Positions 1-64,000 of a stretch of 64,000 nucleotides of DNA are shown here, in pieces. How positions within the stretch are numbered: the first letter of the stretch is position 1; every line of letters begins with the position of its first letter. The translations under genes were made by a program, and so were the position numbers. Origin of the DNA: a virus; the IMG/VR virus record IMGVR_UViG_3300032245_000762, positions 1 through 64,000 of that record. One strand, written 5' to 3'. The notes beneath the pieces were generated by a model. That model saw only the letters and a list, made by a program, of their open reading frames with translations, did not search any database and had not been told where the DNA came from.

Positions 1-82
1 AGATAATTACTTTCCAATCTAACGCAATATAAAACCAATCGCTATCTACGCAGAAACCATAGTCATTTATTTCTAGTGTCAT
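1..82 (-). CDS. Partial small protein, N-terminus only
   Basis: The reading frame starts at ATG 82 and stays open to the left edge, giving 27 residues (MTLEINDYGFCVDSDW and onward). Its ATG overlaps the stop of the upstream gene by one base (TAATG), the usual sign of translational coupling. No family is recognised and the length is unknown because the gene runs off the window. Confidence 0.6.
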   Translation of the reverse strand, partial: MTLEINDYGFCVDSDWFYIALDWKVII

Positions 83-234
83 TATTTAACCTCTACCCCT
101 CTAACATTGTAGGTAAACCCTTTACCTAATTTGTTTAACTCTTCCATTACTTTTAGTAATTCGTCGGCAGAGTTAGCCTTATTGTCTACGCTAAGTAAAT
201 TAGCGCCTTGCCATAGTGAGTAAGTTATAGTCAT
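82..234 (-). CDS. Small hypothetical protein, 50 aa
   Basis: An intact 50-codon frame (MTITYSLWQGANLLSVDNKA and onward) that ends GVEVK. It lies two bases downstream of the 57-aa gene and overlaps the next gene by one base, so the group reads as one leftward operon. It is predicted soluble, with a helical, acidic middle. Codon use (GCC, CTA, GAC) is more GC-rich than in the structural genes. I see no recognisable domain. Coupling and conserved spacing are the main reasons to believe it is real. Confidence 0.6.
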   Translation of the reverse strand: MTITYSLWQGANLLSVDNKANSADELLKVMEELNKLGKGFTYNVRGVEVK

Positions 235-236
235 TT

Positions 237-410
237 TTATTCGTTCCAATCTAGTGTTAATTCTTCATCTTTTAATTCATCAAGGCTAATAATCTCATGT
301 CCGAATAATTCTAACTCTTCGGCTCTAATCTGCTCGTATTTTTCTTCTTCTTCTAAGTAAGAGTAGGCGTCTGCTACATCTGCTTGAATAGTATCCCATT
401 TAGTCATCAT
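237..410 (-). CDS. Small acidic hypothetical protein, 57 aa
   Basis: The frame begins with two consecutive ATG codons (410 and 407), preceded on the minus strand by GAGGAG about 8 bases upstream, a good ribosome-binding site. The product is strongly acidic, with a run of four Glu and a C-terminus rich in Asp/Glu, and is probably helical. The ATG overlaps the TAA of the preceding 43-aa gene. No family is recognised. Small acidic proteins of this kind are common in the early regions of actinobacteriophages, but a role cannot be read from sequence. Confidence 0.65.
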   Translation of the reverse strand: MMTKWDTIQADVADAYSYLEEEEKYEQIRAEELELFGHEIISLDELKDEELTLDWNE

Positions 411-541
411 TAGTTATTCTCCTCATTTAGGTTAAACATTTCGGACATCTTAGCATTAGCCTCTGACATTAGGGCTATGGCTTGCGCTAGGCTCGCCTTG
501 CGTGTCGCCTCTACATGGGCGGTATATTCGTCTAGGTTCAT
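410..541 (-). CDS. Small helical hypothetical protein, 43 aa
   Basis: Starts at ATG 541 behind AGAAGGAAAA on the minus strand and ends in a TAA that overlaps the next ATG. The sequence (MNLDEYTAHVEATRKASLAQ and onward) is Ala/Glu/Met-rich and should form one long amphipathic helix, possibly a coiled coil. It is the second visible gene after the upstream promoter-like elements. Function unknown. Confidence 0.6.
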   Translation of the reverse strand: MNLDEYTAHVEATRKASLAQAIALMSEANAKMSEMFNLNEENN

Positions 542-710
542 TTTTCCTTCTTTCGTTAGTTGTTGTTAGGGTCTTATTTGCTTAGGCTCACCTTTCGGAT
601 TATTTGCTAAGGCTCATACCCTTAATTCTTATTTAATTGTTATGGCGTAAGCCTATCATGGCTTACCGACATTTAGCCCCATATAGGGCTAGTGTCGTGT
701 GTGAGTTGCC

Positions 711-818
711 TCACATCTCGGCTATATTAGCCTCATGATAGGAGAGAGTAATCTCCTCGCCGAATTCGGCTACTAGGTCGTTATAGACCTCGTCTTGATA
801 ATTTAGATAATCGTTCAT
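711..818 (-). CDS. Small acidic hypothetical protein, 35 aa
   Basis: ATG 818 is preceded on the minus strand by AAAGGCGG, the same ribosome-binding motif used before the phage replication genes. The product MNDYLNYQDEVYNDLVAEFG and onward is 35 aa, acidic and probably helical. A promoter-like pair lies 45-75 bases upstream (863-891). The stop lies at the foot of an inverted repeat (TGTGAG-TTGC-CTCACA, 700-715). No family is recognised. Confidence 0.6.
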   Translation of the reverse strand: MNDYLNYQDEVYNDLVAEFGEEITLSYHEANIAEM

Positions 819-862
819 TAGATTACCGCCTTTCTTTAATGAGAGTTTCTCATTTTCTTTAT

Positions 863-891
863 ACTATAATCCTAGCATGGGGGACTGACAT
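863..891 (-). promoter_or_regulatory. Minus-strand promoter for the small early genes
   Basis: Read leftward: -35 ATGTCA (886-891), 17-base spacer, -10 TATAGT (863-868). The -35 lies in the sequence CTAAATGTC, which recurs near 668-676 and, as CTAAATGTG, near 951-959. The 35-aa gene starts about 45 bases downstream. Sequence match only; not mapped. Confidence 0.5.
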
Positions 892-1069
892 TTAGACCCC
901 TATCTCTCGGCGTGTCGAAATAAATCTTACAATAATCGTGTGAGATACACCACATTTAGCCTATCTATGGTCGCACTATCGGACAAATCGGACATTTATT
1001 AGGGTGTGTATCATCCAAATTAAAATTCTATTAACATTTTTTAAAATGTGAAAGAGTAGTTAACTAAGA

Positions 1070-1098
1070 TTGACGTATGCTCTAATATTTAGTATTGT
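1070..1098 (+). promoter_or_regulatory. Promoter of a leaderless gene
   Basis: -35 TTGACG (1070-1075), 17-base spacer, -10 TATTGT (1093-1098). The expected start site, six bases after the -10, is the A of ATG 1105. There is no Shine-Dalgarno sequence, so the mRNA is probably leaderless. Confidence 0.5.
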
Positions 1099-1104
1099 TA
1101 GTAT

Positions 1105-1596
1105 ATGCAAATTGGCGGATTCTTAAATTGGGATGTTCAAAAACTTTCTGAAGCTATGCATCTTTCAAAAGATGAAGTCATAGATTATTTTAAGGACGGC
1201 AGAAGAATGTCTTTTATATTAGAGCGAAGAATCTGTAAAGAAGTCCTTGGTGGAAGTATGCCTAAATCAGAAGGATCTTCTTTTGATATTTTTGATAAAA
1301 ATAAAGACAAATGGGAAGTTCGCTGTGTTACAGATCAGGGCACATATTTTTGCCCAAGCAGCATGATTGGCGCAGGCAGATATTTTGATGAAGAAGGATT
1401 TTTAAATAAGCTTAGAGAAATAAAAGGATATATATTGGCAGACATTACAAAATTCCCATTAGTAGAATATTGGTCTGCAACCTCATGTGAAATTATGGAT
1501 TTATATGTAAATAAACGCATACATTACACTACAAAAGTTGGTAGGCAAAGAGTTATAGATTTAACTAAACCTTCTAATCAATTAGCTTTATTTTAA
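1105..1596 (+). CDS. Hypothetical protein, possible HTH plus nuclease-like domain
   Basis: 163 aa. Residues about 8-50 (NWDVQKLSEAMHLSKDEVID followed by a basic helix) look like a small helix-turn-helix. The rest is a mixed alpha/beta domain with WEVR, GTYFCPSSMIGAGR and a C-terminal basic segment. The WEVR...GR pattern loosely recalls PD-(D/E)XK nuclease folds, but the catalytic Asp/Glu-x-Lys is not clear, so this is only a possibility. It is a single gene, divergent from the leftward early genes, and probably translated from a leaderless mRNA. A transcription regulator is the main alternative. Confidence 0.75.
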   Translation: MQIGGFLNWDVQKLSEAMHLSKDEVIDYFKDGRRMSFILERRICKEVLGGSMPKSEGSSFDIFDKNKDKWEVRCVTDQGTYFCPSSMIGAGRYFDEEGFLNKLREIKGYILADITKFPLVEYWSATSCEIMDLYVNKRIHYTTKVGRQRVIDLTKPSNQLALF

Positions 1597-1600
1597 CCTA

Positions 1601-1630
1601 TTGACATAAGAAAATTTTAAATGTTATACT
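1601..1630 (+). promoter_or_regulatory. Strong promoter with no long ORF behind it
   Basis: -35 TTGACA (1601-1606), 18-base spacer, extended -10 TGtTATACT (1622-1630). The next 228 bases, to 1858, hold no convincing ORF, so a non-coding transcript from about 1637 is plausible. The stretch has a G6-TA-G6 motif at 1717-1730, and no clear terminator is visible. Confidence 0.5.
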
Positions 1631-1823
1631 TAGGTTCGGTTTGTGGGGGCTTACACTAGGAACTCAAATGTGCCAGATGTAACTGCTCTCTCTATCTTTC
1701 CAAAAAGTTTAAATTTGGGGGGTAGGGGGGCTTTCCTAAAAATCTAAATCTCCAGATATACTTTAAAAGATAAATACAAAAAAATATAATTATATTAACA
1801 TTTACTATATTATAAAAAAGCAG

Positions 1824-1852
1824 TTGACTAGGATTAATATTAAATATATAAT
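1824..1852 (+). promoter_or_regulatory. Consensus promoter before zinc-finger gene and tRNA-Arg
   Basis: -35 TTGACT (1824-1829), 17-base spacer, -10 TATAAT (1847-1852). ATG 1859 lies six bases after the -10, so it would be the first transcribed codon. It probably also drives tRNA-Arg and tRNA-Asn. Confidence 0.65.
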
Positions 1853-1858
1853 AATACA

Positions 1859-1972
1859 ATGGCATCTAGTAGAATAGTTGTTTGTGATGTATGTGGGCGG
1901 GAATTAGAAGTGAGATCTGATTTTGCTCATATGACCTTATCTAGACATATGAAAGAACATAAGTCTTTATAG
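1859..1972 (+). CDS. C2H2-type zinc-finger microprotein, 37 aa
   Basis: A 37-aa product with Cys9-x2-Cys12 and His30-x3-His34 separated by a helix-forming linker, the spacing of a C2H2 zinc finger, so it probably binds one zinc and perhaps nucleic acid. The start is supported by a consensus promoter whose start site coincides with ATG 1859; no ribosome-binding site is present. The last three codons and the TAG lie inside the 5' acceptor strand of the downstream tRNA-Arg. RNase P processing of the tRNA would therefore cut this message. Its target is unknown. Confidence 0.6.
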   Translation: MASSRIVVCDVCGRELEVRSDFAHMTLSRHMKEHKSL

Positions 1973-2036
1973 CTCAGTCGGATAGAGCGAATGCCTTCTA
2001 AGCATTAGGTCATAGGTTCGAATCCTATTAAAGACG
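1963..2036 (+). tRNA. tRNA-Arg (TCT)
   Basis: Cloverleaf folds by eye: acceptor GTCTTTA/TAAAGAC, D stem GCTC/GAGC, anticodon stem AATGC/GCATT with loop CTTCTAA (anticodon TCT, reads AGA), and T arm ATAGG-TTCGAAT-CCTAT. CCA is not encoded. AGA is a frequent Arg codon in this AT-rich phage, so the tRNA plausibly supplements a host that uses CGN codons. Confidence 0.95.
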
Positions 2037-2097
2037 CATTTAAATATAGTATAATATCTTAGTCAACTAAGATTATATTTTATATATGCTAGAATAT

Positions 2098-2170
2098 TGG
2101 TCATTAGCTCAATAGGCAGAGCACTGCACTGTTAATGCGGGGGTTCTTGGTTCGAGTCCAAGATGACCAG
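2098..2170 (+). tRNA. tRNA-Asn (GTT)
   Basis: Acceptor TGGTCAT/ATGACCA, D stem GCTC/GAGC, anticodon stem CTGCA/TGCGG with loop CTGTTAA (anticodon GTT), and a good T arm with TTCGAGT. It lies 60 bases after tRNA-Arg, probably in the same transcript. Asn codons AAT/AAC are abundant in the fibre genes. Confidence 0.95.
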
Positions 2171-2192
2171 CAAATATTACAAGGAGGTAATA

Positions 2193-2279
2193 ATGAATAA
2201 AATGACACTAAAAAATTGGATAACGCTATTAAGTATTCTTGTAGCTGTTTTAGGTGTTTGTTTTTATATAGCTATATAA
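2193..2279 (+). CDS. Tiny single-pass membrane peptide, 28 aa
   Basis: ATG 2193 follows AAGGAGG with 6-base spacing, the strongest Shine-Dalgarno sequence in this region. The product has a short basic N-terminus (MNKMTLKNW) and one hydrophobic helix to the end (ITLLSILVAVLGVCFYIAI). A membrane peptide is clear; a holin-, pinholin- or superinfection-type role is possible but unproven. A second such gene follows 65 bases downstream. Confidence 0.6.
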   Translation: MNKMTLKNWITLLSILVAVLGVCFYIAI

Positions 2280-2344
2280 AAAACGGGAATGCAAAATATC
2301 TTTGCATATACATATATTGCATATATCTTGTTTAAGGAGTGATT

Positions 2345-2419
2345 ATGTTAAATAGAATTATTGCATCTATTTGTATTATATTAGCTGCATATTATGTATT
2401 AGTGGTAATAACTCTCTAA
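2345..2419 (+). CDS. Tiny single-pass membrane peptide, 24 aa
   Basis: ATG 2345 follows AAGGAG with 5-base spacing. The 24 residues (MLNRIIASICIILAAYYVLV and four more) are one hydrophobic helix with Arg4 near the N-terminus. It pairs with the 28-aa membrane peptide just upstream. Too short for any family assignment. Confidence 0.55.
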   Translation: MLNRIIASICIILAAYYVLVVITL

Positions 2420-2587
2420 AATTGATTTTCCGCCCGTTTTAAGGGTTTTGGACCCGTAGGGTCAAGATATGGCTAAAACTCTCTTAGATAGCCCTGTAGG
2501 GCTGATTAAAAGGGGTTCTCTCTTTTCGCCGCACTGAAATTTTTCACTTTTTTCGCAATCGCACTAGATAGTCTAATTTCAAAATGC
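2420..2587. other. Intergenic stretch with two similar hairpins
   Basis: No ORF. Two short hairpins share GTAGGG: GACCC-GTA-GGGTC (2451-2463) and AGCCC-TGTA-GGGCT (2490-2503). A weak TGAAA/TTTCA stem followed by CTTTTTT (about 2534-2552) may terminate transcription. An extended -10 box follows at 2585-2593. Confidence 0.4.
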
Positions 2588-2593
2588 TATAAT
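2585..2593 (+). promoter_or_regulatory. Extended -10 promoter of a leaderless gene
   Basis: TGcTATAAT at 2585-2593 with no clear -35. The predicted start site falls at ATG 2601, which decides that start codon over the upstream in-frame ATG 2592 that lies inside the promoter. Confidence 0.6.
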
Positions 2594-2600
2594 GACATAT

Positions 2601-3176
2601 ATGGAAAAAATATATCTAGACGAAAACATTTATTACATAGAAAATATATTGTCCTCAGAAGATTTAGCAATATTAGATCAGGACTGTAGAGATAAAGATT
2701 CCTGGGAAGAATTAAATGTTGGTTATGACCACTGGAAAAATAACGTAAAAGCATGTAGTCGTGAATCTAAAGAAGTTTTAGACAAATTAAAGGATATTGT
2801 AGAAAAAGAAATTGATACTAAAGATATGGTAATAAGTTTTAATAATAACTTATCTAGGTTTGTTCCTAATGATAATTTAGATATGGCAATGAACTATCAT
2901 CATGATGATTCTCAGCCACATACCCTTAGCGGATTAGTATTTTATATAAATGACGATTATAAAGGCGGAGAAATTCATTATAAAGAAAAAGATATATTAT
3001 GGAAACCAATTAAAAATAGTATTGTTTTTCATCCATCTTCAAAAGAGTATACTCATGGAGTAAAATCAATAAAAGATGGCCAAAGGTATATGCTAGCTAT
3101 GTTTGGATACGAAAGAGATTGGTTTGAAAATGATAGAGGGTCTTTGAACAAACATCTAGAAGGAAAAAATTATTAA
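2601..3176 (+). CDS. 2-oxoglutarate/Fe(II) oxygenase, prolyl 4-hydroxylase-like
   Basis: 191 aa from ATG 2601, chosen because the TATAAT box covers the earlier ATG 2592. It carries the double-stranded beta-helix core of the P4H family: metal ligands His100-x-Asp102 (HHD) and His152 (YTHGV), and 2OG-binding Arg162 (GQRYML). The internal signature FYINDDYKGGEI and the WKP turn are typical of phage and bacterial prolyl hydroxylases. Such enzymes use 2-oxoglutarate and oxygen to hydroxylate a peptidyl residue, commonly proline. It is transcribed alone, converging on a second such gene with a 3-base gap. Substrate unknown. Confidence 0.9.
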   Translation: MEKIYLDENIYYIENILSSEDLAILDQDCRDKDSWEELNVGYDHWKNNVKACSRESKEVLDKLKDIVEKEIDTKDMVISFNNNLSRFVPNDNLDMAMNYHHDDSQPHTLSGLVFYINDDYKGGEIHYKEKDILWKPIKNSIVFHPSSKEYTHGVKSIKDGQRYMLAMFGYERDWFENDRGSLNKHLEGKNY

Positions 3177-3179
3177 TTT

Positions 3180-3878
3180 TTAAAGATTATTGTATAGATT
3201 AAAGTATTTTTTTCTATATTCTGTAGGCCAAAAAAATGAAACTAGGTTATATCTATTTCCGCTCAAAACTTCATTGACTGAATGTGGAAAATCCATGGAT
3301 CCAGCAAAGAATATTAATGTGCCAGTTTTAGGCTTTAAAGACAGACCGTGATTTGGGAAAACAATTTCTCCACCAGTATATTCATTGTTTAAATACAATA
3401 ATCCTGAATAGTCTGATTCAAATCCTAGCTTATTTATTATTTCGTTGTTATGATTTGACGGAATAAACTCTGTTCCGTCTGGCTCATAGTTGTCATAATG
3501 TTCATTGAGTTTAGCTCCAGTAGCCATTTTGCTATAAAAAATAGATCTTGGATCAAGTTGAATATTATAATGTTCAGACATTGTTCTAGATATAGAATTG
3601 CAAATAGAGCTTAATAAATCTGATGCAATATTTTTTTCAACATTTTTAGTATAAGAATATATTGGATTTTTGTTGGCTATATGCCATGCTGTTTCTACTC
3701 CCTGATTTGGCCCGCCGTATATGCCAAAATTTTGAGTTTCTTTTAGCGTATCTTCAAAGTTTTTAATAATAAAATTGCAAGAGTCTTTTGAGATAAAATT
3801 TTCAATTATTATTGGGCTTGTTTTCAATTTTTTTCTTTTTCCAGAATAATAATTTTGCAAACTTAGCCTCAAATGCAC
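3180..3878 (-). CDS. 2-oxoglutarate/Fe(II) oxygenase, prolyl 4-hydroxylase-like
   Basis: Up to 232 aa from GTG 3878. A TTG at 3827, with GGAAAAAG just upstream, is an equally good start and would remove an unusual basic N-terminus. P4H motifs are complete: His127-x-Asp129 (HYDNYE), His199 (FPHSV), Arg209 (GNRYNL), with LYLNNEYTGGEIVFPNHG and LKPKTG between. It overlaps the 3' end of a 55-aa gene in the +1 frame by up to 77 bases, at an A7 run. That is either a true overlap or a frameshift that joins the two. It converges with the preceding oxygenase gene. Confidence 0.88.
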   Translation of the reverse strand: MHLRLSLQNYYSGKRKKLKTSPIIIENFISKDSCNFIIKNFEDTLKETQNFGIYGGPNQGVETAWHIANKNPIYSYTKNVEKNIASDLLSSICNSISRTMSEHYNIQLDPRSIFYSKMATGAKLNEHYDNYEPDGTEFIPSNHNNEIINKLGFESDYSGLLYLNNEYTGGEIVFPNHGLSLKPKTGTLIFFAGSMDFPHSVNEVLSGNRYNLVSFFWPTEYRKKYFNLYNNL

Positions 3879-3969
3879 GTTGTGTTACCATCTCCGCACT
3901 TTCATTTTTATAATGATCAGTTTGAAAATATGGACTATTCATTTGTTTAGCAAAATGATGTGGACTCAT
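3802..3969 (-). CDS. Small basic protein overlapping the oxygenase gene, 55 aa
   Basis: ATG 3969 lies six bases downstream of a perfect extended -10 (TGgTATAAT, 3976-3984, minus strand), so the mRNA should be leaderless and this start is well supported. The product MSPHHFAKQMNSPYFQTDHY and onward has a polar N-terminus, a helix (about residues 29-42) and a Lys-rich tail. Its stop lies inside the oxygenase frame. It may be a separate small protein, or the true N-terminus of the oxygenase if the A7 run near 3830 hides a frameshift or sequencing error. Confidence 0.6.
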   Translation of the reverse strand: MSPHHFAKQMNSPYFQTDHYKNESAEMVTQRAFEAKFAKLLFWKKKKIENKPNNN

Positions 3970-3975
3970 ATATTA

Positions 3976-3984
3976 ATTATACCA
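3976..3984 (-). promoter_or_regulatory. Extended -10 promoter of a leaderless gene
   Basis: TGgTATAAT read leftward, with a six-base gap (TAATAT) before ATG 3969. It lies directly after the terminator of the candidate small RNA. No Shine-Dalgarno sequence is present. Confidence 0.6.
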
Positions 3985-3989
3985 TTGTT

Positions 3990-4072
3990 AAACAGAAAAC
4001 CCAATCGGAGGCGGATCCAATTGGGTTCTGTCCATTTGCATGGAATGTGTAGGAGCTTAGCTCAACTACACA
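3990..4072 (-). ncRNA. Candidate structured small RNA with anti-RBS loop
   Basis: Read leftward, a promoter (4078-4106) predicts a start at 4071-4072. The roughly 82-nt RNA then folds into three hairpins: TGTGTAG/CTACACA with inner GAGC/GCTC; TCCAT-GCAA-ATGGA (GNRA tetraloop on this strand only); and an 11-bp stem AACCCAATTGG/CCGATTGGGTT followed by TTCTGTTT, a terminator. The 8-base terminator loop is ATCCGCCT. Seven of its bases are complementary to AGGCGGA, the ribosome-binding motif found at about 6403, 59940 and 63754. No ORF on this strand explains the structure. It lies between the lysozyme operon and the next promoter. Function is inferred only. Confidence 0.6.
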
Positions 4073-4077
4073 AATCT

Positions 4078-4106
4078 AGTATAAAATATATTAAATTCAA
4101 AGTCAA
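4078..4106 (-). promoter_or_regulatory. Promoter of the candidate small RNA
   Basis: Read leftward: -35 TTGACT (4101-4106), 17-base spacer, -10 TATACT (4078-4083). The -35 begins four bases after the stop codon of the last gene of the lysozyme operon, so this is a dedicated promoter rather than read-through. Confidence 0.6.
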
Positions 4107-4110
4107 TGAC

Positions 4111-4299
4111 TTATGAGTTAATTATATTTTTTTCTGCTAAGATGTCATACATGTTTCCAAAAAAGTATTTCATTGTTGGACGAGACTGTGCCATTTTTTC
4201 ATTAGCTTCAGACTCCTCCATGCCAGCTTGAAAACACAATGCCATGTTATCATCTTCAAAAGATGCTAACATTAAATCTACAACTTCTTCTTTTGTCAT
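4111..4299 (-). CDS. Small acidic hypothetical protein, 62 aa
   Basis: The last gene of the leftward lysozyme operon. In-frame ATGs lie at 4362, 4311 and 4299. I choose 4299 (MTKEEVVDLMLASFEDDNMA and onward) because it follows the previous stop by one base and the longer versions overlap the upstream gene. It is Met-rich, acidic and helical, with no cysteines or membrane segment. Not recognised. It may work with the adjacent 67-aa protein, with which it is coupled. Confidence 0.65.
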   Translation of the reverse strand: MTKEEVVDLMLASFEDDNMALCFQAGMEESEANEKMAQSRPTMKYFFGNMYDILAEKNIINS

Positions 4300-4300
4300 A

Positions 4301-4504
4301 TTATTTCTCATCTTCTCCTGGGTTATAGGCTGGGTTAGGTCCAAGTAAAAAACCCTCTTCATGATATTTTATCATTTTTTCAATTTCTTCAGATCCAAGT
4401 TGAGACTTAGCCATTAAAGTTAAAACATCATAAATTCTATGTAACATAATGTAATTTACCATTGGAAGGTTATCTTCTAGGTTTTGCATTTCTTCTTCAG
4501 CCAA
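4301..4504 (-). CDS. Small hypothetical protein, 67 aa
   Basis: MAEEEMQNLEDNLPMVNYIM and onward; 67 aa, mostly helical, ending in a Pro/Gly-rich tail (LGPNPAYNPGEDEK). Its ATG lies inside the end of the upstream zinc-ribbon-like gene (8-base overlap) and its stop touches the next start, so translation is coupled along the operon. No domain recognised. Confidence 0.65.
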   Translation of the reverse strand: MAEEEMQNLEDNLPMVNYIMLHRIYDVLTLMAKSQLGSEEIEKMIKYHEEGFLLGPNPAYNPGEDEK

Positions 4505-4709
4505 TTGTTTTTACCGCCTTTTCTATATCAGTGTATAGTTTTTCTCCTACAAATTTTTTATAAGAGCAGGAAAGACAATATAAAAATATATTATCTTCCA
4601 AATCTAAATTAGATAGAAGAAGACCTTGGTCCATTGGGCATTCCAATTTAGACACAAGACCTTCTTCTGATAAAGCTATATATTTAGATACTGTTTGTAT
4701 CCTTTTCAA
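4497..4709 (-). CDS. Small zinc-ribbon-like protein, 70 aa
   Basis: 70 aa with CPMDQG near residue 24 and YCLSC near residues 44-47, a compact Cys-rich knuckle resembling the small zinc ribbons common in phage genomes (three Cys plus an Asp or other ligand). It starts 9 bases after the lysozyme stop. A nucleic-acid or protein-binding role is plausible, but the ligand set is incomplete. Confidence 0.65.
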   Translation of the reverse strand: MKRIQTVSKYIALSEEGLVSKLECPMDQGLLLSNLDLEDNIFLYCLSCSYKKFVGEKLYTDIEKAVKTIG

Positions 4710-4718
4710 ATATAACTC

Positions 4719-5270
4719 CTATGCTTTTGGGAATTGCAATAGCCATTCCTTAGCCTTTGGGGTAAGTCCCTTCCAGGCTGACCAATCAATTCCGCCATCG
4801 GTCATATAATACGTTATCTCAGCGTTTGTTACTGGATCAAATAATTCCTTATTTGACGTTAGGTTAAATTTTTCTTGTCGTATGTTGGCTAAATTGCCAA
4901 TCATATTTATTTGAAAAATTCCGTAAGAACTGTCTCCAGTCTTCTTATTACCATTGTAAGCCATTGGGCGTCCGTTAGACTCCCGCTTAGCAATAGCCCA
5001 TGCCGTTTTAAGGGCATTTCCTTCAAACCCTACAGCCCATAATAAATCTTTCAATTCATCATCTGTAAGCATTTCTGAATTAGAATAAGTATCATTACTA
5101 AACTTATCTACTATTTCTCTTTTAAGTTGTTTTTCAGTTTTTGCTGGTTTTACTGTTAAAGCTTCTGATATTGATGGACCAGGTTGGACGGAAAATAGAA
5201 ATAATGTTATTATTGCTATTGCAGTCCAATGATGCACAACATCACTAAGCTTTTGTTTTACTCTCTCCAT
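4719..5270 (-). CDS. Lysozyme/lytic transglycosylase-like protein with N-terminal anchor
   Basis: 183 aa from ATG 5270. This start has AGGAGG at 7-base spacing, whereas ATG 5276 would be too close to it. Residues 16-30 are hydrophobic (signal peptide or anchor) after a basic N-terminus. The catalytic region has AIAKRESNGRPMAYN with Glu97 in the position of the lysozyme-like general acid, then SSYGIFQIN, the hallmark of the goose-type/Slt lysozyme fold. It should cleave peptidoglycan, either at lysis from the membrane or on the outer face. It is the first gene of a leftward operon and divergent from the glycosyltransferase gene. Confidence 0.8.
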   Translation of the reverse strand: MERVKQKLSDVVHHWTAIAIITLFLFSVQPGPSISEALTVKPAKTEKQLKREIVDKFSNDTYSNSEMLTDDELKDLLWAVGFEGNALKTAWAIAKRESNGRPMAYNGNKKTGDSSYGIFQINMIGNLANIRQEKFNLTSNKELFDPVTNAEITYYMTDGGIDWSAWKGLTPKAKEWLLQFPKA

Positions 5271-5314
5271 TGGCATTCCTCCTTTAGAGATAACGAACTA
5301 TAATAATAACATTA

Positions 5315-5343
5315 CTTGACAGTAGGTGTCAAGCTAGTTGACT
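5315..5343. promoter_or_regulatory. Divergent promoter/operator with three TTGAC half-sites
   Basis: TTGACA (5316-5321, rightward), TGTCAA (5327-5332, the same motif leftward) and TTGACT (5338-5343, rightward) form two interleaved inverted repeats between divergent genes. Leftward, TTGACA pairs with TATTAT after 18 bases, upstream of the lysozyme. Rightward, TAGAAA lies six bases before ATG 5355. The arrangement could be a shared -35 region or an operator. Confidence 0.5.
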
Positions 5344-5354
5344 AGAAAGATTTT

Positions 5355-6344
5355 ATGAATATATCGTTTTCTACGCCTATTGTAAACATAAGAACACATA
5401 ATGGTTATGGTTATGCAGCAAAAAACATAGTTAAATCTTTAAATGATCTTGGACATTTTGTGCCATTTCAAGATTCTAAATCTTTAGTTCAATTAAATTT
5501 TTCACAACCAACACATTTTAAATTACATAGAAATCAATATCAAATTAGTTATACTCCCTGGGAATCAACAGAAATTCCAGATGCTTGGAAATATTATATG
5601 AGTGCTTGTGATGAAATTTGGACAACATCTGATTGGTGTGCAAATGTATTTCAAGATAATGGCTATAAAGATGTGAAAATTTATCCACATGGTATTGATC
5701 CTATGTGGACTCCTAAACGTCGTGTAGATGATGGAATAATTAAATTTTTGCATATTGGAGAACCAGCACCAAGAAAAGCTGGACAAATGACCGTAGATGC
5801 TTTTGCTGCATTATTTGGAAACAAAGAGGGTTTTTCTTTAACTATAAAAGCAGATACAGTTAATACCACTAGAATTTTTAATAATTATATAGATAGAAAT
5901 ATAATTGGTTTACCAGATGAAAAATATAATAATATATATATAATAAAAAATATACTAAATGATGAAGAACTTGTTAAGTTATATCATGATCATGATGTTT
6001 TAATTTATCCAAGTTATGGAGAAGGTTTTGGCTTTATTCCACTCCAGGCGCTTGCAACAGGAATGCCAACAATATGCACAAGTGGTTGGGCTCATTATGA
6101 AAATTATTTAGGGCCATTAAAAATTAAATCTCAAATGATGGACTCACCTTGGCCATTTCCACATCAAGGTAAGGTATTTGAACCAGAGTATAAACATTTA
6201 CTTGAACTTATGAGAGACGTTGCTTCAAACTTTAATGCATATTCAGGATATTATTTTGCTCAGTCAACTAAAATACATAAAGATTATAATTGGTTAAAGT
6301 TGACTAAAAATTCTTTTAATCATATTTTTAAAAAATTTTCTTAA
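5355..6344 (+). CDS. GT4-family glycosyltransferase
   Basis: 329 aa. The N-terminus TPIVNIRTHNGYGYAAKNIV and the middle PHGID...FLHIGEPAPRKAG are typical of GT-B fold retaining glycosyltransferases. The nucleotide-sugar-binding signature is near residues 221-230 (YGEGFGFIPLQAL); a Gln occupies the second acidic position of the usual E-x7-E. It transfers a sugar from a nucleotide donor, most likely to a virion protein, DNA or host surface glycan; the acceptor cannot be read. It stands upstream of the ribonucleotide reductase and an epimerase/dehydratase that could help make its donor. No clear ribosome-binding site; possibly leaderless. Confidence 0.85.
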   Translation: MNISFSTPIVNIRTHNGYGYAAKNIVKSLNDLGHFVPFQDSKSLVQLNFSQPTHFKLHRNQYQISYTPWESTEIPDAWKYYMSACDEIWTTSDWCANVFQDNGYKDVKIYPHGIDPMWTPKRRVDDGIIKFLHIGEPAPRKAGQMTVDAFAALFGNKEGFSLTIKADTVNTTRIFNNYIDRNIIGLPDEKYNNIYIIKNILNDEELVKLYHDHDVLIYPSYGEGFGFIPLQALATGMPTICTSGWAHYENYLGPLKIKSQMMDSPWPFPHQGKVFEPEYKHLLELMRDVASNFNAYSGYYFAQSTKIHKDYNWLKLTKNSFNHIFKKFS

Positions 6345-6368
6345 AGACTTCCCCTTTAATAAAAAGTT

Positions 6369-6377
6369 TGATACACT
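6369..6377 (+). promoter_or_regulatory. Extended -10 promoter before ribonucleotide reductase
   Basis: TGaTACACT without a clear -35. The leader of about 36 bases carries AAAGGCGGAG at about 6402-6411 followed by AAAAGG, a double purine-rich ribosome-binding region 9-20 bases before ATG 6421. Confidence 0.4.
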
Positions 6378-6420
6378 AAGACTTCAATCATTTTTTAGAA
6401 AAGGCGGAGAAAAGGTATAT

Positions 6421-8355
6421 ATGTCAAAAACAATTGAAAATCCATATGAAAACTTTATTGCATTATCAAGATATGCAAGATGGATTCCTGAAGAAAATCG
6501 TCGTGAAACATGGGGTGAAACTGTAGACCGTTATTTTGCATTTATGCTTGATCATTTATTTAAAGAGCACGGATATGAACCAGACTCGAAACTTGTTGCA
6601 GAATTAAAACAAGCAGTCCTTGATAGAAGCGTTATGCCATCAATGAGATCCGTAATGACTGCAGGTGCCGCATTGGATAGAGATCATGTTGCTGGATATA
6701 ACTGCTCATTTGTTCCAGTAGACAACCCAAGATCATTTGATGAAACAATGTATATTCTTATGTGTGGAACTGGAGTAGGATTTTCTGTTGAGTATAAGTA
6801 TGTTAATAAACTTCCTTCTATTCCAGATTCTTTTGAAAAGTCAGATACAGTAATTGTTGTAGAAGACTCAAAGCAGGGTTGGGCAAAGGCATATCGTGAA
6901 TTGCTAGCACTTCTTTGGACAGGACATATTCCAGCAATTGATGTTTCAAAAGTTCGTCCCGCAGGCGCAAGACTTAAAACAATGGGTGGAAGATCATCTG
7001 GCCCACAACCATTAATTAATCTTTTTGATTTTACAATTGCTAAATTTAAATCAGCAGCAGGTCGTCAATTAAAGCCAATTGAAGCTCACGATATTATGTG
7101 TAAGATTGGCGAAGTAGTTGTAGTTGGCGGAGTTCGTCGTTCAGCCATGATTTCTCTTTCAAATATTAATGATATAGAAATGGCTGCAGCAAAATCTGGA
7201 AATTGGTGGGAGCAAAATGCACAACGTGCTTTATCAAATAACTCTGTTGCGTATTCTCGCAAGCCACAAATGGAGCAATTTATAGCAGAATGGAAAAACC
7301 TTTATGACTCTAAATCAGGAGAACGTGGAATCTACAATGTCGCAGCAGCTCAAGCGCAAGCAGCAAAATATGGACGCAGAGACCCAGAAATTCATTATGG
7401 AACGAACCCTTGTTCAGAAATTATCCTCAGACCTTATCAGTTTTGTAATCTTTCAGAGGTGGTATTACGAGACAAAGATACAGTTGAAGATGTTGCAAAT
7501 AAAGTCCGACTTGCAACAATTCTTGGGACTTGGCAATCAACGCTCACAGACTTTAAGTATTTACGCAAAATCTGGAAAGACAACACAGAAGAGGAAAGAC
7601 TTCTAGGAGTTTCTTTAACTGGTCAATTTGGACACAAGTTTTTTTCTGGAAAACAAGATATTAAAAAACTAGAAGATACTTTAAATAGATTGCGTGAATA
7701 TGCTAGAGAAATGAACAAAGAAGAGGCTGGCAAAATTGGGATTCCAGAGTCTGCAGCTATTACATGCGTAAAGCCTTCAGGAACAGTATCTCAATTGGTC
7801 GGGGTGTCTTCAGGAATGCATCCATGGCATTCTGAATATTATATTAGAACAGTTCGTGGCTCTAAAGGAGATCCAATCTCTACATTTTTAAAAGAAGTTG
7901 GGATCCCAGTAGAAGATGATGTTATGAAGCCAAATGAAACATATGTATTTTCATTTCCAGTAAAAGCTCCACAAGGTGCAATTGTTAGAAATGATTTAAC
8001 AGCACTAGATCACCTAAACACTTGGTTAGTATATCAACGTGCATGGTGCGAACATAAACCATCAATTACGGTTTCCGTAAAAGAAGATGAATGGATGGCA
8101 GTAGGAGCATGGGTATATGAGCATTTTGATGAGGTTTCTGGAATTTCATTTCTGCCACATTCAGACCACACATATAAGCAGGCTCCGTATCAAGAAGTTT
8201 CTAAAGAAGAATACTTAGATTTGGTTTCTAAAATGCCAAAAGAAATTCGATGGTCAGACCTTTCTTTTTATGAAACAGAAGATGGCACTTCAACCAATGC
8301 AACATTGGCATGCAGTTCAGACGGTAACTGTGAACTAGTAGATATATCTGTTTAA
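6421..8355 (+). CDS. nrdJ: Adenosylcobalamin-dependent ribonucleotide reductase (class II)
   Basis: 644 aa, monomeric ribonucleoside-triphosphate-reductase type. It makes deoxynucleotides for phage replication. Active-site cysteines: Cys95 (AGYNCSF) and Cys342 as the redox pair, Cys331 as the thiyl radical in NPCSEI, with Asn329 and Glu333. The spacing Cys331 to Cys342 (11) equals that of the Lactobacillus enzyme. A C-terminal redox pair Cys631-x5-Cys637 closes the protein. It is about 95 residues shorter than the Lactobacillus enzyme. The host or medium must supply B12 coenzyme. The stop overlaps the next start (TAATG). Confidence 0.95.
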   Translation: MSKTIENPYENFIALSRYARWIPEENRRETWGETVDRYFAFMLDHLFKEHGYEPDSKLVAELKQAVLDRSVMPSMRSVMTAGAALDRDHVAGYNCSFVPVDNPRSFDETMYILMCGTGVGFSVEYKYVNKLPSIPDSFEKSDTVIVVEDSKQGWAKAYRELLALLWTGHIPAIDVSKVRPAGARLKTMGGRSSGPQPLINLFDFTIAKFKSAAGRQLKPIEAHDIMCKIGEVVVVGGVRRSAMISLSNINDIEMAAAKSGNWWEQNAQRALSNNSVAYSRKPQMEQFIAEWKNLYDSKSGERGIYNVAAAQAQAAKYGRRDPEIHYGTNPCSEIILRPYQFCNLSEVVLRDKDTVEDVANKVRLATILGTWQSTLTDFKYLRKIWKDNTEEERLLGVSLTGQFGHKFFSGKQDIKKLEDTLNRLREYAREMNKEEAGKIGIPESAAITCVKPSGTVSQLVGVSSGMHPWHSEYYIRTVRGSKGDPISTFLKEVGIPVEDDVMKPNETYVFSFPVKAPQGAIVRNDLTALDHLNTWLVYQRAWCEHKPSITVSVKEDEWMAVGAWVYEHFDEVSGISFLPHSDHTYKQAPYQEVSKEEYLDLVSKMPKEIRWSDLSFYETEDGTSTNATLACSSDGNCELVDISV

Positions 8356-9308
8356 TGAAAATTGCAATAACAGGAGCTACTGGTTTAGTAGGATCTCATT
8401 TAGCAAATAAATATTTATCAGATGGCTGGGAAGTTTACGCTTTAGTCAAAGATGAATCTTCTGCTAGCATACTAGATAGGCGAGTTAATAGGGTTTACGG
8501 TAATGTAAATAATAAATCTGACGTAGACTATTTAATTCAAAAATCATTACCTAGATACTTTGTTCATCTTGCAGCACAAACCCAAGCTTATGATTCACTT
8601 AAATATCCATATAATACTTTTTATACAAATTTAGTTGGAACATTGAATGTTTTAGAAGCATTAAAAGAATATGGAGCATGTAAATCAATTATTGTTGCCT
8701 CAAGCGATAAAGCTTACGGGGAACTTGAGGGAGAAGAATATTTAGAAGATCATAAAATTAATGGGATATATCCATACGATGCTTCTAAATCTGCTACCGA
8801 AATAATTGCTAATTCTTATAAAAAAACTTACGCCTTGCCTGTATGCATTACAAGATGTTGTAATATTTATGGAACTAACGATACTAATCAAGAAAGATTA
8901 ATTACTGGAATTATAAATGCTTATGTCCGTAAAGAAATTTTTATTATTAGAAATGGCGGAGAGGATATTAGAGAATATATTCACGTATTAGATGTTGTTT
9001 CTGCCTACCAAGACATTCTTGAGCATATAGAACGTGATTCATCAATAGACGCATTTAATATTTCTTCAGGAGAAAGATTTACCACTTTAGAAATTTTTAA
9101 CAAAGTTCAAGCGGCCCTGGGAGATATTGTAAATCATAAAATAATTAAAGAAAAAAATATGGAAATTAAAAAACAGTTTATGAATTCTAGTTTACTAAAA
9201 AAAACTACTGGATGGCAGCCTAAAAATAATCTCGACGACTCTATTGTGGAAACATCAAAATGGTATCTATCAAATATTGGCAAAAGAGATTGGCTTATGA
9301 TAAAATAG
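8355..9308 (+). CDS. NAD-dependent sugar epimerase/dehydratase (extended SDR)
   Basis: 317 aa. Rossmann start MKIAITGATGLVGSHL gives the NAD(P)-binding GxxGxxG. The active site is Tyr141-x3-Lys145 (YDASK) with Ser116/117. GTNDTNQERLITGIINAY and REYIHVLDVVSAY are typical of nucleotide-sugar 4,6-dehydratase/4-epimerase relatives. It probably modifies an NDP-hexose donor used by a phage or host glycosyltransferase. Start ATG 8355 overlaps the reductase stop, so the two are co-translated. The exact substrate (UDP-, GDP- or dTDP-sugar) is not determinable by eye. Confidence 0.9.
   Translation: MKIAITGATGLVGSHLANKYLSDGWEVYALVKDESSASILDRRVNRVYGNVNNKSDVDYLIQKSLPRYFVHLAAQTQAYDSLKYPYNTFYTNLVGTLNVLEALKEYGACKSIIVASSDKAYGELEGEEYLEDHKINGIYPYDASKSATEIIANSYKKTYALPVCITRCCNIYGTNDTNQERLITGIINAYVRKEIFIIRNGGEDIREYIHVLDVVSAYQDILEHIERDSSIDAFNISSGERFTTLEIFNKVQAALGDIVNHKIIKEKNMEIKKQFMNSSLLKKTTGWQPKNNLDDSIVETSKWYLSNIGKRDWLMIK
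9277..9306 (+). promoter_or_regulatory. Promoter of the holin/fibre operon
   Basis: -35 TTGGCA (9277-9282), 18-base spacer, extended -10 TGaTAAAAT (9298-9306). A small GAGC-AAAA-GCTC hairpin lies in the leader before AAAAGGAG. Confidence 0.5.
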
Positions 9309-9358
9309 TATTGGGTAAAACCAATTCCTGAGCAAAAGCTCAAAAGGAGATGATAAAT

Positions 9359-9601
9359 ATGGCCACAAAGAAATTTGATAAGGCTGATTTAAATAAAGAC
9401 GGGATAGTAACAGTGCAAGAACAGATTCTAAATGCATTAGGAACTTACGGCAGAGCTTTTCTTGCCGCCGCAATGGCCCTTTACATGACTGGAAATACAA
9501 ATCCAAAAGATTTGTTGGCAGCAGGCGTTGCAGCTATAGCCCCAGTGATTTTGAAGGCATTAAACCCTAACGATAAGAGTTTTGGGTTTACAAACAAGTA
9601 A
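9359..9601 (+). CDS. Holin candidate with N-terminal EF-hand loop
   Basis: 80 aa from ATG 9359. The upstream ATG 9350 abuts GGAG, whereas 9359 has a 9-base spacing. Residues about 9-20 (DLNKDGIVTVQE) match a canonical 12-residue EF-hand calcium loop (D1, N3, D5, G6, V8, E12). They are followed by two hydrophobic helices (YGRAFLAAAMALYM and LLAAGVAAIAPVILKAL) split by a polar turn. Small two-helix membrane proteins in this position are often annotated as holins, which permeabilise the membrane at lysis. A terminator follows immediately. Confidence 0.65.
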   Translation: MATKKFDKADLNKDGIVTVQEQILNALGTYGRAFLAAAMALYMTGNTNPKDLLAAGVAAIAPVILKALNPNDKSFGFTNK

Positions 9602-9627
9602 TACAATTTAATAACGAATTAGGATAG

Positions 9628-9657
9628 CTCCTATGCTAAAATGAGCATAGGAGTTTT
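9628..9657 (+). terminator. Rho-independent terminator
   Basis: Perfect 10-bp stem CTCCTATGCT/AGCATAGGAG with a 6-base loop and TTTT tail, directly after the holin candidate. Confidence 0.9.
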
Positions 9658-9679
9658 CCTATTTTAGGAGATTTTGCAA

Positions 9680-10030
9680 ATGGCAGTAACTAAAAATTTT
9701 GAAGTAGATCAAAATGCTACTTTTTCATTTCAAGTGCAATACACACTTGATGATGAAGTAACGCCTATTGATCTTACTGGGGCATCTGCAAAGATGCAGG
9801 TTCGTGACACTAAGGGTGGCAGCAAGTTAGCTTTTACATTAACTTCCCCACTTGGAGGAATTATTATTAATGGTCCAACTGGAACATTAGATATTAAAAT
9901 CACGCCTACACAAACCAATAAGTTATTCTATCCAAAGTCTTCTTACGACATTATGGTAGTCGATTCTAATGGGAATAAAATAAAACTCCTCGAAGGTTTT
10001 ATGACTCTCAGTAGATCGGTTACAATATGA
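9680..10030 (+). CDS. BppU-like N-terminal domain baseplate/fibre protein
   Basis: 116 aa from ATG 9680 (AGGAG at 9-base spacing; the TTG at 9674 is too close). The whole protein looks like one beta-sandwich, with FQVQYTLDDEVTPIDLTGAS and KMQVRDTKGG resembling the N-terminal domain of BppU-type upper baseplate proteins, which link fibres to the tail tip. It overlaps the next gene at ATGA. No catalytic motif. It is the first gene of the fibre cluster. Confidence 0.65.
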   Translation: MAVTKNFEVDQNATFSFQVQYTLDDEVTPIDLTGASAKMQVRDTKGGSKLAFTLTSPLGGIIINGPTGTLDIKITPTQTNKLFYPKSSYDIMVVDSNGNKIKLLEGFMTLSRSVTI

Positions 10031-10479
10031 CAGAAAAAGTAATAGTAACAGAAGAAAAACGTAAAGTAATTATATCCACTTCAGGTCCGCAAGGTCCTAG
10101 AGGTAAAACAATATTAAATGGAACTGGTGCTCCTAGTAATAATCTTGGAGTAACTGGAGATTTTTATGTTAACAACGATACTCATCAATTTTATGGACCA
10201 AAACTTTCTGATGTTTCATGGAACGATGCAAATATAATTCAATTGGCTACTCAAGGTGCAGATTATGCATATTCAACTTCATGGGAAATTGCTCAAGTTG
10301 TAGGACCATCTCAAGGCATATATTCAGTAATACTAACACATAATCTTGGATTTTTTCCAAACGTAACAACCAAAGATAGTTCTGGAGAAACAGTAGAAAC
10401 TGGTCTAGACTATTTAGATACAAACACAATAAAGCTGACAATGGCTCAACCATTTTCAGGGACAGCTTACCTGTCATAA
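10027..10479 (+). CDS. Tail fibre-associated protein with short collagen-like segment
   Basis: 150 aa. A beta-rich N-terminus (VTEEKRKVIISTS) is followed by GPQGPRGKTI, a short Gly-Pro collagen-like hinge, then GAPSNNLGVTGDFYVNNDTHQFYGPK, common in phage fibre connectors. The C-terminal 60 residues (YSVILTHNLGFFPNVTTKDS) resemble a small beta-sandwich seen at fibre ends. Probably trimeric. Translationally coupled to the preceding BppU-like gene. Confidence 0.65.
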   Translation: MTEKVIVTEEKRKVIISTSGPQGPRGKTILNGTGAPSNNLGVTGDFYVNNDTHQFYGPKLSDVSWNDANIIQLATQGADYAYSTSWEIAQVVGPSQGIYSVILTHNLGFFPNVTTKDSSGETVETGLDYLDTNTIKLTMAQPFSGTAYLS

Positions 10480-10492
10480 AGGAGAATAAAAA

Positions 10493-12862
10493 ATGGCAAG
10501 AAAATTTTTAGTCAGTTTAGATCTCAATAAAAATGAGTTATTAAACGCTAGATTACAAAATCTGTCCTCCGACCCATCTTCACCAGTGGCAGGTCAGATT
10601 TACTATAACACAGTTGATAAAGTAACCAAGTTCTATGATGGAACTCAATGGATTGCTGGAGGTTCAACAAAATTTGGTAACACAGCAGCTAGACCAGCAG
10701 CATCAAAAGCTGGAACACTGTATATTGACACACAAACAAACACAATATATTTAGATAATGGAACTTCTTGGCTTCAAGCTACAGTCAATGCTTCAGATGT
10801 AGCAGATGCAATAGATGCATATAATACATCTCATAATGTTTCAAGTGGAGTTCATGGAGTAACTGGCAATATTGTTGGGACTTCAGACACACAAACACTT
10901 TCTAACAAGACAATCTCAGACAATCTTCATTTTAATGATGGAACAGCTGCTGGATATATTGCAGCTGGAATGGGCGAACTTGTAATTGATGGCAATAATA
11001 CAATTAGCATTAATGCTGATAATAATATCAATCTTACAACAGCTGATGGCGATATTGTTCTTAATGCAGATGGTAATTCTTATATTGGATCAGTTTCAAC
11101 AAATAACCGAATTGCAACAATTGGAGATTTAAATTCAGATGCAGTTGTTCAATCTGTCTCTGGAACAAATGGAGAAGTTGAAGTTTCCACAGACGGATCT
11201 GGAAATGTAACAGTAGGCTTACCAGATACCGTATATATTGCAAGCACTCTTGAAGTTGGAGCAAATTCAGAAACTGAAACATATAGCAATGGACTTTTGC
11301 GTGTTAAAAAAGCAGATGGATCAAATGCGTTACAAGTAGATTCAGCCGATGGCAAAACTACAATAAACACAGAACTTGAAATTCAAGATGGTTCTGGTAA
11401 TGCACTTTTAAATATTTATGAATCAGGAACTGGAACAGCTAGAATTGTTGCTTCTGATGATTTAGCGCTTCGTTCAAATGATGGAGACATTATTCTTTAC
11501 CCAGGTAATGATAATGGAGGAACTGGTAGAGCATATGTTCACTGGGGAAATGATGCAACAGGGTCAAATCCACAAAATGAAATTACCACAGCAGGTAATT
11601 CACAGTCAATTACTAATAAGACAGTAAATGATGAACTTTACTTTACAAATCCATCAACAAATGGAGAAGACGGTGGAATCAAGGTAAATGACTCTAATGA
11701 AAACTTTGAAATTAGAGCATACACAGCTGATTTAAATCTTTACTCAGACAATGGAGATATTAATTTAGATGCAGATGGTGTAGTAAAAATTACCTCTACA
11801 ACACATGTATTGGGTAATTTATCTGCAAGCAATATTTATGGCGAAAATATAAATGGAGATGGATCATTAACACTGCTTGATGCAAGTGGTGATTCTTCAA
11901 TTCAAATTAATGGAAATACTAAGAATATTGAAATTATTCCAGTTTCTGGATCAAAGGCATTTTATGGCTCATCAGCAACTGAAGGTAATGAGATTGCTAG
12001 AATTTCAGATGTTCAGTCACTTGCTTCAGGCTTAGACTGGAAAGCAGCTGTAAATGTTCATATTGATTCCGCCGCAGCAACCGCAATGGGATTATTTGTA
12101 TCAGGCTCCGAAGAAACACCTGTTCTTACATCTGGACTTGTTGATGGTCTTCTAATTATTGATGGACACACAATTGACAATAATGACGCTGGTTATAGAA
12201 TACTTGTAACTGGAACCAATAGCACTAAAGATGGTATCTGGGTTGTTAATGCAGTAGCTCAAGAAAACTGGACAGCTCTAAGATCAGAAGATGCAGACAC
12301 ATTTGCAGAATTAAAGGGAGCAGCAGTCTTTGTAATGGAAGGCGATCAATATGCTGCAACATCATGGGTTCAAAATAGTCACTATCTAACAAACTTTGTT
12401 GGTCAGACATGGACTCAGTTTTCAGGACAAGGAACATATATTGGTTCTGATTCAATTCAAATTGATGGAAGAGAAATCAATGTAATTGTAGATAATACAA
12501 GAGGCCTTGAAATTGATGGAGATGGACTTTATGCCAAGATAGGCGACGGTATTCAATTTGATGACTCTGGAAGCATAGAAGTCAATGCTGGAACTGGATT
12601 AACTACAGCATCAGGAACACTTGAATTTGCTTCAGGGTATGGTGTTCGCAAATATACAACTACAATTGGAGACAACGCAGGTCTAGCATTTGATGTGGTT
12701 CATAATTTTGACACAAAACATGTTAATGTGCAGGTATTTGAAACTGCATCACCATATGCTCAAGTTGAAACAGATGTAGAACGCACAACTAGCAATAAGG
12801 TAGTAATTAAATTTGCTTCCGCTCCAAGCGTTAACGAATACGAAGTAGTAGTAATAGGATAA
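10493..12862 (+). CDS. Large tail fibre/adhesin
   Basis: 789 aa with a clear AAAGGAG ribosome-binding site. The N-terminus has two short fibre repeats (PVAGQIYYNTVDKVTKFYDG and KAGTLYIDTQTNTIYLDNG). The long middle is of beta-helix type, with recurrent 'N..L...DGDI.LNADG' turns (GDIVLNADGN, GDIILYPGND, GDINLDADGV). Residues about 505-650 form a module (LDWKAAVNVHIDS ... DGIWVVNAVAQENWTALRS ... WTQFSGQG) shared with the 623-aa and 896-aa fibre proteins downstream. The C-terminal 70 residues are a beta-sandwich (HNFDTKHVNVQVFETA). Likely host-recognition fibre. Confidence 0.8.
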   Translation: MARKFLVSLDLNKNELLNARLQNLSSDPSSPVAGQIYYNTVDKVTKFYDGTQWIAGGSTKFGNTAARPAASKAGTLYIDTQTNTIYLDNGTSWLQATVNASDVADAIDAYNTSHNVSSGVHGVTGNIVGTSDTQTLSNKTISDNLHFNDGTAAGYIAAGMGELVIDGNNTISINADNNINLTTADGDIVLNADGNSYIGSVSTNNRIATIGDLNSDAVVQSVSGTNGEVEVSTDGSGNVTVGLPDTVYIASTLEVGANSETETYSNGLLRVKKADGSNALQVDSADGKTTINTELEIQDGSGNALLNIYESGTGTARIVASDDLALRSNDGDIILYPGNDNGGTGRAYVHWGNDATGSNPQNEITTAGNSQSITNKTVNDELYFTNPSTNGEDGGIKVNDSNENFEIRAYTADLNLYSDNGDINLDADGVVKITSTTHVLGNLSASNIYGENINGDGSLTLLDASGDSSIQINGNTKNIEIIPVSGSKAFYGSSATEGNEIARISDVQSLASGLDWKAAVNVHIDSAAATAMGLFVSGSEETPVLTSGLVDGLLIIDGHTIDNNDAGYRILVTGTNSTKDGIWVVNAVAQENWTALRSEDADTFAELKGAAVFVMEGDQYAATSWVQNSHYLTNFVGQTWTQFSGQGTYIGSDSIQIDGREINVIVDNTRGLEIDGDGLYAKIGDGIQFDDSGSIEVNAGTGLTTASGTLEFASGYGVRKYTTTIGDNAGLAFDVVHNFDTKHVNVQVFETASPYAQVETDVERTTSNKVVIKFASAPSVNEYEVVVIG

Positions 12863-12866
12863 TATA

Positions 12867-13229
12867 ATGTCAAGAAAATTTAAGTCTTTACTTAATTTGA
12901 CAACACTTGCCACCGACCCAACTGGGTCGGTTGGTGATGTGTTTTTTAATACAACAGAAAAAGCCTTAAAAATTCACAATGGAATAACATGGGTCACACT
13001 TGCTAAAAATGATGATCCAGCACCATTCTATATGCATACTCATACATACGATGGAGATGTTCATACAATTGATATTGAAAACCCAATAACATTTAAAGAA
13101 ATAAATACTCAAGCAAGCGTTTTAGAAACTCTTCCTAAGATAACAGGATTTGATGGAGGTCAACCTTTAGATGTTGTTGAAGATCCTAGTTTCTTAGAAC
13201 TATCATTGTTAGATGGCGGAACAGCTTAA
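12867..13229 (+). CDS. Small tail fibre-like protein, 120 aa
   Basis: 120 aa. The N-terminal 50 residues (SRKFKSLLNLTTLATDPTGS ... VGDVFFNTTEKALKIHNGIT) repeat the module that opens the 789-aa fibre gene upstream, so it is a paralogue or cut-down fibre. The C-terminus is acidic and has a His-rich patch (YMHTHTYDGDVHTIDIE) that could bind metal. It follows the large fibre by four bases and ends just before an independent promoter. Confidence 0.65.
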   Translation: MSRKFKSLLNLTTLATDPTGSVGDVFFNTTEKALKIHNGITWVTLAKNDDPAPFYMHTHTYDGDVHTIDIENPITFKEINTQASVLETLPKITGFDGGQPLDVVEDPSFLELSLLDGGTA

Positions 13230-13236
13230 TATTTTA

Positions 13237-13270
13237 ATCTCTTATAAATTAGAGATGATATAATTATCAT
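13237..13270 (+). promoter_or_regulatory. Promoter inside a palindrome, with hairpin
   Basis: Extended -10 TGaTATAAT (13256-13264) is centred in the palindrome ATGATATAATTATCAT (13255-13270), preceded by the inverted repeat ATCTCT/AGAGAT (13237-13256). ATAAATTAGAG is repeated directly before and after the -10. Possible operator site. Confidence 0.5.
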
Positions 13271-13293
13271 AAGTCATAAATTAGAGGTAAACA

Positions 13294-13851
13294 ATGGCAA
13301 CAAACTTTCCAAACTCATTAGATGCATTAGTAAATCCTAATGCAACGGATCCATTATCTAATCCTTCCCACTCTCAACAGCATATAAATCTTAATGATGC
13401 GGTTGAAGCAATACAGACAAAAATTGGATCGGATGGTTCTAATGATTCAAATTCTATTCAATATAAGATTGCATCAATAGAAACAACCTTAACTGATATA
13501 GAAAATAGCACCTCAGTAGCAGAACTTTTGCTAGGACTTGAAGGAAATAATGATTTAACAATAACTGGAATAGAAAACAAAACAACAGTAGATAGCTTTG
13601 CTAAATCTTTATATTCAACAGTAAGATATACACTACAAATCAAAAAAAACAATTTAATTGTTTCTGAACAAATAGATATAGTTAATGATGGAACAAATAT
13701 AAATGTTAATAGATACGAAGTGTCTTCAAATACAAACACAAATCTTTATACTCTAGAATTAGAAGAAAATTCAGGTATAATTAGTTTAAAGGTAACACCA
13801 ATAAGTGGATCTATAACCGCTAGATATTATAGAACGGCCTTAAAAGCTTAA
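13294..13851 (+). CDS. Tail fibre/structural protein, 185 aa
   Basis: 185 aa from ATG 13294 behind AGAGGTAAACA. The first part (FPNSLDALVNPNATDPLSNP ... HSQQHINLNDAVEAIQTKIGS) is a widespread phage fibre N-terminal segment with a trimeric coiled-coil look. The rest is beta-rich (YTLQIKKNNLIVSEQIDIVN and onward) and resembles a small C-terminal head domain. Its own promoter suggests expression separate from the fibre block upstream. No enzymatic motifs. Confidence 0.65.
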   Translation: MATNFPNSLDALVNPNATDPLSNPSHSQQHINLNDAVEAIQTKIGSDGSNDSNSIQYKIASIETTLTDIENSTSVAELLLGLEGNNDLTITGIENKTTVDSFAKSLYSTVRYTLQIKKNNLIVSEQIDIVNDGTNINVNRYEVSSNTNTNLYTLELEENSGIISLKVTPISGSITARYYRTALKA

Positions 13852-13868
13852 GGAGTAGAGGGAAAAAA

Positions 13869-15740
13869 ATGGCAACAGTAGATAAAAACTTTAGAATTAA
13901 ACATGGCCTGGTAGTTGAAGGCACAAGTGGAACAATTAATGGTCAAAATATACTTACAGAAACAGGTGGAGATCAATATATTCTTGACCTCATTGGCGGA
14001 GAAACACTTGTTAAATCCGTATCATCCGATTTTGCAGTAGACGGATCAGGAAATCTTACAATCAATGGTTCTTCAGATCTTGCAAGAACTGGAGATATTA
14101 CAACTGCAATTGATGCACTAACTACTGATGATATTGAAGAAGGCCAACAGCCTGGACGTCTTTATTTTACAGATACAAGAGCACAAGATGCAATTGGAGC
14201 AGGAACTGGTTTAACTAAAGAAGGCCAAGGCACACAACTTGGAATTAATCGCAATACCGTAGATACTTGGTATGACGCAGCAGGTGCTGCAGCGACAGCA
14301 CAGCAAAATGCAGAAGACTACGCAGACGGCCTTGCTGTTAACTATGACCCAGCAGGTTCTGCTGCTACAGCGCAGTCAAACGCAGAAGACTACGCAGATG
14401 GTCTAGCTTCAAACTACGATGTAGCAGGCGCAGCAGCGACTGCCCAGTCAAACGCAGAAGACTACGCAGATGGCCTTGCAGCTAACTACGATCCAGCAGG
14501 CGCAGCAGCGACTGCCCAATCAAACGCAGAAGATTATGCAGATGGACTTGCAGCTAACTACGATCCAGCGGGATCTGCTGCAACAGCACAAAGCAACGCA
14601 GAAGATTATGCAGATGGACTTGCAGCTAACTACGATCCAGCGGGATCTGCTGCAACAGCACAAAGCAACGCAGAAGATTATGCAGATGGCGTTGCTGCTA
14701 CAGCAGAGTCAAATGCAAAAGCATATGCTGATGCAATATCACAAGGTCTTGATGTTAAGCAGTCTGTAAAAGCTGCTTCAACTGGAAACGTTGTCCTTGC
14801 AAGTTCTGTTGGTTATACAATTGATGGTGTAGCTTGTGGTGGCGGAAGCCGAGTCTTGCTCAAAAATCAGACAGATGCCAAGGAAAACGGCATTTATGTT
14901 GTTGTTCCAGGACTTCCAGGAGAGTCAGATGACACTTTGGTTCGTGCACAAGATGCCAATACAACAGCAGAACTTAACAAGGGTGCTTTTACTTTTGTTG
15001 AATTTGGAACATCTGCTGGTAAAGGCTTTGTTGTAACTACTGCTGGAACATTAGGCACAAATAATATCGTCTGGACTCAGTTCTCTGATACAGGTAATTA
15101 TATTACCTCTGTTGGCACAGGACTTAATGTAACGTCTGGACAGTTAACTGTAGTAGCTAATACATTTGATGCATATGGCTCAGCTTCAACCGCAGAGTCA
15201 AATGCTAAATCTTATGCTGATGGATTGGCCTCAAACTACGATCCAGCAGGATCTGCTTCAACAGCAGAGTCAAATGCTAAGAGTTATGCTGATGGACTAG
15301 CATCTAATTACGATGCAGCAGGTGCAGCTTCAACAGCAGAGACTAACGCTAATAGCTATACAGATACAACCGTAAGCAACATCCTAGATGGAGATACATC
15401 GTTTACAGCATTAAATGTAAACAACGTATCTGGAACATATGCAGCAACTTCAACAGTTACAACAGCAGGAACAGCAACAGCCTGGTCATTTGACTCGTCC
15501 GTGTTTACCTCTGCTAAACTTTTAGTTAAGTTTAAAACAGCCACACACACTCAAGTTTCAGAAGTTCTTTTAACTCTTGATGCTTCAGGAAACGTAGCTA
15601 TTACAGAATTTGCTGAAGTTGGAACAAATGGTTCACTTGGAACTATTACAGCACTTAATATTGCTGGAACAGTAGCAATTCGTGTAACAACAGCATATAA
15701 CGCAACAGATGTTATGATTTACGCCACAGCATTAATTTAA
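13869..15740 (+). CDS. Tail fibre with 24-residue tandem repeats
   Basis: 623 aa. Residues about 138-280 hold about six near-identical 24-residue repeats (AAATAQSNAEDYADGLAANY, then DPAG), and about three diverged copies (SASTAESNAKSYADGLASNY) recur at residues about 435-500. These should form an alpha-helical trimeric shaft. Between them is the shared fibre module (LDVKQSVKAASTGN ... LLKNQTDAKENGIYVVV ... VWTQFSDTG). The C-terminal 100 residues form a beta domain. The product is a long receptor-binding or side fibre. Repeat number could vary by recombination. Confidence 0.8.
   Translation: MATVDKNFRIKHGLVVEGTSGTINGQNILTETGGDQYILDLIGGETLVKSVSSDFAVDGSGNLTINGSSDLARTGDITTAIDALTTDDIEEGQQPGRLYFTDTRAQDAIGAGTGLTKEGQGTQLGINRNTVDTWYDAAGAAATAQQNAEDYADGLAVNYDPAGSAATAQSNAEDYADGLASNYDVAGAAATAQSNAEDYADGLAANYDPAGAAATAQSNAEDYADGLAANYDPAGSAATAQSNAEDYADGLAANYDPAGSAATAQSNAEDYADGVAATAESNAKAYADAISQGLDVKQSVKAASTGNVVLASSVGYTIDGVACGGGSRVLLKNQTDAKENGIYVVVPGLPGESDDTLVRAQDANTTAELNKGAFTFVEFGTSAGKGFVVTTAGTLGTNNIVWTQFSDTGNYITSVGTGLNVTSGQLTVVANTFDAYGSASTAESNAKSYADGLASNYDPAGSASTAESNAKSYADGLASNYDAAGAASTAETNANSYTDTTVSNILDGDTSFTALNVNNVSGTYAATSTVTTAGTATAWSFDSSVFTSAKLLVKFKTATHTQVSEVLLTLDASGNVAITEFAEVGTNGSLGTITALNIAGTVAIRVTTAYNATDVMIYATALI
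14275..14700. repeat. 72-base tandem repeats inside the 623-aa fibre gene
   Basis: About six 72-base units, each encoding a 24-residue helical repeat. Two adjacent units (about 14540-14690) are almost identical at DNA level, so recent duplication or copy-number change is likely. Confidence 0.8.
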
Positions 15741-15744
15741 TTTA

Positions 15745-15773
15745 AAGGTTTGGGGGAACCTTAAAATCCCCCA
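15745..15773 (+). other. Mutually exclusive hairpins between fibre genes
   Basis: AAGGTT/AACCTT (15745-15762) encloses TGGGGG, which can instead pair with TCCCCCA (15751-15773). Only one stem can form at a time. There is no U-run after either, so terminator function is doubtful. Confidence 0.35.
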
Positions 15774-15804
15774 CAACAAACAATTAGGGGATATGTGAAC
15801 TTAA

Positions 15805-16161
15805 ATGTCAACAAGAGATAAAAACTTTAAAGTTAAAAATGGAATCGATGTCGTAGGAGACGCCACATTTGATTCTAATGTTATATTGGGAACAACCCCC
15901 TTAAGATTTGATACAGTAACAAATAAGCTACAAATCCAGTTAAATGGAACTTGGAGCCCAATCGCATTTGTATCTGATATTCCAGATCCAGCAACAGAAA
16001 TAGGATTTATGGATATTGGATTGGCTATTGACTATAATGGTCTTCCAATCTATACAGTTCAGGCAAACGGAGTAAATACAACAGCAACTAAATTTGCAGA
16101 CGGTGGAGATCCATCAACTTTATTATATGGATTAACATTTGATTCTGGAGTTATAGTTTAA
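15805..16161 (+). CDS. Small tail fibre-like protein, 118 aa
   Basis: 118 aa. The N-terminal segment (STRDKNFKVKNGIDVVGDAT) is shared with the 623-aa fibre gene (VDKNFRIKHGLVVEGTSGTI), followed by TNKLQIQLNGTWSPIAFVSD, a common phage fibre repeat. The C-terminal half is beta-rich without motifs. Like the other short members it may be a fibre tip or chaperone-like subunit. The only purine-rich stretch upstream (AGGGGAT) is about 15 bases from the ATG, so the start is less certain. Confidence 0.6.
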   Translation: MSTRDKNFKVKNGIDVVGDATFDSNVILGTTPLRFDTVTNKLQIQLNGTWSPIAFVSDIPDPATEIGFMDIGLAIDYNGLPIYTVQANGVNTTATKFADGGDPSTLLYGLTFDSGVIV

Positions 16162-16172
16162 TAAAAAATAAA

Positions 16173-16186
16173 TGCTATAATTAGCA
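16173..16186 (+). promoter_or_regulatory. Palindromic extended -10 promoter
   Basis: TGCTATAATTAGCA is a 14-base palindrome that contains TGcTATAAT. It has the same design as the palindrome at 13255-13270 (TGnTATAATTAnCA). AAGGGG and ATG 16203 follow. Confidence 0.55.
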
Positions 16187-16202
16187 AATAAGGGGAAATA
16201 AA

Positions 16203-18893
16203 ATGTCAACAGTAAGAATTCAAGTAAGACGAGGAACAGCAGCAGAGTGGACCTCAGCAAATCCAGTATTAGCTGCAGGTGAAATGGGTGTTGAAACAGA
16301 CACTAGAAAACTTAAAGTAGGAACTGGAAGCACAGCATGGAATAGCCTTTCATATATTGCATCAGATGCACCAGGAATTTCAGAAATTGCACAAGACGCA
16401 ATTGATCAAGCTCTTTCAATGGGTTCAGGTCTTACAAAGTCTTATAATGACAACACAAATACAATTTCTCTTAATATTGATTCAGGTATTGTTGCACTTA
16501 GATCTTATGTAGATGATGCAATAACTGGACTAGGCAATGCAACAGCCGAAGATTATGTATTACTAGCAGATGTCGGAAATGCAGGCGGACCAGCAAAGTT
16601 AGATGTTGATGGTAACCTATTAGTTCCTAAATCAAGCATTATTTTAGAAGGCGCAACAGCAAATGCTTATGAAACAACCCTAACAGTAGTAGACCCAACA
16701 GCAGATCGCACAATTACCCTGCCTAACGCTTCAGGAACTGTAGTATTATCAGATGGCAGCGGAAACGTAACAGTATCTGGAAATCTAACTGTAGATGGAA
16801 CAACAACAACTGTTAATTCAACTCAGGTTAATATACAAAATGCTTTTGTATTTGAGGGTTCTACAGCAGATGCCTTTGAGACCACATTAACAACTGTTGA
16901 GCCAACAGCAGATCGTTCAATTTCGTTACCAGATGCTTCTGGAACACTTGCTTTAACTTCAGATATTTCTGAACTTGCACAAGATGCAGTTGCTACTGCA
17001 GTTACAGTAGCAAATGGTCTTACAAAGAATTACGTTGATCCAAATAATACACTTGAGTTAGGAATTGATTATAATACAATTGCAACAACATCTATGGTTG
17101 ATACAGCTGTAGGCAATTTAGAGCAATCAATTCAAACACTTTCAGGAGACATTGATGATGCTTTAGATACTAAGGCTCCATTAAATTCCCCAACATTTAC
17201 TGGAACAGTTTCTGGTGTTACAGCTCAAATGGTAGGTCTTGGGCATGTAGACAATACATCAGATTTAAATAAACCAGTTTCAACTGCTACACAAACAGCA
17301 TTAGATCTTAAAGCTAACCTTGCAGGACCTACATTCACAGGAACCGTTGTTCTTCCAAATACTACATCAATTGGACAAGTTTCTGATACAGAAATTGGTT
17401 ATGTTAATGGAGTTACATCTGCAATTCAAACACAGATTGATTCAAAACTTTCTTCAGCAGATGCAGCCACAACTTATCAGCCAATTGTTTCTGGAGTTTC
17501 AGCTACTGAAATTGGATATCTAGATGGAGTTACTGCAGCAATTCAGGGACAGCTTAATGATAAGGCTCCAATTGCTAGCCCAACATTTACAGGCACAGTA
17601 AGTGGAATTACAAAATCTATGGTTGGACTATCAAATGCTGATAATACTTCAGATGCAAATAAGCCAATATCAACAGCAACACAAAATGCTTTAGATTTAA
17701 AACAAGATAAAATTTCTGGAGTTTCTGATACCGAAATAGGGTATCTTGATGGAGTAACAAGCGCTATTCAAACACAAATTAATGCTAAAGCTCCTTCTGC
17801 TTCACCAACATTTACAGGAACAGCAACTCTTCCTTCAGATACATCAATTGGATCAGTTTCTTCTACTGAAATTGGATACATTGACGGTGTAACTTCAGCA
17901 ATTCAGACACAATTAAACAGCAAAGTAAATCTTTCTGGTGGAACAATGACAGGGGCACTTACACTTTCAGGTGCACCAACATCTGATCTTCATGCAGCAA
18001 CAAAACAATACGTTGATGGAATTGCAGCAGGAATCAATTTTCATGCTCCAGTAGTTGCAGCAACTGCAGGAAATTTAGCAGGAACTTACAATAATGGAAC
18101 AGATGGATATCTTGCAACATTAACCAAAGCATCAAATGGTTCAATTGGAACTATAGATGGCGCAACAGTTGCCGTAGGAAATAGAATTCTTCTTCGTGCA
18201 CAAACAGATGCTAAGCAAAACGGTATTTATGTAATTACAGCATTGGGAGATGGATCAAATCCTTGGGTAATAACTCGTGCTGCAGATACCGATAATAATC
18301 CAGCAGGAGAACTTGCAAATGGAGATTTCTGTTTTGTAACCTCTGGTTCAACAAATGGTTCAAAGGGATTCCTTGTTAGCACAACAGGAACAATTACAAT
18401 CGGAACAACAGAAATTAATTATGCACAGTTTAATGCTTCAGAAGCAATTGTTGCTGGAACTAATATTAATAAAAATGGTGCAACAATATCAGTTGTAGAT
18501 GCGCCAACATTTTCTGGAGCAGTAACAGCTTCTTCTGGTGTAGTATTCTCAGATGGAACACAGACAAAAGAAGGCGTTCCTTCAAGAACTCCAATTATTA
18601 AAAAAACAGAATCTTATACACTTTCTGATTTAGGAGAAAGAGATGATTTAATTGAAATTAATTCATCTTCAGCAACAACTCTTACAATTCCAGCAGATTC
18701 TACATTAAACTTCCCAATAGGAACATCTATGGATATTTTACAAACATCTACTGGTCAAATAACAATTGCAGGAGCAAATGGAGTAACAGTAAACGCAACA
18801 CCAGGATTAAACCTAAGAACACAATGGTCATCAGCAACACTATTCAAGAGAGCCGCAAACACATGGGTAGTTTACGGTGATCTAACAGCTTAA
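16203..18893 (+). CDS. Large tail fibre with Mtd-like N-terminus
   Basis: 896 aa. Residues 1-50 (VRIQVRRGTAAEWTSANPVL ... LAAGEMGVETDTRKLKVGTG) match the N-terminal domain of major-tropism-determinant-type fibre proteins. The middle contains repeated SPTFTGTV, EIGYLDGVTSAIQTQ and ISTATQNALDLK units, typical of long tail fibres. Residues about 590-760 are the module shared with the 789-aa and 623-aa fibres. The last about 95 residues (SYTLSDLGERDDLIEINSSS ... RTQWSSATLFKRAANTWVVYG) recur at the C-terminus of the collagen-like protein at 26.5 kb. Probable principal receptor-binding fibre. Confidence 0.85.
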   Translation: MSTVRIQVRRGTAAEWTSANPVLAAGEMGVETDTRKLKVGTGSTAWNSLSYIASDAPGISEIAQDAIDQALSMGSGLTKSYNDNTNTISLNIDSGIVALRSYVDDAITGLGNATAEDYVLLADVGNAGGPAKLDVDGNLLVPKSSIILEGATANAYETTLTVVDPTADRTITLPNASGTVVLSDGSGNVTVSGNLTVDGTTTTVNSTQVNIQNAFVFEGSTADAFETTLTTVEPTADRSISLPDASGTLALTSDISELAQDAVATAVTVANGLTKNYVDPNNTLELGIDYNTIATTSMVDTAVGNLEQSIQTLSGDIDDALDTKAPLNSPTFTGTVSGVTAQMVGLGHVDNTSDLNKPVSTATQTALDLKANLAGPTFTGTVVLPNTTSIGQVSDTEIGYVNGVTSAIQTQIDSKLSSADAATTYQPIVSGVSATEIGYLDGVTAAIQGQLNDKAPIASPTFTGTVSGITKSMVGLSNADNTSDANKPISTATQNALDLKQDKISGVSDTEIGYLDGVTSAIQTQINAKAPSASPTFTGTATLPSDTSIGSVSSTEIGYIDGVTSAIQTQLNSKVNLSGGTMTGALTLSGAPTSDLHAATKQYVDGIAAGINFHAPVVAATAGNLAGTYNNGTDGYLATLTKASNGSIGTIDGATVAVGNRILLRAQTDAKQNGIYVITALGDGSNPWVITRAADTDNNPAGELANGDFCFVTSGSTNGSKGFLVSTTGTITIGTTEINYAQFNASEAIVAGTNINKNGATISVVDAPTFSGAVTASSGVVFSDGTQTKEGVPSRTPIIKKTESYTLSDLGERDDLIEINSSSATTLTIPADSTLNFPIGTSMDILQTSTGQITIAGANGVTVNATPGLNLRTQWSSATLFKRAANTWVVYGDLTA

Positions 18894-18913
18894 TATAATT
18901 AGGAGATAAAAAA

Positions 18914-19804
18914 ATGGCAGCAGGTAAAAAATCAGGTAGAAAGTCTCAGGCATCAAACGACTTTTTAGAGCCACAAGCAGTTACTGACCTAACAGGCACA
19001 GATGTTGGAGCATCACGTCCGTATTTATTAACAGCAAATACTACCTCTGAAGCATCTGCAGCAGGAACTGGTGGAGCAGTAGACTTAGCTTGGACTTTAC
19101 CAGCAAATTCTCCAGCAGCAACATCTTATACAATTACAACAACTCCTTCAACATATACAGAAATAACAGGAAATGCAAATACAACATATAGATTTCAAGG
19201 ATTAGCATCAGGAGTAAGTTACACATTTACAGTAGTAGGAACGAATGCAGCAGGATCTTCAATTGCAACAACTTCATTTTCTGTTACATCAACAACAGTT
19301 CCTCAAGCCCCACAATCTGTATCTGCAACAGCAGGAGTAGACGCAGATACCCTTGCTTGGAGTGCAGGAGCAACTGGTGGTAAAGCTATTTCAAGTTATT
19401 CTTGGACATCTTCAGATGGTAAATCAGCAACTGAAATATCTTCATCCCCAACTAACGTTAGCCAAGAAGCTAATACGACTCAAAACTATACTATTTATGC
19501 TTTAAATGACAATGGAACATCTTTAGGGTCTACAACTGAAGACGCAACAACTCTTCCACCGTCATTCTTTTCCCCACCATACTTCCCACCGTTCTTCCCA
19601 CCGTTTTTCCCACCTTACTTCCCACCATTTTTCCCACCTTACTTTCCACCTTATTTCCCACCGTTCTTCCCACCTTATTTCCCACCGTTCTTCCCACCGT
19701 TCTTCCCACCTTATTTTCCACCGTTCTTCCCACCGTTCTTCCCACCGTTCTTCCCACCGTTCTTCCCACCACGGTTCTTTTCCCCACCATTCTTTACTAG
19801 ATAG
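18914..19804 (+). CDS. Fibronectin-III protein with C-terminal (F/Y)FPP repeats
   Basis: 296 aa. Residues about 25-215 form two fibronectin type III-like beta sandwiches ([20 protein letters not shown]). From residue about 217 the chain is an almost pure repeat of FFPP/YFPP units ending [10 protein letters not shown]. Poly-Pro pairs alternating with aromatic pairs should give an extended, polyproline-II-like rod. The DNA is a matching run of TTCCCACC units. It lies just upstream of prolyl-hydroxylase-like genes, and a second protein with the same tail lies at 27.7 kb. Probably a virion surface protein. RBS AGGAGATAAAAAA. Confidence 0.85.
19558..19795. repeat. Tandem (F/Y)FPP-coding repeat
   Basis: Twelve-base units of the form CCACCGTTCTTC or CCACCTTACTTC repeat about 20 times. 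Only Phe/Tyr choice and third positions vary. A second copy of the array is at about 27898-28165. Confidence 0.9.
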
Positions 19805-19814
19805 CATTAAAATG

Positions 19815-19837
19815 AGTGGGGGCAAATAGCCCCCACT
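19815..19837 (+). terminator. Terminator-like hairpin after the fibre block
   Basis: 9-bp GC-rich stem AGTGGGGGC/GCCCCCACT with AAATA loop. No U-run: the next bases are the -35 of the following promoter, so it may be an insulator or pause site. Confidence 0.6.
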
Positions 19838-19838
19838 A

Positions 19839-19868
19839 TTGACAATCATTTATTAAAAATGATAGAAT
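19839..19868 (+). promoter_or_regulatory. Promoter of the modification island, leaderless
   Basis: -35 TTGACA (19839-19844), 18-base spacer, extended -10 TGaTAGAAT (19860s, box 19863-19868). ATG 19875 follows after six bases, with no Shine-Dalgarno sequence. Confidence 0.7.
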
Positions 19869-19874
19869 AACTAT

Positions 19875-20546
19875 ATGAATATAAATACAAAAAACTTTCA
19901 ATATTCTTCAAAAGAAGAATTATTTCCAGGCGTCTGGGTTTATAGAGATGTAATAAAACCAGAGTTTGATATTGTTAATAGACTTGAAAACACTATTAAA
20001 GAAAGTAATGGATTATATAATTGGGAAGAAGCAACTGTAGGTTATAAAGAAAAAATGCCTTCCTATCGTGACTGCGTAGATTTTAAAATTAATAAATTTG
20101 AAGCTCCAGAACAAGATCAGTATATGCAAGAATTTCAATCTATCTGGCAAGATGTTTATGACGCTCAAAAAGTAGCACTTGATGATTATTGTAAAATGTA
20201 TACTATCGAAATGAAATACTGGGAAGCCATGAATTTTATTAGATATGGCGAAGGTCAACATTTTCAAGAGCATGCAGATCACGGATGGTCTTATGTTGCC
20301 ACAGTATCAATGGTCGCTTATATAAATGATAATTATGAAGAAGGCGGATTAAATTTTGGAAAACTAAAACTAGATATAAAGCCAAAAGCAGGTGATCTTT
20401 ATGTATTCCCATCCACATTCTTGTTTTCTCATAGAGCAATGCCAGTTAAATCTGGAGTAAAGTATTCCATTGTAACTATGACAGATTATAACGATAAAGC
20501 GCACACACAAGCTTATAATAAGGCTACATACGAATCTAGGTCATAA
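19875..20546 (+). CDS. Prolyl 4-hydroxylase-like 2OG/Fe(II) oxygenase
   Basis: 223 aa, first gene of the island, probably leaderless. Metal ligands His133-x-Asp135 (EHADHG) and His186 (FSHRAMP). The 2OG carboxylate ligand position holds Lys196 (GVKYSI) rather than Arg. Lys is also used by animal collagen prolyl 4-hydroxylase. YINDNYEEGGLNF and IKPKAGDLYVFPS complete the fold. It should hydroxylate a peptidyl residue, most simply proline in one of the neighbouring proline-rich virion proteins. Substrate is inference from position. Confidence 0.9.
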   Translation: MNINTKNFQYSSKEELFPGVWVYRDVIKPEFDIVNRLENTIKESNGLYNWEEATVGYKEKMPSYRDCVDFKINKFEAPEQDQYMQEFQSIWQDVYDAQKVALDDYCKMYTIEMKYWEAMNFIRYGEGQHFQEHADHGWSYVATVSMVAYINDNYEEGGLNFGKLKLDIKPKAGDLYVFPSTFLFSHRAMPVKSGVKYSIVTMTDYNDKAHTQAYNKATYESRS

Positions 20547-21266
20547 TTGTTTACTGTTGATGCTTATAAAATTAGGCCAGATGCAGCAAATATAATACCA
20601 TTGTCTATTAAAAGAGAATGGATGGATGCAACTGTTGACTCTCATGCTTATAAATGTTTTCCAGTAAGTTTAACCAATGGTCTTGGCTGGGGGCTATCAT
20701 TTCCAGAAGATATTACTTTTATATGGGATGGGATTTCGGATACAACTCCAGATCATGTTAAAATTTTACAGGGCGAAAAATATGTTTATGCAGAAAGAGC
20801 AAATGCAACAATAAGTTTTAATACTGGATTGTTATTTAAAACAAAAGAAAATGTTAGCCTATTGCAAATGCCTGTCCCTAATTTTTTTAGAGATGGAGTT
20901 CAACCATTTACAACAATTATTAGCACATCATTTTTTAAAGGCGAACTGCCTTGCGCTTGGCGAATTACAAGGCCAAATGTAGAAATAACAATTAAAGCAA
21001 ATACACCTATTATTTCAATTATTCCTATATCATTAACCGATTTACAAAATTCAGAAATGCACATAAAAAAAGCTCAAGAGCTAGGTCCTAATTTTTTTAA
21101 AGATGGACCAGAATATTCTGAAGCAGTATCTGAAATAAATAAAAGTGGCAAATGGTCTAATTTCTATAGAGATGCAGTAAATCACTTAGGTAAATCAGTT
21201 GGGTCTCATGAAGTAAAAGCTTTAAGATTTAAAATAGTAGATGGGCCACAAGCCTGTGGCGAATAA
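20547..21266 (+). CDS. DUF6065-like protein of unknown function
   Basis: 239 aa, starting at TTG 20547 directly after the preceding stop; no ATG is near. Features are LTNGLGWGLSFPEDITFIWD, a middle with FNTGLLFKTKENVSLLQMPV and NFFRDGVQPFTTIIS, and ITIKANTPIISIIPISL, an all-beta layout resembling DUF6065 proteins found beside phage oxygenases. No catalytic residues are evident. The next gene has the same order of segments and appears to be a distant paralogue. It is within the oxygenase operon, so a role in the same modification is likely but unspecified. Confidence 0.7.
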   Translation: MFTVDAYKIRPDAANIIPLSIKREWMDATVDSHAYKCFPVSLTNGLGWGLSFPEDITFIWDGISDTTPDHVKILQGEKYVYAERANATISFNTGLLFKTKENVSLLQMPVPNFFRDGVQPFTTIISTSFFKGELPCAWRITRPNVEITIKANTPIISIIPISLTDLQNSEMHIKKAQELGPNFFKDGPEYSEAVSEINKSGKWSNFYRDAVNHLGKSVGSHEVKALRFKIVDGPQACGE

Positions 21267-21981
21267 AATTATTTTTCATTCTAATAAAAGTTATAATAAA
21301 ATAGATGATGAATTTTCTCCAGCACCTGCTGCAAAAGTAGTTCCAAAATGGTATATGGATGCAGATCTTTACGCTAAAGACCCAAGAAATGGAAAATTTA
21401 TTCCAAATTATGACGGAGGAAAACTTCCAACATTTAGAGCGTGTCCAGCAATTTTAGATATGTTTACTACAGGATATATTTTACAAACCCCTTGCGATTT
21501 AGAATTTTATAAAGAAGGAAATACTCCAAAGGTAAAAGTTCCTAAAACACATAGAGATTTTTGTGATTCTCGTCCCCCAATGCCACAATTTGTTTATCCT
21601 TCAGGATATGAAAAACATCATTTTCACTGGTGGCCTAACTGGGCTCCGTCTTTGCCAGAAGGTTATAGCGCATTATATGTAAACCCATTAAATAGCTTTG
21701 ACTTACCATTTTTGACCGTAGCTGGTATAATAGATAACGATAAGTTTAATACTCCAGGTCTAATGCCATTTTTTATTAGAGAAGGATTTGAAGGTGTAGT
21801 TAAAGCTGGCACACCATTTGTTCAAATTATTCCTTTTAAAAGAGAAGATTGGGAAATGGAATTAAAATTTCATACTCAAGAAGAATTATTAGAAAGACAT
21901 AAGCAAAGTGCTGATACTTTTAGAAAGCCAGATGGCGGAGTATATAAAAAAAGTTTTTGGACTCGCAGAAAGTATAAATAG
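21256..21981 (+). CDS. DUF6065-like paralogue, unknown function
   Basis: 241 aa from GTG 21256 (MANKIIFHSNKSYN after initiation). The longer ATG 21241 form would overlap the previous gene more. It shares with its upstream neighbour a DUF6065-like order: TTGYILQTPCDLEFYKEG, NPLNSFDLPFLTVAG, FFIREGFEGVVKAGTPFVQI. It has a His/Trp-rich strip KHHFHWWPNWAP (residues about 120-131) that could bind metal or sugar. The C-terminus is basic. The gene pair is sandwiched between oxygenase genes. Confidence 0.7.
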   Translation: MANKIIFHSNKSYNKIDDEFSPAPAAKVVPKWYMDADLYAKDPRNGKFIPNYDGGKLPTFRACPAILDMFTTGYILQTPCDLEFYKEGNTPKVKVPKTHRDFCDSRPPMPQFVYPSGYEKHHFHWWPNWAPSLPEGYSALYVNPLNSFDLPFLTVAGIIDNDKFNTPGLMPFFIREGFEGVVKAGTPFVQIIPFKREDWEMELKFHTQEELLERHKQSADTFRKPDGGVYKKSFWTRRKYK

Positions 21982-21989
21982 GAGATAAA

Positions 21990-22673
21990 ATGCAAAGAGT
22001 AGCAGTTAATCAAGAAGATCCATCTAAAGGGCCACAATCAATAATTCCTTCTGGGTATTTTGGTAATTCACCAGACAATATTGTAGAACTTAAAAACTTT
22101 TTAACACCAGAAGAGCAAAAAACTCTTTCAGATTTTGCATTAAATAATACAATTTGGGATCACACAGAAGGCAAAAAAAATGAAAATGGAACTGTTATTT
22201 ATGATGCAGATGTTTGGGCAGATAGAGTTGCAACTAGAAATTCTTTAATGCTTTCTGATCCAACAATTCTTCCACTAATTGAATCTATGCAATCTAGACT
22301 AAAAGTAGAAGTAGATAAATTTTTTAATGTAGATGTTCAGGCAACAGGACCAGCAATAGTAAGATGGCCAATAGGCACAAGACAAGAACCACATGCTGAT
22401 AAAGAATTACACGAAGGTCCAGATGCAGGCCTGCCCAACGCATTCCCTTGGTATGATATTGCATCAATATTTTATTTTAATGACAATTATGAAGGTGGAG
22501 AAATTTATTTTCCAATTCAAGGATTAGAATATAAACCAAAAGCTGGATCTGCATATTTTTTCCCAGGAGACATGAATTATGTTCATGGAGTTAGACCAAT
22601 TATTTCTGGAAGCAGATTTACCTCCCCATTTTTTTGGACAGTAAAACAAACATTTAGGGATCAAAATGGATAA
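21990..22673 (+). CDS. Prolyl 4-hydroxylase-like 2OG/Fe(II) oxygenase
   Basis: 227 aa with AGGAGAT before ATG 21990. A complete active site: His135-x-Asp137 (PHADKE), His199 (YVHGVRP) and Arg209 (GSRFTSPFFW). FYFNDNYEGGEIYFP and YKPKAGSAYFFPG are textbook P4H core strands. It overlaps the next gene by 8 bases. Of the island's oxygenases it is the most canonical. Likely peptidyl-prolyl hydroxylation; target unproven. Confidence 0.92.
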   Translation: MQRVAVNQEDPSKGPQSIIPSGYFGNSPDNIVELKNFLTPEEQKTLSDFALNNTIWDHTEGKKNENGTVIYDADVWADRVATRNSLMLSDPTILPLIESMQSRLKVEVDKFFNVDVQATGPAIVRWPIGTRQEPHADKELHEGPDAGLPNAFPWYDIASIFYFNDNYEGGEIYFPIQGLEYKPKAGSAYFFPGDMNYVHGVRPIISGSRFTSPFFWTVKQTFRDQNG

Positions 22674-23496
22674 CATTATAGAAGAAGAGTTTTACCCTAA
22701 AATTATAGTATATAAAAATTTACTTACAGATCCTAAAAAAGCCGTAGATATATTAAAACGTGCTGAAGAAGATCCATCTAAAAGCTTATTTATTGGATGG
22801 TCTGACTGGTATACGTTTGGCACAAATTGCGATTTGTTTGAAATATCATATGAAAGAGATGGAGAATTTAAAGTCATTTCAAATAAAATTGAAACAGAAC
22901 AGCATCAAGAAGAATATGATTTTTTCAAAGAAGTTATATCAGCATTTTTTAAATCAACAGAAACTTACATGAAAAAGTATAGTTTAAAAAAACCAGCAGA
23001 TTGGTTTTATATGGGACCCTCATTTTGTAAATATAATGCAGATGCAGGAATTACAGAAGATTTAGCTATGCATTATCATAGCGACTTTCAATTAGAACAT
23101 ATTGAAAAGCCAGGTCATAAATTTGCAATTACATGCACAATGTATTTTAATGATGACTACGAAGATGGCGGAGTAGATTTTTTAGTAAATAATAAATTAA
23201 TATATTATAAACCAACAGCTGGAGACGTTATGGTATTTCCAGCAGGAAATCCAGATATTTTAACCGAAAATGGAGAAAGATATTATCATGGAGTAAAAAA
23301 ATGTAAAAATAATCCAAAATATTTTGTTAGAATGAACTGGGTTTATCATTACTATGGATCAGAAAAATGGCATGAGGGCATAGAAAAATATGGTGAGCAG
23401 TTATGGCTAGAAATGGATGAAGAACGTAGAAACACTGAAAGAAAAACAGGAATGTATCATGTAGAGCCAAATTCAGAAACGGTTAGGATAAAATGA
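22666..23496 (+). CDS. 2OG/Fe(II) oxygenase, longer variant
   Basis: 276 aa. Ligands His138-x-Asp140 (HYHSDFQ) and His208 (YYHGVKK); Lys218 or Arg222 (KYFVRMNW) is the probable 2OG anchor. MYFNDDYEDGGVDFLVNN and YKPTAGDVMVFPAG align with the family. It is longer than its neighbours, with an extended N-terminus and a charged C-terminal helix (LEMDEERRNTERKTG), so it may see a different substrate or partner. Starts and ends overlap neighbouring genes, indicating coupled expression. Confidence 0.88.
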   Translation: MDNIIEEEFYPKIIVYKNLLTDPKKAVDILKRAEEDPSKSLFIGWSDWYTFGTNCDLFEISYERDGEFKVISNKIETEQHQEEYDFFKEVISAFFKSTETYMKKYSLKKPADWFYMGPSFCKYNADAGITEDLAMHYHSDFQLEHIEKPGHKFAITCTMYFNDDYEDGGVDFLVNNKLIYYKPTAGDVMVFPAGNPDILTENGERYYHGVKKCKNNPKYFVRMNWVYHYYGSEKWHEGIEKYGEQLWLEMDEERRNTERKTGMYHVEPNSETVRIK

Positions 23497-24212
23497 ATTT
23501 AAACAATAAAGTAGTTCTTAGAGAAGATATTGTATTATTTGAAAACTTTTTAACTGAAGAAGAGTGTCAAAATGTTTTAAAATATTGGGAGCACTCAGTA
23601 GAAAAAGGTAGTCTTCCATGGAGTCCAATCTCTTTTTATGAATCCTATGCATCTAATTTGCCAGATGATGAAGACATGATTAAATTTGGACTCCCCAGAG
23701 ATTTTTTTACTAATTTAGAAATAAAAATTCAAGAAGCAACTGCAATTGCAAGAGGCGGAGATGTTAAGAAAGTTAGCTATCACGCACAAAAATGGATCCC
23801 AGGAGCGTTTGCTAATTTTCATTCTGACAATAGCAGTAATGGAGAATACAATGCTTTTGAAAGAAGTAAATGGGCAACATTTTTGTATTTAAATGATAAT
23901 TTTACTGGAGGAGCTTTAAATTTCAAAGATCATCCAATTACCGTTCAGCCTAAAACAGGAATGCTAGCAGCATTTGCAGGGGGTCATCATAATGAGCATG
24001 AAGTTCAAATTGTAAAGTCTGGAGACAGATATACTATAGGTTCATTCTGGGATTATGCTGAATCTGAATATAGCGATGAAAAAAAAGCGCAATGGGAAAA
24101 AGAAATTGCAGAAGTAAGGGCCGAGCAAGATGTTCAATTTAAAGAATGGGAAGTTATGAGAGAAAAAGGAATAGCGGTAGAGCCTAGAAAATATGAAGAG
24201 GAAGTCGAATAA
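23493..24212 (+). CDS. Prolyl 4-hydroxylase-like 2OG/Fe(II) oxygenase
   Basis: 239 aa. Complete ligand set His110-x-Asp112 (FHSDNS), His169 (NEHEVQ), Arg179 (GDRYTIGSFW). LYLNDNFTGGALNF and VQPKTGMLAAFAGG give the core. The C-terminal about 50 residues form a charged helix rich in Glu and Lys. It starts 4 bases inside the previous gene, and its stop overlaps the next ATG. A functional enzyme is expected. Confidence 0.9.
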   Translation: MNLNNKVVLREDIVLFENFLTEEECQNVLKYWEHSVEKGSLPWSPISFYESYASNLPDDEDMIKFGLPRDFFTNLEIKIQEATAIARGGDVKKVSYHAQKWIPGAFANFHSDNSSNGEYNAFERSKWATFLYLNDNFTGGALNFKDHPITVQPKTGMLAAFAGGHHNEHEVQIVKSGDRYTIGSFWDYAESEYSDEKKAQWEKEIAEVRAEQDVQFKEWEVMREKGIAVEPRKYEEEVE

Positions 24213-24880
24213 TGAAAATTAATATATTAGAAGACAACATAATCCATTTTGAAGATATTATTGAAGATCCTAAACATTTAGTAGATTTAATTGAAAAAAC
24301 AGAACTTAATGACAAAGAAATTAATCTAGTAACTAAATGGAGAACATGGAACTCATCAGTAATTGAAGAAGATGAAGATTTAAATAAACATTCATATGGA
24401 ATGCAAAAGTTTTTTAATCCTCAAGAATTAAAAAACTTTCAAGAAAACGAAGCTTTGGATGCAAAATATATTATTAAAACAATGAAAGATGCAACCAGAG
24501 TAGCTTGCTTTGAGTATAGAAAAATTAAGCAAATAAATGAAAAAATATTTATTTATCCAAATTTTAGTATTAATAAATATAAAACTGGAGCAATGATGGG
24601 TCCACATGCAGATACAAATGATGGAGATAAAACTTTAAGATTTTCTTTAGTTACATATTTAACCGATAATCATGGTGGCGGAGAATTAGAATTTCCTAAT
24701 CATAATATAAAAATTAAGCCAAAAGCTGGTAGTGTAATTATGTTTCCTTCTGATCAGCCATATCTTCATATTTCTCATGAAGTAACTGATGGTTGGAAAT
24801 ATATGTCCCCATCCTTTTGGTTAAATGATCCTTCAAAAGTTGGAGTTTCAATATCAGATGTAGAGGAGTATGATGTTTAG
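24212..24880 (+). CDS. Prolyl 4-hydroxylase-like 2OG/Fe(II) oxygenase, Lys variant
   Basis: 222 aa. His132-x-Asp134 (GPHADTN), His189 (ISHEVT) and Lys196 (GWKYMSPSFW) in place of Arg, as in the first oxygenase of the island. TYLTDNHGGGELEFPNHN and IKPKAGSVIMFPSD are typical. It overlaps the next, degenerate paralogue by 11 bases. The two share IKIKP-AGSV and PSFW blocks and look like a duplicated pair, one of which has lost its metal ligands. Confidence 0.9.
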   Translation: MKINILEDNIIHFEDIIEDPKHLVDLIEKTELNDKEINLVTKWRTWNSSVIEEDEDLNKHSYGMQKFFNPQELKNFQENEALDAKYIIKTMKDATRVACFEYRKIKQINEKIFIYPNFSINKYKTGAMMGPHADTNDGDKTLRFSLVTYLTDNHGGGELEFPNHNIKIKPKAGSVIMFPSDQPYLHISHEVTDGWKYMSPSFWLNDPSKVGVSISDVEEYDV

Positions 24881-25412
24881 ACCAGAGTTTCATGGTAATG
24901 ATATATGTCATTTTGCCGATTCATTATCTGAACCAAAATTATTAATAGATTATATTAATAAAACGGAAGATTTAATAGAAACTCAAGATGTAATCTCATT
25001 GTGGGAAAACAATGTAAAAAGTGTTACAGCAGAAGGCATAGAAATAACAAATCCAAAGTCTCTTTATATTGTAAATAGCGTATATTCAGGCATGATGTTT
25101 TGCTCTAATATGTATAAAGAAATGAAGAATATAGATAAAGAAGTTAAAATATCTAAAAATTTCAAAATTAATAGGCATACATCTTCTCAAGAATTACAAT
25201 ACAATGATAATTATTCTATAGCACAAAATGTTGTTTTAGCATTTTTAAATGATGATTATCAAGGTGGAGAAATTAATTTTATAAAACAAAATATTAAAAT
25301 AAAGCCACAAGCGGGTAGCGTTTTAGCATTTCCTTCTTCTGCAGAATTTCAATACATATATGAGCCTATAGTTTATGGAACAAGATATTTAATTCCAAGT
25401 TTTTGGACGTAA
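24870..25412 (+). CDS. Degenerate oxygenase paralogue lacking metal histidines
   Basis: 180 aa. It aligns with the preceding oxygenase through FLNDDYQGGEINF, IKIKPQAGSVLAFPS and GTRYLIPSFW. However, the HAD motif is replaced by Tyr111-Asn-Asp113 and the distal His by Tyr164 (YIYEPI). Both iron-binding histidines are therefore gone while Asp113 and the 2OG-site Arg172 remain. It is probably not a conventional Fe(II) oxygenase. It could be a pseudoenzyme subunit of its neighbour, a binding protein, or a decaying copy. Frame and coupling are intact, which argues for a retained function. Confidence 0.8.
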   Translation: MMFRPEFHGNDICHFADSLSEPKLLIDYINKTEDLIETQDVISLWENNVKSVTAEGIEITNPKSLYIVNSVYSGMMFCSNMYKEMKNIDKEVKISKNFKINRHTSSQELQYNDNYSIAQNVVLAFLNDDYQGGEINFIKQNIKIKPQAGSVLAFPSSAEFQYIYEPIVYGTRYLIPSFWT

Positions 25413-25416
25413 TAAA

Positions 25417-26520
25417 TTGTTTAATCAAGAACCTATGGTATTCCATGTCGTAGGGTTGCCTCATACGCAAACTACTAAAGAGTTTACTAGTTGTGCTTTT
25501 ACAGCTAAAGTAATAGGTTTTTGCAAAATGATGAAATCTTTAGGTCATACAGTTTATTTATATGCTGGAGAAAAAAATACTACTGTGTGCGATGAATTAA
25601 TTACATGTATTACAGAAGAACAAAGACAAGAAAGTTTAAATGGCGGTCATTATACTACCGCTAAATTTGACTCATCTTTACCAAGTTGGCAAACCTTTAA
25701 CAATAATGCTATTAAAGAAATTAAAAAAAGAATATCTAAAAAAGATTTTATTTGTTTTATAGGAGGAGTTTGTCACAAGCCAATAGCCGATCAATTCCCA
25801 TCACACATATCTGTAGAATTTGGAATAGGTTATGGGGCAACTTTTGCAAAATATAGAGTATGGGAATCTTATGCATGGATGCATTCGCAATATGCTTCAT
25901 ACAATGATCCAACTGCAGTTAACGGAATGTTTTTTGATGAAGTTATACCAGGATATATTGACGAAAATGACTTTACTTTTCAAAATACAAAATCAGATTA
26001 TTATTTATATTTAGGAAGATTAATTGATAGAAAAGGTTATAATATAGCAGTAGAAGTCTGTAAAAAATTAAATAAAAGATTGATTATTGCTGGTCCAGGA
26101 AATCCTCCAGAATACGGAGAATATGTTGGTATTGTGGGAGTAGAAGAAAGATCAAAATTAATGAGCAAAGCAATTGCTTTATTTGCACCAACATTATACC
26201 TAGAGCCATTTGGAAACATAGTTCCAGAAGCTCATTTTTGTGGAACACCAACAATTACTACAGATTGGGGAGCATTTACAGAAACAAATACTAATGGCGT
26301 GACTGGTTATAGATGTAGAAGTTTTCAGGAATTTTGTGATGCAACAGAATTAGTTAAATCATTAGATCCTACGTTAATTAGAAATCGTGCAATAAATAAC
26401 TATTCATTAAATGCTACGTCTCCAAAATATGACAAATATTTTAGAAGACTTTTGACACTATGGGAAGATGGATGGTATACATTAAATAACCCTTATAAAA
26501 TTGAAAGTGGTATAATTTAA
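25417..26520 (+). CDS. GT4-family glycosyltransferase
   Basis: 367 aa from TTG 25417; ATG 25435 ([14 protein letters not shown]) is an alternative start and better matches family N-termini. The donor-binding half contains [27 protein letters not shown] and [20 protein letters not shown], with the E-x7-E sugar-nucleotide motif, so it is a retaining GT-B enzyme. The island position points to glycosylation of virion proteins, possibly downstream of hydroxylation. The donor sugar is not readable. The next gene's promoter overlaps its stop codon. Confidence 0.88.
26508..26516 (+). promoter_or_regulatory. Extended -10 promoter of the collagen-like gene
   Basis: TGgTATAAT immediately before and abutting the GT4 stop codon. 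ATG 26523 lies six bases after the -10, so the message should be leaderless. Confidence 0.6.
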
Positions 26521-26522
26521 AA

Positions 26523-27656
26523 ATGAGTAACTTTACCGCTAAAAATTTTAGATATCCAACTCTTGATATGTCACCAGATATTCCAAGAGATATGAGTTTA
26601 TTGGCTCAAGATATAGATGATTATTTAACGGCAAATCCTGGCCCATCAGGTCCAACTGGCCCATCAGGTCCAACTGGTTTAACTGGAAATCCTGGGGTAG
26701 ATGGTGTTACAGGTGCAACTGGACCAACAGGGCCAACTGGTCCAACAGGACCACAAGGTGCAACTGGCGCAACTGGAGCTAAAGGAGATACTGGAGATAC
26801 TGGAGTAACAGGTCCAACTGGAGCTAAAGGAGATACTGGAGCAACAGGTCCTTCTGGACCATCAGGACCAACTGGTGCAACAGGTCCATCAGGACCAACT
26901 GGTGCATTAGGGCAAACTGGATTGCAAGGAAATGAAGGGCCAACAGGAGCAACTGGTCCATCAGGCCCATCTGGTCCATCTGGTGCAACTGGTCCAACAG
27001 GACCACAAGGTGCAACTGGTGCAACTGGTCCAACGGGTCCACAAGGACCAACGGGACCACAAGGAACTTCAATAACATTTAAAGGAACAGTTGCAACTAC
27101 TTCCAATTTACCTGTTTCTGGAAATTCAATAAATGATGCATATGTAGTTAGTGCAGATGGAAACTTATATGTTTGGGGTGGATCAGCTCCATGGAATAAT
27201 ATTGGTTCAATTGTTGGACCATCTGGTGCAAGCGGATCACAAGGACCAACTGGTCCATCAGGACCAAGTGGAGCACAAGGAATTCAAGGATCTACAGGTC
27301 CATCAGGACCATCTGGGCCATCAGGTCCATCTGGTCCAGCAGGAATAGATTCAACTGGATTATATGTAATAAATCCACAATCAACTAGCTATACATTATC
27401 ATCTTTAGATTTTAATGAATTAATAGAAATGTCTAATGGTGGAGTCGTTACAGTTCCTGCAGATTCAATAGTATTTGCAATAGGATCTACTGTAGATATT
27501 TTACAAACTGGATCATCACAAGTTAGTGTTACTGGAGCATCTGGAGTTACTGTAAATGGGTCACCAGGATTAAAATTAAGATCTCAATGGTCATCTGGAA
27601 CATTAATTAAGCGTGGCGCAAATACTTGGGTTTTAATTGGAGACTTGAGCTCATAG
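26523..27656 (+). CDS. Collagen-like virion protein with fibre C-terminal domain
   Basis: 377 aa. Two Gly-X-Y tracts (residues about 38-180 and 232-272), mostly GPT, GPS, GAT and GPQ, are separated by a fibre spacer ([20 protein letters not shown]). They should form a collagen triple helix. Pro is mainly in the X position and Thr/Ser in Y; Y-position Thr is a known glycosylation site in bacterial collagen-like proteins. The last 95 residues ([16 protein letters not shown] ... [21 protein letters not shown]) repeat the C-terminus of the 896-aa fibre. Expressed among oxygenases and glycosyltransferases, it is a prime candidate substrate. Confidence 0.9.
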
Positions 27657-27657
27657 A

Positions 27658-28170
27658 ATGGTAAAAATACTTGGGAGTAGAAGTGGCAATAGAAAAGTTA
27701 CTGTTCCTGATTTAAATAATTTATTAAGATCAGAGGCAATTAATTTGCTTACTACTAAAAAATTAAAATATACAGAAGCATCAAGTTCAACAAGTAACTC
27801 AGAATTATCTGATAAAGTTTATCAACAGAATATTGCCGCAGAAACATTAGTTATTGCTGGAACAACAATTTCTTTTGAATATTATACATATACTGCTCCA
27901 CCGTTCTTTCCACCTTACTTCCCACCTTACTTCCCACCGTTTTTCCCACCGTTCTTCCCACCTTACTTTCCACCGTTCTTCCCACCTTACTTTCCACCTT
28001 ATTTCCCACCGTTTTTTCCACCTTACTTTCCACCGTTTTTTCCACCTTACTTCCCACCTTATTTTCCACCGTTTTTTCCACCTTACTTCCCACCGTTTTT
28101 CCCACCGTTCTTCCCACCTTACTTTCCACCGTTTTTTCCACCATTTTTCCCACCGTTTTTTACTAGGTAA
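27658..28170 (+). CDS. PASTA-domain protein with C-terminal (F/Y)FPP repeats
   Basis: 170 aa. Residues about 12-75 (VTVPDLNNLLRSEAINLLTT ... ISFEYYTY) form one PASTA domain, a fold that binds peptidoglycan stem peptides or muropeptides in bacterial kinases. From residue 79 the chain is FFPP/YFPP repeats ending PPFFTR, the same tail and terminus as the FN3 protein at 18.9-19.8 kb. This suggests a cell-wall-binding virion protein carried on a polyproline rod. It follows the collagen-like gene by one base. Confidence 0.85.
   Translation: MVKILGSRSGNRKVTVPDLNNLLRSEAINLLTTKKLKYTEASSSTSNSELSDKVYQQNIAAETLVIAGTTISFEYYTYTAPPFFPPYFPPYFPPFFPPFFPPYFPPFFPPYFPPYFPPFFPPYFPPFFPPYFPPYFPPFFPPYFPPFFPPFFPPYFPPFFPPFFPPFFTR
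27898..28165. repeat. Tandem (F/Y)FPP-coding repeat, second array
   Basis: About 22 twelve-base units of the same type as at 19558-19795, with both genes ending in the same PPFFTR codons. Gene conversion or recombination between arrays about 8.3 kb apart is possible. Confidence 0.9.
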
Positions 28171-28193
28171 TACTTTAAAAATAAAGGATATTT

Positions 28194-30041
28194 ATGTCAT
28201 ATAAATTAAATGTAGTTAAAGATAACCCGCTAGCCTTTTGGTTATTAGATGATTTATCTATTAGACCACTCCTTGATTATCAAGGAATTTTAAATGAATT
28301 TAATACATATTTAGAATTAAAACAAGCGTATACAACCTATGGAAATATTAATTATATTACTCATGATGTTGTAGGTTTTAATGATGGAAATTATGATGGC
28401 GATTTTGAATATGAACCACATACATTTCCATTAGTTTCTGGTGGGATATATCCAGTTAACATTTATGAAAATAGAAAATTTTATTTTGATAGATTAAAAT
28501 CATTTGATGGCATAGAATTAGATGCATGTTTTGGAACAATATATAATCAATTTTCACCATTTACAATTGAAGGATGGGTTTTACCTAATATATTAAGTGA
28601 AGAAATTACAACAATTTTTGCAGATCCAATAAACTCAGTAGGAATATTTTGGCAAAAAAATAAAATAATTTTTAAATTATCTTTAAATTCAATTAGTTAT
28701 TATTTACCATATTCAGATAAATCTAATTACATAGTTTGTTCTTTTGATGGGAAAAAAGCAAAAATTTATATTGATGCTAAACTAGTAATTGAAAAAGAAA
28801 TTCCTATAAATACTTTTGATAATAATGATCTTATTTTACAATGTGGACCAGTAAATAATGAAATTGATTCATTTATTGTAGACAATTTTGCAATATATAC
28901 ATATGCTTTATCTCAATTACAAATAACTAATCATTTTGAAGACTATGGATATAAAATACCTATACAGGTTGTTTCGCCAGACAACGGAGAGCTTTTTGAA
29001 TTTTATGATAATAAAATAAATACAGTTTTTGAATATAGTTATCCTTATAATAAAAGCTGGGAAAGCTTTTTAACAGAAGATATTTATTATAATAGAATAG
29101 AAAACTACATATCTTTAAATCAAACATCTGATTTACAAACTAAAGAGGTTATTATAGAGGACTCTATTGTTTTGCCATCTGGAACAAATATGGACTCTTC
29201 TAAAATTGAATGGTATGGAATTAATGGAATTTCTATTCAATCTAGTATTGATGGAATTAATTATTTAAATTGTGAAAATGGACAATCAATACCTCAGTAT
29301 AAAATTGATGATTTTAGTGAAGACAGAGTGTTGTATTTAAAAATTATTATTAATTCTGAAGATACATCTCAAGACTTACCAATATTAAGCAACTTATCTG
29401 TTTCGTTTTTTAATAATAAAATTTTATATTCTAAAAATGGCTCCAGCTATTTGTCTAAAATAGAAAATTTAGATTGGTTTTTAGGAAAAGAAAATTTGCC
29501 AATATTGTCTCACGATAAAAAAAATGGTTTATTAGTTCCAGAAAATTCTGGATTTAAAATAAATACAGAATATTTAACAAGCTCTATTGAATTTTTTTAT
29601 ACTGGCAATATTACAACGTCAGGAAAGTTAATTTTTACTGAAGAAGATGGGGACGGGTATGCTTCTAATTATAGCTGGGATGCTAGTGGAACAATCAGTA
29701 AAAATAATATACAATCAATTTATGTTAATGGAGTAGATCATACATCTGCTACAAACATATCTGATTTAATTCCAAATAATTTAACTAAACATATTGTCAT
29801 AGTTTTTACTAATCCAGTTTATGGTAGTTTAATTTTTAATTACAATAGTTTAGGAAATGATTCAGGACTATACCAATATTTGTCTTTATATAGAATAAAG
29901 TTTGATTATAATAAAATCAAAAATCATTATGATTTATATATTGGTAATTATGAAAATATAATTCATGATTCAAGAATTTCAATTTCAGAAAATTCAATAT
30001 CGCACTACAATAATGACTGGATAGTTATTCAAAATGTTTAA
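28194..30041 (+). CDS. LamG/concanavalin-like adhesin
   Basis: 615 aa. Residues about 105-250 (SPFTIEGWVLPNILSEE ... YIVCSFDGKKAKIYIDAKLV ... IDSFIVDNFAIYTYALSQLQ) are a LamG/concanavalin-like jelly roll, a frequent carbohydrate-binding domain of phage tail proteins. A second beta domain (residues about 290-400) and a third C-terminal beta domain follow. AT-rich even by the standard of this genome. RBS AAAGGATATTT. The last 8 bases overlap the GlcNAc-transferase gene. Probably a minor tail or decoration protein that binds glycans. Confidence 0.75.
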   Translation: MSYKLNVVKDNPLAFWLLDDLSIRPLLDYQGILNEFNTYLELKQAYTTYGNINYITHDVVGFNDGNYDGDFEYEPHTFPLVSGGIYPVNIYENRKFYFDRLKSFDGIELDACFGTIYNQFSPFTIEGWVLPNILSEEITTIFADPINSVGIFWQKNKIIFKLSLNSISYYLPYSDKSNYIVCSFDGKKAKIYIDAKLVIEKEIPINTFDNNDLILQCGPVNNEIDSFIVDNFAIYTYALSQLQITNHFEDYGYKIPIQVVSPDNGELFEFYDNKINTVFEYSYPYNKSWESFLTEDIYYNRIENYISLNQTSDLQTKEVIIEDSIVLPSGTNMDSSKIEWYGINGISIQSSIDGINYLNCENGQSIPQYKIDDFSEDRVLYLKIIINSEDTSQDLPILSNLSVSFFNNKILYSKNGSSYLSKIENLDWFLGKENLPILSHDKKNGLLVPENSGFKINTEYLTSSIEFFYTGNITTSGKLIFTEEDGDGYASNYSWDASGTISKNNIQSIYVNGVDHTSATNISDLIPNNLTKHIVIVFTNPVYGSLIFNYNSLGNDSGLYQYLSLYRIKFDYNKIKNHYDLYIGNYENIIHDSRISISENSISHYNNDWIVIQNV

Positions 30042-31002
30042 TGAAAAAACTATATATATAGGCATGCCTTCATACAACGAACCATATCTAGAAATGACAA
30101 TAAAAGAATGTTTTGAAAAAGCAGAGTTTCCAGATAGAATACACATGGGAGTTTGGTCACATAATAGCGATGGGAAAGATGCTCATTTTTTAAAAGAATA
30201 TAAAAACGTTAACTATGCTCAGCTTTACTATCCCATAGGATTTGGAACTGGATCAGCCAGACTTAATGCTTTAAATTTTTATAATGAAGAGGATTTTTAT
30301 TTACAAATTGATCCACACATGATATTTGCAGAAAATTGGGATACTAGATTAATAGAATTATTTTATGAATTAAAAGAAAAATATGAAAAACCAGTCATAT
30401 CTACTTTTGTGCCATACTGGTATATGTCTAAAGGAGAAATTAAATATGGCGGTGGAGATGAATGCACTAAAATATACTGGATGACAGATATTCTTAAAAC
30501 ACAATGTCCTACATTTGGCGGAGGCCCTAAAACCTGGGAAGACGGAGAAACCTATCAAGAACACTATTTAACCAGTGGACATTTTATGTTTACAGAAAAA
30601 GAGTTTTTAAATGATTTTTTGCCAGACGTAAATATATTATTTGAAGGAGAAGAGCCATGCCTATCAATTAGAGCCTGGACTAGGGGATATAGATTCTTTA
30701 CTCCAAGAGAGATATTAATGTGGCATTTTGATAGATACCATGAAGACTCTGACGACTTATATGAATTTGATAGAGTTAAAGGTCCTCAAGCGTGGGTCCC
30801 ACAATGGATGATAGATCATGATGATTATAGATATGATAAAGCAATGAAAAGAGTAAGGAAAATTTTAACTGGAGAGTATATAGGACACTGGGGTGCTCCC
30901 AGCAGAGAGCTTTTGTCCAAATATGAGACAGAAGCAGGGGTAGATTTTAAAAAATTCTACCAAGAACGTGACGAATTTTTAAAAAATAATACATTGTCCT
31001 GA
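30034..31002 (+). CDS. GlcNAc-transferase family enzyme (PF11397-like)
   Basis: 322 aa. Order of motifs: TIYIGMPSYNEPYLEMTIKE, FPDRIHMGV, GSAR (73-76), FYLQIDPHMIFAENWD with metal-binding Asp93-Pro-His95, LTSGHFMFTE, FEGEE (203-207) and TRGY (216-219), ending near His231. This matches the GT-A family that includes Dictyostelium Gnt1, which adds GlcNAc to hydroxyproline of Skp1. Here it closes an island of prolyl-hydroxylase-like genes, so glycosylation of hydroxyproline on virion proteins is a reasoned hypothesis. It overlaps the LamG gene by 8 bases. Confidence 0.82.
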   Translation: MFNEKTIYIGMPSYNEPYLEMTIKECFEKAEFPDRIHMGVWSHNSDGKDAHFLKEYKNVNYAQLYYPIGFGTGSARLNALNFYNEEDFYLQIDPHMIFAENWDTRLIELFYELKEKYEKPVISTFVPYWYMSKGEIKYGGGDECTKIYWMTDILKTQCPTFGGGPKTWEDGETYQEHYLTSGHFMFTEKEFLNDFLPDVNILFEGEEPCLSIRAWTRGYRFFTPREILMWHFDRYHEDSDDLYEFDRVKGPQAWVPQWMIDHDDYRYDKAMKRVRKILTGEYIGHWGAPSRELLSKYETEAGVDFKKFYQERDEFLKNNTLS

Positions 31003-31029
31003 CAAGATATGGACTTTAACCCAAAAGAA

Positions 31030-31038
31030 TGGTAAAAT
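31030..31038 (+). promoter_or_regulatory. Extended -10 promoter of the head genes
   Basis: TGgTAAAAT ending nine bases before ATG 31048; no Shine-Dalgarno sequence. The start site would lie at or within a few bases of the ATG. Confidence 0.45.
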
Positions 31039-31047
31039 TAACACATA

Positions 31048-31383
31048 ATGGAAATCAAAAGAATTAATCAGCAAACAGTAGAAGAAACTACATTGGGTAT
31101 ATACGTCTGGGAAATGCCAGATGGACGATGGATTGGTGATGATGATGGTAATTTTTTATCTATCACTTCTATTAAAGGCAATAAAGTAAAAATGGATTTA
31201 TTGGCTGACGCAGTAAGATCTTATGGAATTTATGAAGGACAACCTACATTTTTATCTGGCCGCCGCAAAATTGATTCTGAAGAATTTGAGCATCAAAAAC
31301 AAAGATTAGAATGGGGCCTAACTCCAGATCCTTTAGATATTGGAGTCTATAAAGATTCTTTAAAAATGGGTGGTAATGCATAA
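31048..31383 (+). CDS. Small protein upstream of portal, 111 aa
   Basis: 111 aa (TTLGIYVWEMPDGRWIGDDD and onward), probably alpha/beta, with no recognised domain. Its stop overlaps the portal start (TAATG), so it is part of the head operon. The position, where terminase is often found, suggests a packaging or head-associated accessory role. Terminase itself is not in the window. Confidence 0.7.
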   Translation: MEIKRINQQTVEETTLGIYVWEMPDGRWIGDDDGNFLSITSIKGNKVKMDLLADAVRSYGIYEGQPTFLSGRRKIDSEEFEHQKQRLEWGLTPDPLDIGVYKDSLKMGGNA

Positions 31384-32963
31384 TGGAATTTATTAATGAA
31401 AATGAATCATCAAATCAAATAGAAATTTCTAATTCAGCAGACTGGGTTAAATTTAATAATAAAGAAGTTGTATTAGACAATGATCCATTTAATATTGAAG
31501 GCGAAGATCTTAAAAAAGTAAACGGCCTTGGCCCAACATTTCGTAGAAAAATGTCAAGAGAATTTTCAAAGCGTTTTGTAGGACAAGAAGGAACAGCCAC
31601 ACAACAAAATTTATTGCAACAAGCGGTAACTGGTTATGCCATGTTCGACCTTGTGGAGTCTCCATATAACTTAGAATATTTATCTAAAATATATGAAATG
31701 TCTCCATATAATTATGCAGCTATTAATGCAAAAGTTGCTAACATTGTTGGTCTTGGATATTCATTTGTAGAAACAAAAAAAGCAAACGATGCTTTAGATG
31801 CAATTGAAGATAAAAAACAATTAGATAGAGCCCGCAGAAAATTAAACAAACTTCGCCAAGACCTTGATGCTTGGCTTGAAGAAACAAATGAAGAAGAAAC
31901 ATTTACGGAAACATTAGTAAAAGCTTATACAGATTTAGAAGCAACTGGTAATGGTTATATTGAAATAGGTAGAACTAGCGCAGGCAATATTGGTTATATT
32001 GGACATATCCCCGCAAAAACCATGCGTGTGCGTCGTTTACGTGATGGTTTTATACAACTGCTTTATGGTAAAGCTGTATTCTTTCGCAATTTTGGAGATC
32101 AAGAAACTATTAATCCAATTGCAGAAGCAACAGATCGTCCTAACGAAATTATTCATTTAAAGAAATATACTCCAATGAATAATTATTACGGTATACCAGA
32201 CATTATTGCTTCTCAAACAGCAATGGCTGGTAATGAATTTTCTGGCAAATACAACTTAGACTATTTTGAAAATAAAGCAGTTCCTCGTTATATTATTACA
32301 GTAAAAGGTGCAAAACTTTCTCCAGAGGCAGAACGTAAGCTACTTGAATTTTTTCAAGTTGGATTAAAAGGTAAAAATCATAGATCTCTTTATGTGCCAC
32401 TTCCAGCAGATACTCCAGATGCTAAAGTTGAATTTAAAATGGAACCTATTGAAGCTGGAAATCAAGAAGGCTCATTTGAAAAATATCGCAGATCTAATCG
32501 TGATGAAATTTTATTATCTCATCGTGTTCCAATTAATAAAATTGGAGTCCCAGAGGGAGTGAGCCTTGCTTCAGCTAGAGATGCAGATAAAATGTTTAAA
32601 GAGCAAGTTTGTCGTCCAGCACAAGATATTTTAGAAAAGAAAATAAATAGAATTATTTCAGAAAAAACTGATGCCCTTCAACTTAAATTTAATGAATTAA
32701 CTCTTACAGATGAAGATACTCAATCTAAAATTGATGAAAGATATTTAAGAATGCAAGTAATTACCCCTAATGAAGTTAGAATTAGAAAGGGAATGATTCC
32801 GCTAGATAGTGGAGATGAAGTTGTAGATTTACAAGCTCAGGCGGCAGAAATTAAAGCTCAATCCTTAAATTCTAGAACTCGCACCCAAGAAAGGTCGGCA
32901 AATTCCCCAGATAATTCTGGAGAGGCTAGACAGCCAAAAGGTGACGGTAGAGTAACTGCTTAA
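31383..32963 (+). CDS. Portal protein
   Basis: 526 aa. The portal forms the dodecameric DNA gate at the capsid vertex. The segments SPYNYAAINAKVANIVGLG, AYTDLEATGNGYIEIGRTSA, IIHLKKYTPMNNYYGIPDII and VPEGVSLASARDADKMFKEQ occur in the order and spacing of phage portal proteins of SPP1/HK97-like siphoviruses. The C-terminal 50 residues are polar and low in complexity. The upstream gene overlaps it; the protease follows after a terminator-like hairpin. Length is usual for the family. Confidence 0.9.
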   Translation: MEFINENESSNQIEISNSADWVKFNNKEVVLDNDPFNIEGEDLKKVNGLGPTFRRKMSREFSKRFVGQEGTATQQNLLQQAVTGYAMFDLVESPYNLEYLSKIYEMSPYNYAAINAKVANIVGLGYSFVETKKANDALDAIEDKKQLDRARRKLNKLRQDLDAWLEETNEEETFTETLVKAYTDLEATGNGYIEIGRTSAGNIGYIGHIPAKTMRVRRLRDGFIQLLYGKAVFFRNFGDQETINPIAEATDRPNEIIHLKKYTPMNNYYGIPDIIASQTAMAGNEFSGKYNLDYFENKAVPRYIITVKGAKLSPEAERKLLEFFQVGLKGKNHRSLYVPLPADTPDAKVEFKMEPIEAGNQEGSFEKYRRSNRDEILLSHRVPINKIGVPEGVSLASARDADKMFKEQVCRPAQDILEKKINRIISEKTDALQLKFNELTLTDEDTQSKIDERYLRMQVITPNEVRIRKGMIPLDSGDEVVDLQAQAAEIKAQSLNSRTRTQERSANSPDNSGEARQPKGDGRVTA

Positions 32964-32968
32964 TTATT

Positions 32969-33011
32969 AGGCAACTAGTTATTTGCCTTTTGATTATAAC
33001 AAGTATAAAAT
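32969..33011 (+). promoter_or_regulatory. Terminator-like hairpin and promoter before protease
   Basis: AGGCAA/TTGCCT stem (32969-32988) with a short U-run, then TATAAAAT with TAAAAT at 33006-33011, seven bases before ATG 33019. This decides the protease start at 33019 rather than TTG 32983, which lies inside the hairpin. Confidence 0.5.
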
Positions 33012-33018
33012 AAAGCAT

Positions 33019-34329
33019 ATGAATATTGAAAAATCTTATTGGTCTTCCAATGGCGAAAATATCAATTTATCTGTTCCTTTTACTAAGGTAGACAGAGAAA
33101 AAAGAACCGTATCTGGATTTGCAACCCTTGATAATATTGATCAAACTGGAGATGTTGTTACAGCAGAAGCAAGCGTTAAAGCATTCGAAAAATTTCGTGG
33201 AAACTTGCGTGAAATGCATCAACCAATTGCAGTTGGAAAAATTGTTTCTTTTAAACCAGAAACATTTTATGACCCAGTATCAAAATCATTTTATAATGGA
33301 GTTTATGTAGATGCATATATTTCAAAAGGCTCACAAGACACTTGGGAAAAAGTTCTTGATGGAACTTTGCAAGGATTTTCAATTGGCGGTAAAATTGTTA
33401 ACTCAGATAATGAAATGAATAAAGCAACAGGTAAACCAATTAGATTTATTAAAGAATATGATTTAATGGAATTATCTATTGTAGATTCTCCAGCAAATGA
33501 ATTATGTAATATTTTATCTATATCAAAAATGAATGGTCAATTAATATTTAAAGGAATGGCCGCAGAAGTTATAACAGAAAATATTTTTTATTGTGAAGAT
33601 ACAGATTCAGTTTTCATGTCAACAGAATCACAATACAACTCCCCAGTTACTGGAAAGCCTGCAAGCTTAATAGGATGGGTAGAGAGTAAAGATATGAACA
33701 AAGCAAAAGAAATAGAAAAGATTCTTGCTTCATACAAGAAGACAAGATTGACGTTGCCTGATACACAAACAATTGCAAAACAGGCAAACGCAGAAGGAGG
33801 TAATGAAGTGTCAGAAAACACAGAAACAGTAGTAGTTGAAGAAACTGCTCCAGTAGAAGTTTCAACACCTGCAGAAAATGCAGTAGTTGAAGAGGCAGTT
33901 GCAGATAATGTAGCAGCCGATGCTTCTGCCGAAACTCTGGAAAAAGCAGCCGACGTATCAGAAGTCGAGGTTGATGAACCTGATTTTGCAAAAATGTTAG
34001 GCGATCTAAAAGGCTTTTTCTCAGAAACTTTGAATAAAGCTTCAGAGGCAAACTCAGCACAAGTTTCAGCTATGCAAGAAACAGTTGAATCATTTAGCAA
34101 GAGTGTCGATGTAAAAATTTCAGAGTTGGCAGAACAACACGCAAATCTCAGCAAAACAGTTGAGAATATCAAGAACACGATTGATAGCGTAGAAAAGCGT
34201 GTCGACGCAGTAGAATCAGAGACTGCATTCAAGAAGTCCTCAGACCTTGGCGGGTCTCAGGAAGTTAAAATCCAAAAATCAAAATGGAACGGTTCTTTCC
34301 TCGGTTCCGTAAACGAACTATTTAAATAA
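33019..34329 (+). CDS. Capsid maturation protease fused to scaffold-like domain
   Basis: 436 aa from ATG 33019. Residues 1-165 are an HK97/U35-type prohead protease: TVSGFATLDNIDQTGDVV, His67 (MHQP), Ser121 (QGFSIGGK) and ELSIVDSPAN. From about residue 250 the chain is acidic, Ala/Glu/Val-rich and coiled-coil (LSKTVENIKNTIDSVEKRVD), as in scaffold domains that are cleaved from the prohead. The fusion explains the absence of a separate scaffold gene before the capsid gene. It cleaves capsid or scaffold during maturation. Followed directly by the major capsid gene. Confidence 0.9.
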   Translation: MNIEKSYWSSNGENINLSVPFTKVDREKRTVSGFATLDNIDQTGDVVTAEASVKAFEKFRGNLREMHQPIAVGKIVSFKPETFYDPVSKSFYNGVYVDAYISKGSQDTWEKVLDGTLQGFSIGGKIVNSDNEMNKATGKPIRFIKEYDLMELSIVDSPANELCNILSISKMNGQLIFKGMAAEVITENIFYCEDTDSVFMSTESQYNSPVTGKPASLIGWVESKDMNKAKEIEKILASYKKTRLTLPDTQTIAKQANAEGGNEVSENTETVVVEETAPVEVSTPAENAVVEEAVADNVAADASAETLEKAADVSEVEVDEPDFAKMLGDLKGFFSETLNKASEANSAQVSAMQETVESFSKSVDVKISELAEQHANLSKTVENIKNTIDSVEKRVDAVESETAFKKSSDLGGSQEVKIQKSKWNGSFLGSVNELFK

Positions 34330-34347
34330 GGGTAGGTGAAATATATA

Positions 34348-35400
34348 ATGAGTAATGAGTTATTAGAAAAGACAATCGCAGCTGATGCAGTAGCATTAGC
34401 AGGATTTGGCTCATCAACTGGAGGAGCAGGAATCCACACTGCGTCTGAAAATGGCAACGGTGGTTTACTTAATCCAGAACAATCTGCTCGCTTTCTAGAT
34501 TATATGTTCGACGCAACCGTAATTGGTAAAGTCGCTCGAACAGTTAGAATGAAAGCAGATACAACAGAAATTGATCGCATTGGAGTAGGCGAAAAGCTTA
34601 TGAAGCTTGCGACAGAAGGAGATAATACTAACAGCGATAATGCTGCAGTAACCTTCTCAAAGATTTCTTTGTCAACAAAGAAGCTTCGCTTGGATTGGGA
34701 ACTTTCAACTGAGTCTCTAGAAGACAATATTGAAGGTGCTGATCTTGAAGATCATATTGCCAGAATGATGGCAACACAAGCAGGAAACGACATTGAAGAT
34801 GTAGTTCTTAATGGAAATTCATCTCTTACAGGCGATGCTTTATACAAGGCATTTAATGGTGTTGTAAAGAAGGCAAAGACTTACGGTCACGTAGTCGATG
34901 CAGGTGGTGCAGGAATTTCTCGTGCTGTATTTAACAGCGCTTTGAAGGCACTTCCACGTAAGTATAAGCAACGTCGCACAGACCTTCGCTTCTTATCAGG
35001 ATCAAACTTGATTCAAGATTACTTATACACAACTTCACAAAATATTCAGAACGTCAACCCACAAGATATTGCTTCTGGCATTATCCGTGGTGATGTTCCT
35101 GTTTTGGGTGGACCAGCAGGATATGTTGCTCCATACGCATTTGGTATTCCAATTGTTGAAGTTCCACTTCTTCCAGAAACACAAGCTGGAGACTATTCAA
35201 ATCACACAGGAGATCATGGTGACATCCACTTGACATTCCCAAATAACGTAGTTATTGGTATTAAGCGTGACGTAACTGTTTATCGTTTCTTCTGGCCAAA
35301 GAAGGACTCAATCGAGTATACAATGTATACCCGTGTTGGCGTTCAAATTGAGCAAGCAGATGCTTGGGTAGTTGTAAAGAACGTAAAAGTCGCTTCCTAA
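34348..35400 (+). CDS. Major capsid protein, HK97 fold
   Basis: 350 aa from ATG 34348 (AGGTG nine bases upstream; GTG 34336 overlaps it). GGLLNPEQSARFLDYMFDAT, RMKADTTEIDRIGVGEKLMK, LSTKKLRLDWELSTESLEDN, EDHIARMMATQAGNDIEDVV and GGPAGYVAPYAFGIPIVEVP follow the usual order of phage capsid proteins with an N-terminal arm, E-loop and P-domain. Codon use is more biased (GAC, CTT, GGT, CGC) than in neighbouring genes, as expected for the most abundant protein. A strong terminator follows. Confidence 0.93.
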   Translation: MSNELLEKTIAADAVALAGFGSSTGGAGIHTASENGNGGLLNPEQSARFLDYMFDATVIGKVARTVRMKADTTEIDRIGVGEKLMKLATEGDNTNSDNAAVTFSKISLSTKKLRLDWELSTESLEDNIEGADLEDHIARMMATQAGNDIEDVVLNGNSSLTGDALYKAFNGVVKKAKTYGHVVDAGGAGISRAVFNSALKALPRKYKQRRTDLRFLSGSNLIQDYLYTTSQNIQNVNPQDIASGIIRGDVPVLGGPAGYVAPYAFGIPIVEVPLLPETQAGDYSNHTGDHGDIHLTFPNNVVIGIKRDVTVYRFFWPKKDSIEYTMYTRVGVQIEQADAWVVVKNVKVAS

Positions 35401-35418
35401 TTAGGAATTTAGGCTTAG

Positions 35419-35455
35419 AAAAGTCCCCCAAATTAATTTTTGGGGGCTTTTCATT
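35419..35455 (+). terminator. Rho-independent terminator after major capsid gene
   Basis: AAAAG-CCCCC paired with GGGGG-CTTTT (one-base bulge) around an AT-rich loop, followed by U-rich sequence. Confidence 0.85.
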
Positions 35456-35467
35456 TTAATTTAGTAA

Positions 35468-35476
35468 TGATATAAT
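35468..35476 (+). promoter_or_regulatory. Extended -10 promoter after capsid terminator
   Basis: TGaTATAAT; a leader with TAAGGAGAATGT precedes ATG 35503. Confidence 0.6.
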
Positions 35477-35502
35477 TAAATAACTTAGACTAAGGAGAAT
35501 GT

Positions 35503-35898
35503 ATGTCATTTGAGACATTAAAATTATCTGAATTAAAAAAAGTTGCTGAAGATTTCGGCGTTGATATAGAAGAATTAAAAAGTAAAAAAGATATTATTGC
35601 ACAATTAGCAGAAGAAGGCGTAAGTTGGTCTGTTTATCAAAAAACAGTTCAAGACGTAAATGATGCTACAGAAGAAATTGAAGTTTTTCCAAAATTTGAT
35701 CCAAAAAAAGATATTCATGAAGATAAGGTTTTGGTAAAAATGGATAGAGCAAATTTTAGATATGATATTATGGGATTTACATTTACAAAAGAGCACCCAT
35801 TTGTTGCAATGAATGAAAAAGATGCTCAAGAAATTTTTGACGGGGAGGATGGTTTTAGGTTAGCTACTCCAAAAGAGGCACAAGATTTTTATAGCTAA
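35503..35898 (+). CDS. Head-associated protein with HeH/SAP-like N-terminus
   Basis: 131 aa. Residues 1-45 (LKLSELKKVAEDFGVDIEEL ... KSKKDIIAQLAEEG) form a helix-extension-helix of the SAP/HeH or Rho-N type, common in phage head proteins between capsid and connector genes. The C-terminal part is a small beta domain (KVLVKMDRANFRYDIMGFTF). It may be a head decoration or neck protein. Position and fold support a virion role; no enzymatic motif. Confidence 0.7.
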   Translation: MSFETLKLSELKKVAEDFGVDIEELKSKKDIIAQLAEEGVSWSVYQKTVQDVNDATEEIEVFPKFDPKKDIHEDKVLVKMDRANFRYDIMGFTFTKEHPFVAMNEKDAQEIFDGEDGFRLATPKEAQDFYS

Positions 35899-35911
35899 TT
35901 AAACCTTTTAA

Positions 35912-36901
35912 ATGGCAAGCGAAATATATAAATATAGTAACACTCCAATTAAAACAAAAATATTTTGGAGAGGTGAGTTATTAGTTACCGAAGATCCAAT
36001 TATTGCTGAAGTTTATGATATTACAGAAGACCCAGCACTGAACCCACCAGTAGATCCAGGAATTGCTATAGATAGTTTTGAGGTATTCTTAGTAGAAGAA
36101 GATCCAGGAACATATCAAATTTTTTTGCCATTTAGTATTACAGAACGTAATAAATCTTTAAAAATTATTTGGAAATATGAAGTAAATTCAGAAGAAGCTC
36201 AACATGTAAGTTATGTTGATATTGTAACTCCATATGCAGATATGTCAGATGCAATGGAAGATTTAAATCTTGGATCAGAACCAAGTGATCCAAATTATAG
36301 AACTTATCATGAATTAATGATGGCTGAAAAATATGCTAGAAAAATAATTGAAAATTATTGTAATCAGTTTTTTTATGAATATGATGATGTTCAAATAGCT
36401 TATGGCGCAGGCACAGATATATTACCATTACCATTTAAACTAGTAACTATTCATGAAATTTATGAAAATGATATATTGTTGTATGATGGAATTAATCAAA
36501 TAAATAATTGGCTTTATACTCCACAAATTACAGAAAATGGATTTGGTATTAGAGTAAACAGAACTAATGCTGTAGATAACATGGTATATGTTGCTAATGG
36601 TATGGTTCCGCCATCTATTTATGATAGGGGTTGGAGCGGAGCATTTAAAAAAGATGCTAGGTATCGTGTTCAAGGAAGAGTTGGATGGCATACAGTTCCA
36701 GATAATGTTCAAGAAGCTTGTGGAGTATTAATGGGTGAGTATTTTGCTAAAGACAATATGTGGAAAAATAAATATGTAAAAGCAGTTTCTACATTTGATT
36801 GGCAATTTGAATTTTTTGGAGATGTGTCTAGAGGAACTGGAAATCTTTATGCAGATCAATTATTAAATCCATATGTCATAAATGGTATGGTTGTAATATA
36901 A
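35912..36901 (+). CDS. Head-tail adaptor with N-terminal Ig-like domain
   Basis: 329 aa. Residues 1-110 form a beta-sandwich resembling domains appended to phage structural proteins. Residues about 125-329 are helical then beta (YRTYHELMMAEKYARKIIEN ... VPDNVQEACGVLMGEYFAKD), matching gp6/gp15-type connector proteins that seal the portal. Its stop overlaps the next gene. A ribosome-binding site is not obvious (AAACCTTTTAA), so expression may depend on coupling to the gene 13 bases upstream. Confidence 0.75.
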   Translation: MASEIYKYSNTPIKTKIFWRGELLVTEDPIIAEVYDITEDPALNPPVDPGIAIDSFEVFLVEEDPGTYQIFLPFSITERNKSLKIIWKYEVNSEEAQHVSYVDIVTPYADMSDAMEDLNLGSEPSDPNYRTYHELMMAEKYARKIIENYCNQFFYEYDDVQIAYGAGTDILPLPFKLVTIHEIYENDILLYDGINQINNWLYTPQITENGFGIRVNRTNAVDNMVYVANGMVPPSIYDRGWSGAFKKDARYRVQGRVGWHTVPDNVQEACGVLMGEYFAKDNMWKNKYVKAVSTFDWQFEFFGDVSRGTGNLYADQLLNPYVINGMVVI

Positions 36902-37329
36902 TGCAAGATCTAGTTAATTCAGTTCTTTCGATGAAACTAGATGTTTATAGACAAATAGAAAATCAAGATCCTAATACTGGTGCCATTAAAAAAGAATGGA
37001 ACTATTATAAAACTATGGATTGTCATGCTAAAGGGGTAATTAGTAATTCATCTACTTCAAGAAATAGCGATAAACAGTTATTTAGTAATAAATATATAAA
37101 TGATCAAACTATTGAAGTTAGAAGTATTGAAAAATTAACATTTAGAGAAAAGGTTACTAATATTTGTGATATGCGTGGTAACCCTATTTGGACAGAAATT
37201 GATTTTCCAAATGATACACCAACAGTATTTGAAGTGGTTGGAACCACACCATTAACAGATCCATTTGGCAGAGTAATTGCTTATAACTCTACTTTAAAGA
37301 GATCGGAGAATCAACAAATTGGACTCTAG
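36901..37329 (+). CDS. Head-tail stopper/head closure protein
   Basis: 142 aa, beta-rich (KLDVYRQIENQDPNTGAIKK ... NIWTEIDFPNDTPT-like strands and FEVVGTTPLTDPFGRVIAYN), of the size and position of gp16/HK97 gp7-type stopper proteins that join connector to tail. Starts at the stop of the adaptor gene and overlaps the next gene by 11 bases. Confidence 0.65.
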   Translation: MQDLVNSVLSMKLDVYRQIENQDPNTGAIKKEWNYYKTMDCHAKGVISNSSTSRNSDKQLFSNKYINDQTIEVRSIEKLTFREKVTNICDMRGNPIWTEIDFPNDTPTVFEVVGTTPLTDPFGRVIAYNSTLKRSENQQIGL

Positions 37330-38107
37330 CGTAGCATTACTTCAAGCAGCATCTGGCCTAGAAAGATTAATGTATGGAGCAGAAAAAAATCCATTGTTAA
37401 AAGATAGCACAGTTGCTCAAATATCTGCTGCCCTATATTATCAAGCTAACGTTGTTGCTAAAATAACAAATAGCAAAAAGTTTAAAGATGAATTTAAAAA
37501 AATTATATTTACTCAAATTGAAAAAGATTTTGGAGCTCATATTGATGCTCAAGCTAGAACTAAACCCAAATCTTTTCACCATGTTTATGAATGGAAAAAG
37601 ACTGGCACCAAAACAGGAAGACTTTTTAAACTAACTTCCATTGTAGGAAATGACATTTCATTTAAAATTAAATATGAATTTATTCCATCTAAAACAATGG
37701 TTCCAGCACCCGAAGGCATACGTAGACACGTATTTATAAATAAAGCGGCTGTGATGGAAGCTGGAATGCCTTTAAAAATTGCTCCACGCCATTCTAAGCG
37801 CCTTGTATTTGAAAGTAATGGTATTACAGTATTTATGCCTATAGGCGCCTCAGTGACCGTTCAGAGGCCTGGAGGACCTAGTGTTAAAAATCAATTTAGC
37901 CTTCATTATTCTAGATTCTTTAGTGGACAACTAGTAAACAATTCAATTAAAAGATCTGGTTTTCAAAGAATATTTAATTCTGCTATGATGAAATCCATGA
38001 AATTGCCAAGCTCAATTAAAAAAATTCAATATTCATTTTCTCCAAATACAATTAGAACTATGGCGGATTCAGCAGTAGCATCATCCTTTGGAGGAGTAAT
38101 TGTATGA
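37319..38107 (+). CDS. Neck/tail-completion protein, 262 aa
   Basis: 262 aa from TTG 37319 within the stopper gene. A helical N-terminal half (ASGLERLMYGAEKNPLLKD ... ALYYQANVVAKITNSKKFKD) is followed by a basic beta-rich half with GIRRHVFINKAAVMEAGMP and ITVFMPIGASVTVQRPGG. It lies between the stopper and tail-terminator genes, where HK97 gp10-like tail-completion proteins are usual, though it is longer than these. Family membership is by position. Confidence 0.6.
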   Translation: MDSSVALLQAASGLERLMYGAEKNPLLKDSTVAQISAALYYQANVVAKITNSKKFKDEFKKIIFTQIEKDFGAHIDAQARTKPKSFHHVYEWKKTGTKTGRLFKLTSIVGNDISFKIKYEFIPSKTMVPAPEGIRRHVFINKAAVMEAGMPLKIAPRHSKRLVFESNGITVFMPIGASVTVQRPGGPSVKNQFSLHYSRFFSGQLVNNSIKRSGFQRIFNSAMMKSMKLPSSIKKIQYSFSPNTIRTMADSAVASSFGGVIV

Positions 38108-38619
38108 CAGTTAATTATAATTTAGACGCAATGTTTGAACTTAGAAGATTTATGTGGGATAAATTAGTTGAGTCTAAGGTCTTTGACCCAGAGGATTACT
38201 ATAGCGATTCTTTAGGAGAAACTTTAATACCAATTCTGCCAGTTCAACAGGCTCCAGAATTAAATCAATTTTTAAGTGGCAAGAAACATATTGTCTATGA
38301 TAAAATAGGTATGTCCTACCAAGATAATTGGCTTATATGCTGTGAACAAATATTATTTACTATATATTCTACAGACGTTCAAGAAATTAATCAAATAAGA
38401 AATTTTATGACTGATGAGTTTAGAAGAATGGACAATTCTGCAACAGATATAAATAGATCTGGAGACATATCCCTAGATAATTTTAAATTTCATACTATAT
38501 TTATTGCCGACATATCTCCTACCGCACCTTCAGAGGAGCTTCAAGGATTTTTATCGGCAGACGTGATACTCGAGGTCACATATTCTAGAATTACTGGCCC
38601 AGATGGACGTTTCATATAG
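38104..38619 (+). CDS. Tail terminator protein
   Basis: 171 aa, starts at ATG 38104 overlapping the previous stop. Helix-beta layout (MFELRRFMWDKLVESKVF ... DNWLICCEQILFTIYSTDVQ ... LSADVILEVTYSRITGPDG) typical of tail terminators, which cap the tube and bind the head. It is the last gene before the tail tube. Two adjacent cysteines (LICCEQ) are notable in a cytoplasmically assembled protein. Confidence 0.7.
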   Translation: MTVNYNLDAMFELRRFMWDKLVESKVFDPEDYYSDSLGETLIPILPVQQAPELNQFLSGKKHIVYDKIGMSYQDNWLICCEQILFTIYSTDVQEINQIRNFMTDEFRRMDNSATDINRSGDISLDNFKFHTIFIADISPTAPSEELQGFLSADVILEVTYSRITGPDGRFI

Positions 38620-38730
38620 TTTGCCTTAAGGCCTAAAATCCCGTATCATTGGATATGAGGAAAGAAGCCTAGCCAGCTTTGGTTTTTAAAATATATATAT
38701 ATAGTTTAAAACACAGGAGGTAGTAAACAC

Positions 38731-39429
38731 ATGGCAATCCAATCACAAGGTAATGCTAAAAATATTCTTGTTGGTGCATCCCCATTATTTCTATCAGTTG
38801 AAGATTCAACTGTAACAGGTTATAAGGAAAATATGGAAGCAGGTTTTGCTAATGCAGGAACTGCATCACGCAACACAAAAGTTCCAGCATTTAGTTCAGC
38901 AGCATCATATACAACAACACTAAATGGAGTAGATCTTACACCAGGAGTAGACGGAGCAGCTTATCGCAACGTAGGTTATACAAACAATGGTCTTCAAATC
39001 ACTTATAACCCAACATACGATTCAGTAACTGTAGATCAGTTGCTTGATACAGCTAAATTGTTCAAGTCTGCAATGGAAGTTATGATTGCAACAGAAATGT
39101 CAGAAGGAACACTAGAAAACGTTCTAGTTGTATTCGGACAAAAGAAGGGAACTCTTAATGCAGGAGTTCTCGGCCTAGAGGCAGGTGCACTTGGTGCAGC
39201 TCCTACAGAGCGTCAATTAATTGCAGTTGGACAAGCTCCAACAAATGATTCACCAAATTCAGAGCGTGTATATTATGCACGTCGTGTTCTTTCTGTTCAA
39301 CAGTCACAGTTCTCTTTGGCTCGCACAACAGCAACAACATTTCCAGTAACTTTCCGTCTGCTTCCAGACGCAAATTACAATGGTTCAGAATACGGTAAGA
39401 TTATTGACCGCACATGGACACCAGCATAA
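38731..39429 (+). CDS. Major tail (tube) protein
   Basis: 232 aa with ACAGGAGG before ATG 38731. Codon bias is strong and similar to the capsid gene. The chain is beta-rich with an Ala/Gly/Thr composition (GFANAGTASRNTKVPAFSSA, LFKSAMEVMIATEMSEGTLE), consistent with a tube subunit stacked around the tape measure. It has its own terminator and is followed by the frameshifted chaperone genes, the standard order in siphophages. Confidence 0.85.
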   Translation: MAIQSQGNAKNILVGASPLFLSVEDSTVTGYKENMEAGFANAGTASRNTKVPAFSSAASYTTTLNGVDLTPGVDGAAYRNVGYTNNGLQITYNPTYDSVTVDQLLDTAKLFKSAMEVMIATEMSEGTLENVLVVFGQKKGTLNAGVLGLEAGALGAAPTERQLIAVGQAPTNDSPNSERVYYARRVLSVQQSQFSLARTTATTFPVTFRLLPDANYNGSEYGKIIDRTWTPA

Positions 39430-39448
39430 TTTAATTTATTAAATTAGG

Positions 39449-39473
39449 AAAGCCCCCAGAAATGGGGGTTTTT
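39449..39473 (+). terminator. Rho-independent terminator after tail tube gene
   Basis: CCCCCA-GAAA-TGGGGG stem with A/U flanks and TTTTT tail. Confidence 0.9.
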
Positions 39474-39496
39474 CATTTGTGGTGATAATACCTATA

Positions 39497-39505
39497 TGTT
39501 ATAAT
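39497..39505 (+). promoter_or_regulatory. Extended -10 promoter of tail-assembly genes
   Basis: TGtTATAAT, 27 bases before TTG 39532, with AGGAGG in the leader. Confidence 0.6.
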
Positions 39506-39531
39506 AATTAAGACGATCCTAGGAGGATAAA

Positions 39532-39864
39532 TTGGCTACAACAGTATACGACGTAGAAGAAATTGAACTACAAAACGGTTCAAAGGTAAAACTAAAACCA
39601 TTAACTATTAAAGCATTAAGAAAGTTTATGGCAGAAATTCAAAAAACAACAGAATCAACAAGCGAAGATGAAACATTAACCGTTCTTATTAATGCTTGCG
39701 GTATTGCAATTGAATCACAAGTGCCAGAATTAGTTGCAGATAGAGATAAATTAGAAGATGCTTTAGATATGCCAACTATTAATCGCATTCTAGAAGTTTG
39801 CGGTGGCATTAAGTTGGATGACCCAAACCAACTAGCGGCAATGGTTCTAGCTGGGCAGAACTAG
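39532..39864 (+). CDS. Tail assembly chaperone, short form (G-type)
   Basis: 110 aa, initiated at TTG 39532 behind AGGAGGATAAA. An acidic, helical protein (TIKALRKFMAEIQKTTESTS ... LEDALDMPTINRILEVCGGI) in the position of lambda gpG-type chaperones that hold the tape measure before tube assembly. Near its end a slippery heptamer C-CCA-AAC lies at 39822-39828, so a fraction of ribosomes shift -1 to make the longer form. Confidence 0.85.
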   Translation: MATTVYDVEEIELQNGSKVKLKPLTIKALRKFMAEIQKTTESTSEDETLTVLINACGIAIESQVPELVADRDKLEDALDMPTINRILEVCGGIKLDDPNQLAAMVLAGQN

Positions 39865-40190
39865 ATTTAGCCGCATTACTTGGCGAAGTTTTTCTTTTAG
39901 GTAATTGGAAAAATTACGACGAATTAGAAGAAAATCTTTCAATGCCAGAATTGATCCAGACTTTTAAATCAATGCAAAAAACTGAAGAAGAAAAAAGAAA
40001 ATTCTTAGCTTCACTTCAAGGCGTTAATTTAAATGAAGAAACAGAAAAAGAAGGTCCTACCTTCGAAGACATACAAAGAAGGGCCCTTGGAATAGATGTG
40101 TCGGGAGACGACATAGTATCCTTGCAAGGTCCAATTGCTTCACAAGAAGGCTTTGGTGTTGGATTGGGATTAGGATATTCTAAGGAGTAA
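39532..40190 (+). CDS. Tail assembly chaperone, -1 frameshift product (GT-type)
   Basis: A predicted fusion of 219 aa: residues 1-99 in the first frame, then -1 slippage at CCCAAAC (39822-39828) into the frame that runs to 40190. The second part (WAELDLAALLGEVFLLGNWK and the acidic tail) has no start of its own near its beginning. Such slippage upstream of the tape measure is conserved across siphophages. The shift re-reads C39828. Join: 39532..39828 and 39828..40190. Confidence 0.85.
39822..39828 (+). other. Programmed -1 frameshift site CCCAAAC
   Basis: A perfect X-XXY-YYZ heptamer in the correct phase (GAC CCA AAC): both tRNAs can re-pair after slipping one base back. It is 33 bases before the stop of the short form. 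Confidence 0.85.
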
Positions 40191-40200
40191 AATATAATAA

Positions 40201-43200
40201 ATGGCTGATGAACAAATTGTAACTAATATAGTTGCAAAATCGGATTTTTCAAATCTTATTACAGATCTTAATAAGGTATCATCAGCCTTAACCGTTTTAC
40301 AAGATAAATTAATTGCTTCAAATAAGATGCTTGCAGCTCAAGTATCAGTAATGAATAGATCATTTGCAGAAACATTAAGAAGCACTGGTCAATTTTCAAC
40401 ACACTTTGTTAGCCTTTCTTCTGATGTTGATAAATTTGGATCACAACTTGATAAAGGTCAATTAAAACTTAATCAATTTTTTAAAACATATAGTAATCAC
40501 ATTAAATCTAATGGTGGTTTAATTAGAGATTTAGCAAGACAGCAAGTTCAAATGCAAAATGCCGTTCTTCAACCACTTGGAAGAAATGCCGAAGGTTTAA
40601 TGCAATATAATGTGCACATTCCAAGAGGTTTAGATTTAGTTAAAAATAAAACAGCAATAGCCAAGCAAGAACTTATGATTATGAATAAAGTTATTCAAGA
40701 AGGTGCTGGACAATTAATTAATTGGGGAAAAAATACACAATGGGCGGGTCGTCAATTAACAGTCGGATTAACACTTCCATTAGCTGCATTTGGAAAAGCA
40801 TCATCAGATGCATTTAAACAAGCAGATGAGCAATTAGTTCGTTTAACAAAAGTTTATGGTGGTGTAGCTGCTACATCATCACAAGAATTAGGTAAAGTTC
40901 GTGCAGATGTTGCTAAAACTGCAGCAGAATTATCTAAATCATATGGATCTTCTTTTACTGATACTATTGCTTTAGCTGCAGATATTGCAGCAACTGGAAA
41001 AACTGGAAATGAATTATTAGGATCAATTAAAGAAACAACACGACTTGCAGTATTGGGTGAAGTTGATAGGCAAGATGCAATGAAAGCCACCCTTGCAATT
41101 CAAACAGCATTTAAACAAAATACAGAAGAACTTGGTAAATCAATTAACTTTTTAAACGCAGTTGAAAACCAAACATCTACAACTTTAAATGATTTAGTTG
41201 AAGCAATTCCAAAAGCTGGTCCAATTATTAAAGGACTTGGTGGAAACGTTCAAGATTTAGCATTATATCTTACTGCAATGCGTGAAGGTGGAATTAGTGC
41301 AGCAGAAGGTGCAAATGCATTAAAATCAGGACTTGCATCACTTATTAATCCAACTAAAGTTGCAACAAGCATGTTTGCAGGATTTGGAATTAATCTTAAA
41401 TCAATTGTAGAAACAAATGCTGGTAATACAACAGCAACAATATTAGAACTTCAAGCAGCATTAGATAAATTAGACCCATTACAAAAACAAAGAGCGTTAG
41501 AACAATTATTTGGTAAATTTCAATTTGCTAGAATGAATGCTTTATTTGAAAATTTAGGTCGTCAAGGAAGTCAAACACTTCAAGTTATGGACTTAATGAA
41601 AGCAAGTTCTCAAGATTTAGCTAATATTGCTGGTCGAGAATTATCACAAGTAACTGAATCAGCTTCTGGTAAATATAAAAGAGCTATAGAAGGACTTAAA
41701 GCAGATTTAGCTGGAATTGGTGATCAATTCCTTAAAATTAATACTACATTAATAAATGTAGTTGATAAAGTTATTAAATTTGCTCAAGGACTTCCTGGAC
41801 CAGTTAAAACAGTATTAAGTTTTGTTGGAATGTTAACAGCAGCAGCAGGTCCATTAATTATGTTAACTGGTGTTCTAGGCAACTTTTTTGGTTATATAAT
41901 TAAAGGTGTTTCTAACATGAGAGCATTCTTTAAAGGTGGAGAAGGCTGGAAATTATTAACTCCAGAAATTTTAGCGGCAGATAAAGCTGGAAATTTAATT
42001 GAAAAAACATTTTATAGTGATGCTAAAGCAGCAGCAATATTAAAACAAGCAATTGCTGGATTAACGGCAGAATTTTCAAGACTTGAGGCAACAGCAAATG
42101 AAGCATCAATTGCAGTAAATCCTACAGTTGCTACAACTGCTGGATCAACAATAATTGCTGGCGCCGCAACAAGAGTTACTAATCCGAATCATCCTCTTGT
42201 AGGAGAAGTAGGAACAAGAGCGGCAGCTCATCATAATCCAAGATCTGGAATGTCAGAACGTGAAAGATTAAATCAAACTATTCATGCATTTACTCCAGCA
42301 CCAATTCCATTAAATCAAAAAATTGGAGCAACTCCACAAATATTTTCAGAGGGAGATCTTCCTAAAATTGCAGGATTAACTGCAGCAGGAGGAGCATCAA
42401 CAGGCATTGTAGCAGGAGAAGCAGCTAAATGGCATGCATTAATGGGAACTTTATCTATGATGACAAAGCAAGAAGTTGCAGATTTAAAGAAAGAAATTGC
42501 TAGAACTGGAACATTTAGCGCAGAAATAAATAGCACATTTGGTCAATTACTTCCAGCAATGACAACATTAACAAGCAATGCAGCATCACAATCTGCTGCA
42601 ATTGTTGCAGAGCTACAAGCAGGTAAATTAACTGTAGATGCAGCAAAAGCAAAAATTATTGCATTAAATGCTGAATTAGAAATTGCAATGGGTAATGCCA
42701 CAACTCAATTAGCAACTAGTTTAGGAAGAACTGTAAATCTTACACAAGTTCCTTTAATTGATCAACCTATAGTTAGCAAATCTGGAAAATCAAATATAAA
42801 AGAATTATTTAGAAAAAACAGACCAGCTACTGGAATATTAAATAAAATTGCTAACGCCCTTGGAGTTAAAACTTGGGGTGGAGGATATTCAACTGAAACA
42901 ACTATTCCAAAAAGATTTAACACAGGTAATATAGTTCCAGGAAATGGTAATACAGATACTGTTCCAGCAATGCTCACACCAGGAGAATTTGTTGTTAATA
43001 AAAAATCTACTGCAGCAAATCTTCCACTTCTTCATGCAATTAATAATGGTGAGGGATCTAATGGACCTAATTATAATATAGGTGGACAAATAAAATTAGA
43101 AAGAAGTCACGTAGCAGAAGGATCTGCAGCAGATTTAAATAAAGTTAGATCAAAAAAAGGCTATGGGAATACTGTTAGTGTAAGTAAGGGCATACCTATT

Positions 43201-46200
43201 TGGATGACACAAGCTGCTAATCAAGCAACTCGTTCTGTTGGAAAAGGTATGACTGGACCGCAATTAGCTAAAGAGTTTCGAAAAGCAATAGCTGCAGGAC
43301 ATCACCCATTTGAACCATGGATGACTGCATCAGATGATTTAGGCGGAGATCCAAAAAACAAAATTCAATTAAATAAAGTTTTTAGTGAAATGATTAACAA
43401 ACTTGAAAAAGATAATAGATTATTTGGTGGCAAAAATGGAGAAATGACATTTGAAAAATGGTTTCAAAAAGAAGTTATATCTTCTAAATTATTTAGTTCA
43501 ATAAAAATTGGATCTAGATCTTTTAAATCAATATTTAATTCAGTTCTTCAGCCAATGGGGCCAAGAGATGGGAAACCATTTGCAGCATTAGAAACATTAG
43601 TTAATGACAGAGCAGGCCTTAATACAATTGAAAAATCTAAATTATCTGGACTTGCAAAAGGATTGCTAGGAACATTTAGTGGAAAATCTTATAATAGTAG
43701 CAGGCAAGCCCTTGCCAAACTTATGGCAAAAGCATTTCTTAAAAGAAATTCTGGAGGAATGATTCCAGGATATAATTTAGGTGGAGTTGTTGGAAATGTA
43801 TTAAAAGGAACAGCATTTAGAAATGTAGGTGCTAAATTTGGAAAAATTGGCAACACCTGGGGCGCTACATCTATGTCACTTGGAATGGGTAAAAAATTAT
43901 TTGGTAGTTCTGGTTTAACCCCCAAAGCACAAAATTTAATGTATGGAAAACTTATAGAAAATCTTGAAAAAGAAATGCCATATGGATATGTAAAAGATGC
44001 ACAAGGAAATTTAAAAAATGCATTAGAGCCAAATATTGTTGATGGATTACTTAAATTTTCAGCAGGACAAGTTCTTAACTCTGGCGGAAAAAGTTTAAGT
44101 AAAATTGATAGAGAAATATTAAAAACTAAATTTGCAAATTGGGATTCAAAAACATGGACTCCAGCTACATCTAAAGTAACAAAACAGATGTTTGGCATGA
44201 ATAAAGGTGGACTAGTTCCAGGCTATTCAACTGGAGGCTTAGCAACAAAATATGGTGCACTTAGATCTACAATAAGAGGATCTAAAACAATAAGATCTCC
44301 AAAATTAGATGAATCTGGAAATCCTATGCCAATTGATACAAATTCTGGAATGGCATCTTCAATGGCAGGAGTTGGATTAATGATGGGTGGATCAATGGTT
44401 CCAGGTGTAGCTGGACAAGGAATGCAAATTGCTGGAATGGCAATGCAAATGTCTCCACTTTTACCAATATTAACAAAAATAACAAAAGGTATGGGATCAT
44501 TTTCTGGAATTCTTCTTAAAGTTAGAACTGTAGCAACAGCAACATTTACTGCTTTAAGAATAGGACTTTCCGCAATTTTAGGCCCAGTAGGACTTGTTTC
44601 AATCGCAATAGGTGCAACTATTGCAGTGTTTTTAAAATTAAAAAAAGAAGCTACCGAAGCTGGTAAAGCAAATCGATTAGCATTTGGCGGAACAACTAGT
44701 TCATTTGCATCTGTAGGAATTAATAATTATAAATCATTAACCGATAGATTAAAAGAAGTTAATCAGCAAATGGAATTAAATAAAGCAAAAGCGCAATCTC
44801 TTTATGATCAATATACTAAGGGAGGCCCAACGGGAATTACTCTTACCATTAAAGAATTAAATGATGCTATTTCAAACGCAAAAAAGAATCAAAAAGAATA
44901 TGTTGAAGGATTTAATAATATTAAATCAGATAGAGTTGTTAAATATGCAGCAGACTTAAAAGCTCAATTTATTTCTTTAGGAATGTCTGCTAAAGATGCC
45001 TCCAATCAAATATATGCAATTATTAAAGCATCTGATAAATCTGGTCAAGCACTTCAAGCAGTTTCTTCTGCAGATTTTACAAAATTGCAAGATCAAGTAA
45101 CAGCAATTTCATATTTATTTGATAATTTATCTAAATCTACTGGAAAGACTTTTAATGCAGAAGAATTTACAAGGGGGCTTGATACATTAACAAATTCTAT
45201 ATTATCTTACAGAGACTCTTTACTTGCAGCAACTGATAAAAAAACTGGACAAAATATTAATGATGAAGCAACTGCATTAAAATTAACTATGGATCAAATT
45301 ATTAAAATTAAATCTTCAAATACACAACTTGATAAAGAACAAATAACTGCAATAAAACAACAGAACTTAGCCTATAATGGATTATTAACTAGTGCTGAAA
45401 CACTACAAAGTGTTACTGCAAAAATATTAATGTATACATCAGGATTAGGTCAAATTGTAGATTTTAGTAAAATGTCTGCACAAGCAGCAGTTGATATGGC
45501 AAATAATTATTCAATAGTTGAATCTGGAATGAAATCTATTTTTGAAAATACATCTGCTGGTAAAGCAATGGCTGCAGCCATAAAAGCTGGCCAAAATGCT
45601 TCTGCTACTTTAGCCGCTAATATTAAAAAAGCACAAAATATGGATGAAAATTATTATGATAATAAAATAAAATTAATTGATAAAGCTATTAAAAAAATTC
45701 AAGAAGAAGCAGATGCTAGAATTAAAGCTTTACAAAAACAAGCTGGAATTGAAAACACTGCTTTAAATATTCAGAAAAAACAACTTGAATATCAAGATAA
45801 ATTAGCTTCTGGAGACATGGCTGGTGCCGCACAAGCTCAAATTGATTTACAATTATTATTAAAAGAAAAACAAGCAAATGATGCAATTGCAGCTATTGAA
45901 GAAAAAAGAAATGCAGATATTGATGCAAAAAATAAAGAAAAAGAAAAAATTCAAGCAGATAAAGATGCTTTTGCTAAAGGCCTTCAAATTTCTCAAACTA
46001 AATCTGCTGAAACTGTTGCCAATGTAGCACAACTACAATCTTTTGAATCTAGAATAACATCTTTTATGACTCAAATTGGTGCAGCTAAAGATACCAAAAC
46101 TAAAGATGATTTAACAAAACAATTGGGTGCGCTATTAGATGAAATAAGAACGTCTGGCAATAAAGAAGCTGTAAAATTTTATCAGTCACTTGCATCTCAA

Positions 46201-46992
46201 TTTGGAATTGGAGATTCCAGATATAGTGATACAAAGAGTCCGTTAAATATAGCTAAAAATTATGCAAGCTCATTTGCACAAGATGCATCTAAATTTGCTA
46301 GCAATCCAGAAAATATTACATTTAAAACAGCAGTAGAAAAATTTGCTGCAGCAGTTAATAAATTTTCTAATAATGAACCAATTGATAAATTTAGAATGGC
46401 AAAAGATGGAGAATATAATAAAAAGTTTGGAAATTATGATACTTCTTATATGACATTTATTGGTCCTAGTGGAGATAAACAAACTAAATTAATAACTTCA
46501 AAACAATATAAAAGCATATTTGATGCAATGACTAGAAATGGTTATAACTTTTTAGGATACTCAAAAACAAATAATGATGGTGCAGCTATTGGTGCAGAAG
46601 ATATGGGCGACAAAGGATTTAAAGTTAAAAAAGCAACTGGAGGATATATTTCTGGTCCAGGAACAATGACATCAGATTCTATTCCAGCCATGCTTTCAAA
46701 TGGAGAATATGTAATTAATGCAGCTTCTGTTAAAGCAATAGGAACTCCAACTTTAGATAAAATTAATAAAATGGCAACAGGTGGGTTTGTTTCATACAAT
46801 GTGCCAAAAGCAAATTCTTATCCAATGGGATATAATAAAGGAGGCATGGTTCAGCACTATAATGTTGGTGGACTTGTAATTAATACTCAACCAGGCCAAA
46901 ATGAAATGGAAATTGCAAGAATGGCAGTTAGCCTAATGGATGCTCGTAATAGAGTTTCATCAATATCACAAGGAAGGAATATCAACGCATGA
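40201..46992 (+). CDS. Tape measure protein
   Basis: 2263 aa, the largest gene, setting tail length (by the usual 0.15 nm per residue, about 340 nm). The N-terminal half is helical. Hydrophobic segments lie at residues about 538-566 and 1453-1480. Two copies of a TMP hallmark, GNTDTVPAMLTPGEFVVN (about 920) and MTSDSIPAMLSNGEYVIN (about 2155), plus GG-rich linkers (SGGMIPGYNLGG, KGGLVPGYSTGG, KGGMVQHYNVGG) mark the second half. A coiled-coil region (about 1820-1930) has many Lys/Gln/Ala. No peptidase or lysozyme motif seen. RBS TAAGGAG. Confidence 0.95.
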   Translation: MADEQIVTNIVAKSDFSNLITDLNKVSSALTVLQDKLIASNKMLAAQVSVMNRSFAETLRSTGQFSTHFVSLSSDVDKFGSQLDKGQLKLNQFFKTYSNHIKSNGGLIRDLARQQVQMQNAVLQPLGRNAEGLMQYNVHIPRGLDLVKNKTAIAKQELMIMNKVIQEGAGQLINWGKNTQWAGRQLTVGLTLPLAAFGKASSDAFKQADEQLVRLTKVYGGVAATSSQELGKVRADVAKTAAELSKSYGSSFTDTIALAADIAATGKTGNELLGSIKETTRLAVLGEVDRQDAMKATLAIQTAFKQNTEELGKSINFLNAVENQTSTTLNDLVEAIPKAGPIIKGLGGNVQDLALYLTAMREGGISAAEGANALKSGLASLINPTKVATSMFAGFGINLKSIVETNAGNTTATILELQAALDKLDPLQKQRALEQLFGKFQFARMNALFENLGRQGSQTLQVMDLMKASSQDLANIAGRELSQVTESASGKYKRAIEGLKADLAGIGDQFLKINTTLINVVDKVIKFAQGLPGPVKTVLSFVGMLTAAAGPLIMLTGVLGNFFGYIIKGVSNMRAFFKGGEGWKLLTPEILAADKAGNLIEKTFYSDAKAAAILKQAIAGLTAEFSRLEATANEASIAVNPTVATTAGSTIIAGAATRVTNPNHPLVGEVGTRAAAHHNPRSGMSERERLNQTIHAFTPAPIPLNQKIGATPQIFSEGDLPKIAGLTAAGGASTGIVAGEAAKWHALMGTLSMMTKQEVADLKKEIARTGTFSAEINSTFGQLLPAMTTLTSNAASQSAAIVAELQAGKLTVDAAKAKIIALNAELEIAMGNATTQLATSLGRTVNLTQVPLIDQPIVSKSGKSNIKELFRKNRPATGILNKIANALGVKTWGGGYSTETTIPKRFNTGNIVPGNGNTDTVPAMLTPGEFVVNKKSTAANLPLLHAINNGEGSNGPNYNIGGQIKLERSHVAEGSAADLNKVRSKKGYGNTVSVSKGIPIWMTQAANQATRSVGKGMTGPQLAKEFRKAIAAGHHPFEPWMTASDDLGGDPKNKIQLNKVFSEMINKLEKDNRLFGGKNGEMTFEKWFQKEVISSKLFSSIKIGSRSFKSIFNSVLQPMGPRDGKPFAALETLVNDRAGLNTIEKSKLSGLAKGLLGTFSGKSYNSSRQALAKLMAKAFLKRNSGGMIPGYNLGGVVGNVLKGTAFRNVGAKFGKIGNTWGATSMSLGMGKKLFGSSGLTPKAQNLMYGKLIENLEKEMPYGYVKDAQGNLKNALEPNIVDGLLKFSAGQVLNSGGKSLSKIDREILKTKFANWDSKTWTPATSKVTKQMFGMNKGGLVPGYSTGGLATKYGALRSTIRGSKTIRSPKLDESGNPMPIDTNSGMASSMAGVGLMMGGSMVPGVAGQGMQIAGMAMQMSPLLPILTKITKGMGSFSGILLKVRTVATATFTALRIGLSAILGPVGLVSIAIGATIAVFLKLKKEATEAGKANRLAFGGTTSSFASVGINNYKSLTDRLKEVNQQMELNKAKAQSLYDQYTKGGPTGITLTIKELNDAISNAKKNQKEYVEGFNNIKSDRVVKYAADLKAQFISLGMSAKDASNQIYAIIKASDKSGQALQAVSSADFTKLQDQVTAISYLFDNLSKSTGKTFNAEEFTRGLDTLTNSILSYRDSLLAATDKKTGQNINDEATALKLTMDQIIKIKSSNTQLDKEQITAIKQQNLAYNGLLTSAETLQSVTAKILMYTSGLGQIVDFSKMSAQAAVDMANNYSIVESGMKSIFENTSAGKAMAAAIKAGQNASATLAANIKKAQNMDENYYDNKIKLIDKAIKKIQEEADARIKALQKQAGIENTALNIQKKQLEYQDKLASGDMAGAAQAQIDLQLLLKEKQANDAIAAIEEKRNADIDAKNKEKEKIQADKDAFAKGLQISQTKSAETVANVAQLQSFESRITSFMTQIGAAKDTKTKDDLTKQLGALLDEIRTSGNKEAVKFYQSLASQFGIGDSRYSDTKSPLNIAKNYASSFAQDASKFASNPENITFKTAVEKFAAAVNKFSNNEPIDKFRMAKDGEYNKKFGNYDTSYMTFIGPSGDKQTKLITSKQYKSIFDAMTRNGYNFLGYSKTNNDGAAIGAEDMGDKGFKVKKATGGYISGPGTMTSDSIPAMLSNGEYVINAASVKAIGTPTLDKINKMATGGFVSYNVPKANSYPMGYNKGGMVQHYNVGGLVINTQPGQNEMEIARMAVSLMDARNRVSSISQGRNINA

Positions 46993-47462
46993 CAACAGTA
47001 GCTATGCCTAGAGGTTCTATCCTTCAAATTTATGCAACTGATTTAGTAGCTAATGGCGGAAGCGGAACGGCTAAATACAATAAAGTTACAGAACATAATA
47101 GATCTCAATTTACTGTTAATACAGAAAGAATTGAAACTCAAAAAAGAATGTCAAATGGAACATTAAGAAAATATTTTGTTGCAGATAAAAAAACATTTGA
47201 CATATCTTGGGACATGCTACCCTCATATCGGACATTAACTGTTGATGGGCAATGGGGAGCTCAAGATTTAAAATCTTTTTATGAAAGCACTGAAGGCAGA
47301 AATTCTTTTACTATTAGAATTAATTATGCAAAAACAGGATCTAATCAAGAATCTTCTGGGTATGAAGAGCACACGGTAGTTTTTGGAAGTTGTAATTTTA
47401 CAGTATTAAAAAGAGGTCTCCAGCCATTTTGGAACGTGTCTATATCTCTGATTGAGGTTTAA
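46989..47462 (+). CDS. Minor tail protein after tape measure
   Basis: 157 aa, overlapping the tape measure stop by four bases. Beta-rich (SILQIYATDLVANGGSGTAK ... KKTFDISWDMLPSYRTLTVD ... LKRGLQPFWNVSISLIEV), in the place of distal-tail/tube-initiator proteins that join tube and tip. Probably part of the baseplate ring. It abuts the 1126-aa tip protein, whose ATG begins at its stop. Confidence 0.7.
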   Translation: MTTVAMPRGSILQIYATDLVANGGSGTAKYNKVTEHNRSQFTVNTERIETQKRMSNGTLRKYFVADKKTFDISWDMLPSYRTLTVDGQWGAQDLKSFYESTEGRNSFTIRINYAKTGSNQESSGYEEHTVVFGSCNFTVLKRGLQPFWNVSISLIEV

Positions 47463-50400
47463 ATGATATCCTCTTCTCAAGAACTTAAAGATGTTTTTTA
47501 TAAAAATACTACAGTAGAAATTGATTCTGGTTGTGTTATTGAATACAACATGAACATGATGCTAGATAACATTTCTGCTGTAAATAATATTTCAGATGCA
47601 ACCTATGTTTCTAATATTACAAATTCAACATCTGGACTTGCTTCATGGCCAGCAACTAGACCTAACCCATACAAAAAACTATTTCCAGTAGATTCAATAA
47701 TAAAGCCATTTAGACCAATAAATCCTGGAATCAAATATTATATAACAAATACAACAGATACTCCAAAAGATAGTTTTTCTTCATATAGAACAATTCTATA
47801 TCCATCCACTCAGCCAAGAGTTTATTATCCTGGCGTAGAAACATATTATAAATACTGGGTCACTCCAGAAAATACTGGTGCTGACATTACAATTAATTAT
47901 GTAACATCTGGCACACAATATGCATTAACAAATAAAGTAATATTGAGTTTTGAAAAAAATCATAGCCTCCCATCTACATTTACAATTAAAATTGTAAATT
48001 CTCAAAATACAGAATTAACTATTGCAAATGCACTAAACGTTCCTTCTGATGGAAAAGTATCTTTATATTACAACGGCACCTCTTGGTCTACCACAGAGCC
48101 TTCTATTTATGCTGATCCAATATCCATTAAATCTATAAATTTAACAACTCCATCGGCTGGCACTAATAAAATTATTGGTGTTATAGAATTGTCAGCAAGA
48201 TGGATTAAAGATATATCTTCAGACGTGGAATCTTTTGAAATAAATAAAACGGCTTCATCTACATCAGAAGATATTTTACCAGTAGGAAAAGTAACTTCTA
48301 ATACTTTATCCTTGCAACTAAATAAATTTAATGAAAATACTATTCAATATGTTTCATATAACAGAACATCTACATTAAATAGTTCTTTAAATTATATAAC
48401 TAAAAATGCTCAAGTTACTCCTTATTTTAAAATATATCATTCTAATGGAGCATTAACAGAATCAAATAAAAAATACGACAGGATAAATCAAGGAATTTTT
48501 TATGTAGATAGCTGGGATATTTCTTCATATGGAGAAGTATCACTAATAGCATTAGACTCAGCAAAATATTTAATGGAAACTATTTCTCCAGATATTTTAT
48601 GCGAATCTTATCCAATAACTGCTATATTAAGAAGGCTATTGGATTCAGTAGGATACACTAATTATAATTTTAATTTAACATCAGGAACAGATAAATCAAT
48701 TCCATACGTAACTTATTTTTGGACGGATGGCACAAAAACTGTTTGGGAATATATACAAGAAATATGTAGAGACATTCAAATGAATGCAATAGTTGATGAA
48801 AATAATATTTTGCAATTTTACAGTAGAGAATATATGTATAACAATACTAATAAATTATGGAATTTTTATGAATCTGAAGAAAACTCAATATTGCCAAACA
48901 TTATAGATTTTTCTCAAAAAGAAATTGCTTCAGCAAATCAAGTAAAAATTTTATGGTCGGTTCCAGTTTCTTCATCTTTAATTGGAGCATCATCTCCTTT
49001 ATGGCAATCTCAACCAAATTATTTAATTGCAGGCGGACTTTCAGAATCACTTACAACTTCAAGTAGTAAAGTTTTATTAGATTTAAAAACATTAGATGCT
49101 TATAGCAAATTTCAATCTGGATTTAATTTTAATGGATATTTTTTAATTGACTCTGAAATAGTAGAATTTGATGCAATAGGATATCAGTATATGCCAAAAG
49201 ATACCAGCATATCACCTATTTATGATGTTATAAAAGAATCAAACGTAACTAATGATGGTAAAACATTTATTAATGTTTGGATTGAAGATGGCTCTGATGT
49301 TAATAAATATAGAAACTTTTCTAAAAATGGAACTACAGAAGATAATAAAGACATATACTTTAAACCAAATGGTTGGTATAGAATTAAAACAAGAGGCGCA
49401 TTAGGCACAACTGCTGCGGCTCATAATAAAACAGGATCTCAATCTTCAGAATATGCATGGATGACTCCACAAAATAATCAAATGGCATATTTAATGGGAG
49501 TTCAATTTAGTGTTCCAAATGTTATGCAAACAGCAAAATCTTATATGACTTTATCTTGCCCACCATCACAATTTGCACAAAAAATTAATTCTATTGCATA
49601 TAGATCTTTTCCAGCAATAAAAGTTCCAACAGTAAAAACTCCTAATGCAAATACTGGCAATTCTTATAATACTGAATATTTTTCAATAGGAACAAGTATT
49701 GTAATGGACAATACAATTGACAATCCGTTACAAATTGGAGGCGTAGGATTTTTTATAAATAGTAATGGATCAGAAGGATACTACATTGCTATAGAATCAA
49801 CACAGTCAGCTGTAACTTTAGATAGAAAAACAATCAGATTGCTTAAAATAAAAGATGGAAAAACTAAATCGTTACAAGAAATAGGAACTTCAACCGAGAC
49901 GTCTTTGGCTGGAATATATGGTGGTAGAACATATAATATAGATGTAAAGGTTAAAATTTCTAATAAAACTGTAAACATTACTGCTTATATTAATGGATAT
50001 AAATTAAGCTTTAGTGATACAACAACTGGATCGGTAAGCGCTGGAACTTTAGATGCTATTATTGAACCATCAGATAAAGTAGGGTTGTTGTGTGCTAGAG
50101 GTAGCGTGGCTTTTGACTATGCTTATGGATATAAACTAGAAGATTTTCAGTATAACGATTCTACTTTAAAATTAAATATATACCAGGGACAATTTAATAA
50201 TGATTTAATTAACACAGCATTTGGAGATTTAATATATAATGGAAATTATAGCTCAGATGAAATTTTATCAACAAACAGGAGAAACATTTGTGTTGATGAA
50301 TTTGGAACTGTTGTAAGAGAAATTTATAAAGCTGACATTAAATATGACACTAGGCCATCTTATCCTATTAAATGGAGTTTAGGCGGGAATAATTTAGCCA

Positions 50401-50843
50401 GCATTATTGGAGAAAAATATTCAAACTTTGGAGCTCAAATATATGTTCTTAATAATGCATCAGCTACAATTCCTCTTTCTAATGGTTTAGAAGCAAGCAT
50501 GTATATTTACGGAAATACTTTAGGAAATTCTGGTCAGTTAGAGTATGTATCAAATGAATTAAATGAGTTTGTTACAAAAGAACCAATTATATTTCAGTCT
50601 TTGTGGCTACAAAACGAATCAGATGTAAAAAAACTAGCAGACTGGATAAAAGAAAAAGTTGTTAATAAAGGCAAAATGGTTAACGCTTTAGTATTTGGAA
50701 ATCCATTACTTTCAGTAGGAGATATCGTTTCTTTTAAATATACATTTCAGGGGCTTGCGGGAACTGAAAACTTTATTATAACGGATATTAAGCACACATA
50801 TAACCAAGGATTGGATACTACCATAACCTGTAGAACTTTATAG
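47463..50843 (+). CDS. Large tail-tip/hub protein
   Basis: 1126 aa. Residues about 230-480 (WIKDISSDVESFEINKTASS ... YDRINQGIFYVDSWDISSYG ... WEYIQEICRDIQMNAIVDEN) look like hub domains of siphophage tip proteins. Residues about 730-880 (FSIGTSIVMDNTIDNPLQIG ... NIDVKVKISNKTVNITAYIN ... GSVAFDYAYGYKLEDF) resemble a concanavalin-like jelly roll. The C-terminus (VVNKGKMVNALVFGNPLLSV) closes the hub barrel. It contacts the tape measure and bears fibres. No hydrolase motif seen. Confidence 0.75.
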   Translation: MISSSQELKDVFYKNTTVEIDSGCVIEYNMNMMLDNISAVNNISDATYVSNITNSTSGLASWPATRPNPYKKLFPVDSIIKPFRPINPGIKYYITNTTDTPKDSFSSYRTILYPSTQPRVYYPGVETYYKYWVTPENTGADITINYVTSGTQYALTNKVILSFEKNHSLPSTFTIKIVNSQNTELTIANALNVPSDGKVSLYYNGTSWSTTEPSIYADPISIKSINLTTPSAGTNKIIGVIELSARWIKDISSDVESFEINKTASSTSEDILPVGKVTSNTLSLQLNKFNENTIQYVSYNRTSTLNSSLNYITKNAQVTPYFKIYHSNGALTESNKKYDRINQGIFYVDSWDISSYGEVSLIALDSAKYLMETISPDILCESYPITAILRRLLDSVGYTNYNFNLTSGTDKSIPYVTYFWTDGTKTVWEYIQEICRDIQMNAIVDENNILQFYSREYMYNNTNKLWNFYESEENSILPNIIDFSQKEIASANQVKILWSVPVSSSLIGASSPLWQSQPNYLIAGGLSESLTTSSSKVLLDLKTLDAYSKFQSGFNFNGYFLIDSEIVEFDAIGYQYMPKDTSISPIYDVIKESNVTNDGKTFINVWIEDGSDVNKYRNFSKNGTTEDNKDIYFKPNGWYRIKTRGALGTTAAAHNKTGSQSSEYAWMTPQNNQMAYLMGVQFSVPNVMQTAKSYMTLSCPPSQFAQKINSIAYRSFPAIKVPTVKTPNANTGNSYNTEYFSIGTSIVMDNTIDNPLQIGGVGFFINSNGSEGYYIAIESTQSAVTLDRKTIRLLKIKDGKTKSLQEIGTSTETSLAGIYGGRTYNIDVKVKISNKTVNITAYINGYKLSFSDTTTGSVSAGTLDAIIEPSDKVGLLCARGSVAFDYAYGYKLEDFQYNDSTLKLNIYQGQFNNDLINTAFGDLIYNGNYSSDEILSTNRRNICVDEFGTVVREIYKADIKYDTRPSYPIKWSLGGNNLASIIGEKYSNFGAQIYVLNNASATIPLSNGLEASMYIYGNTLGNSGQLEYVSNELNEFVTKEPIIFQSLWLQNESDVKKLADWIKEKVVNKGKMVNALVFGNPLLSVGDIVSFKYTFQGLAGTENFIITDIKHTYNQGLDTTITCRTL

Positions 50844-50850
50844 GATAAAA

Positions 50851-50859
50851 TGGTATAAT
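50851..50859 (+). promoter_or_regulatory. Extended -10 promoter of a leaderless tail gene
   Basis: TGgTATAAT with six bases (AAAAAT) before ATG 50866; no Shine-Dalgarno sequence. Confidence 0.65.
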
Positions 50860-50865
50860 AAAAAT

Positions 50866-51711
50866 ATGGTAAAAGATTTTATGAGAACTGATCAAAAAGA
50901 TATTACTAGAGGTAAAACCCTAGTAGTTCCTGAAGGACATGAAGATACAGTTCATTTACATCCAAATGATTATTTAACTGTAAAAAGTGGTCAAATTGAC
51001 TATAGTAGATATACAGCATCTAGTCTTTCTGGTGGATCAATTATTGGTGCCGCAATAAATTCAGGTGGAGACTTAACTGATTTAGTAGATCAAATAATAA
51101 CTCCATTAGCAGATGTTCCAACTGGAACCGATATAGAAAGTATAAATTATGAACAATATTTTGATCCAATAACTAAAATACAAAAATATCGTGCCATAAT
51201 AAAAATGAGAAATGGTTCATCAAATCCAACAAATGTTGCTGGCGTTGATGCAAGAATTTATAATTTAGATACCACTATTCAAAGAGCAAATTCTACATTA
51301 ACATATAATCCATTAACTGGATCTCCATCGGCATCAAAAACTACAAATGGAAATGCTTTTATAGCACCAACTCCGTCAACTCCACAAGTTGTATTTAAAA
51401 GAGATGGAACTGATATGGCATGGGGATGGAATAATATTACTGGACTCGGTTCTTATTCAACAGTTTATTATGATTGGATTATTAGTTCTACAAATAATTT
51501 AAGTGCTGAAGCTTTATATAATTCATCATTACCGTATTCATCAGGCAAGGCTTGGACCATTGGATCTAGTGGAATACTTAAAGAATATAGAGTTAGCACA
51601 AGAGATAATGATTTAGAAAATACATCATCTTCAAGATGGTTAAGAGTTAGGGCAAGAGTATTAGCAACAGATGGTAATACATATTATTCTAGTTACTCTT
51701 CACCAATTTAA
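50866..51711 (+). CDS. Tail-tip associated protein, 281 aa
   Basis: 281 aa, probably translated from a leaderless message. N-terminal basic region with KTLVVPEGHEDTVHLHPNDY, then beta-rich stretches (YEQYFDPITKIQKYRAIIKM) and a C-terminal fibronectin-like sandwich (STVYYDWIISSTNNLSAEAL ... RWLRVRARVLATDGNTYYSS). A minor tail role follows from its position among tip genes. It starts 22 bases after the hub gene. Confidence 0.65.
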   Translation: MVKDFMRTDQKDITRGKTLVVPEGHEDTVHLHPNDYLTVKSGQIDYSRYTASSLSGGSIIGAAINSGGDLTDLVDQIITPLADVPTGTDIESINYEQYFDPITKIQKYRAIIKMRNGSSNPTNVAGVDARIYNLDTTIQRANSTLTYNPLTGSPSASKTTNGNAFIAPTPSTPQVVFKRDGTDMAWGWNNITGLGSYSTVYYDWIISSTNNLSAEALYNSSLPYSSGKAWTIGSSGILKEYRVSTRDNDLENTSSSRWLRVRARVLATDGNTYYSSYSSPI

Positions 51712-51719
51712 GGAGAATT

Positions 51720-52853
51720 ATGATTACTGGACAATATATATTTTATGAAAATGGCAAAGAAATATTAAGATCTTCTAATGTTATTACTAAATTTGGGAAA
51801 AGATTTTTTACCAATTTGTTAGCTGGCGGAATTAATAATAATAGAAAAGATATTGCTATTGGCATTGATAATACAAATGCTACAGAATCAGACACAAGAC
51901 TCGGATTTGAATTTTATAAAAGTCCAATTATTTTAGGATCGTATGATATTCAATCAACAAATGAAGGCACATCTTCATACGCCGTAATATTTAAAACTAT
52001 TATTCCACAAGATGTTCAGGGACATATTAATGAAATTGGCCTTTATCCATCAATTAGTTCTTCTATTAATAACTTAGATACTAAATTTATTACTGAATTT
52101 AATTCATATTTAGATTGGATAGATGAATCTGGCTTTAATGCAGACTCATCTGTATCAGAAACTAGAATATCAAATAATATATTAATTATGCAATCAAATA
52201 ATGGAATTAATAATGAATATACTTACAATGTAAAAGATTTTAATTTATCAAAATATACTAAAAATGATACAATTAGATTAGCATATTATAAATATGATAA
52301 TAATTTAGAAAGTATAAAAATAAAATTTTATAGTTCTGATACAGCTTACTTAGAAAAAGATATTGTAGTAGATCCAGGTGTTGGGCATAAAATAAGTCCT
52401 AATATTTTAATTTCTAATTTTTTAAATAACATGACTAATCCAGCACCAGATCTTTCTAATATTATAAAAATTGGAATTACTGTTGTGCCAAACGGATCTA
52501 ATTTAACTAGAGTTGGTATGGACGGATTAAGAATTAATGACGAAGACGTATTTGATCCATTTTATGGAATTCTTAGTAGATCTATAATTAAAAATTATAT
52601 TAATGCATCTAGCACAGAATTTGCAGATGTTATTACTGTTGAATCAAATAAAAATATATTTTTACATCAAAAAGTTTCTGGATTTGGTATAGTAGAAAAT
52701 ACTGAAGTTATTGATATAAATGGAAATGAAATAACATTATCTATTGAAACAGATAATCCAGTAAATGGAGAAATTATTTTTTATGGTATTAATAAAATAT
52801 CGGGTCGTTCTTTAGATATAGAATATAAAATTGATTTAGACTGGAATGCATAA
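51720..52853 (+). CDS. Minor tail protein, 377 aa
   Basis: 377 aa with AAGGAGAATT before the ATG. The first 120 residues (GQYIFYENGKEILRSSNVIT ... FFTNLLAGGINNNRKDIAIG) recur in phage tail proteins that sit upstream of fibres. The middle (SSTEFADVITVESNKNIFLH, with DLSKYTKNDTIR-like strands) is beta-sandwich-like, perhaps carbohydrate-binding. Stop overlaps the next start. No catalytic motif. Confidence 0.65.
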   Translation: MITGQYIFYENGKEILRSSNVITKFGKRFFTNLLAGGINNNRKDIAIGIDNTNATESDTRLGFEFYKSPIILGSYDIQSTNEGTSSYAVIFKTIIPQDVQGHINEIGLYPSISSSINNLDTKFITEFNSYLDWIDESGFNADSSVSETRISNNILIMQSNNGINNEYTYNVKDFNLSKYTKNDTIRLAYYKYDNNLESIKIKFYSSDTAYLEKDIVVDPGVGHKISPNILISNFLNNMTNPAPDLSNIIKIGITVVPNGSNLTRVGMDGLRINDEDVFDPFYGILSRSIIKNYINASSTEFADVITVESNKNIFLHQKVSGFGIVENTEVIDINGNEITLSIETDNPVNGEIIFYGINKISGRSLDIEYKIDLDWNA

Positions 52854-54769
52854 TGGCATATCAAGATTTACTAAAAGACACATCGGCTAGAATTGAAAAT
52901 GGTAATTATTTTTTAATTACAATTACAGATTTAAATGTTAATGAAGTATATCCGCTGCAATTTAGATGGAAATATAATGACGGCAGTTTTGGCGATTGGG
53001 GTCCTTCAGCTAGAATAAATACTCCAGGTGCATCTACGCCAGCTACACCATCCGCATTAACAGTTGTTGGCGGTGCTGGATTTTTAACTGTAACTTGGGA
53101 TGGCAAAGATGCTTCTGGTAACACAATGTCAAACATACAAAAACTTGATATTTATATAGATGGTGCACCATTTGACGGATCAAAACCTACAGAATCATTT
53201 ACTAACGCTGCAACAAAAACAATTACTGCACCAGCTGGAACTTATATTGTTTCTGCATATGCAGTTTCATCATCAAATACAGTTTCAGCATTTAATGCTC
53301 CAGTAACCAGATCTGTTACTGCCGCTTCTAAACCACCAGCCACATCAATTCAACCATCAACGCCAACAGTCAAATCTGTTGTTGGCGCAATTCAAATTTC
53401 TTGGAATGGTAAAGATAAAGATGGAAATGATCAACCATACGGATTTAATGCTGCAAAAGTTTATGTTGGAACATCTCCTTCTTTTACACCAACAGATGCA
53501 AATCAAGTAGATAAATTAAATTTTGCTAATGGTCAAAATGTTTTAAATATTGGAGTAGGCACAGTAGTTGATGGAACATCTTTAGATTACGGTATTAATT
53601 ATTATGTTCAAATTGCAACAACAAATGGAACAGATACATCTAGTCCAGTTTATGCCGAAGGAAATCCAGTTCAAATAGGTCAAGTTAAGCCAGAAGATAT
53701 TTTTGAAGTAACTGCAGATAAAATTACTACTGGGACATTGCAATCTAATTCAGTCATAACCGTTGGGTCTACATCTGGTAAACATATTAAAATTTCTGGA
53801 ACTGGAGATCCACTAACAATTTATGGATCTGGTGGAATTAATGCTGGAGCAATATTAAGTTTTAATGGATCAAAACTTTCAATTGTAGGAGATGGAACTT
53901 TTACTGGTAATTTATCAATAGGCTCATCAAACTCTATCTTTAAAGCAGAGCCACTTGCGGGAATTTGGCTAGGAAATTCAGAATATGGTAATGCACCATT
54001 TAGCGTTAGCGTTAATGGAGTAATTAAAGCAAATAGTGGAACAATTGGTGGCTGGACTTTAGGTAGTTCATATTTACAAAATTCTACACAAACATTTCAA
54101 ATAAATAGTGTTGACTCTGCTATGCGTATTGGTCCATATGGAAACGGTAAACACATTAAAATAAGTGCAGCATATGGTATTCAACATTTAAATGCTAGTG
54201 GATCAGAAAGTGGTAGTTTTAGTTTAAGTCCAGAAGGTGATTTAAAAATTTCTGGAACAATAACTGCTGGAGAATTTTCAGCTAAAGGTGATACAACTGC
54301 ATTTTCTAATAACTATTGGAATGAAACTGAATTTAGAGTAGGAAATCCTAATAGTTATATTAGAGTTGCTAAAGCATTAGGTAGTGTTATTCTTGCAGCT
54401 GGAGAACCAGCTGGTATTACAGCAGAAGGATTAGATGATGAAGAATATGTTGGCGGTTCAAAAATTGTTTTAGACAATGTTAATGGAACTCAAATATATA
54501 ATTTACCATTATTAAAAAATGGAGTTACTGCTACTGAATATATTGATGGCGGAGGAAGTGTTCTTTCTACTCAATATAGAGATAGCACAAAACCCTGGTA
54601 TCAATATACCAAAGGATATGGAGCAGTTGCAAGACAAAGAATGATTGTTGCTGATCCATATGATCAAAATAAATTAAAAAGAGGATTTGGTGTTTATTAC
54701 GGACAAAGAAATAGTGCACCAGGATATTCAACTGGATACGTAGGAGACATTTGGATTAGTTGGGCTTAA
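52853..54769 (+). CDS. Tail fibre/tip protein with FN3-like domains
   Basis: 638 aa. Two fibronectin type III-like domains (residues about 65-155 and 160-275: LTVVGGAGFLTVTWDGKDAS; KSVVGAIQISWNGKDKDGN) are followed by VKPEDIFEVTADKITTGTLQ, a segment typical of central tail fibres. A beta-helical part with repeated SGTI..G.W turns follows, then a C-terminal head (YTKGYGAVARQRMIVADPYD). Its stop is followed directly by the next gene. A likely baseplate-attached receptor-binding protein. Confidence 0.78.
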   Translation: MAYQDLLKDTSARIENGNYFLITITDLNVNEVYPLQFRWKYNDGSFGDWGPSARINTPGASTPATPSALTVVGGAGFLTVTWDGKDASGNTMSNIQKLDIYIDGAPFDGSKPTESFTNAATKTITAPAGTYIVSAYAVSSSNTVSAFNAPVTRSVTAASKPPATSIQPSTPTVKSVVGAIQISWNGKDKDGNDQPYGFNAAKVYVGTSPSFTPTDANQVDKLNFANGQNVLNIGVGTVVDGTSLDYGINYYVQIATTNGTDTSSPVYAEGNPVQIGQVKPEDIFEVTADKITTGTLQSNSVITVGSTSGKHIKISGTGDPLTIYGSGGINAGAILSFNGSKLSIVGDGTFTGNLSIGSSNSIFKAEPLAGIWLGNSEYGNAPFSVSVNGVIKANSGTIGGWTLGSSYLQNSTQTFQINSVDSAMRIGPYGNGKHIKISAAYGIQHLNASGSESGSFSLSPEGDLKISGTITAGEFSAKGDTTAFSNNYWNETEFRVGNPNSYIRVAKALGSVILAAGEPAGITAEGLDDEEYVGGSKIVLDNVNGTQIYNLPLLKNGVTATEYIDGGGSVLSTQYRDSTKPWYQYTKGYGAVARQRMIVADPYDQNKLKRGFGVYYGQRNSAPGYSTGYVGDIWISWA

Positions 54770-56680
54770 ATGGCATTATCAAAAATATTTATTAAAACTA
54801 ATAAACAATTTTCTTGGTCAACTGCCAATAAAATATTTGTCAAAACAGACACTATGGGTTCATGGAAAACTGCAAACAGAATTTGGGTTAAAACAAATAA
54901 ACAATTTGCATGGGAATTGGCTTATACATCTGGACCATCAATTGCACAAAGAGTTCAAATTGAACAAACAACCGAATTTAATACTGGCTTAATAACATTA
55001 GTTGGTTATAATTATTATTGGACAGATTATAATAGTTCAACGTATACTTTTGAAAAATCAATTAATGGTGGAAACACATGGTATGAAATTCAATCTGGAA
55101 CAATTTTAAATCCAATTTCTGGTAATTCTAATCAAAAACAATATGCTATAGATGCTATTACTCCAAATTATGAAAATATTTATAGATTTACAGTAACAAC
55201 TACTTCAAATACTGGAGAATCTACACTTTCAACTTCAACAACAACCTCAGTTCAAGCACCAAGAGATATAACTAATTTGTCTTATTCCACCAGAAATGCA
55301 TCATCTGTATCTTTAACTTGGACACCATCTCAATATTCAAGTTCTCAATTAGTTCAGTATAAAATAGCAGGATCTAATACTTATACCTGTCCGCCAGGTT
55401 ATGGAACTGCATATCAAGACGGAGGAATTTGGTATTGTCAAAGACTTACATATCCAAATGTTGTTATTGTAGCTACACCACCAACAAGTGTTGGAAATTG
55501 GACTGGATACAATACATATTCTGGATCAACTAGCTCTGCAACAATTAGTGGATTAAATTCAGGAAAGTCTTATAATTTTAAAATTATTCCATATACCGAA
55601 ACAAGTTTAAAAGGATATTCTGGAAATGATTCTAATATACTTACAGTAACAACTGAAACAAGTCAGTATTATTGTAATCCAAAATATAATTTAAATTGTG
55701 GTAGTTTAATATATACATCAGAAACAAAACCTACTATAGTTTCGGCAGAAGGTTCTCCATGTTATGTAAGTGATCCAATCACTCAATATAAATATTATAC
55801 AAATCAAGCACAATACGCATGTGATGGAGAGGGAGTTACAGTTAGCAGATACGACAGTCCCTGCCCAGGATGCAGTGTAGTTGGACAAGATACAAGTTAT
55901 TGGTCATGCACTGGCACATCAATTTCTACAGATTCAAATGGAACTGGGTGTCATGGCTGTAGTGTAGACACTGTAACAGATTATGTATGTAAATCACGAT
56001 TAACATCTTGCACAGTTCAAAACTATACATGTAAACCAAAAGTTACTACAACCTGCACAAATGGTCCATTTACTAGCACAAATTCAAATGCATATCCCAC
56101 AAATTGTAGTAGAACTTCAAACACTACATATACATGCAAAAGTGGAACATCTGGTGGAGATGGATTTTGTTATGTTAATGTTGCTGGCTCCCTTGTTAAT
56201 GTTGGTAAAGCAACAGTTACAACAACATATACTTTTTATTTATATGAAAATACAACAACTTGTAATGGATCTACAATAGCAACTGATGCAAGCGGAACTG
56301 GATGTTTAGGATGTGCTGTAACAACTAATACTAGTATTGAAAATTGTTATAAATGTGATGGCGCTGGATATTCAGTTAGTGGATTTGATTCTAGTTGTCC
56401 AGGATGCTCTATTACAACTAATGTTACAAGAACGTGTCGTCCAGTGTATATATCTGACACTAGCCTGGTTTGTAAAAGTAGATTATATTATACATGCACA
56501 CAAGGACCATATTGGTCAGATACAAATCCAGCAAGCTATTCTTGCGGAAATATAGACTTAGTTACCTCATATAATTATAAAAAATATGTTTCAGAATATA
56601 CATGTAATAACACTACATCTTACTTTACATCTATTGCAAACGACCCAGAATGCAAAGGATGCCAAATAAATACGCTATAG
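54770..56680 (+). CDS. Cysteine-rich tail adhesin with FN3-like domain
   Basis: 636 aa. Three 17-residue repeats open the chain (KIFIKTNKQFSWSTAN, KIFVKTDTMGSWKTAN, RIWVKTNKQFAWELAY), then a beta domain and a FN3-like domain (residues about 165-290) carrying an inserted disulfide-type loop (YTCPPGYGTAYQDGGIWYC). The C-terminal about 330 residues hold over 40 cysteines in repeats with CPGCS, CHGCS, CLGCA, CPGCS and CKGCQ. Such density implies disulfides or metal. It is exported only as virion, so oxidation would occur after lysis. Probably a tail-tip adhesin. Confidence 0.75.
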   Translation: MALSKIFIKTNKQFSWSTANKIFVKTDTMGSWKTANRIWVKTNKQFAWELAYTSGPSIAQRVQIEQTTEFNTGLITLVGYNYYWTDYNSSTYTFEKSINGGNTWYEIQSGTILNPISGNSNQKQYAIDAITPNYENIYRFTVTTTSNTGESTLSTSTTTSVQAPRDITNLSYSTRNASSVSLTWTPSQYSSSQLVQYKIAGSNTYTCPPGYGTAYQDGGIWYCQRLTYPNVVIVATPPTSVGNWTGYNTYSGSTSSATISGLNSGKSYNFKIIPYTETSLKGYSGNDSNILTVTTETSQYYCNPKYNLNCGSLIYTSETKPTIVSAEGSPCYVSDPITQYKYYTNQAQYACDGEGVTVSRYDSPCPGCSVVGQDTSYWSCTGTSISTDSNGTGCHGCSVDTVTDYVCKSRLTSCTVQNYTCKPKVTTTCTNGPFTSTNSNAYPTNCSRTSNTTYTCKSGTSGGDGFCYVNVAGSLVNVGKATVTTTYTFYLYENTTTCNGSTIATDASGTGCLGCAVTTNTSIENCYKCDGAGYSVSGFDSSCPGCSITTNVTRTCRPVYISDTSLVCKSRLYYTCTQGPYWSDTNPASYSCGNIDLVTSYNYKKYVSEYTCNNTTSYFTSIANDPECKGCQINTL

Positions 56681-56707
56681 ACAAAAATCTTGATATATTG
56701 TATAATA
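56680..56707 (+). promoter_or_regulatory. Promoter downstream of tail genes
   Basis: -35 TAGACA (about 56679-56684), 17-base spacer, -10 TATAAT (about 56702-56707). AAAGGAG and ATG 56732 follow. Confidence 0.55.
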
Positions 56708-56731
56708 ATTAAAATCAAAGGAGTAATTTAA

Positions 56732-56965
56732 ATGACAATTCCAGACGGAACTAATTTGCCACCAGTTAAAATAGCATTTGTTATTGATGGAGAGATAGCA
56801 GATATATTGCATACTGATGAGCGTTTAGCCGCTATTTTTACCAGTGAACCCTTAATGTTAGATGTAACAAATAAGGTAGGTAAAAATGGTATTGCTGTTG
56901 GATATTTATATAATTATGAAACTGGAGAATTTACGCCTCCATTACAAACAGAGAATAGGGAATAA
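56732..56965 (+). CDS. Small hypothetical protein, 77 aa
   Basis: 77 aa with AAAGGAG nine bases upstream. KIAFVIDGEIADILHTDERL then FTSEPLMLDVTN and GYLYNYETGEFTPP: a compact alpha/beta protein of a type often found near tail genes of marine and freshwater phages, function unknown. First gene of a short run of small genes with its own promoter. Confidence 0.7.
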   Translation: MTIPDGTNLPPVKIAFVIDGEIADILHTDERLAAIFTSEPLMLDVTNKVGKNGIAVGYLYNYETGEFTPPLQTENRE

Positions 56966-56967
56966 TT

Positions 56968-57237
56968 GTGTCAAAATCTAATTGGCAATTATGGAAAGAA
57001 AAACAAGCGGGAGACACGGTAAGACCATGGGATTTAATAAATCCAAATATTGAACATGTAGATGAAGAAACTCAACAACATAGATATAATATTTGTTTAA
57101 GCTGTCCATCATTAATACAAGCAACAAAACAATGTAAAAAGTGTGCATGTTTTATGAATCAAAAAACTAAATTGCCACACGCATCTTGCCCATTAGGAAA
57201 ATGGGGAGAACATAGAGAGGTAGAAGATGTTATATGA
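56968..57237 (+). CDS. Zinc-binding DUF6171-like protein, 89 aa
   Basis: 89 aa from GTG 56968. Cysteines at ICLSCPS (residues 43 and 46), QCKKCACF (58, 61, 63) and SCPLGKW (75) make a zinc cluster of the DUF6171 type. N-terminal WQLWKEKQAGDTVRPWDLIN is helical. Small zinc proteins like this occur next to tail genes in many tailed phages, without a known role. Overlaps the next ORF by four bases. Confidence 0.75.
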   Translation: MSKSNWQLWKEKQAGDTVRPWDLINPNIEHVDEETQQHRYNICLSCPSLIQATKQCKKCACFMNQKTKLPHASCPLGKWGEHREVEDVI

Positions 57238-57458
57238 CAGAACTCTCTAAAGAAGAAAAGATTGCCATTATAAATCAACATATTAGAAATGCTCGTCTTA
57301 ATGAATATAATGGACAAGTTGCTCTTATTGTTGAAAATACAAAAGATCAAATAAATCAAATTGATGTAGATCAATTAAAAAAACAAATTGTTTCTGAACA
57401 AAATAAAATAGAAATTTTACAAAAAGAAATTGATAGATTATTGAGCATCAATAACTAA
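57234..57458 (+). CDS. Small coiled-coil protein, 74 aa
   Basis: 74 aa, helical throughout, with heptad-like hydrophobic spacing in the second half (IDVDQLKKQIVSEQNKIEIL and onward). No motifs. Overlaps the zinc protein by ATGA. Possibly a tail or replication accessory; unknown. Confidence 0.65.
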   Translation: MTELSKEEKIAIINQHIRNARLNEYNGQVALIVENTKDQINQIDVDQLKKQIVSEQNKIEILQKEIDRLLSINN

Positions 57459-57478
57459 TTTTAAATAGGAGAAATAAA

Positions 57479-57667
57479 ATGCAAGATAAAGCAGAATTAA
57501 TAATTACTGCCTTACAACAAAGAATTGGAGAAATTGTTTCTAATTATGAAACTCAAATTGCAATTTTACGGGCAGAAATTACACAACTTGTTGAACAAAA
57601 CAAAGAAAATGATAAAAATGAAGCTATTCAGGAATATTCAAATTCCCTTAGTAACTTTACCAACTAG
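57479..57667 (+). CDS. Small coiled-coil protein, 62 aa
   Basis: 62 aa behind AGGAGAAATAAA. A single long helix (IITALQQRIGEIVSNYETQI and onward) similar in style to the previous gene, so the two may heterodimerise or be duplicates. Its 3' end overlaps the start of the next gene in another frame by about 59 bases. Confidence 0.6.
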   Translation: MQDKAELIITALQQRIGEIVSNYETQIAILRAEITQLVEQNKENDKNEAIQEYSNSLSNFTN

Positions 57668-58013
57668 TTTCCCTTCAGGTATTGCCGTTCAAACAGACAA
57701 GGCTTGTTATTGGATTAAAGATGGCAAAAGGTATAGATTAATTTCTAAAAGAGCTCAAGATTCATGGCAGTTTACAACAGTAAATGCTACTGAAGAATCT
57801 TTATCTAATATTAAGATTGCAGGAAAACTAGGATTTAGGGACGGCACCTTGATAAAAAACATAGCAGATGGTAAAATGTATTTAATATCGCAAAATAAAA
57901 AAAGGCATATTGTTGATCCTGACACATTTAATAGATACGGTTTAAATAGATCAAAGTTAATTGAAGTTAGTGAAATTGAAACAAATGCTCACGAAATAGG
58001 AGAATTTTTATAA
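57609..58013 (+). CDS. Hypothetical protein with repeated beta hairpins, about 134 aa
   Basis: The frame extends upstream to 57525, but that part overlaps the coiled-coil gene. ATG 57609 or 57618 is a more economical start. The body from about residue 20 has two similar units: AVQTDKACYWIKDGKRYRLI and GTLIKNIADGKMYLISQNKK-RHI. This KxYLIS-x-KRRHI type of unit recurs in actinobacterial and phage surface proteins. Function unknown. Stop overlaps the next ATG. Confidence 0.6.
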   Translation: MIKMKLFRNIQIPLVTLPTSFPSGIAVQTDKACYWIKDGKRYRLISKRAQDSWQFTTVNATEESLSNIKIAGKLGFRDGTLIKNIADGKMYLISQNKKRHIVDPDTFNRYGLNRSKLIEVSEIETNAHEIGEFL

Positions 58014-58450
58014 TGGCAGACAATAAATGGAAAACAGTAACTTTTAACGAAGGTGCGCCATTAGACCCTAATGATTTAAATCAATTACAAGTTAATTTAA
58101 CTAATGTATTTACAACTTCAACATCATTGTTAAATGCAACAATGGATGCAAGCGGTAAAAACAAAGTTGCTTTAGTCGATTGCGGAACTGTTGATGTTCA
58201 ATTAAGCGGAACAGCCAATCTGCCATCTGCAGCCAAACAAGTAACCTTAAACTCATCATTTACTCCAGGTGCCCCAATATCATTCGTGGCATCGGTAGGA
58301 GAAGATTTAAAAAAAGAGCTTGGCGTTATTTCAGTTTCGGCAAGAATTGATATTAAATCTTTAGTAGGAACAATTATTATTTCTTCTAACTTAACTAGCA
58401 AATCCACAATAACATTGAACTGGATAGCCACTCAACTAAAAGACGTATAG
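58013..58450 (+). CDS. Structural-like hypothetical protein, 145 aa
   Basis: 145 aa. The N-terminus (TVTFNEGAPLDPNDLNQLQV NLT) resembles an opening segment of phage fibre/baseplate proteins, and the remainder is a beta domain (ALVDCGTVDVQLSGTANLPS). It may be a late-position tail or decoration protein. It is the last gene before the replication block and is followed directly by a promoter-terminator pair. Confidence 0.6.
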   Translation: MADNKWKTVTFNEGAPLDPNDLNQLQVNLTNVFTTSTSLLNATMDASGKNKVALVDCGTVDVQLSGTANLPSAAKQVTLNSSFTPGAPISFVASVGEDLKKELGVISVSARIDIKSLVGTIIISSNLTSKSTITLNWIATQLKDV

Positions 58451-58452
58451 TC

Positions 58453-58480
58453 TTGACAGACTACAATAATATGTTACAAT
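58453..58480 (+). promoter_or_regulatory. Promoter of a very short transcript
   Basis: -35 TTGACA (58453-58458), 16-base spacer, extended -10 TGtTACAAT (58472-58480). A terminator starts 15 bases later. Confidence 0.6.
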
Positions 58481-58494
58481 TACCTGTAGCATAC

Positions 58495-58519
58495 AAAGTC
58501 ACGAGTTCGTGACTTTTTT
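58495..58519 (+). terminator. Terminator or attenuator
   Basis: AAAGTCACG-AGTT-CGTGACTTT followed by TTT, a near-perfect rho-independent terminator within 15 bases of the predicted promoter and 18 bases before the phosphoesterase start. Confidence 0.85.
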
Positions 58520-58536
58520 AATTTAAGGATATATGA

Positions 58537-59337
58537 ATGTCAAATGATTTAAAATGGATGTTGTCTTCGGATCAACAATTCCCATATCAAGATGACAAGG
58601 CCATTGCTTTGTGGTTTAAGGTTATGAAATGGTTTAAGCCAGATGTTGTTGATTATTTGGGAGACACTGATGACCAAGCATGCTATAGCAAATACACAGA
58701 AGGACGTTCTGCAGAATTCTTAAATTTACACAAAACAGATAGCAAGGATTTAATTGTTCCAATGATGAGACATGAAGCAAAAGAGGCCAGAGATTTCTAT
58801 GCTAAAACTCGTGAAATGTTGCCAGACGCACAATTATTTTCAGCATTAGGAAATCATGATATTAGAATTTTTAATTATGTTGATGCCAAGCTTCCAGACT
58901 ATATTAAAGACGTTACTCCAGAATCATTATGGAGTTTAGATTCATTAGGATATGAATATATTTATTATAATGAATTGCCTAAACGCCGTTTTGGTGATAT
59001 ACATGTTCATCATGGACTTTCCGTATCAGTAACTGGTGCTGTAAGAAAAGATATGGAAGACTTACAAGTTTCTTTAATACGTGGACACTCACATAGAATT
59101 GCTTCTCATATGGTAACTTATGAACTTAGAAATAATGGCGAGGGAGAAACACTTCGTGGTTATGAGATTGGTCACATGTGTGATGAAAAGAGCGATGGAA
59201 TGAAATATAGTCAGCACCATGACTGGCAAAAGGGATTTGCTGTGGCGCATATCGTAAACGATTACCCACACATTCAAATGATTCACGTATCACCAGACTA
59301 TTCTTGTGTGGTTGATGGGAAGTTGTTTACTTTATAA
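58537..59337 (+). CDS. Calcineurin-like metallophosphoesterase
   Basis: 266 aa. Metal-ligand motifs: Asp12-Gln-Gln14 (SSDQQFP, Gln where the family usually has His), Asp43 (LGDTDD), Asn106-His107 (GNHD), His159 (VHHG) and GH184-S-H186 (RGHSHR). The dinuclear centre is otherwise complete. It hydrolyses phosphomono- or diesters; substrates in phages include nucleotides and RNA ends. It opens the replication block behind an attenuator-like element, and its stop overlaps the next ATG. Confidence 0.88.
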   Translation: MSNDLKWMLSSDQQFPYQDDKAIALWFKVMKWFKPDVVDYLGDTDDQACYSKYTEGRSAEFLNLHKTDSKDLIVPMMRHEAKEARDFYAKTREMLPDAQLFSALGNHDIRIFNYVDAKLPDYIKDVTPESLWSLDSLGYEYIYYNELPKRRFGDIHVHHGLSVSVTGAVRKDMEDLQVSLIRGHSHRIASHMVTYELRNNGEGETLRGYEIGHMCDEKSDGMKYSQHHDWQKGFAVAHIVNDYPHIQMIHVSPDYSCVVDGKLFTL

Positions 59338-59522
59338 TGTGGTGTAAAAAATGTAGTGGTAGAGTATTTATAGATAGGGTGTTTTCCCAAAAACTTCACA
59401 TAGAGGTTTATTGCCTTATGTGTGGAAAAAGATGGATGATTAATAAGGAATCGAGTGCTTTTGGAAAATGGATAAACAAAAAAGAAGAGCAACACAAAAA
59501 AACTTACGGTATTTCTTCTTAA
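59337..59522 (+). CDS. Small zinc-ribbon protein, 61 aa
   Basis: 61 aa with Cys3-x2-Cys6 (MWCKKCSG) and Cys26-x2-Cys29 (YCLMCGKR), a classic four-cysteine zinc ribbon, then a basic tail. Likely binds nucleic acid. Starts within the phosphoesterase stop codon (TAATG) and overlaps the HTH gene by 55 bases. Confidence 0.75.
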   Translation: MWCKKCSGRVFIDRVFSQKLHIEVYCLMCGKRWMINKESSAFGKWINKKEEQHKKTYGISS

Positions 59523-59950
59523 ATAATAAAATACATAAAGTTATTAGAGCTTCAAGATCTAAAGACGAGCTTGTTGCTTGGTGTTATCCAGACAAAAAAA
59601 GAGTTCTTTATTCTTTTGTAGATGTGCAAAAAAATATGGAAACAGCATATACTATCAAACAAGTTGCTGAAATATTAAATAAGCATAAGATAACTATAGA
59701 AGATTATATTTTAGAAGGCAAGGTTAGAAAGCCACAAAAAATTTATTCTATTGGTAACCCAGAAGGAAAGTGGTCTAAATTCATGTTTGATGAAAATGAT
59801 ATATTTGATATTCATGAGCATATATTGGATTCAGGACACTCAAAGAATATTCCTTCAAAAAATGAATTAAGGGCTCTTCTCAAAAACAACATGATATTGT
59901 ATACTAAGACAGGCGAGGGCAAATTTGTCCCAGTATGGAAGGCGGAGTAA
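59468..59950 (+). CDS. MerR-like helix-turn-helix protein
   Basis: 160 aa. Basic N-terminus (MDKQKRRATQKNLRYFFLNN), a small beta part (VAWCYPDKKRVLYSFVDVQK), then YTIKQVAEILNKHKITIEDY-ILEGKV, a MerR/excisionase-type winged helix with FMFDENDIFDIHEHIL. Related proteins lie next to helicase and primase genes of actinobacteriophages, where they probably regulate or organise replication. The overlap with the zinc-ribbon gene upstream is in another frame. Confidence 0.78.
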   Translation: MDKQKRRATQKNLRYFFLNNKIHKVIRASRSKDELVAWCYPDKKRVLYSFVDVQKNMETAYTIKQVAEILNKHKITIEDYILEGKVRKPQKIYSIGNPEGKWSKFMFDENDIFDIHEHILDSGHSKNIPSKNELRALLKNNMILYTKTGEGKFVPVWKAE

Positions 59951-60153
59951 TGACAACTAAAGTTAAAGTGGATCTATCTTTTACACGAAATTTAGGAAAT
60001 TATGAAAGTATTAAAATTAGTGTAGGAGTTGAAGATGATGTTCGTCAAGGAGAAAATGTTGATACCGCAACCGAAAGAGTGTATAAATTTGTTGAAGAAA
60101 AATTGATTAAAAAAACAAATGAAATAGAAGAGGAGTTAAAGGGTGGCAAATAG
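59950..60153 (+). CDS. Small acidic replication-region protein, 67 aa
   Basis: 67 aa from ATG 59950 (MTTKVKVDLSFTRNLGNYES and onward), overlapping the previous stop. The in-frame ATG 59935 (5 residues longer) is also possible. AAGGCGGAG lies just before it, only two bases from the ATG. A beta-hairpin then helix of unknown role, recurring in phage replication blocks. Overlaps the next gene by 11 bases. Confidence 0.7.
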   Translation: MTTKVKVDLSFTRNLGNYESIKISVGVEDDVRQGENVDTATERVYKFVEEKLIKKTNEIEEELKGGK

Positions 60154-60460
60154 TAAAGAGCCATATATTTTAATTTCTCTATATCAAAATTTGTATAAAG
60201 AAAAATATGGTAAAGTTGTTTCTATAAATAAGTTTAGAGAAAAATGGGCCATGCAAGATGTTATAGATAGTGTAGGTTTTGATCGTGCAAAAGATATATT
60301 AGAGTATTATTTTAAAACATCTAAGAGTGGACATCCACTTCAATTCTTTTATTTTAACTTTGATAGGATTGGGCATTTAATGATTGAAATTGAAAAGGAT
60401 AAAGACAATCGTCGTGTCCTAAGAGAAGCAACTAGACAAATGGTTGAGGGCGGAGAATAA
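60143..60460 (+). CDS. Small protein before the helicase, 105 aa
   Basis: 105 aa from GTG 60143. Helical, basic and aromatic (ILISLYQNLYKEKYGKVVSI ... FQYF-like FFYFNFDRIG). Immediately upstream of DnaB (stop overlaps start), so a helicase loader or adaptor is a fair guess, but no AAA+ or known loader motif is present. Confidence 0.65.
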   Translation: MANSKEPYILISLYQNLYKEKYGKVVSINKFREKWAMQDVIDSVGFDRAKDILEYYFKTSKSGHPLQFFYFNFDRIGHLMIEIEKDKDNRRVLREATRQMVEGGE

Positions 60461-61713
60461 TGAATACAGAGGCAACTTTAATATCTGCAGTATGTAAAAA
60501 CAAAGATATCAGCACGTTACTTGCAGATAACGTAGATGACTTATTTACTTCCCACAGGGATATCTGGGAAGGCCTAAAGTCTTATTATTATAAATTTAAA
60601 GCTGTTCCTGAAGTTGGTATTCTTCAAGAAAAGTTTAAGGATTTTGATCCAGACACAAACGTAAAAGCAGAGACTGGATATTATTTAGATAAACTTAAAA
60701 GCGAGTTTTTATCTAACAAATTAAAATCAATTATTTTAAAGGGCGGTTCAAGTCTTAAGGAAGATGCCCCATCTAGAGTGCTTGCACAAATGCAAAGTGA
60801 TTTAGCTAGTCTTAGCAGATATACAAATAATGTAAGAGATTTAGATGTTACAGATGCAGAAGCAGCCGCTAGACATTTTGAGGCAGTTAAAACACGTTCT
60901 GCTGCAATGGGTGGTTCTCCAGGAATTATAACTGGATTTGATGCAATTGATAAAGCTTATCCTACTGGAATGGCACCAGGTCATCTTATTGTAGCAATTG
61001 GTTGGCCAGGAAGAGGAAAGACTTGGTTTACTTCCTATCTTGCCTGTAAAGCTTGGGAGCAAGGATTTAAACCAATGATTGTTTCTCTTGAAATGTCTCC
61101 CGAAAATATGCGTGATCGTATATACACAATGCTTGGGTCTGGTCTATTTAAGGCATCTGATTTTTCAAAAGGTGATGTTAACGTAGACGATTTCAGGTCT
61201 TGGTCCACAAAGAAATTTGAAGGAAAAAATAGTTTTATTCTAGTTTCCAATGAAGGTAATACAGAAGTAACTCCAGCAACTATTCAAGGAAAGATTGACC
61301 AGCATAAACCAGACCTGGTAATTCTTGACTATCACCAATTGTTTAATGATAACAAACGAAGCAATTCTGAAGTTGAACGTAACAGAAATATTTCTCGTGA
61401 ATTTAAACTGCTTGCGGTATCAAATAATATTCCAATTATTGATATTACTGCTGCAACAGCAGATGATATTTCAGATCAGGATAACCCACCAATGATGAGT
61501 CAGGTTGCATGGTCTAAAGCAATTGAATATGATGCTGATATGGCTATGGCTATTCATCGTTATCCAGGAACAAATATGATTGAGGTTGTGTCACGTAAAA
61601 ACCGTCACGGTCATGAATTTGATTTTTATTTAGACTGGGATATCAATCGTGGTATCGTCAAAGAAATATATGAGAATTTGCCAGAGCTAAACGGTGACTC
61701 ACAAAAGAATTAA
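60460..61713 (+). CDS. dnaB: DnaB-like replicative helicase
   Basis: 417 aa. N-terminal helical domain (1-125) with a linker, then RecA-type core: TGFDAIDKAYPTG, Walker A GWPGRGKT (181-188), EMSPENM, Walker B LVILDYHQL (Asp290), VSRKNRHGHEFDFYLDWD near the end. It unwinds DNA at the phage fork and recruits primase. RBS GGGCGGAG, the family of sites potentially matched by the candidate small RNA (weaker match here). Overlaps the next gene by 20 bases. Confidence 0.93.
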   Translation: MNTEATLISAVCKNKDISTLLADNVDDLFTSHRDIWEGLKSYYYKFKAVPEVGILQEKFKDFDPDTNVKAETGYYLDKLKSEFLSNKLKSIILKGGSSLKEDAPSRVLAQMQSDLASLSRYTNNVRDLDVTDAEAAARHFEAVKTRSAAMGGSPGIITGFDAIDKAYPTGMAPGHLIVAIGWPGRGKTWFTSYLACKAWEQGFKPMIVSLEMSPENMRDRIYTMLGSGLFKASDFSKGDVNVDDFRSWSTKKFEGKNSFILVSNEGNTEVTPATIQGKIDQHKPDLVILDYHQLFNDNKRSNSEVERNRNISREFKLLAVSNNIPIIDITAATADDISDQDNPPMMSQVAWSKAIEYDADMAMAIHRYPGTNMIEVVSRKNRHGHEFDFYLDWDINRGIVKEIYENLPELNGDSQKN

Positions 61714-61993
61714 AAGATTTCAGATATCAGTTGAGTTTAAAGATGATTCAGACATGATCAGAGTTAAACATCAATACGAGTCTATGTTGTCTCAAAGTAT
61801 GAGATCAAAAGGATACGCAAAAATCCTTGACATAGATACTGCATTTTCGGTAGAATTTACTGGCGAGACATGGAAGTTCTTAATGACCTTACATGGAGTA
61901 TACGTAGGAAAGAAGAAGGCATGGCTATCAGAGGGTATGACACAAGGAAAGTTGATTCCACGCAATACTCCCCTGCTCACATCAAATCAGTAA
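61694..61993 (+). CDS. Small protein between helicase and primase, 99 aa
   Basis: 99 aa from GTG 61694, overlapping helicase and primase genes at both ends. KRIKRFQISVEFKDDSDMIR ... then TAFSVEFTGETWKFLMTLHG: an alpha/beta fold with a C-terminal basic tail. It is conserved in position next to primase in related phages I can recall only in general terms; function unknown. Confidence 0.65.
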   Translation: MTHKRIKRFQISVEFKDDSDMIRVKHQYESMLSQSMRSKGYAKILDIDTAFSVEFTGETWKFLMTLHGVYVGKKKAWLSEGMTQGKLIPRNTPLLTSNQ

Positions 61994-62916
61994 TTAAAAG
62001 TATTGGTTTAGATATTGTTGGGGAAACATCTAATGACTTTCTATGTTACTGCCCATTTCATTCTAATAGGCATACATCTAGTTTTAGCGTAAGCAGAGAA
62101 AAAGGCGCATACATATGTTTTAATCCAGCATGTGGGGAAGCTGGAACATTATTAGAATTAGTAAAGCGTGTCATGCATAAAAACGACTTTGAATCCATGA
62201 GATTTATTTCTGCTAAAGAAACAGAAGCACTAGAAAATTTTGATGAATTATTATCTGAAGCAATGGAAGATAAACCAATGTTTGAACAATTTTCTAAAGA
62301 AACATTAAATAAACTTCACACAGATATAATTGCAACAACTGCTGGCAAAGATTACTTTCTTTCTAGAGGGATCAACAATCAATCTATTATTGATTTTGAA
62401 TTAGGATATTCTCAAAATATGAATATGGTTACAGTTCCTGTCCATAGCCCAGATGGCATAGCAATTGGAATTGTTGGAAGATCAATTGAAGGTAAAGATT
62501 TCAAAAATAGCACCAACTTGCCAAAGAGCAAAACTCTATTTAACATTCATCGTGCTAAAAAAATTGGAGATCACATAATAGTTGTTGAGTCTAGTTTTGA
62601 TGCTATTAGAGTTCATCAAGCAGGGTTTTCAAATGTAGTTGCAACTTTAGGTGGATTTTTATCAACTGAGCAACAAAAATTATTAAATAGACACTTTAAT
62701 AGAATAACTATAATGACTGATGCTGATCAAGCTGGTAGAGAATTAGGTAAATCAATATCTAATAAATTAAGGATGAAAGACATCTTGTGGGCCTCTTATG
62801 AATATGGTAAGATATATCCTCATGATGCAAAAGATGCTGGGGATATGACCGACGAGGAAATTAAATCCTGCATAAAAAATGCGGTTTCAGATATTGAATA
62901 TCGCACTTGGTTATGA
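61921..62916 (+). CDS. dnaG: DnaG-like primase
   Basis: 331 aa from ATG 61921 (AGAAGGC upstream; ATG 61870 is in-frame but lacks a site and overlaps more). Zinc-binding domain: Cys44-x2-His47 and Cys66-x4-Cys71 (CPFHSN; CFNPACGEAGT). TOPRIM domain: VVESSFDAIR with Glu223, and MTDADQAGRE with Asp267/Asp269. It synthesises RNA primers at the fork. Lacks the long C-terminal helicase-binding domain of bacterial DnaG. A promoter for the ssDNA-binding protein overlaps its end. Confidence 0.92.
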   Translation: MAIRGYDTRKVDSTQYSPAHIKSVIKSIGLDIVGETSNDFLCYCPFHSNRHTSSFSVSREKGAYICFNPACGEAGTLLELVKRVMHKNDFESMRFISAKETEALENFDELLSEAMEDKPMFEQFSKETLNKLHTDIIATTAGKDYFLSRGINNQSIIDFELGYSQNMNMVTVPVHSPDGIAIGIVGRSIEGKDFKNSTNLPKSKTLFNIHRAKKIGDHIIVVESSFDAIRVHQAGFSNVVATLGGFLSTEQQKLLNRHFNRITIMTDADQAGRELGKSISNKLRMKDILWASYEYGKIYPHDAKDAGDMTDEEIKSCIKNAVSDIEYRTWL

Positions 62917-62948
62917 TACAATAGTAATGCAGACGGATATATACCGTC
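62894..62948 (+). promoter_or_regulatory. Promoter and leader hairpin of the ssDNA-binding protein gene
   Basis: -35 TTGAAT (62894-62899), 17-base spacer, extended -10 TGaTACAAT (62914-62922). The predicted start is near 62929, followed by hairpin GACGG-ATATATA-CCGTC (62932-62948) at the 5' end of the leader. Confidence 0.55.
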
Positions 62949-62971
62949 AACTATAGAGAAAAGAGAATAGC

Positions 62972-63640
62972 ATGGGTCTAGTAAAAGGACTAAAAGATTT
63001 AAATAAGGTTATGGATAAGCCACAGTCATCAGGCGGAGACGGATCCAAAGCTCGTTGGGTAAAGTTAGAAGATTCAGAAAGTATTAAAATTCGTTTTCTT
63101 CAGGAATTAGATCCTGATTCACCACACTATAATGAAAAAATTGGTTTGGGATTTATTGCTGTTGAGCATACTAATCCAAAGGATTACCGTCGTAAAGCTT
63201 TGTGTTCAATTGATGATCAAGGCAAGTGTTGGGGTTGTGAACAACATCGTAAAGATTATAAGGCTGGCTGGAAAGGTCGTTCTCGCCTATACATCAACGT
63301 TCTTATTGATGATGGCAAGGAAGATCCATATGTTGCAATTCTTTCACAAGGTTCAAGTGGAAAAACAATTACTCCTACACTAATTGAATATGCTGGAGAA
63401 ATGGGAAGCATATCTAATTTAATGTGGCGTATTAAGCGCACAGGAACTAAGACAGATACAAGCTATACAATTATTCCATTACAAAAAGATGAGGCTGCAT
63501 TTGATGCATCCGCACTTGAAATGTATGAGTTGGAAAAAATTGCTGTTCGTGATTTGCCATATACCGAACAAGAAGCTTTTTTCAATGGTGAAAATAATCA
63601 AGAGGAATCGTCTGCTACATCTAGTAGCGTAGACTGGTAA
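62972..63640 (+). CDS. Zinc-containing ssDNA-binding protein (T4 gp32-like)
   Basis: 222 aa. Zinc ligands cluster as Cys78, Cys86-x2-Cys89 and His92 (CSIDDQGKCWGCEQHRK) inside an OB-like beta domain (SIKIRFLQELDP; SRLYINVLIDDG). The C-terminus is acidic and Ser-rich, ending SSSVDW, as in single-stranded-DNA-binding proteins that recruit partners through a tail. It coats DNA behind the helicase. Its own promoter and 5' leader hairpin suggest separate regulation; gp32 of T4 represses its own translation. Confidence 0.85.
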   Translation: MGLVKGLKDLNKVMDKPQSSGGDGSKARWVKLEDSESIKIRFLQELDPDSPHYNEKIGLGFIAVEHTNPKDYRRKALCSIDDQGKCWGCEQHRKDYKAGWKGRSRLYINVLIDDGKEDPYVAILSQGSSGKTITPTLIEYAGEMGSISNLMWRIKRTGTKTDTSYTIIPLQKDEAAFDASALEMYELEKIAVRDLPYTEQEAFFNGENNQEESSATSSSVDW

Positions 63641-63648
63641 TTGGTAGG

Positions 63649-63662
63649 GGCGGGAAACCGCC
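63649..63662 (+). other. GNRA hairpin between ssDNA-binding gene and tRNA
   Basis: GGCGG-GAAA-CCGCC, with no U-run. It lies between the stop codon and tRNA-Leu; may act in mRNA 3' end stability or processing. Confidence 0.6.
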
Positions 63663-63669
63663 TCACTTT

Positions 63670-63742
63670 ATCAGAGTAGCCCAGCGGTAGAGGCGGTAGA
63701 CTTAAAATCTACAAAGCGTGGGTTCGAATCCCACTTCTGATA
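63670..63742 (+). tRNA. tRNA-Leu (TAA) with short variable loop
   Basis: Acceptor ATCAGAG/TTCTGAT, D arm GCC/GGC, anticodon stem GTAGA/TCTAC with loop CTTAAAA (anticodon TAA, reads TTA), T arm GTGGG-TTCGAAT-CCCAC. The variable loop is only five bases (AAAGC), unlike ordinary bacterial tRNA-Leu, which carries a long arm. TTA is the dominant Leu codon here. Identity by anticodon only. Confidence 0.85.
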
Positions 63743-63760
63743 CAAGTAGAAAAGGCGGAG

Positions 63761-63967
63761 ATGATTAACTTAGAGATACCAGATCCATTCATGGACTTTG
63801 TTACAAATAAATATAAGAATTACACTGGAACCGTTTATGATTTTTTTGCTAGAGAATGGCATTTTACTTGCAGGACATGTAAAGAAAAAATGTATGCTCC
63901 TACTAAAAAAACAATAACAAAAACTAGACTTTATCATACACGCAATATATGTTTGGGAGGATACTAA
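63761..63967 (+). CDS. Small zinc-finger-like protein, 68 aa
   Basis: 68 aa. FTCRTCKEKMYAPTKKT gives a Cys-x2-Cys knuckle; a distal Cys (ICLGGY) and His residues (YHTRN, EWHF) could complete it. AAGGCGGAG directly abuts the ATG, an unusually short spacing. Its stop overlaps the start of the polymerase gene, so it is coupled to it. Not recognised. Confidence 0.7.
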   Translation: MINLEIPDPFMDFVTNKYKNYTGTVYDFFAREWHFTCRTCKEKMYAPTKKTITKTRLYHTRNICLGGY

Positions 63968-64000
63968 TGAGTTTTACTCACTTACATGTTCACTCGTATT
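63967..64000 (+). CDS. dnaE: DNA polymerase III alpha subunit, 5' end only
   Basis: Only 11 codons are visible (MSFTHLHVHSY), but FTHLHVHS is the conserved opening of the PHP domain of bacterial/phage DnaE-type polymerases. The gene continues beyond the window. Its context, directly after helicase, primase and ssDNA-binding protein, agrees. Confidence 0.75.
   Translation, partial: MSFTHLHVHSY

Follow-up and report, generated by a model that had tools for sequence, protein, structure and literature searches.

A candidate trans-acting small RNA of freshwater phages whose invariant terminator loop is complementary to a tag before replication genes

Introduction

Most of the phage antisense RNAs in the literature consulted have either a single phage gene or host genes as targets. 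The c4 RNA of P1/P7 and the sar RNA of P22 block translation of phage mRNAs in the region of the ribosome-binding site, c4 presumably by pairing through loops, and each RNA has been described on one antirepressor mRNA (ant) of a temperate phage (PMC12197685). PreS of lambda (about 88 nt) and VpdS of VP882 (about 50 nt) are trans-acting phage sRNAs that work during infection. Both are Hfq-dependent; PreS has the host gene dnaN as its target, and VpdS affects mRNA levels of the phage as well as of the host (PMC12197685). The sRNAs of the LhrC/RNAIII/RsaE/FsrA type use C-rich loops to pair with the Shine-Dalgarno (SD) region and block initiation; LhrC carries a C-rich motif in its terminator loop as well, and its binding to lapB does not require Hfq (PMC4132741). 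Phage-wide translational repression is exerted by RegA of T4, which acts at the initiation regions of about 30 mRNAs (PMC3014915).

Here, we analyzed a small RNA gene in 64,000 nucleotides of viral DNA (the window), positions 1 to 64,000 of IMG/VR record IMGVR_UViG_3300032245_000762, a virus contig of 68,110 bases. Like PreS and VpdS, the RNA would be a trans-acting phage sRNA, and it is of similar size. It differs from c4 and sar, which each have one ant mRNA, in that a single loop would act on an entire replication regulon by way of a dedicated tag at ribosome-binding sites. No adjacent or overlapping ant target was found; the candidate targets, namely dnaE, the ribonucleotide reductase gene (RNR), dnaB, and small genes, lie far away, and the adjacent genes vary. 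The LhrC-type sRNAs are chromosomal and their UCCC matches ordinary SDs, whereas the window RNA presents a CCGCC loop and its candidate targets carry the matching C, distinct from ordinary GGAGG sites. The window RNA has no UCCC loop motif and pairs weakly with GGAGGA, although many relatives do carry UCCC in hairpin 1. RegA, a protein, has sites that are rich in AU, whereas the effector considered here would be an RNA with an exactly complementary tag.

Results

The RNA gene lies on the minus strand, between two minus-strand ORFs of the window. Its sigma-70-type promoter, TTGACT-17-TATACT, which a preliminary description of this DNA had proposed, is present at 4078–4106 on the minus strand, directly 3′ of the stop (4111) of the upstream minus-strand ORF. 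The predicted RNA of about 80–85 nt spans 3988–4072 (minus strand), with both ends placed from the promoter and the terminator. When an 88-nt transcript was folded, the three consecutive hairpins already described were obtained with an energy of −37.1 kcal/mol (z = −6.8), which 0 of 200 shuffles reached. Hairpin 1 (4046–4072) has a conserved base of the GGUYG...CUCC type (AGUUG...CUCCU in the window), hairpin 2 (4032–4043) carries a GCAA tetraloop, and the terminator hairpin (3992–4031), U-rich on its 3′ side, has the expected 11-bp stem, which a 2-nt bulge separates from another 5 bp beneath it. The terminator loop AUCCGCCU (4009–4016, minus strand like the hairpins), with the 6-nt core UCCGCC, is the proposed seed. 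About half of the relatives carry a conserved insert in hairpin 1, GUAGCAUCCCAC, that adds a second C-rich stretch (UCCC), for example at L025:2474–2569 on the minus strand; it is absent from the window's shorter hairpin 1.

The plus strand of the locus also folds well, as hairpins would. The GNRA tetraloop (GCAA) in the hairpin-2 loop occurs on the minus strand only, as had been noted, and the covariance model R1 scored 68 bits on the minus strand versus 24 on the plus strand. A similar or larger difference in favor of the minus strand was seen in the relatives. Because of this shared bias, the minus strand is the correct strand of the RNA gene as judged by the model. Among 4227 Rfam models, only tRNAs exceeded the gathering score in the window and none did so for the RNA gene; in a lax search with the RNA, the best match (E value of 0.5) was far below the threshold. 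No annotated phage matched the region in megablast or blastn searches. A pattern scan of GTDB genomes returned 117 stretches, and those inspected resembled chance GC-rich matches without RNA context.

With RNR as the query, 80 IMG/VR loci (L001–L080) were retrieved. When the window RNA was the sole query, a homologue, promoter included, was found in about 50 of these 80 loci, placed upstream of RNR on the opposite strand. R1, a covariance model of the kind that the preliminary description had suggested for related phages, found the RNA in 61 of the 80, and many of the remaining loci end before the RNA site. Covariation was then assessed on a MAFFT alignment of 60 RNAs that was not fitted to the structure. 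In this alignment, 94.5% of the cells pair, and 17 of the 21 base pairs show two-sided changes (6/6 in hairpin 1, 4/4 in hairpin 2, and 7/11 in the terminator hairpin). None of 500 shuffles reached any of the five measures, and the signal was lost when the structure was slid along the alignment. Covariation of the stems in relatives, which had been named as a test of the proposal, is thus borne out.

The promoter spacing was 17 nt in 155 of 167 homologues. The upstream neighbors, a conserved operon of an endolysin and small genes, were on the same strand in 153 of 170 cases. The downstream neighbors fell into 30 families and 51 of 156 were on the opposite strand; a same-strand downstream gene or pathway that stays constant, as would mark a riboswitch or transcription attenuator, was not found. 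Since the downstream gene is not conserved, the RNA is not the leader of one gene. A position between two minus-strand ORFs and an intrinsic terminator at the end would suit a cis-regulatory leader or a plain gene-end terminator of the neighboring genes. However, the RNA has its own conserved promoter, the gene that follows is variable and often on the opposite strand, and an ordinary terminator loop is not expected to be invariant while its stem changes, so that we consider this explanation barely credible. The locus instead appears to be a separate transcription unit with a promoter and an intrinsic terminator.

In the terminator hairpin, AUCCGCCU was kept in all 52 distinct RNR-derived homologues, a set that was not chosen by loop sequence. 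The closing pairs are changed in L023 and L041, and the loop between them is unchanged. We also scanned IMG/VR blind to the loop, fixing the stem and allowing any base at the eight loop positions. The loop ATCCGCCT was present in 94 of the 97 distinct hairpins recovered, and the other 3 were unrelated sequence. The loop always coincides exactly with the unpaired part of the hairpin. Across nine near-complete records bearing the RNA, each contains just one stable hairpin with a UCCGCC loop, that of this RNA. The loop thus has the features of a seed: it is conserved, unpaired, and complementary to the RBS regions of mRNAs encoded elsewhere in the genome, GGCGGA being the exact complement of the 6-nt core.

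GGCGGA had been taken at first for the ribosome-binding motif of the phage. This reading had to be given up: the general motif is AGGAG, which the neighboring genes also use, and GGCGGA marks a subset of genes and is missing before most. In the window, GGAG precedes 24 of the 59 called genes and GGCGGA only a few. AGGCGGA occurs 11 times in the window, where 1.75 occurrences are expected, and every copy is on the plus strand. To look beyond the window, start codons were chosen blind to any motif in 11 near-complete phages, and GGCGGA was sought within 30 nt of the start. It was found at the genes for RNR, dnaE, dnaB, and proteins of 67, 68, 121, ~138, and 77 aa. Counted as distinct upstream sequences pooled over all loci, it was present in 43 of 46 for dnaE, 94 of 104 for RNR, 33 of 45 for the 67-aa gene, 27 of 57 for dnaB, 9 of 21 for the 68-aa gene, 9 of 10 for the 121-aa gene, 7 of 7 for the ~138-aa gene, and 5 of 7 for the 77-aa gene. 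The distinct upstreams of three neighboring control genes contained none (lysin 0/54, primase 0/53, and a 222-aa gene 0/47). The motif also recurs in diverged surroundings: among contexts with less than 80% similarity to one another, it is present in 7 of 9 at dnaE and in 6 of 6 at the ~138-aa gene, where some are short leaders right after a −10 box and one has the motif in tandem. With the same genes tagged in relatives and the controls at zero, the earlier idea that the loop targets this motif gains support, and the two are conserved together, the loop being invariant and GGCGGA being kept at the same genes in many relatives. The predicted regulon of the relatives is larger than that visible in the window alone and includes dnaE itself.

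GGCGGA is present in at least half of the members of 7 orthologue groups. The other 29 permutations of its letters reach 0–2 groups each, except the overlapping AGGCGG (6 groups). For any given 6-nt loop, its complement would fall by chance among the 7 best-conserved of the 4096 hexamers with a probability of about 0.2%. The motif is in the sense orientation 55 times and antisense once; its end is mostly 3–6 nt before the start codon, and a second cluster of positions lies about 18–20 nt from the start, with a separate SD after the motif. A six-base motif that recurs at several gene starts and once in an intergenic hairpin would fit an operator for a phage DNA-binding repressor, or a stoperator; motif and loop would then be the same double-stranded DNA site in opposite orientations. 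We consider such a site highly improbable in view of the 55-to-1 orientation, the tie of the position to start codons rather than promoters, stems that covary as RNA, and a loop that is always exactly the unpaired part.

Computed pairing of the loop was −12.9 kcal/mol with GGCGGA versus −7.2 kcal/mol with GGAGGA. The ribosomal anti-SD prefers GGAGGA, and its energy on GGCGGA is −7.0 kcal/mol, so that the motif keeps a weak SD character. With about −13 versus −7 kcal/mol for the loop and the opposite preference of the anti-SD, one changed base pair separates the regulon from ordinary sites. The weak anti-SD pairing and the modal gap of 3–6 nt, which is SD distance, would also be expected if GGCGGA were a variant SD of certain genes and the loop were conserved for protein binding or termination efficiency, the complementarity being a coincidence aided by the likeness of SD and anti-SD. 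This is unlikely, in our judgment: RNR and the 77-aa gene have a separate SD downstream of the motif, GGTGGA and GGGGGA are not used like GGCGGA, the neighboring genes have AGGAG, and the loop complement would rank so high among hexamers by chance at only the rate given above.

The reported likeness of the loop to the ribosomal anti-SD core is real, but its pairing with canonical SDs is weak, which makes a general anti-SD decoy less likely. The 3′ end of 16S rRNA reads GGAUC-A-CCUCC, and the loop context GGAUC-CG-CCUC resembles it. The full 11-nt complement, GAGGCGGATCC, occurs nowhere outside the RNA itself in the relatives' loci, and the pairing core is therefore the 6–8 nt loop. The resemblance and the absence of an exact 11-nt complement elsewhere would both be in line with an invariant loop directed at an RNA of the host, or at a protein (ribosomal or RNA-binding), with the phage GGCGGA sites secondary. 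However, the conserved regulon within the phage accounts for the loop without a host target and pairing with a canonical SD is much weaker, and we hold a host target to be very unlikely.

Four of the candidate target sites proposed for the window were located, each on the plus strand. AGGCGGA lies at 6402–6408 before RNR (start 6421), where a distinct SD (AAAAGG) follows about 12 nt downstream; at 59940–59946 before the 67-aa gene (start 59950), which has a PHROG match (phrog_5189); and at 63753–63759 before the 68-aa gene (start 63761) that precedes dnaE. The 6-base match before dnaB (start 60460) is GGCGGA at 60449–60454. The dnaE gene itself (PHROG match to phrog_405, DNA polymerase) has GGGAGGA in place of GGCGGA in the window. 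In three cases (the 67-aa gene, dnaB, and the 121-aa gene), the motif and the coding end of the preceding gene overlap.

RNR was considered as the decisive target and rejected. Its GGCGGA is mostly within a local hairpin, CCGC-AAG-GCGG, in which it pairs with the upstream CCGC; this hairpin covaries, and in six loci (L010–L012, L015, L053, and L057) the stem is changed and GGCGGA is lost with the RNA intact. The RNR site is partly explained by the local hairpin. In the window, the motif is present at RNR without the hairpin. L027, L052, and L069 show no RNA over the stretch of the locus that they cover and keep the RNR motif, L069 ending early there. Of three records considered as RNA-less controls, the contigs of G016 and G036 stop before the RNA locus, and G045 is a fragment. 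Because GGCGGA sits in a covarying hairpin and the Streptomyces relatives have a different one, RNR alone proves nothing. A small covarying hairpin just before the RNR SD was observed in most of L001–L080 and L305–L316, its sequence being CCGC-AAG-GCGG in freshwater phages and different in the phages of Streptomyces.

The major capsid protein and RNR of the window phage are 58% and 66% identical, respectively, to those of Streptomyces phages of Stanwilliamsviridae, and the gene order of the replication block is the same as in Paradiddles. Given these similarities, the host is probably an actinobacterium. The carriers of the RNA appear to be a group of freshwater lytic-type actinophages related to Stanwilliamsviridae. 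The Streptomyces relatives, which are without this RNA, have canonical SDs at dnaB, dnaE, and RNR.

The Streptomyces phages of Stanwilliamsviridae have an unannotated RNA of their own between a glycosyltransferase gene and the endolysin operon, at about 10,740–10,870 in L305 (Paradiddles) and at matching places in L306–L314; it was seen in 9 of the 10 phages checked at that position. One of its hairpin loops is perfectly complementary, over 8–9 nt, to its own terminator loop, and the two change together between phages (GCTCGCCCC/GGGGCGAGC, GCTGCACCC/GGGTGCAGC, and GATGCGACC/GGTCGCATC). It resembles the window RNA in phage family, neighborhood, promoter, hairpins, and a terminator with a pairing-competent loop. 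Unlike the window RNA, it has a terminator loop that pairs within the same RNA and varies between phages, and its position is different. Homology of the two, suggested by the gene neighborhood and a GGTTGAG stretch, was unsupported, as R1 gave no match in L305–L314. Beside this RNA lies a noncoding block (about 10,460–10,700 in L305) that also occurs in the satellite Mulchroom (OQ784832; L315:3001–3270), with 72–75% identity between the satellite and helper-type phages including MulchMansion, which the Mulchroom record names as host. Its role may be that of a shared regulatory RNA, an origin, or a signal for packaging. Two further plus-strand ORFs of the window, 18914–19804 and 27658–28170, have long repeats at their ends, which are probably tail-associated repeat domains.

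Discussion

The RNA gene, its fold, the invariance of the loop, the conservation of the motif, and their exact complementarity are read directly from sequence. They point to a trans-acting phage sRNA that likely represses a replication regulon through its terminator loop. A dedicated sRNA gene would be transcribed, and its terminator hairpin would display the invariant loop. The loop would pair, through a 6-bp core UCCGCC:GGCGGA and up to 8 bp, with an operator-like motif in, or just upstream of, the SD region of phage mRNAs. The mRNAs bound would be those of DNA polymerase (dnaE), ribonucleotide reductase, helicase (dnaB), and several small genes. Pairing would compete with the 30S subunit and block ribosome binding, much as reported for LhrC (PMC4132741) and c4 RNA (PMC12197685) and with an outcome like that of RegA (PMC3014915), so that replication functions would be turned down or timed as a set. 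Transcription, pairing in vivo, repression as the direction, and timing are the parts of this mechanism that we infer. Because the invariant loop mirrors a six-letter tag before DNA-copying genes, the RNA probably controls the tagged genes, and probably switches them off or times them as a set.

We also think it fairly probable, with a little less assurance, that this single RNA is an orthogonal anti-Shine-Dalgarno. With one A:U pair between loop and tag exchanged for C:G, it would set the replication regulon of a whole group of abundant freshwater actinophages apart from all ordinary ribosome-binding sites of host and phage, as an RNA counterpart of RegA. If true, a lytic-type phage would here contain a regulon controlled in trans by an RNA, probably in hosts that lack Hfq, as is generally expected for Actinobacteria. 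The code of loop and motif is directly testable, and the motif may serve as a marker for replication genes among the uncharacterized proteins of 67, 68, 77, 121, and ~138 aa. The pair of loop and tag would then constitute a compact natural orthogonal translation switch.

Follow-up and report, generated by a model that had tools for sequence, protein, structure and literature searches.

In many aquatic uncultured phages, rows of prolyl-4-hydroxylase (P4H)-like genes come and go together with the long (F/Y)-Pro-Pro tails of surface proteins, a pattern in the sequences suggesting that the tails are the targets of these enzymes. Prolyl-hydroxylase-fold 2OG/Fe(II) oxygenases are common in aquatic phages, where their role has been termed cryptic or guessed to lie in DNA repair or nitrogen signalling (PMC9301287, PMC3037559, PMC12774648); the first of these papers cites Eriksson et al. 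1999 on the prolyl 4-hydroxylase of PBCV-1. A specific, sequence-defined partner can now be named for one large set of phage P4H-like enzymes, and with a defined partner the question of what phage prolyl hydroxylases hydroxylate therefore becomes a one-experiment test.

Results

The window, a stretch of 64,000 nucleotides from IMG/VR record IMGVR_UViG_3300032245_000762, contains a single co-directional run of genes at positions 18914-31002, all on the + strand and separated by gaps of at most 70 bases or overlapping (Table 1). The run opens with an FN3 protein carrying (F/Y)FPP repeats, followed by a P4H-like gene, two DUF6065-like genes, four further intact P4H-like genes and a degenerate one; GT4, collagen-like, PASTA plus (F/Y)FPP, LamG and GT60 genes complete it. 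The shared strand and the short gaps or overlaps suggest that the array genes are co-expressed, and synteny makes the LamG gene the last member of the array in relatives. WhiB, considered as a host marker, was absent from the record. All genes named by the first-pass annotation were found about where it had placed them: its four to five intact P4H-like genes and degenerate paralogue proved to be five and one by PF13640 matches, and its two further hydroxylase-like genes at 2.6-3.9 kb also match PF13640, at 2592 (+) and 3180 (-). These two outside genes additionally show weak Tet_JBP similarity.

Table 1. Features of the P4H-like array and the two related genes outside it, in window coordinates.
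Feature	Position	Strand	Evidence
Extra P4H-like oxygenase, outside array	2592..3176	+	PF13640 E 6.2e-7
Extra P4H-like oxygenase, outside array	3180..3878	-	PF13640 E 4.8e-10
ARO1, FN3-domain virion-type protein, 16 C-terminal (F/Y)FPP units, end PPFFTR	18914..19804	+	PF00041 E 1.9e-8
P4H-like oxygenase, ARO-adjacent type, HxD..H..K intact	19875..20546	+	PF13640 E 2.5e-13
DUF6065 protein 1	20547..21266	+	PF19541 E 7.7e-32
DUF6065-like protein 2	21241..21981	+	phrog_7084 E 4.9e-35
P4H-like oxygenase 2, motif intact	21990..22673	+	PF13640 E 1.8e-6
P4H-like oxygenase 3, motif intact	22666..23496	+	PF13640 E 9e-5, below Pfam cut-off
P4H-like oxygenase 4, motif intact	23493..24212	+	PF13640 E 2.4e-9
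P4H-like oxygenase 5, motif intact, basic residue K	24212..24880	+	PF13640 E 3.5e-12
Degenerate P4H paralogue	24870..25412	+	PF13640 E 5e-4, below cut-off; alignment
GT4 glycosyltransferase	25417..26520	+	phrog_3408 E 4.9e-90
Collagen-like tail protein	26523..27656	+	PF01391 E 1.2e-28
ARO2, PASTA domain, 21 C-terminal (F/Y)FPP units, end PPFFTR	27658..28170	+	PF03793 E 1.8e-7
LamG/concanavalin-like virion-type protein	28194..30041	+	PF13385 E 1.4e-9
GT60 glycosyltransferase	30034..31002	+	PF11397 E 2e-26

We use ARO for aromatic-proline repeat proteins, whose repeats read (F/Y)FPP in the window and FFxPPx in relatives. The repeat units of ARO1 and ARO2 are encoded by several synonymous codons, and the protein sequence is therefore what is kept. 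Segment 18914-25412 together with ARO2 (27658) is most likely a surface-protein modification cassette.

Motif and predicted fold identify the enzyme encoded at 19875 as a peptidyl-prolyl hydroxylase-like 2OG/Fe(II) dioxygenase. Among 67 relatives of this enzyme, the HxD...H iron triad (H133, D135 and H186) is invariant, as is K196 at the basic 2OG-carboxylate position; across all listed P4H-like matches that position is R in 362, K in 337 and a gap in 49. Nearly all other full-length P4H-like relatives keep HxD..H, and alignment shows both iron-binding histidines to be gone from the 24870 paralogue. The AF2 model of the 19875 enzyme (pLDDT 94) has a double-stranded beta-helix fold closest to prolyl hydroxylases, with Foldseek placing vCPH first (E 3e-10), then PHD2, the P. 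putida P4H-EF-Tu structure and Cr-P4H1 with (Ser-Pro)5, at 14-20% identity and within a fold class that also hydroxylates other residues. Compared by sequence, bacterial P4Hs are the closest solved structures (E 4e-7).

The fold and the repeats bear on two other readings of the chemistry. Oxidation of tail residues besides proline (Phe, Tyr or others), or a different oxidation such as a cross-link, would suit repeats equally rich in Phe/Tyr and Pro and sets of five to eight paralogues, which suggest more than one chemistry; we regard it as improbable, with the closest solved folds being peptidyl-prolyl hydroxylases and the PP pair being common to FFxPPx and FFPP. Action on nucleic acids or small molecules, in line with the DNA repair, demethylation or host 2OG balance proposed for cyanophage 2OG oxygenases (PMC3037559), appears very improbable indeed. 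Cultured cyanophage relatives (~27% identity) do sit among replication and repair genes, and the Tet_JBP similarity of the outside genes leans the same way, but the array lies in a context of virion genes, is coupled to the ARO tail, and encodes a predicted fold closest to prolyl hydroxylases.

The coupling itself was examined in DNA scans of IMG/VR contigs, which sampled the top-ranking matches or the first ones listed, not random ones, and included some near-duplicates. When loci were picked by FPP DNA alone, 39 of the 49 listed that were at least 8 kb long and had an ARO ORF carried a P4H, at most 2 kb away in 37; in 50 of 59 cases listed the closest P4H lay downstream of the ARO gene and in the same orientation, and among the matches listed an ARO-adjacent P4H was most like 19875 in 112 of 137 cases. 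Of the listed FPP-selected contigs at least 30 kb long, 27 of 31 had PF13640, usually in several copies, versus 2 of 27 collagen-selected contigs of that length (Fisher p 7e-10); the four listed FPP-selected contigs from which it was absent may be fragments. With PF13640 so rare in the collagen-selected contigs, and in a single copy in each of the two that have it, the array clustering is not due to chance. In the reverse direction, 42 of 46 listed loci selected by 19875-type P4H had a same-strand ARO repeat no more than 5 kb upstream (median 1.3 kb), and one of the four loci lacking it bears a variant aromatic-proline tail.

Homologues of the 18914 protein lie directly upstream of P4H arrays, and the type of tail they carry tracks what follows. 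Among distinct homologues with downstream room, the array was present for 75 of the 76 ARO versions listed. In the matches listed, a glycine-rich tail on the same scaffold came with no array, while FGFTP-tail versions came with another enzyme set, in which DUF6065 and other enzymes were first and P4H never was. Of the 38 rows of a portal tree, 15 have both ARO and the array, 23 have neither and none is mixed; each changes six times, on the same six branches, and because only three of the six independent pairs fall on well-supported branches, a sign test on the tree alone is not significant. The tree leaves out L047 and L051 because their loci start within the array, and on the same ground both were rejected as arrays without ARO. 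L413 was likewise rejected, its FPP frame being present and hidden by an antisense ORF. BLAST found no FN3-ARO relative in cultured phages, with the low-complexity filter masking the repeat itself. Four FPP-repeat stretches were found among 84,980 bacterial species genomes, three of which (L445, L446 and L448) look phage-derived, the fourth (L447) probably being a chance match.

A functional link of this kind is not proof of an enzyme-substrate relationship, and the target could be another virion protein exchanged with the tail. More broadly, the oxygenases might share the exchangeable cassette and act elsewhere, on a different protein of the virion, on a protein at the host surface or on a host factor resembling EF-Tu. 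The P. putida and B. anthracis P4Hs, neighbours in structure or sequence, act on or bind EF-Tu, and further virion genes are carried along in this region. We nevertheless consider such a target rather unlikely: on one scaffold, knowing the type of tail is enough to predict the enzymes, and adjacent collagen-like or LamG genes do without the array.

These comparisons separate the parts of the island that the first-pass annotation had joined. Its tie between P4H-like enzymes and proline-rich virion-type proteins is upheld by the FPP-selected and collagen-selected contigs, and its preference for the FPP repeats over the collagen tract by the co-occurrence counts, the reverse test and the portal tree. 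Its caution about proline at X was right, because proline occupies X in 33 of 63 collagen-like triplets and Y in 1 of 63; on proline position and the collagen-selected control together, the tract was rejected as a P4H substrate. The collagen-like protein also failed as a P4H partner, given the 2 of 27 collagen-selected contigs with PF13640, and among the matches listed P4H occurred in 3 of 67 collagen-selected loci of at least 8 kb. GT4 relatives lie just upstream of a collagen-like gene where present, mostly without P4H, and by neighbourhood the collagen-like gene goes with GT4 rather than with the P4Hs.

GT60 was scanned with an 8-sequence alignment, the single window protein having matched nothing as a query. 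Among the matches listed, GT60 occurred in 5 of 49 ARO records versus 1 of 50 collagen records (p = 0.11), and GT60-selected loci contained P4H in 26 of 67 and neither P4H nor ARO in 40 of 67; close relatives L228 and L229 have GT60 without P4H. As an obligate P4H partner GT60 was not upheld by these counts, and in gene neighbourhoods it is a sporadic neighbour of the array. A series in which P4H acts first and a Gnt1-like GT60 then attaches GlcNAc to the hydroxyproline of phage fibres, as happens with Dictyostelium Skp1, would add to tail hydroxylation and is unlikely: both families are in the window, and P4H is more frequent in GT60-selected than in collagen-selected loci, but the low GT60 count in ARO records and the many GT60 loci without P4H and ARO speak against it. 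The series was not supported as a rule across phages, nor was the reading of the island as one pathway; with collagen not a P4H partner and P4H plus GT60 not the rule, the island is therefore two or three adjacent cassettes. What survived of the proposed co-occurrence in other phage genomes is the coupling of ARO with the P4H/DUF6065 array, and not that of collagen or GT60 with P4H.

Within these arrays, DUF6065 proteins are regular partners by gene content, as scanned with a two-sequence model; an iterated HMM drifted into P4Hs and was dropped. The AF2 model of the 21241 protein (pLDDT 94.9) hints weakly at a dUTPase/dCTP-deaminase-like fold, its top PDB matches being of that kind (Foldseek probability 1.00, best E 3.7e-3, TM ~0.3 by query length). 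A Pfam search of the DUF6065 proteins gave no dUTPase match, and hhalign against two phage dUTPase-family proteins gave a probability of 0.3%, which leaves the dUTPase reading with a resemblance in fold. No paper in the literature searched dealt with DUF6065.

Discussion

The genes, the intact catalytic motifs, the predicted fold and a tight repeat-enzyme coupling over many phage lineages were all observed here, and we think it likely that the P4H-like array enzymes hydroxylate prolines of ARO tails on virion-type proteins. The structural member would be an FN3 or PASTA virion-type protein with a C-terminal aromatic-proline tail, whose prolines a dedicated adjacent P4H-like 2OG/Fe(II) dioxygenase and its paralogues would hydroxylate, probably in the cytoplasm, either ahead of assembly or as it proceeds. 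The presence of five or more paralogues counts against this explanation; the paralogues may share out positions within the repeat. We infer hydroxyproline as the product, the ARO repeats as its site and a change to the virion as its effect: hydroxylation could stabilise an extended polyproline-type form of the PP-rich, very hydrophobic tail and render it soluble or adhesive, and in some phages the new OH groups might be used by a glycosyltransferase.

In many relatives a Hint (intein-like) domain follows the tail. More tentatively, and somewhat short of an even chance in our estimation, the system may be a modular surface chemistry, in which a single FN3 scaffold gene, keeping the same position within the virion operon, swaps tails (FFPP/FFxPPx, FGFTP or glycine-rich) with their own enzyme sets between lineages, and Hint could cleave or covalently link the tail. 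If the proposed tail hydroxylation is right, bacteriophage virions would undergo post-translational proline hydroxylation, with tails and enzymes swapped as units.

Several known systems resemble parts of this array. Cyanophage 2OG-Fe(II) oxygenases (PHROG 61; PMC3037559, PMC12774648) are alike in that 19875 matches phrog_61 (E 1e-23), and EGLN3-like folds are reported in marine phages (PMC12774648), but they differ in identity (27%) and lie among replication and repair genes, not beside ARO tails. The Dictyostelium Skp1 pair of P4H1 and Gnt1 (GT60) has both its enzyme families in the window, although in phages P4H and GT60 are seldom found as partners. The collagen-like protein of the island resembles phage collagen-like fibres and the substrates of collagen P4H, but it has almost no proline at Y, and PF13640 is nearly absent from collagen-selected phage contigs. 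Bacterial P4Hs (B. anthracis 5hv0/3itq; P. putida 4iw3 with EF-Tu) offer the closest solved sequences and a close fold to 19875; to our knowledge they are cellular enzymes found outside virion operons. PBCV-1 is a eukaryotic giant virus with a single P4H, for which we know of no repeat-coupled gene array or DUF6065 partner. Its enzyme, Chlorella virus vCPH (PDB 5c5t), is a viral P4H alike in fold and motif and the top structural match to 19875, and Eriksson et al. in 1999 reportedly proposed that it acts on proline-rich repeats of viral proteins.

Gene content of the 18914-31002 run

The window covers 64,000 of the 68,110 bases of its IMG/VR virus record and has a GC content of 33.5%. Its portal protein shares up to 57% identity with those of Streptomyces phages such as BillNye (Stanwilliamsviridae), which identifies the source as a tailed phage, possibly of an actinobacterial host; WhiB, sought in the record as a host marker, was not found. 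The genes between positions 18914 and 31002 (single genes are named by window start position) are all encoded on the plus strand with gaps of at most 70 bases or small overlaps, and are flanked by a tail-fibre-type gene (16203) and the portal gene (31383). Family searches bore out the gene list of the first-pass annotation for this island. In the prolyl-hydroxylase-type (P4H-like, PF13640) gene at 24870-25412, both iron-binding histidines, retained by nearly all full-length relatives, are gone, for which recent decay or a pseudoenzyme are offered as readings. Elsewhere, a ribonucleotide reductase of the B12-dependent type (6421-8355) is preceded by a second GT4 gene (5355) and followed by an NAD-dependent epimerase gene (8355).

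Features of the window and of comparison loci (L numbers, public phage loci)
Feature	Position	Strand	Basis
FN3 + FPP tail protein	18914	+	family search
PF13640-type ORFs (n=6)	incl. 19875, 24870	+	family search
DUF6065-type proteins (n=2)	18914-31002 run	+	family search
GT4, phrog_3408	25417	+	family search
Collagen-like protein	ends 27656	+	family search
PASTA + FPP tail protein	18914-31002 run	+	family search
LamG protein	18914-31002 run	+	family search
GT60	ends 31002	+	family search
FN3 scaffold with FGFTPFGFTP repeats	L210:8675-9961; L440:8741-10117		same scaffold as 18914
C-terminal Hint/intein-like domain, aromatic-proline proteins	L235:3897-5216; L410:9180-10613; L423:8841-10124		

P4H-like arrays are coupled to aromatic-proline repeats

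The co-occurrence check suggested by the first-pass annotation was run on four differently selected public phage locus sets and one control set in a single pipeline, each sample comprising the strongest or first matches listed rather than a random draw. A minimum of five [FYW][FYW]x(0-2)PP units defined aromatic-proline repeats (ARO), with four sufficing in the P4H-selected and GT60-selected sets, and P4H-like genes were matches scoring E <1e-5 against an HMM expanded from the window's own P4Hs. The array and the repeats were coupled across the sets. Among loci selected by FPP DNA alone (Set 1), 39 of the 49 listed loci of at least 8 kb with an ARO ORF carried a P4H-like gene, at most 2 kb away in 37, and the nearest one lay downstream on the same strand in 50 of 59 listed loci that had one. 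The control set, selected by collagen-like DNA, had one in 3 of 67 listed loci of at least 8 kb. With the Pfam model, PF13640 occurred in 27 of 31 listed Set 1 contigs of at least 30 kb, usually in at least five copies, versus 2 of 27 listed control contigs, in single copy each (Fisher p 7e-10).

Relatives of the neighbouring tail gene, selected irrespective of either feature (Set 2), carried P4H-like genes after ARO where downstream room existed, and listed matches lacking ARO also lacked them; in the one seeming exception, L413, an antisense ORF had masked the FPP frame. When loci were selected by the 19875-type P4H (Set 3), 42 of 46 listed loci with room had a same-strand ARO repeat no more than 5 kb upstream (median 1.3 kb), and one of the four misses, L507, bore a variant aromatic-proline tail immediately upstream. 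Across 38 rows of portal relatives (Set 4), ARO and an array of at least four P4H-like genes were jointly present in 15 and jointly absent in 23. On the portal tree each changed six times, on the same branches, a test that is by itself only suggestive because only three independent pairs fall on well-supported branches.

In addition, homologues of the 18914 scaffold bear differing tails. P4H-like genes followed FFPP or FFxPPx tails in 75 of 76 distinct listed homologues with room, and were absent with glycine-rich tails among listed homologues. Behind the FGFTP tails of L210, L440 and their kin, the first genes are of DUF6065 type, followed by unassigned enzymes; a P4H-like gene comes first in none, and such genes are present where the locus extends far enough. 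The set downstream in L210 and L440 comprises DUF6065, unassigned proteins, a weak GT60-like protein, a P4H and an SDR. Since tail type and enzyme set swap together within one scaffold, we argue that the enzymes serve the tail, and this is our strongest argument.

Predicted enzymes and proposed tail modification

The P4H nearest ARO was closest to window gene 19875 in 112 of 137 listed cases. In this type H133, D135, H186 and K196 are invariant across 67 relatives, and the AlphaFold2 model (pLDDT 94) matched peptidyl-prolyl hydroxylases first, namely vCPH of chlorella virus PBCV-1, PHD2, the P. putida P4H with EF-Tu, Dictyostelium PHD and an algal P4H solved with the peptide (Ser-Pro)5. The closest solved protein by sequence was the B. 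anthracis P4H (E 4e-7). The analysis shows the genes, their motifs, the predicted fold and the coupling; we infer product, site and benefit as follows: the enzymes most likely hydroxylate the prolines of the ARO tail, which would add polarity to a tail almost entirely of Phe, Tyr and Pro. PP-rich peptides tend toward polyproline helices, and 4-hydroxylation stabilises such helices.

One to three DUF6065 copies usually accompany the array; DUF6065 also occurs without it, in FGFTP loci, some portal relatives and haloarchaeal virus HF2. Its model (pLDDT 94.9) resembles the dUTPase/dCTP deaminase fold, a likeness we treat only as a lead because TM-scores were low and a profile comparison, against only two phage dUTPase-family proteins, was unsuccessful (probability 0.3%).

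Many relatives carry a Hint-like domain behind the tail (weak Pfam matches: PF14890, E 5e-5, and PF13403), a domain absent from the window's own tail-protein copies. The tabulated domains end in HN plus K or a short tail, and this part weakly matches virion proteins of Erwinia and Dickeya jumbo phages; the domain might cleave the tail or link it covalently. Aromatic-proline genes were also seen in phage-like contigs of 'Verrucomicrobiales' and 'Gammaproteobacteria' MAGs (L445, L446, L448), with P4H-like and DUF6065-like genes in L445.

Collagen-like and GT60 genes

The collagen-like protein, proposed earlier as a further substrate with a caution about proline position, was rejected as a P4H partner: the caution was justified, with proline at Y in 1 of 63 triplets, and P4H is rare in collagen-like phages (PF13640 in 2 of 27 listed collagen-selected contigs). 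GT4 lies directly upstream of a collagen-like gene in portal relatives, mostly in phages without P4H, so the pair looks like a second cassette of structural protein plus enzyme. This pairing (phrog_3408; window 25417-27656) was seen in about a dozen loci among the matches listed.

GT60 was found in 5 of 49 ARO versus 1 of 50 collagen records listed (p 0.11). Among listed GT60-selected loci, 26 of 67 had P4H-like genes and 40 of 67 had neither these nor ARO. The suggested Skp1-like series of P4H and GT60 may exist in a subset of phages; as a general rule it is not supported. Several loci with GT60 and P4H lack FFPP tails and encode other proline-rich proteins, and among the GT60-selected loci (L533-L612) are FFPP-less arrays with six or seven genes of the P4H-like type. 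Such arrays beside other proline-rich proteins in L540 and L563 suggest further tail types beyond FFPP.

Comparison with known systems

Chlorella virus provides a precedent for prolyl hydroxylation by a virus (Eriksson et al. 1999, as cited in PMC9301287), and phage oxygenases of this kind have been described without a known substrate (PMC9301287, PMC3037559, PMC12774648). The FN3-ARO protein had no match in the cultured-phage collection, in a BLAST search whose low-complexity filter hides the repeat itself. Oxygenases of cultured cyanophages are about 27% identical relatives of 19875; unlike the ARO-linked P4Hs, their genes lie among replication and repair genes (three loci), and we therefore regard them as belonging to a different context. 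What is new here is the dedicated arrays, their repeat partner and the co-swapping of tails and enzymes.
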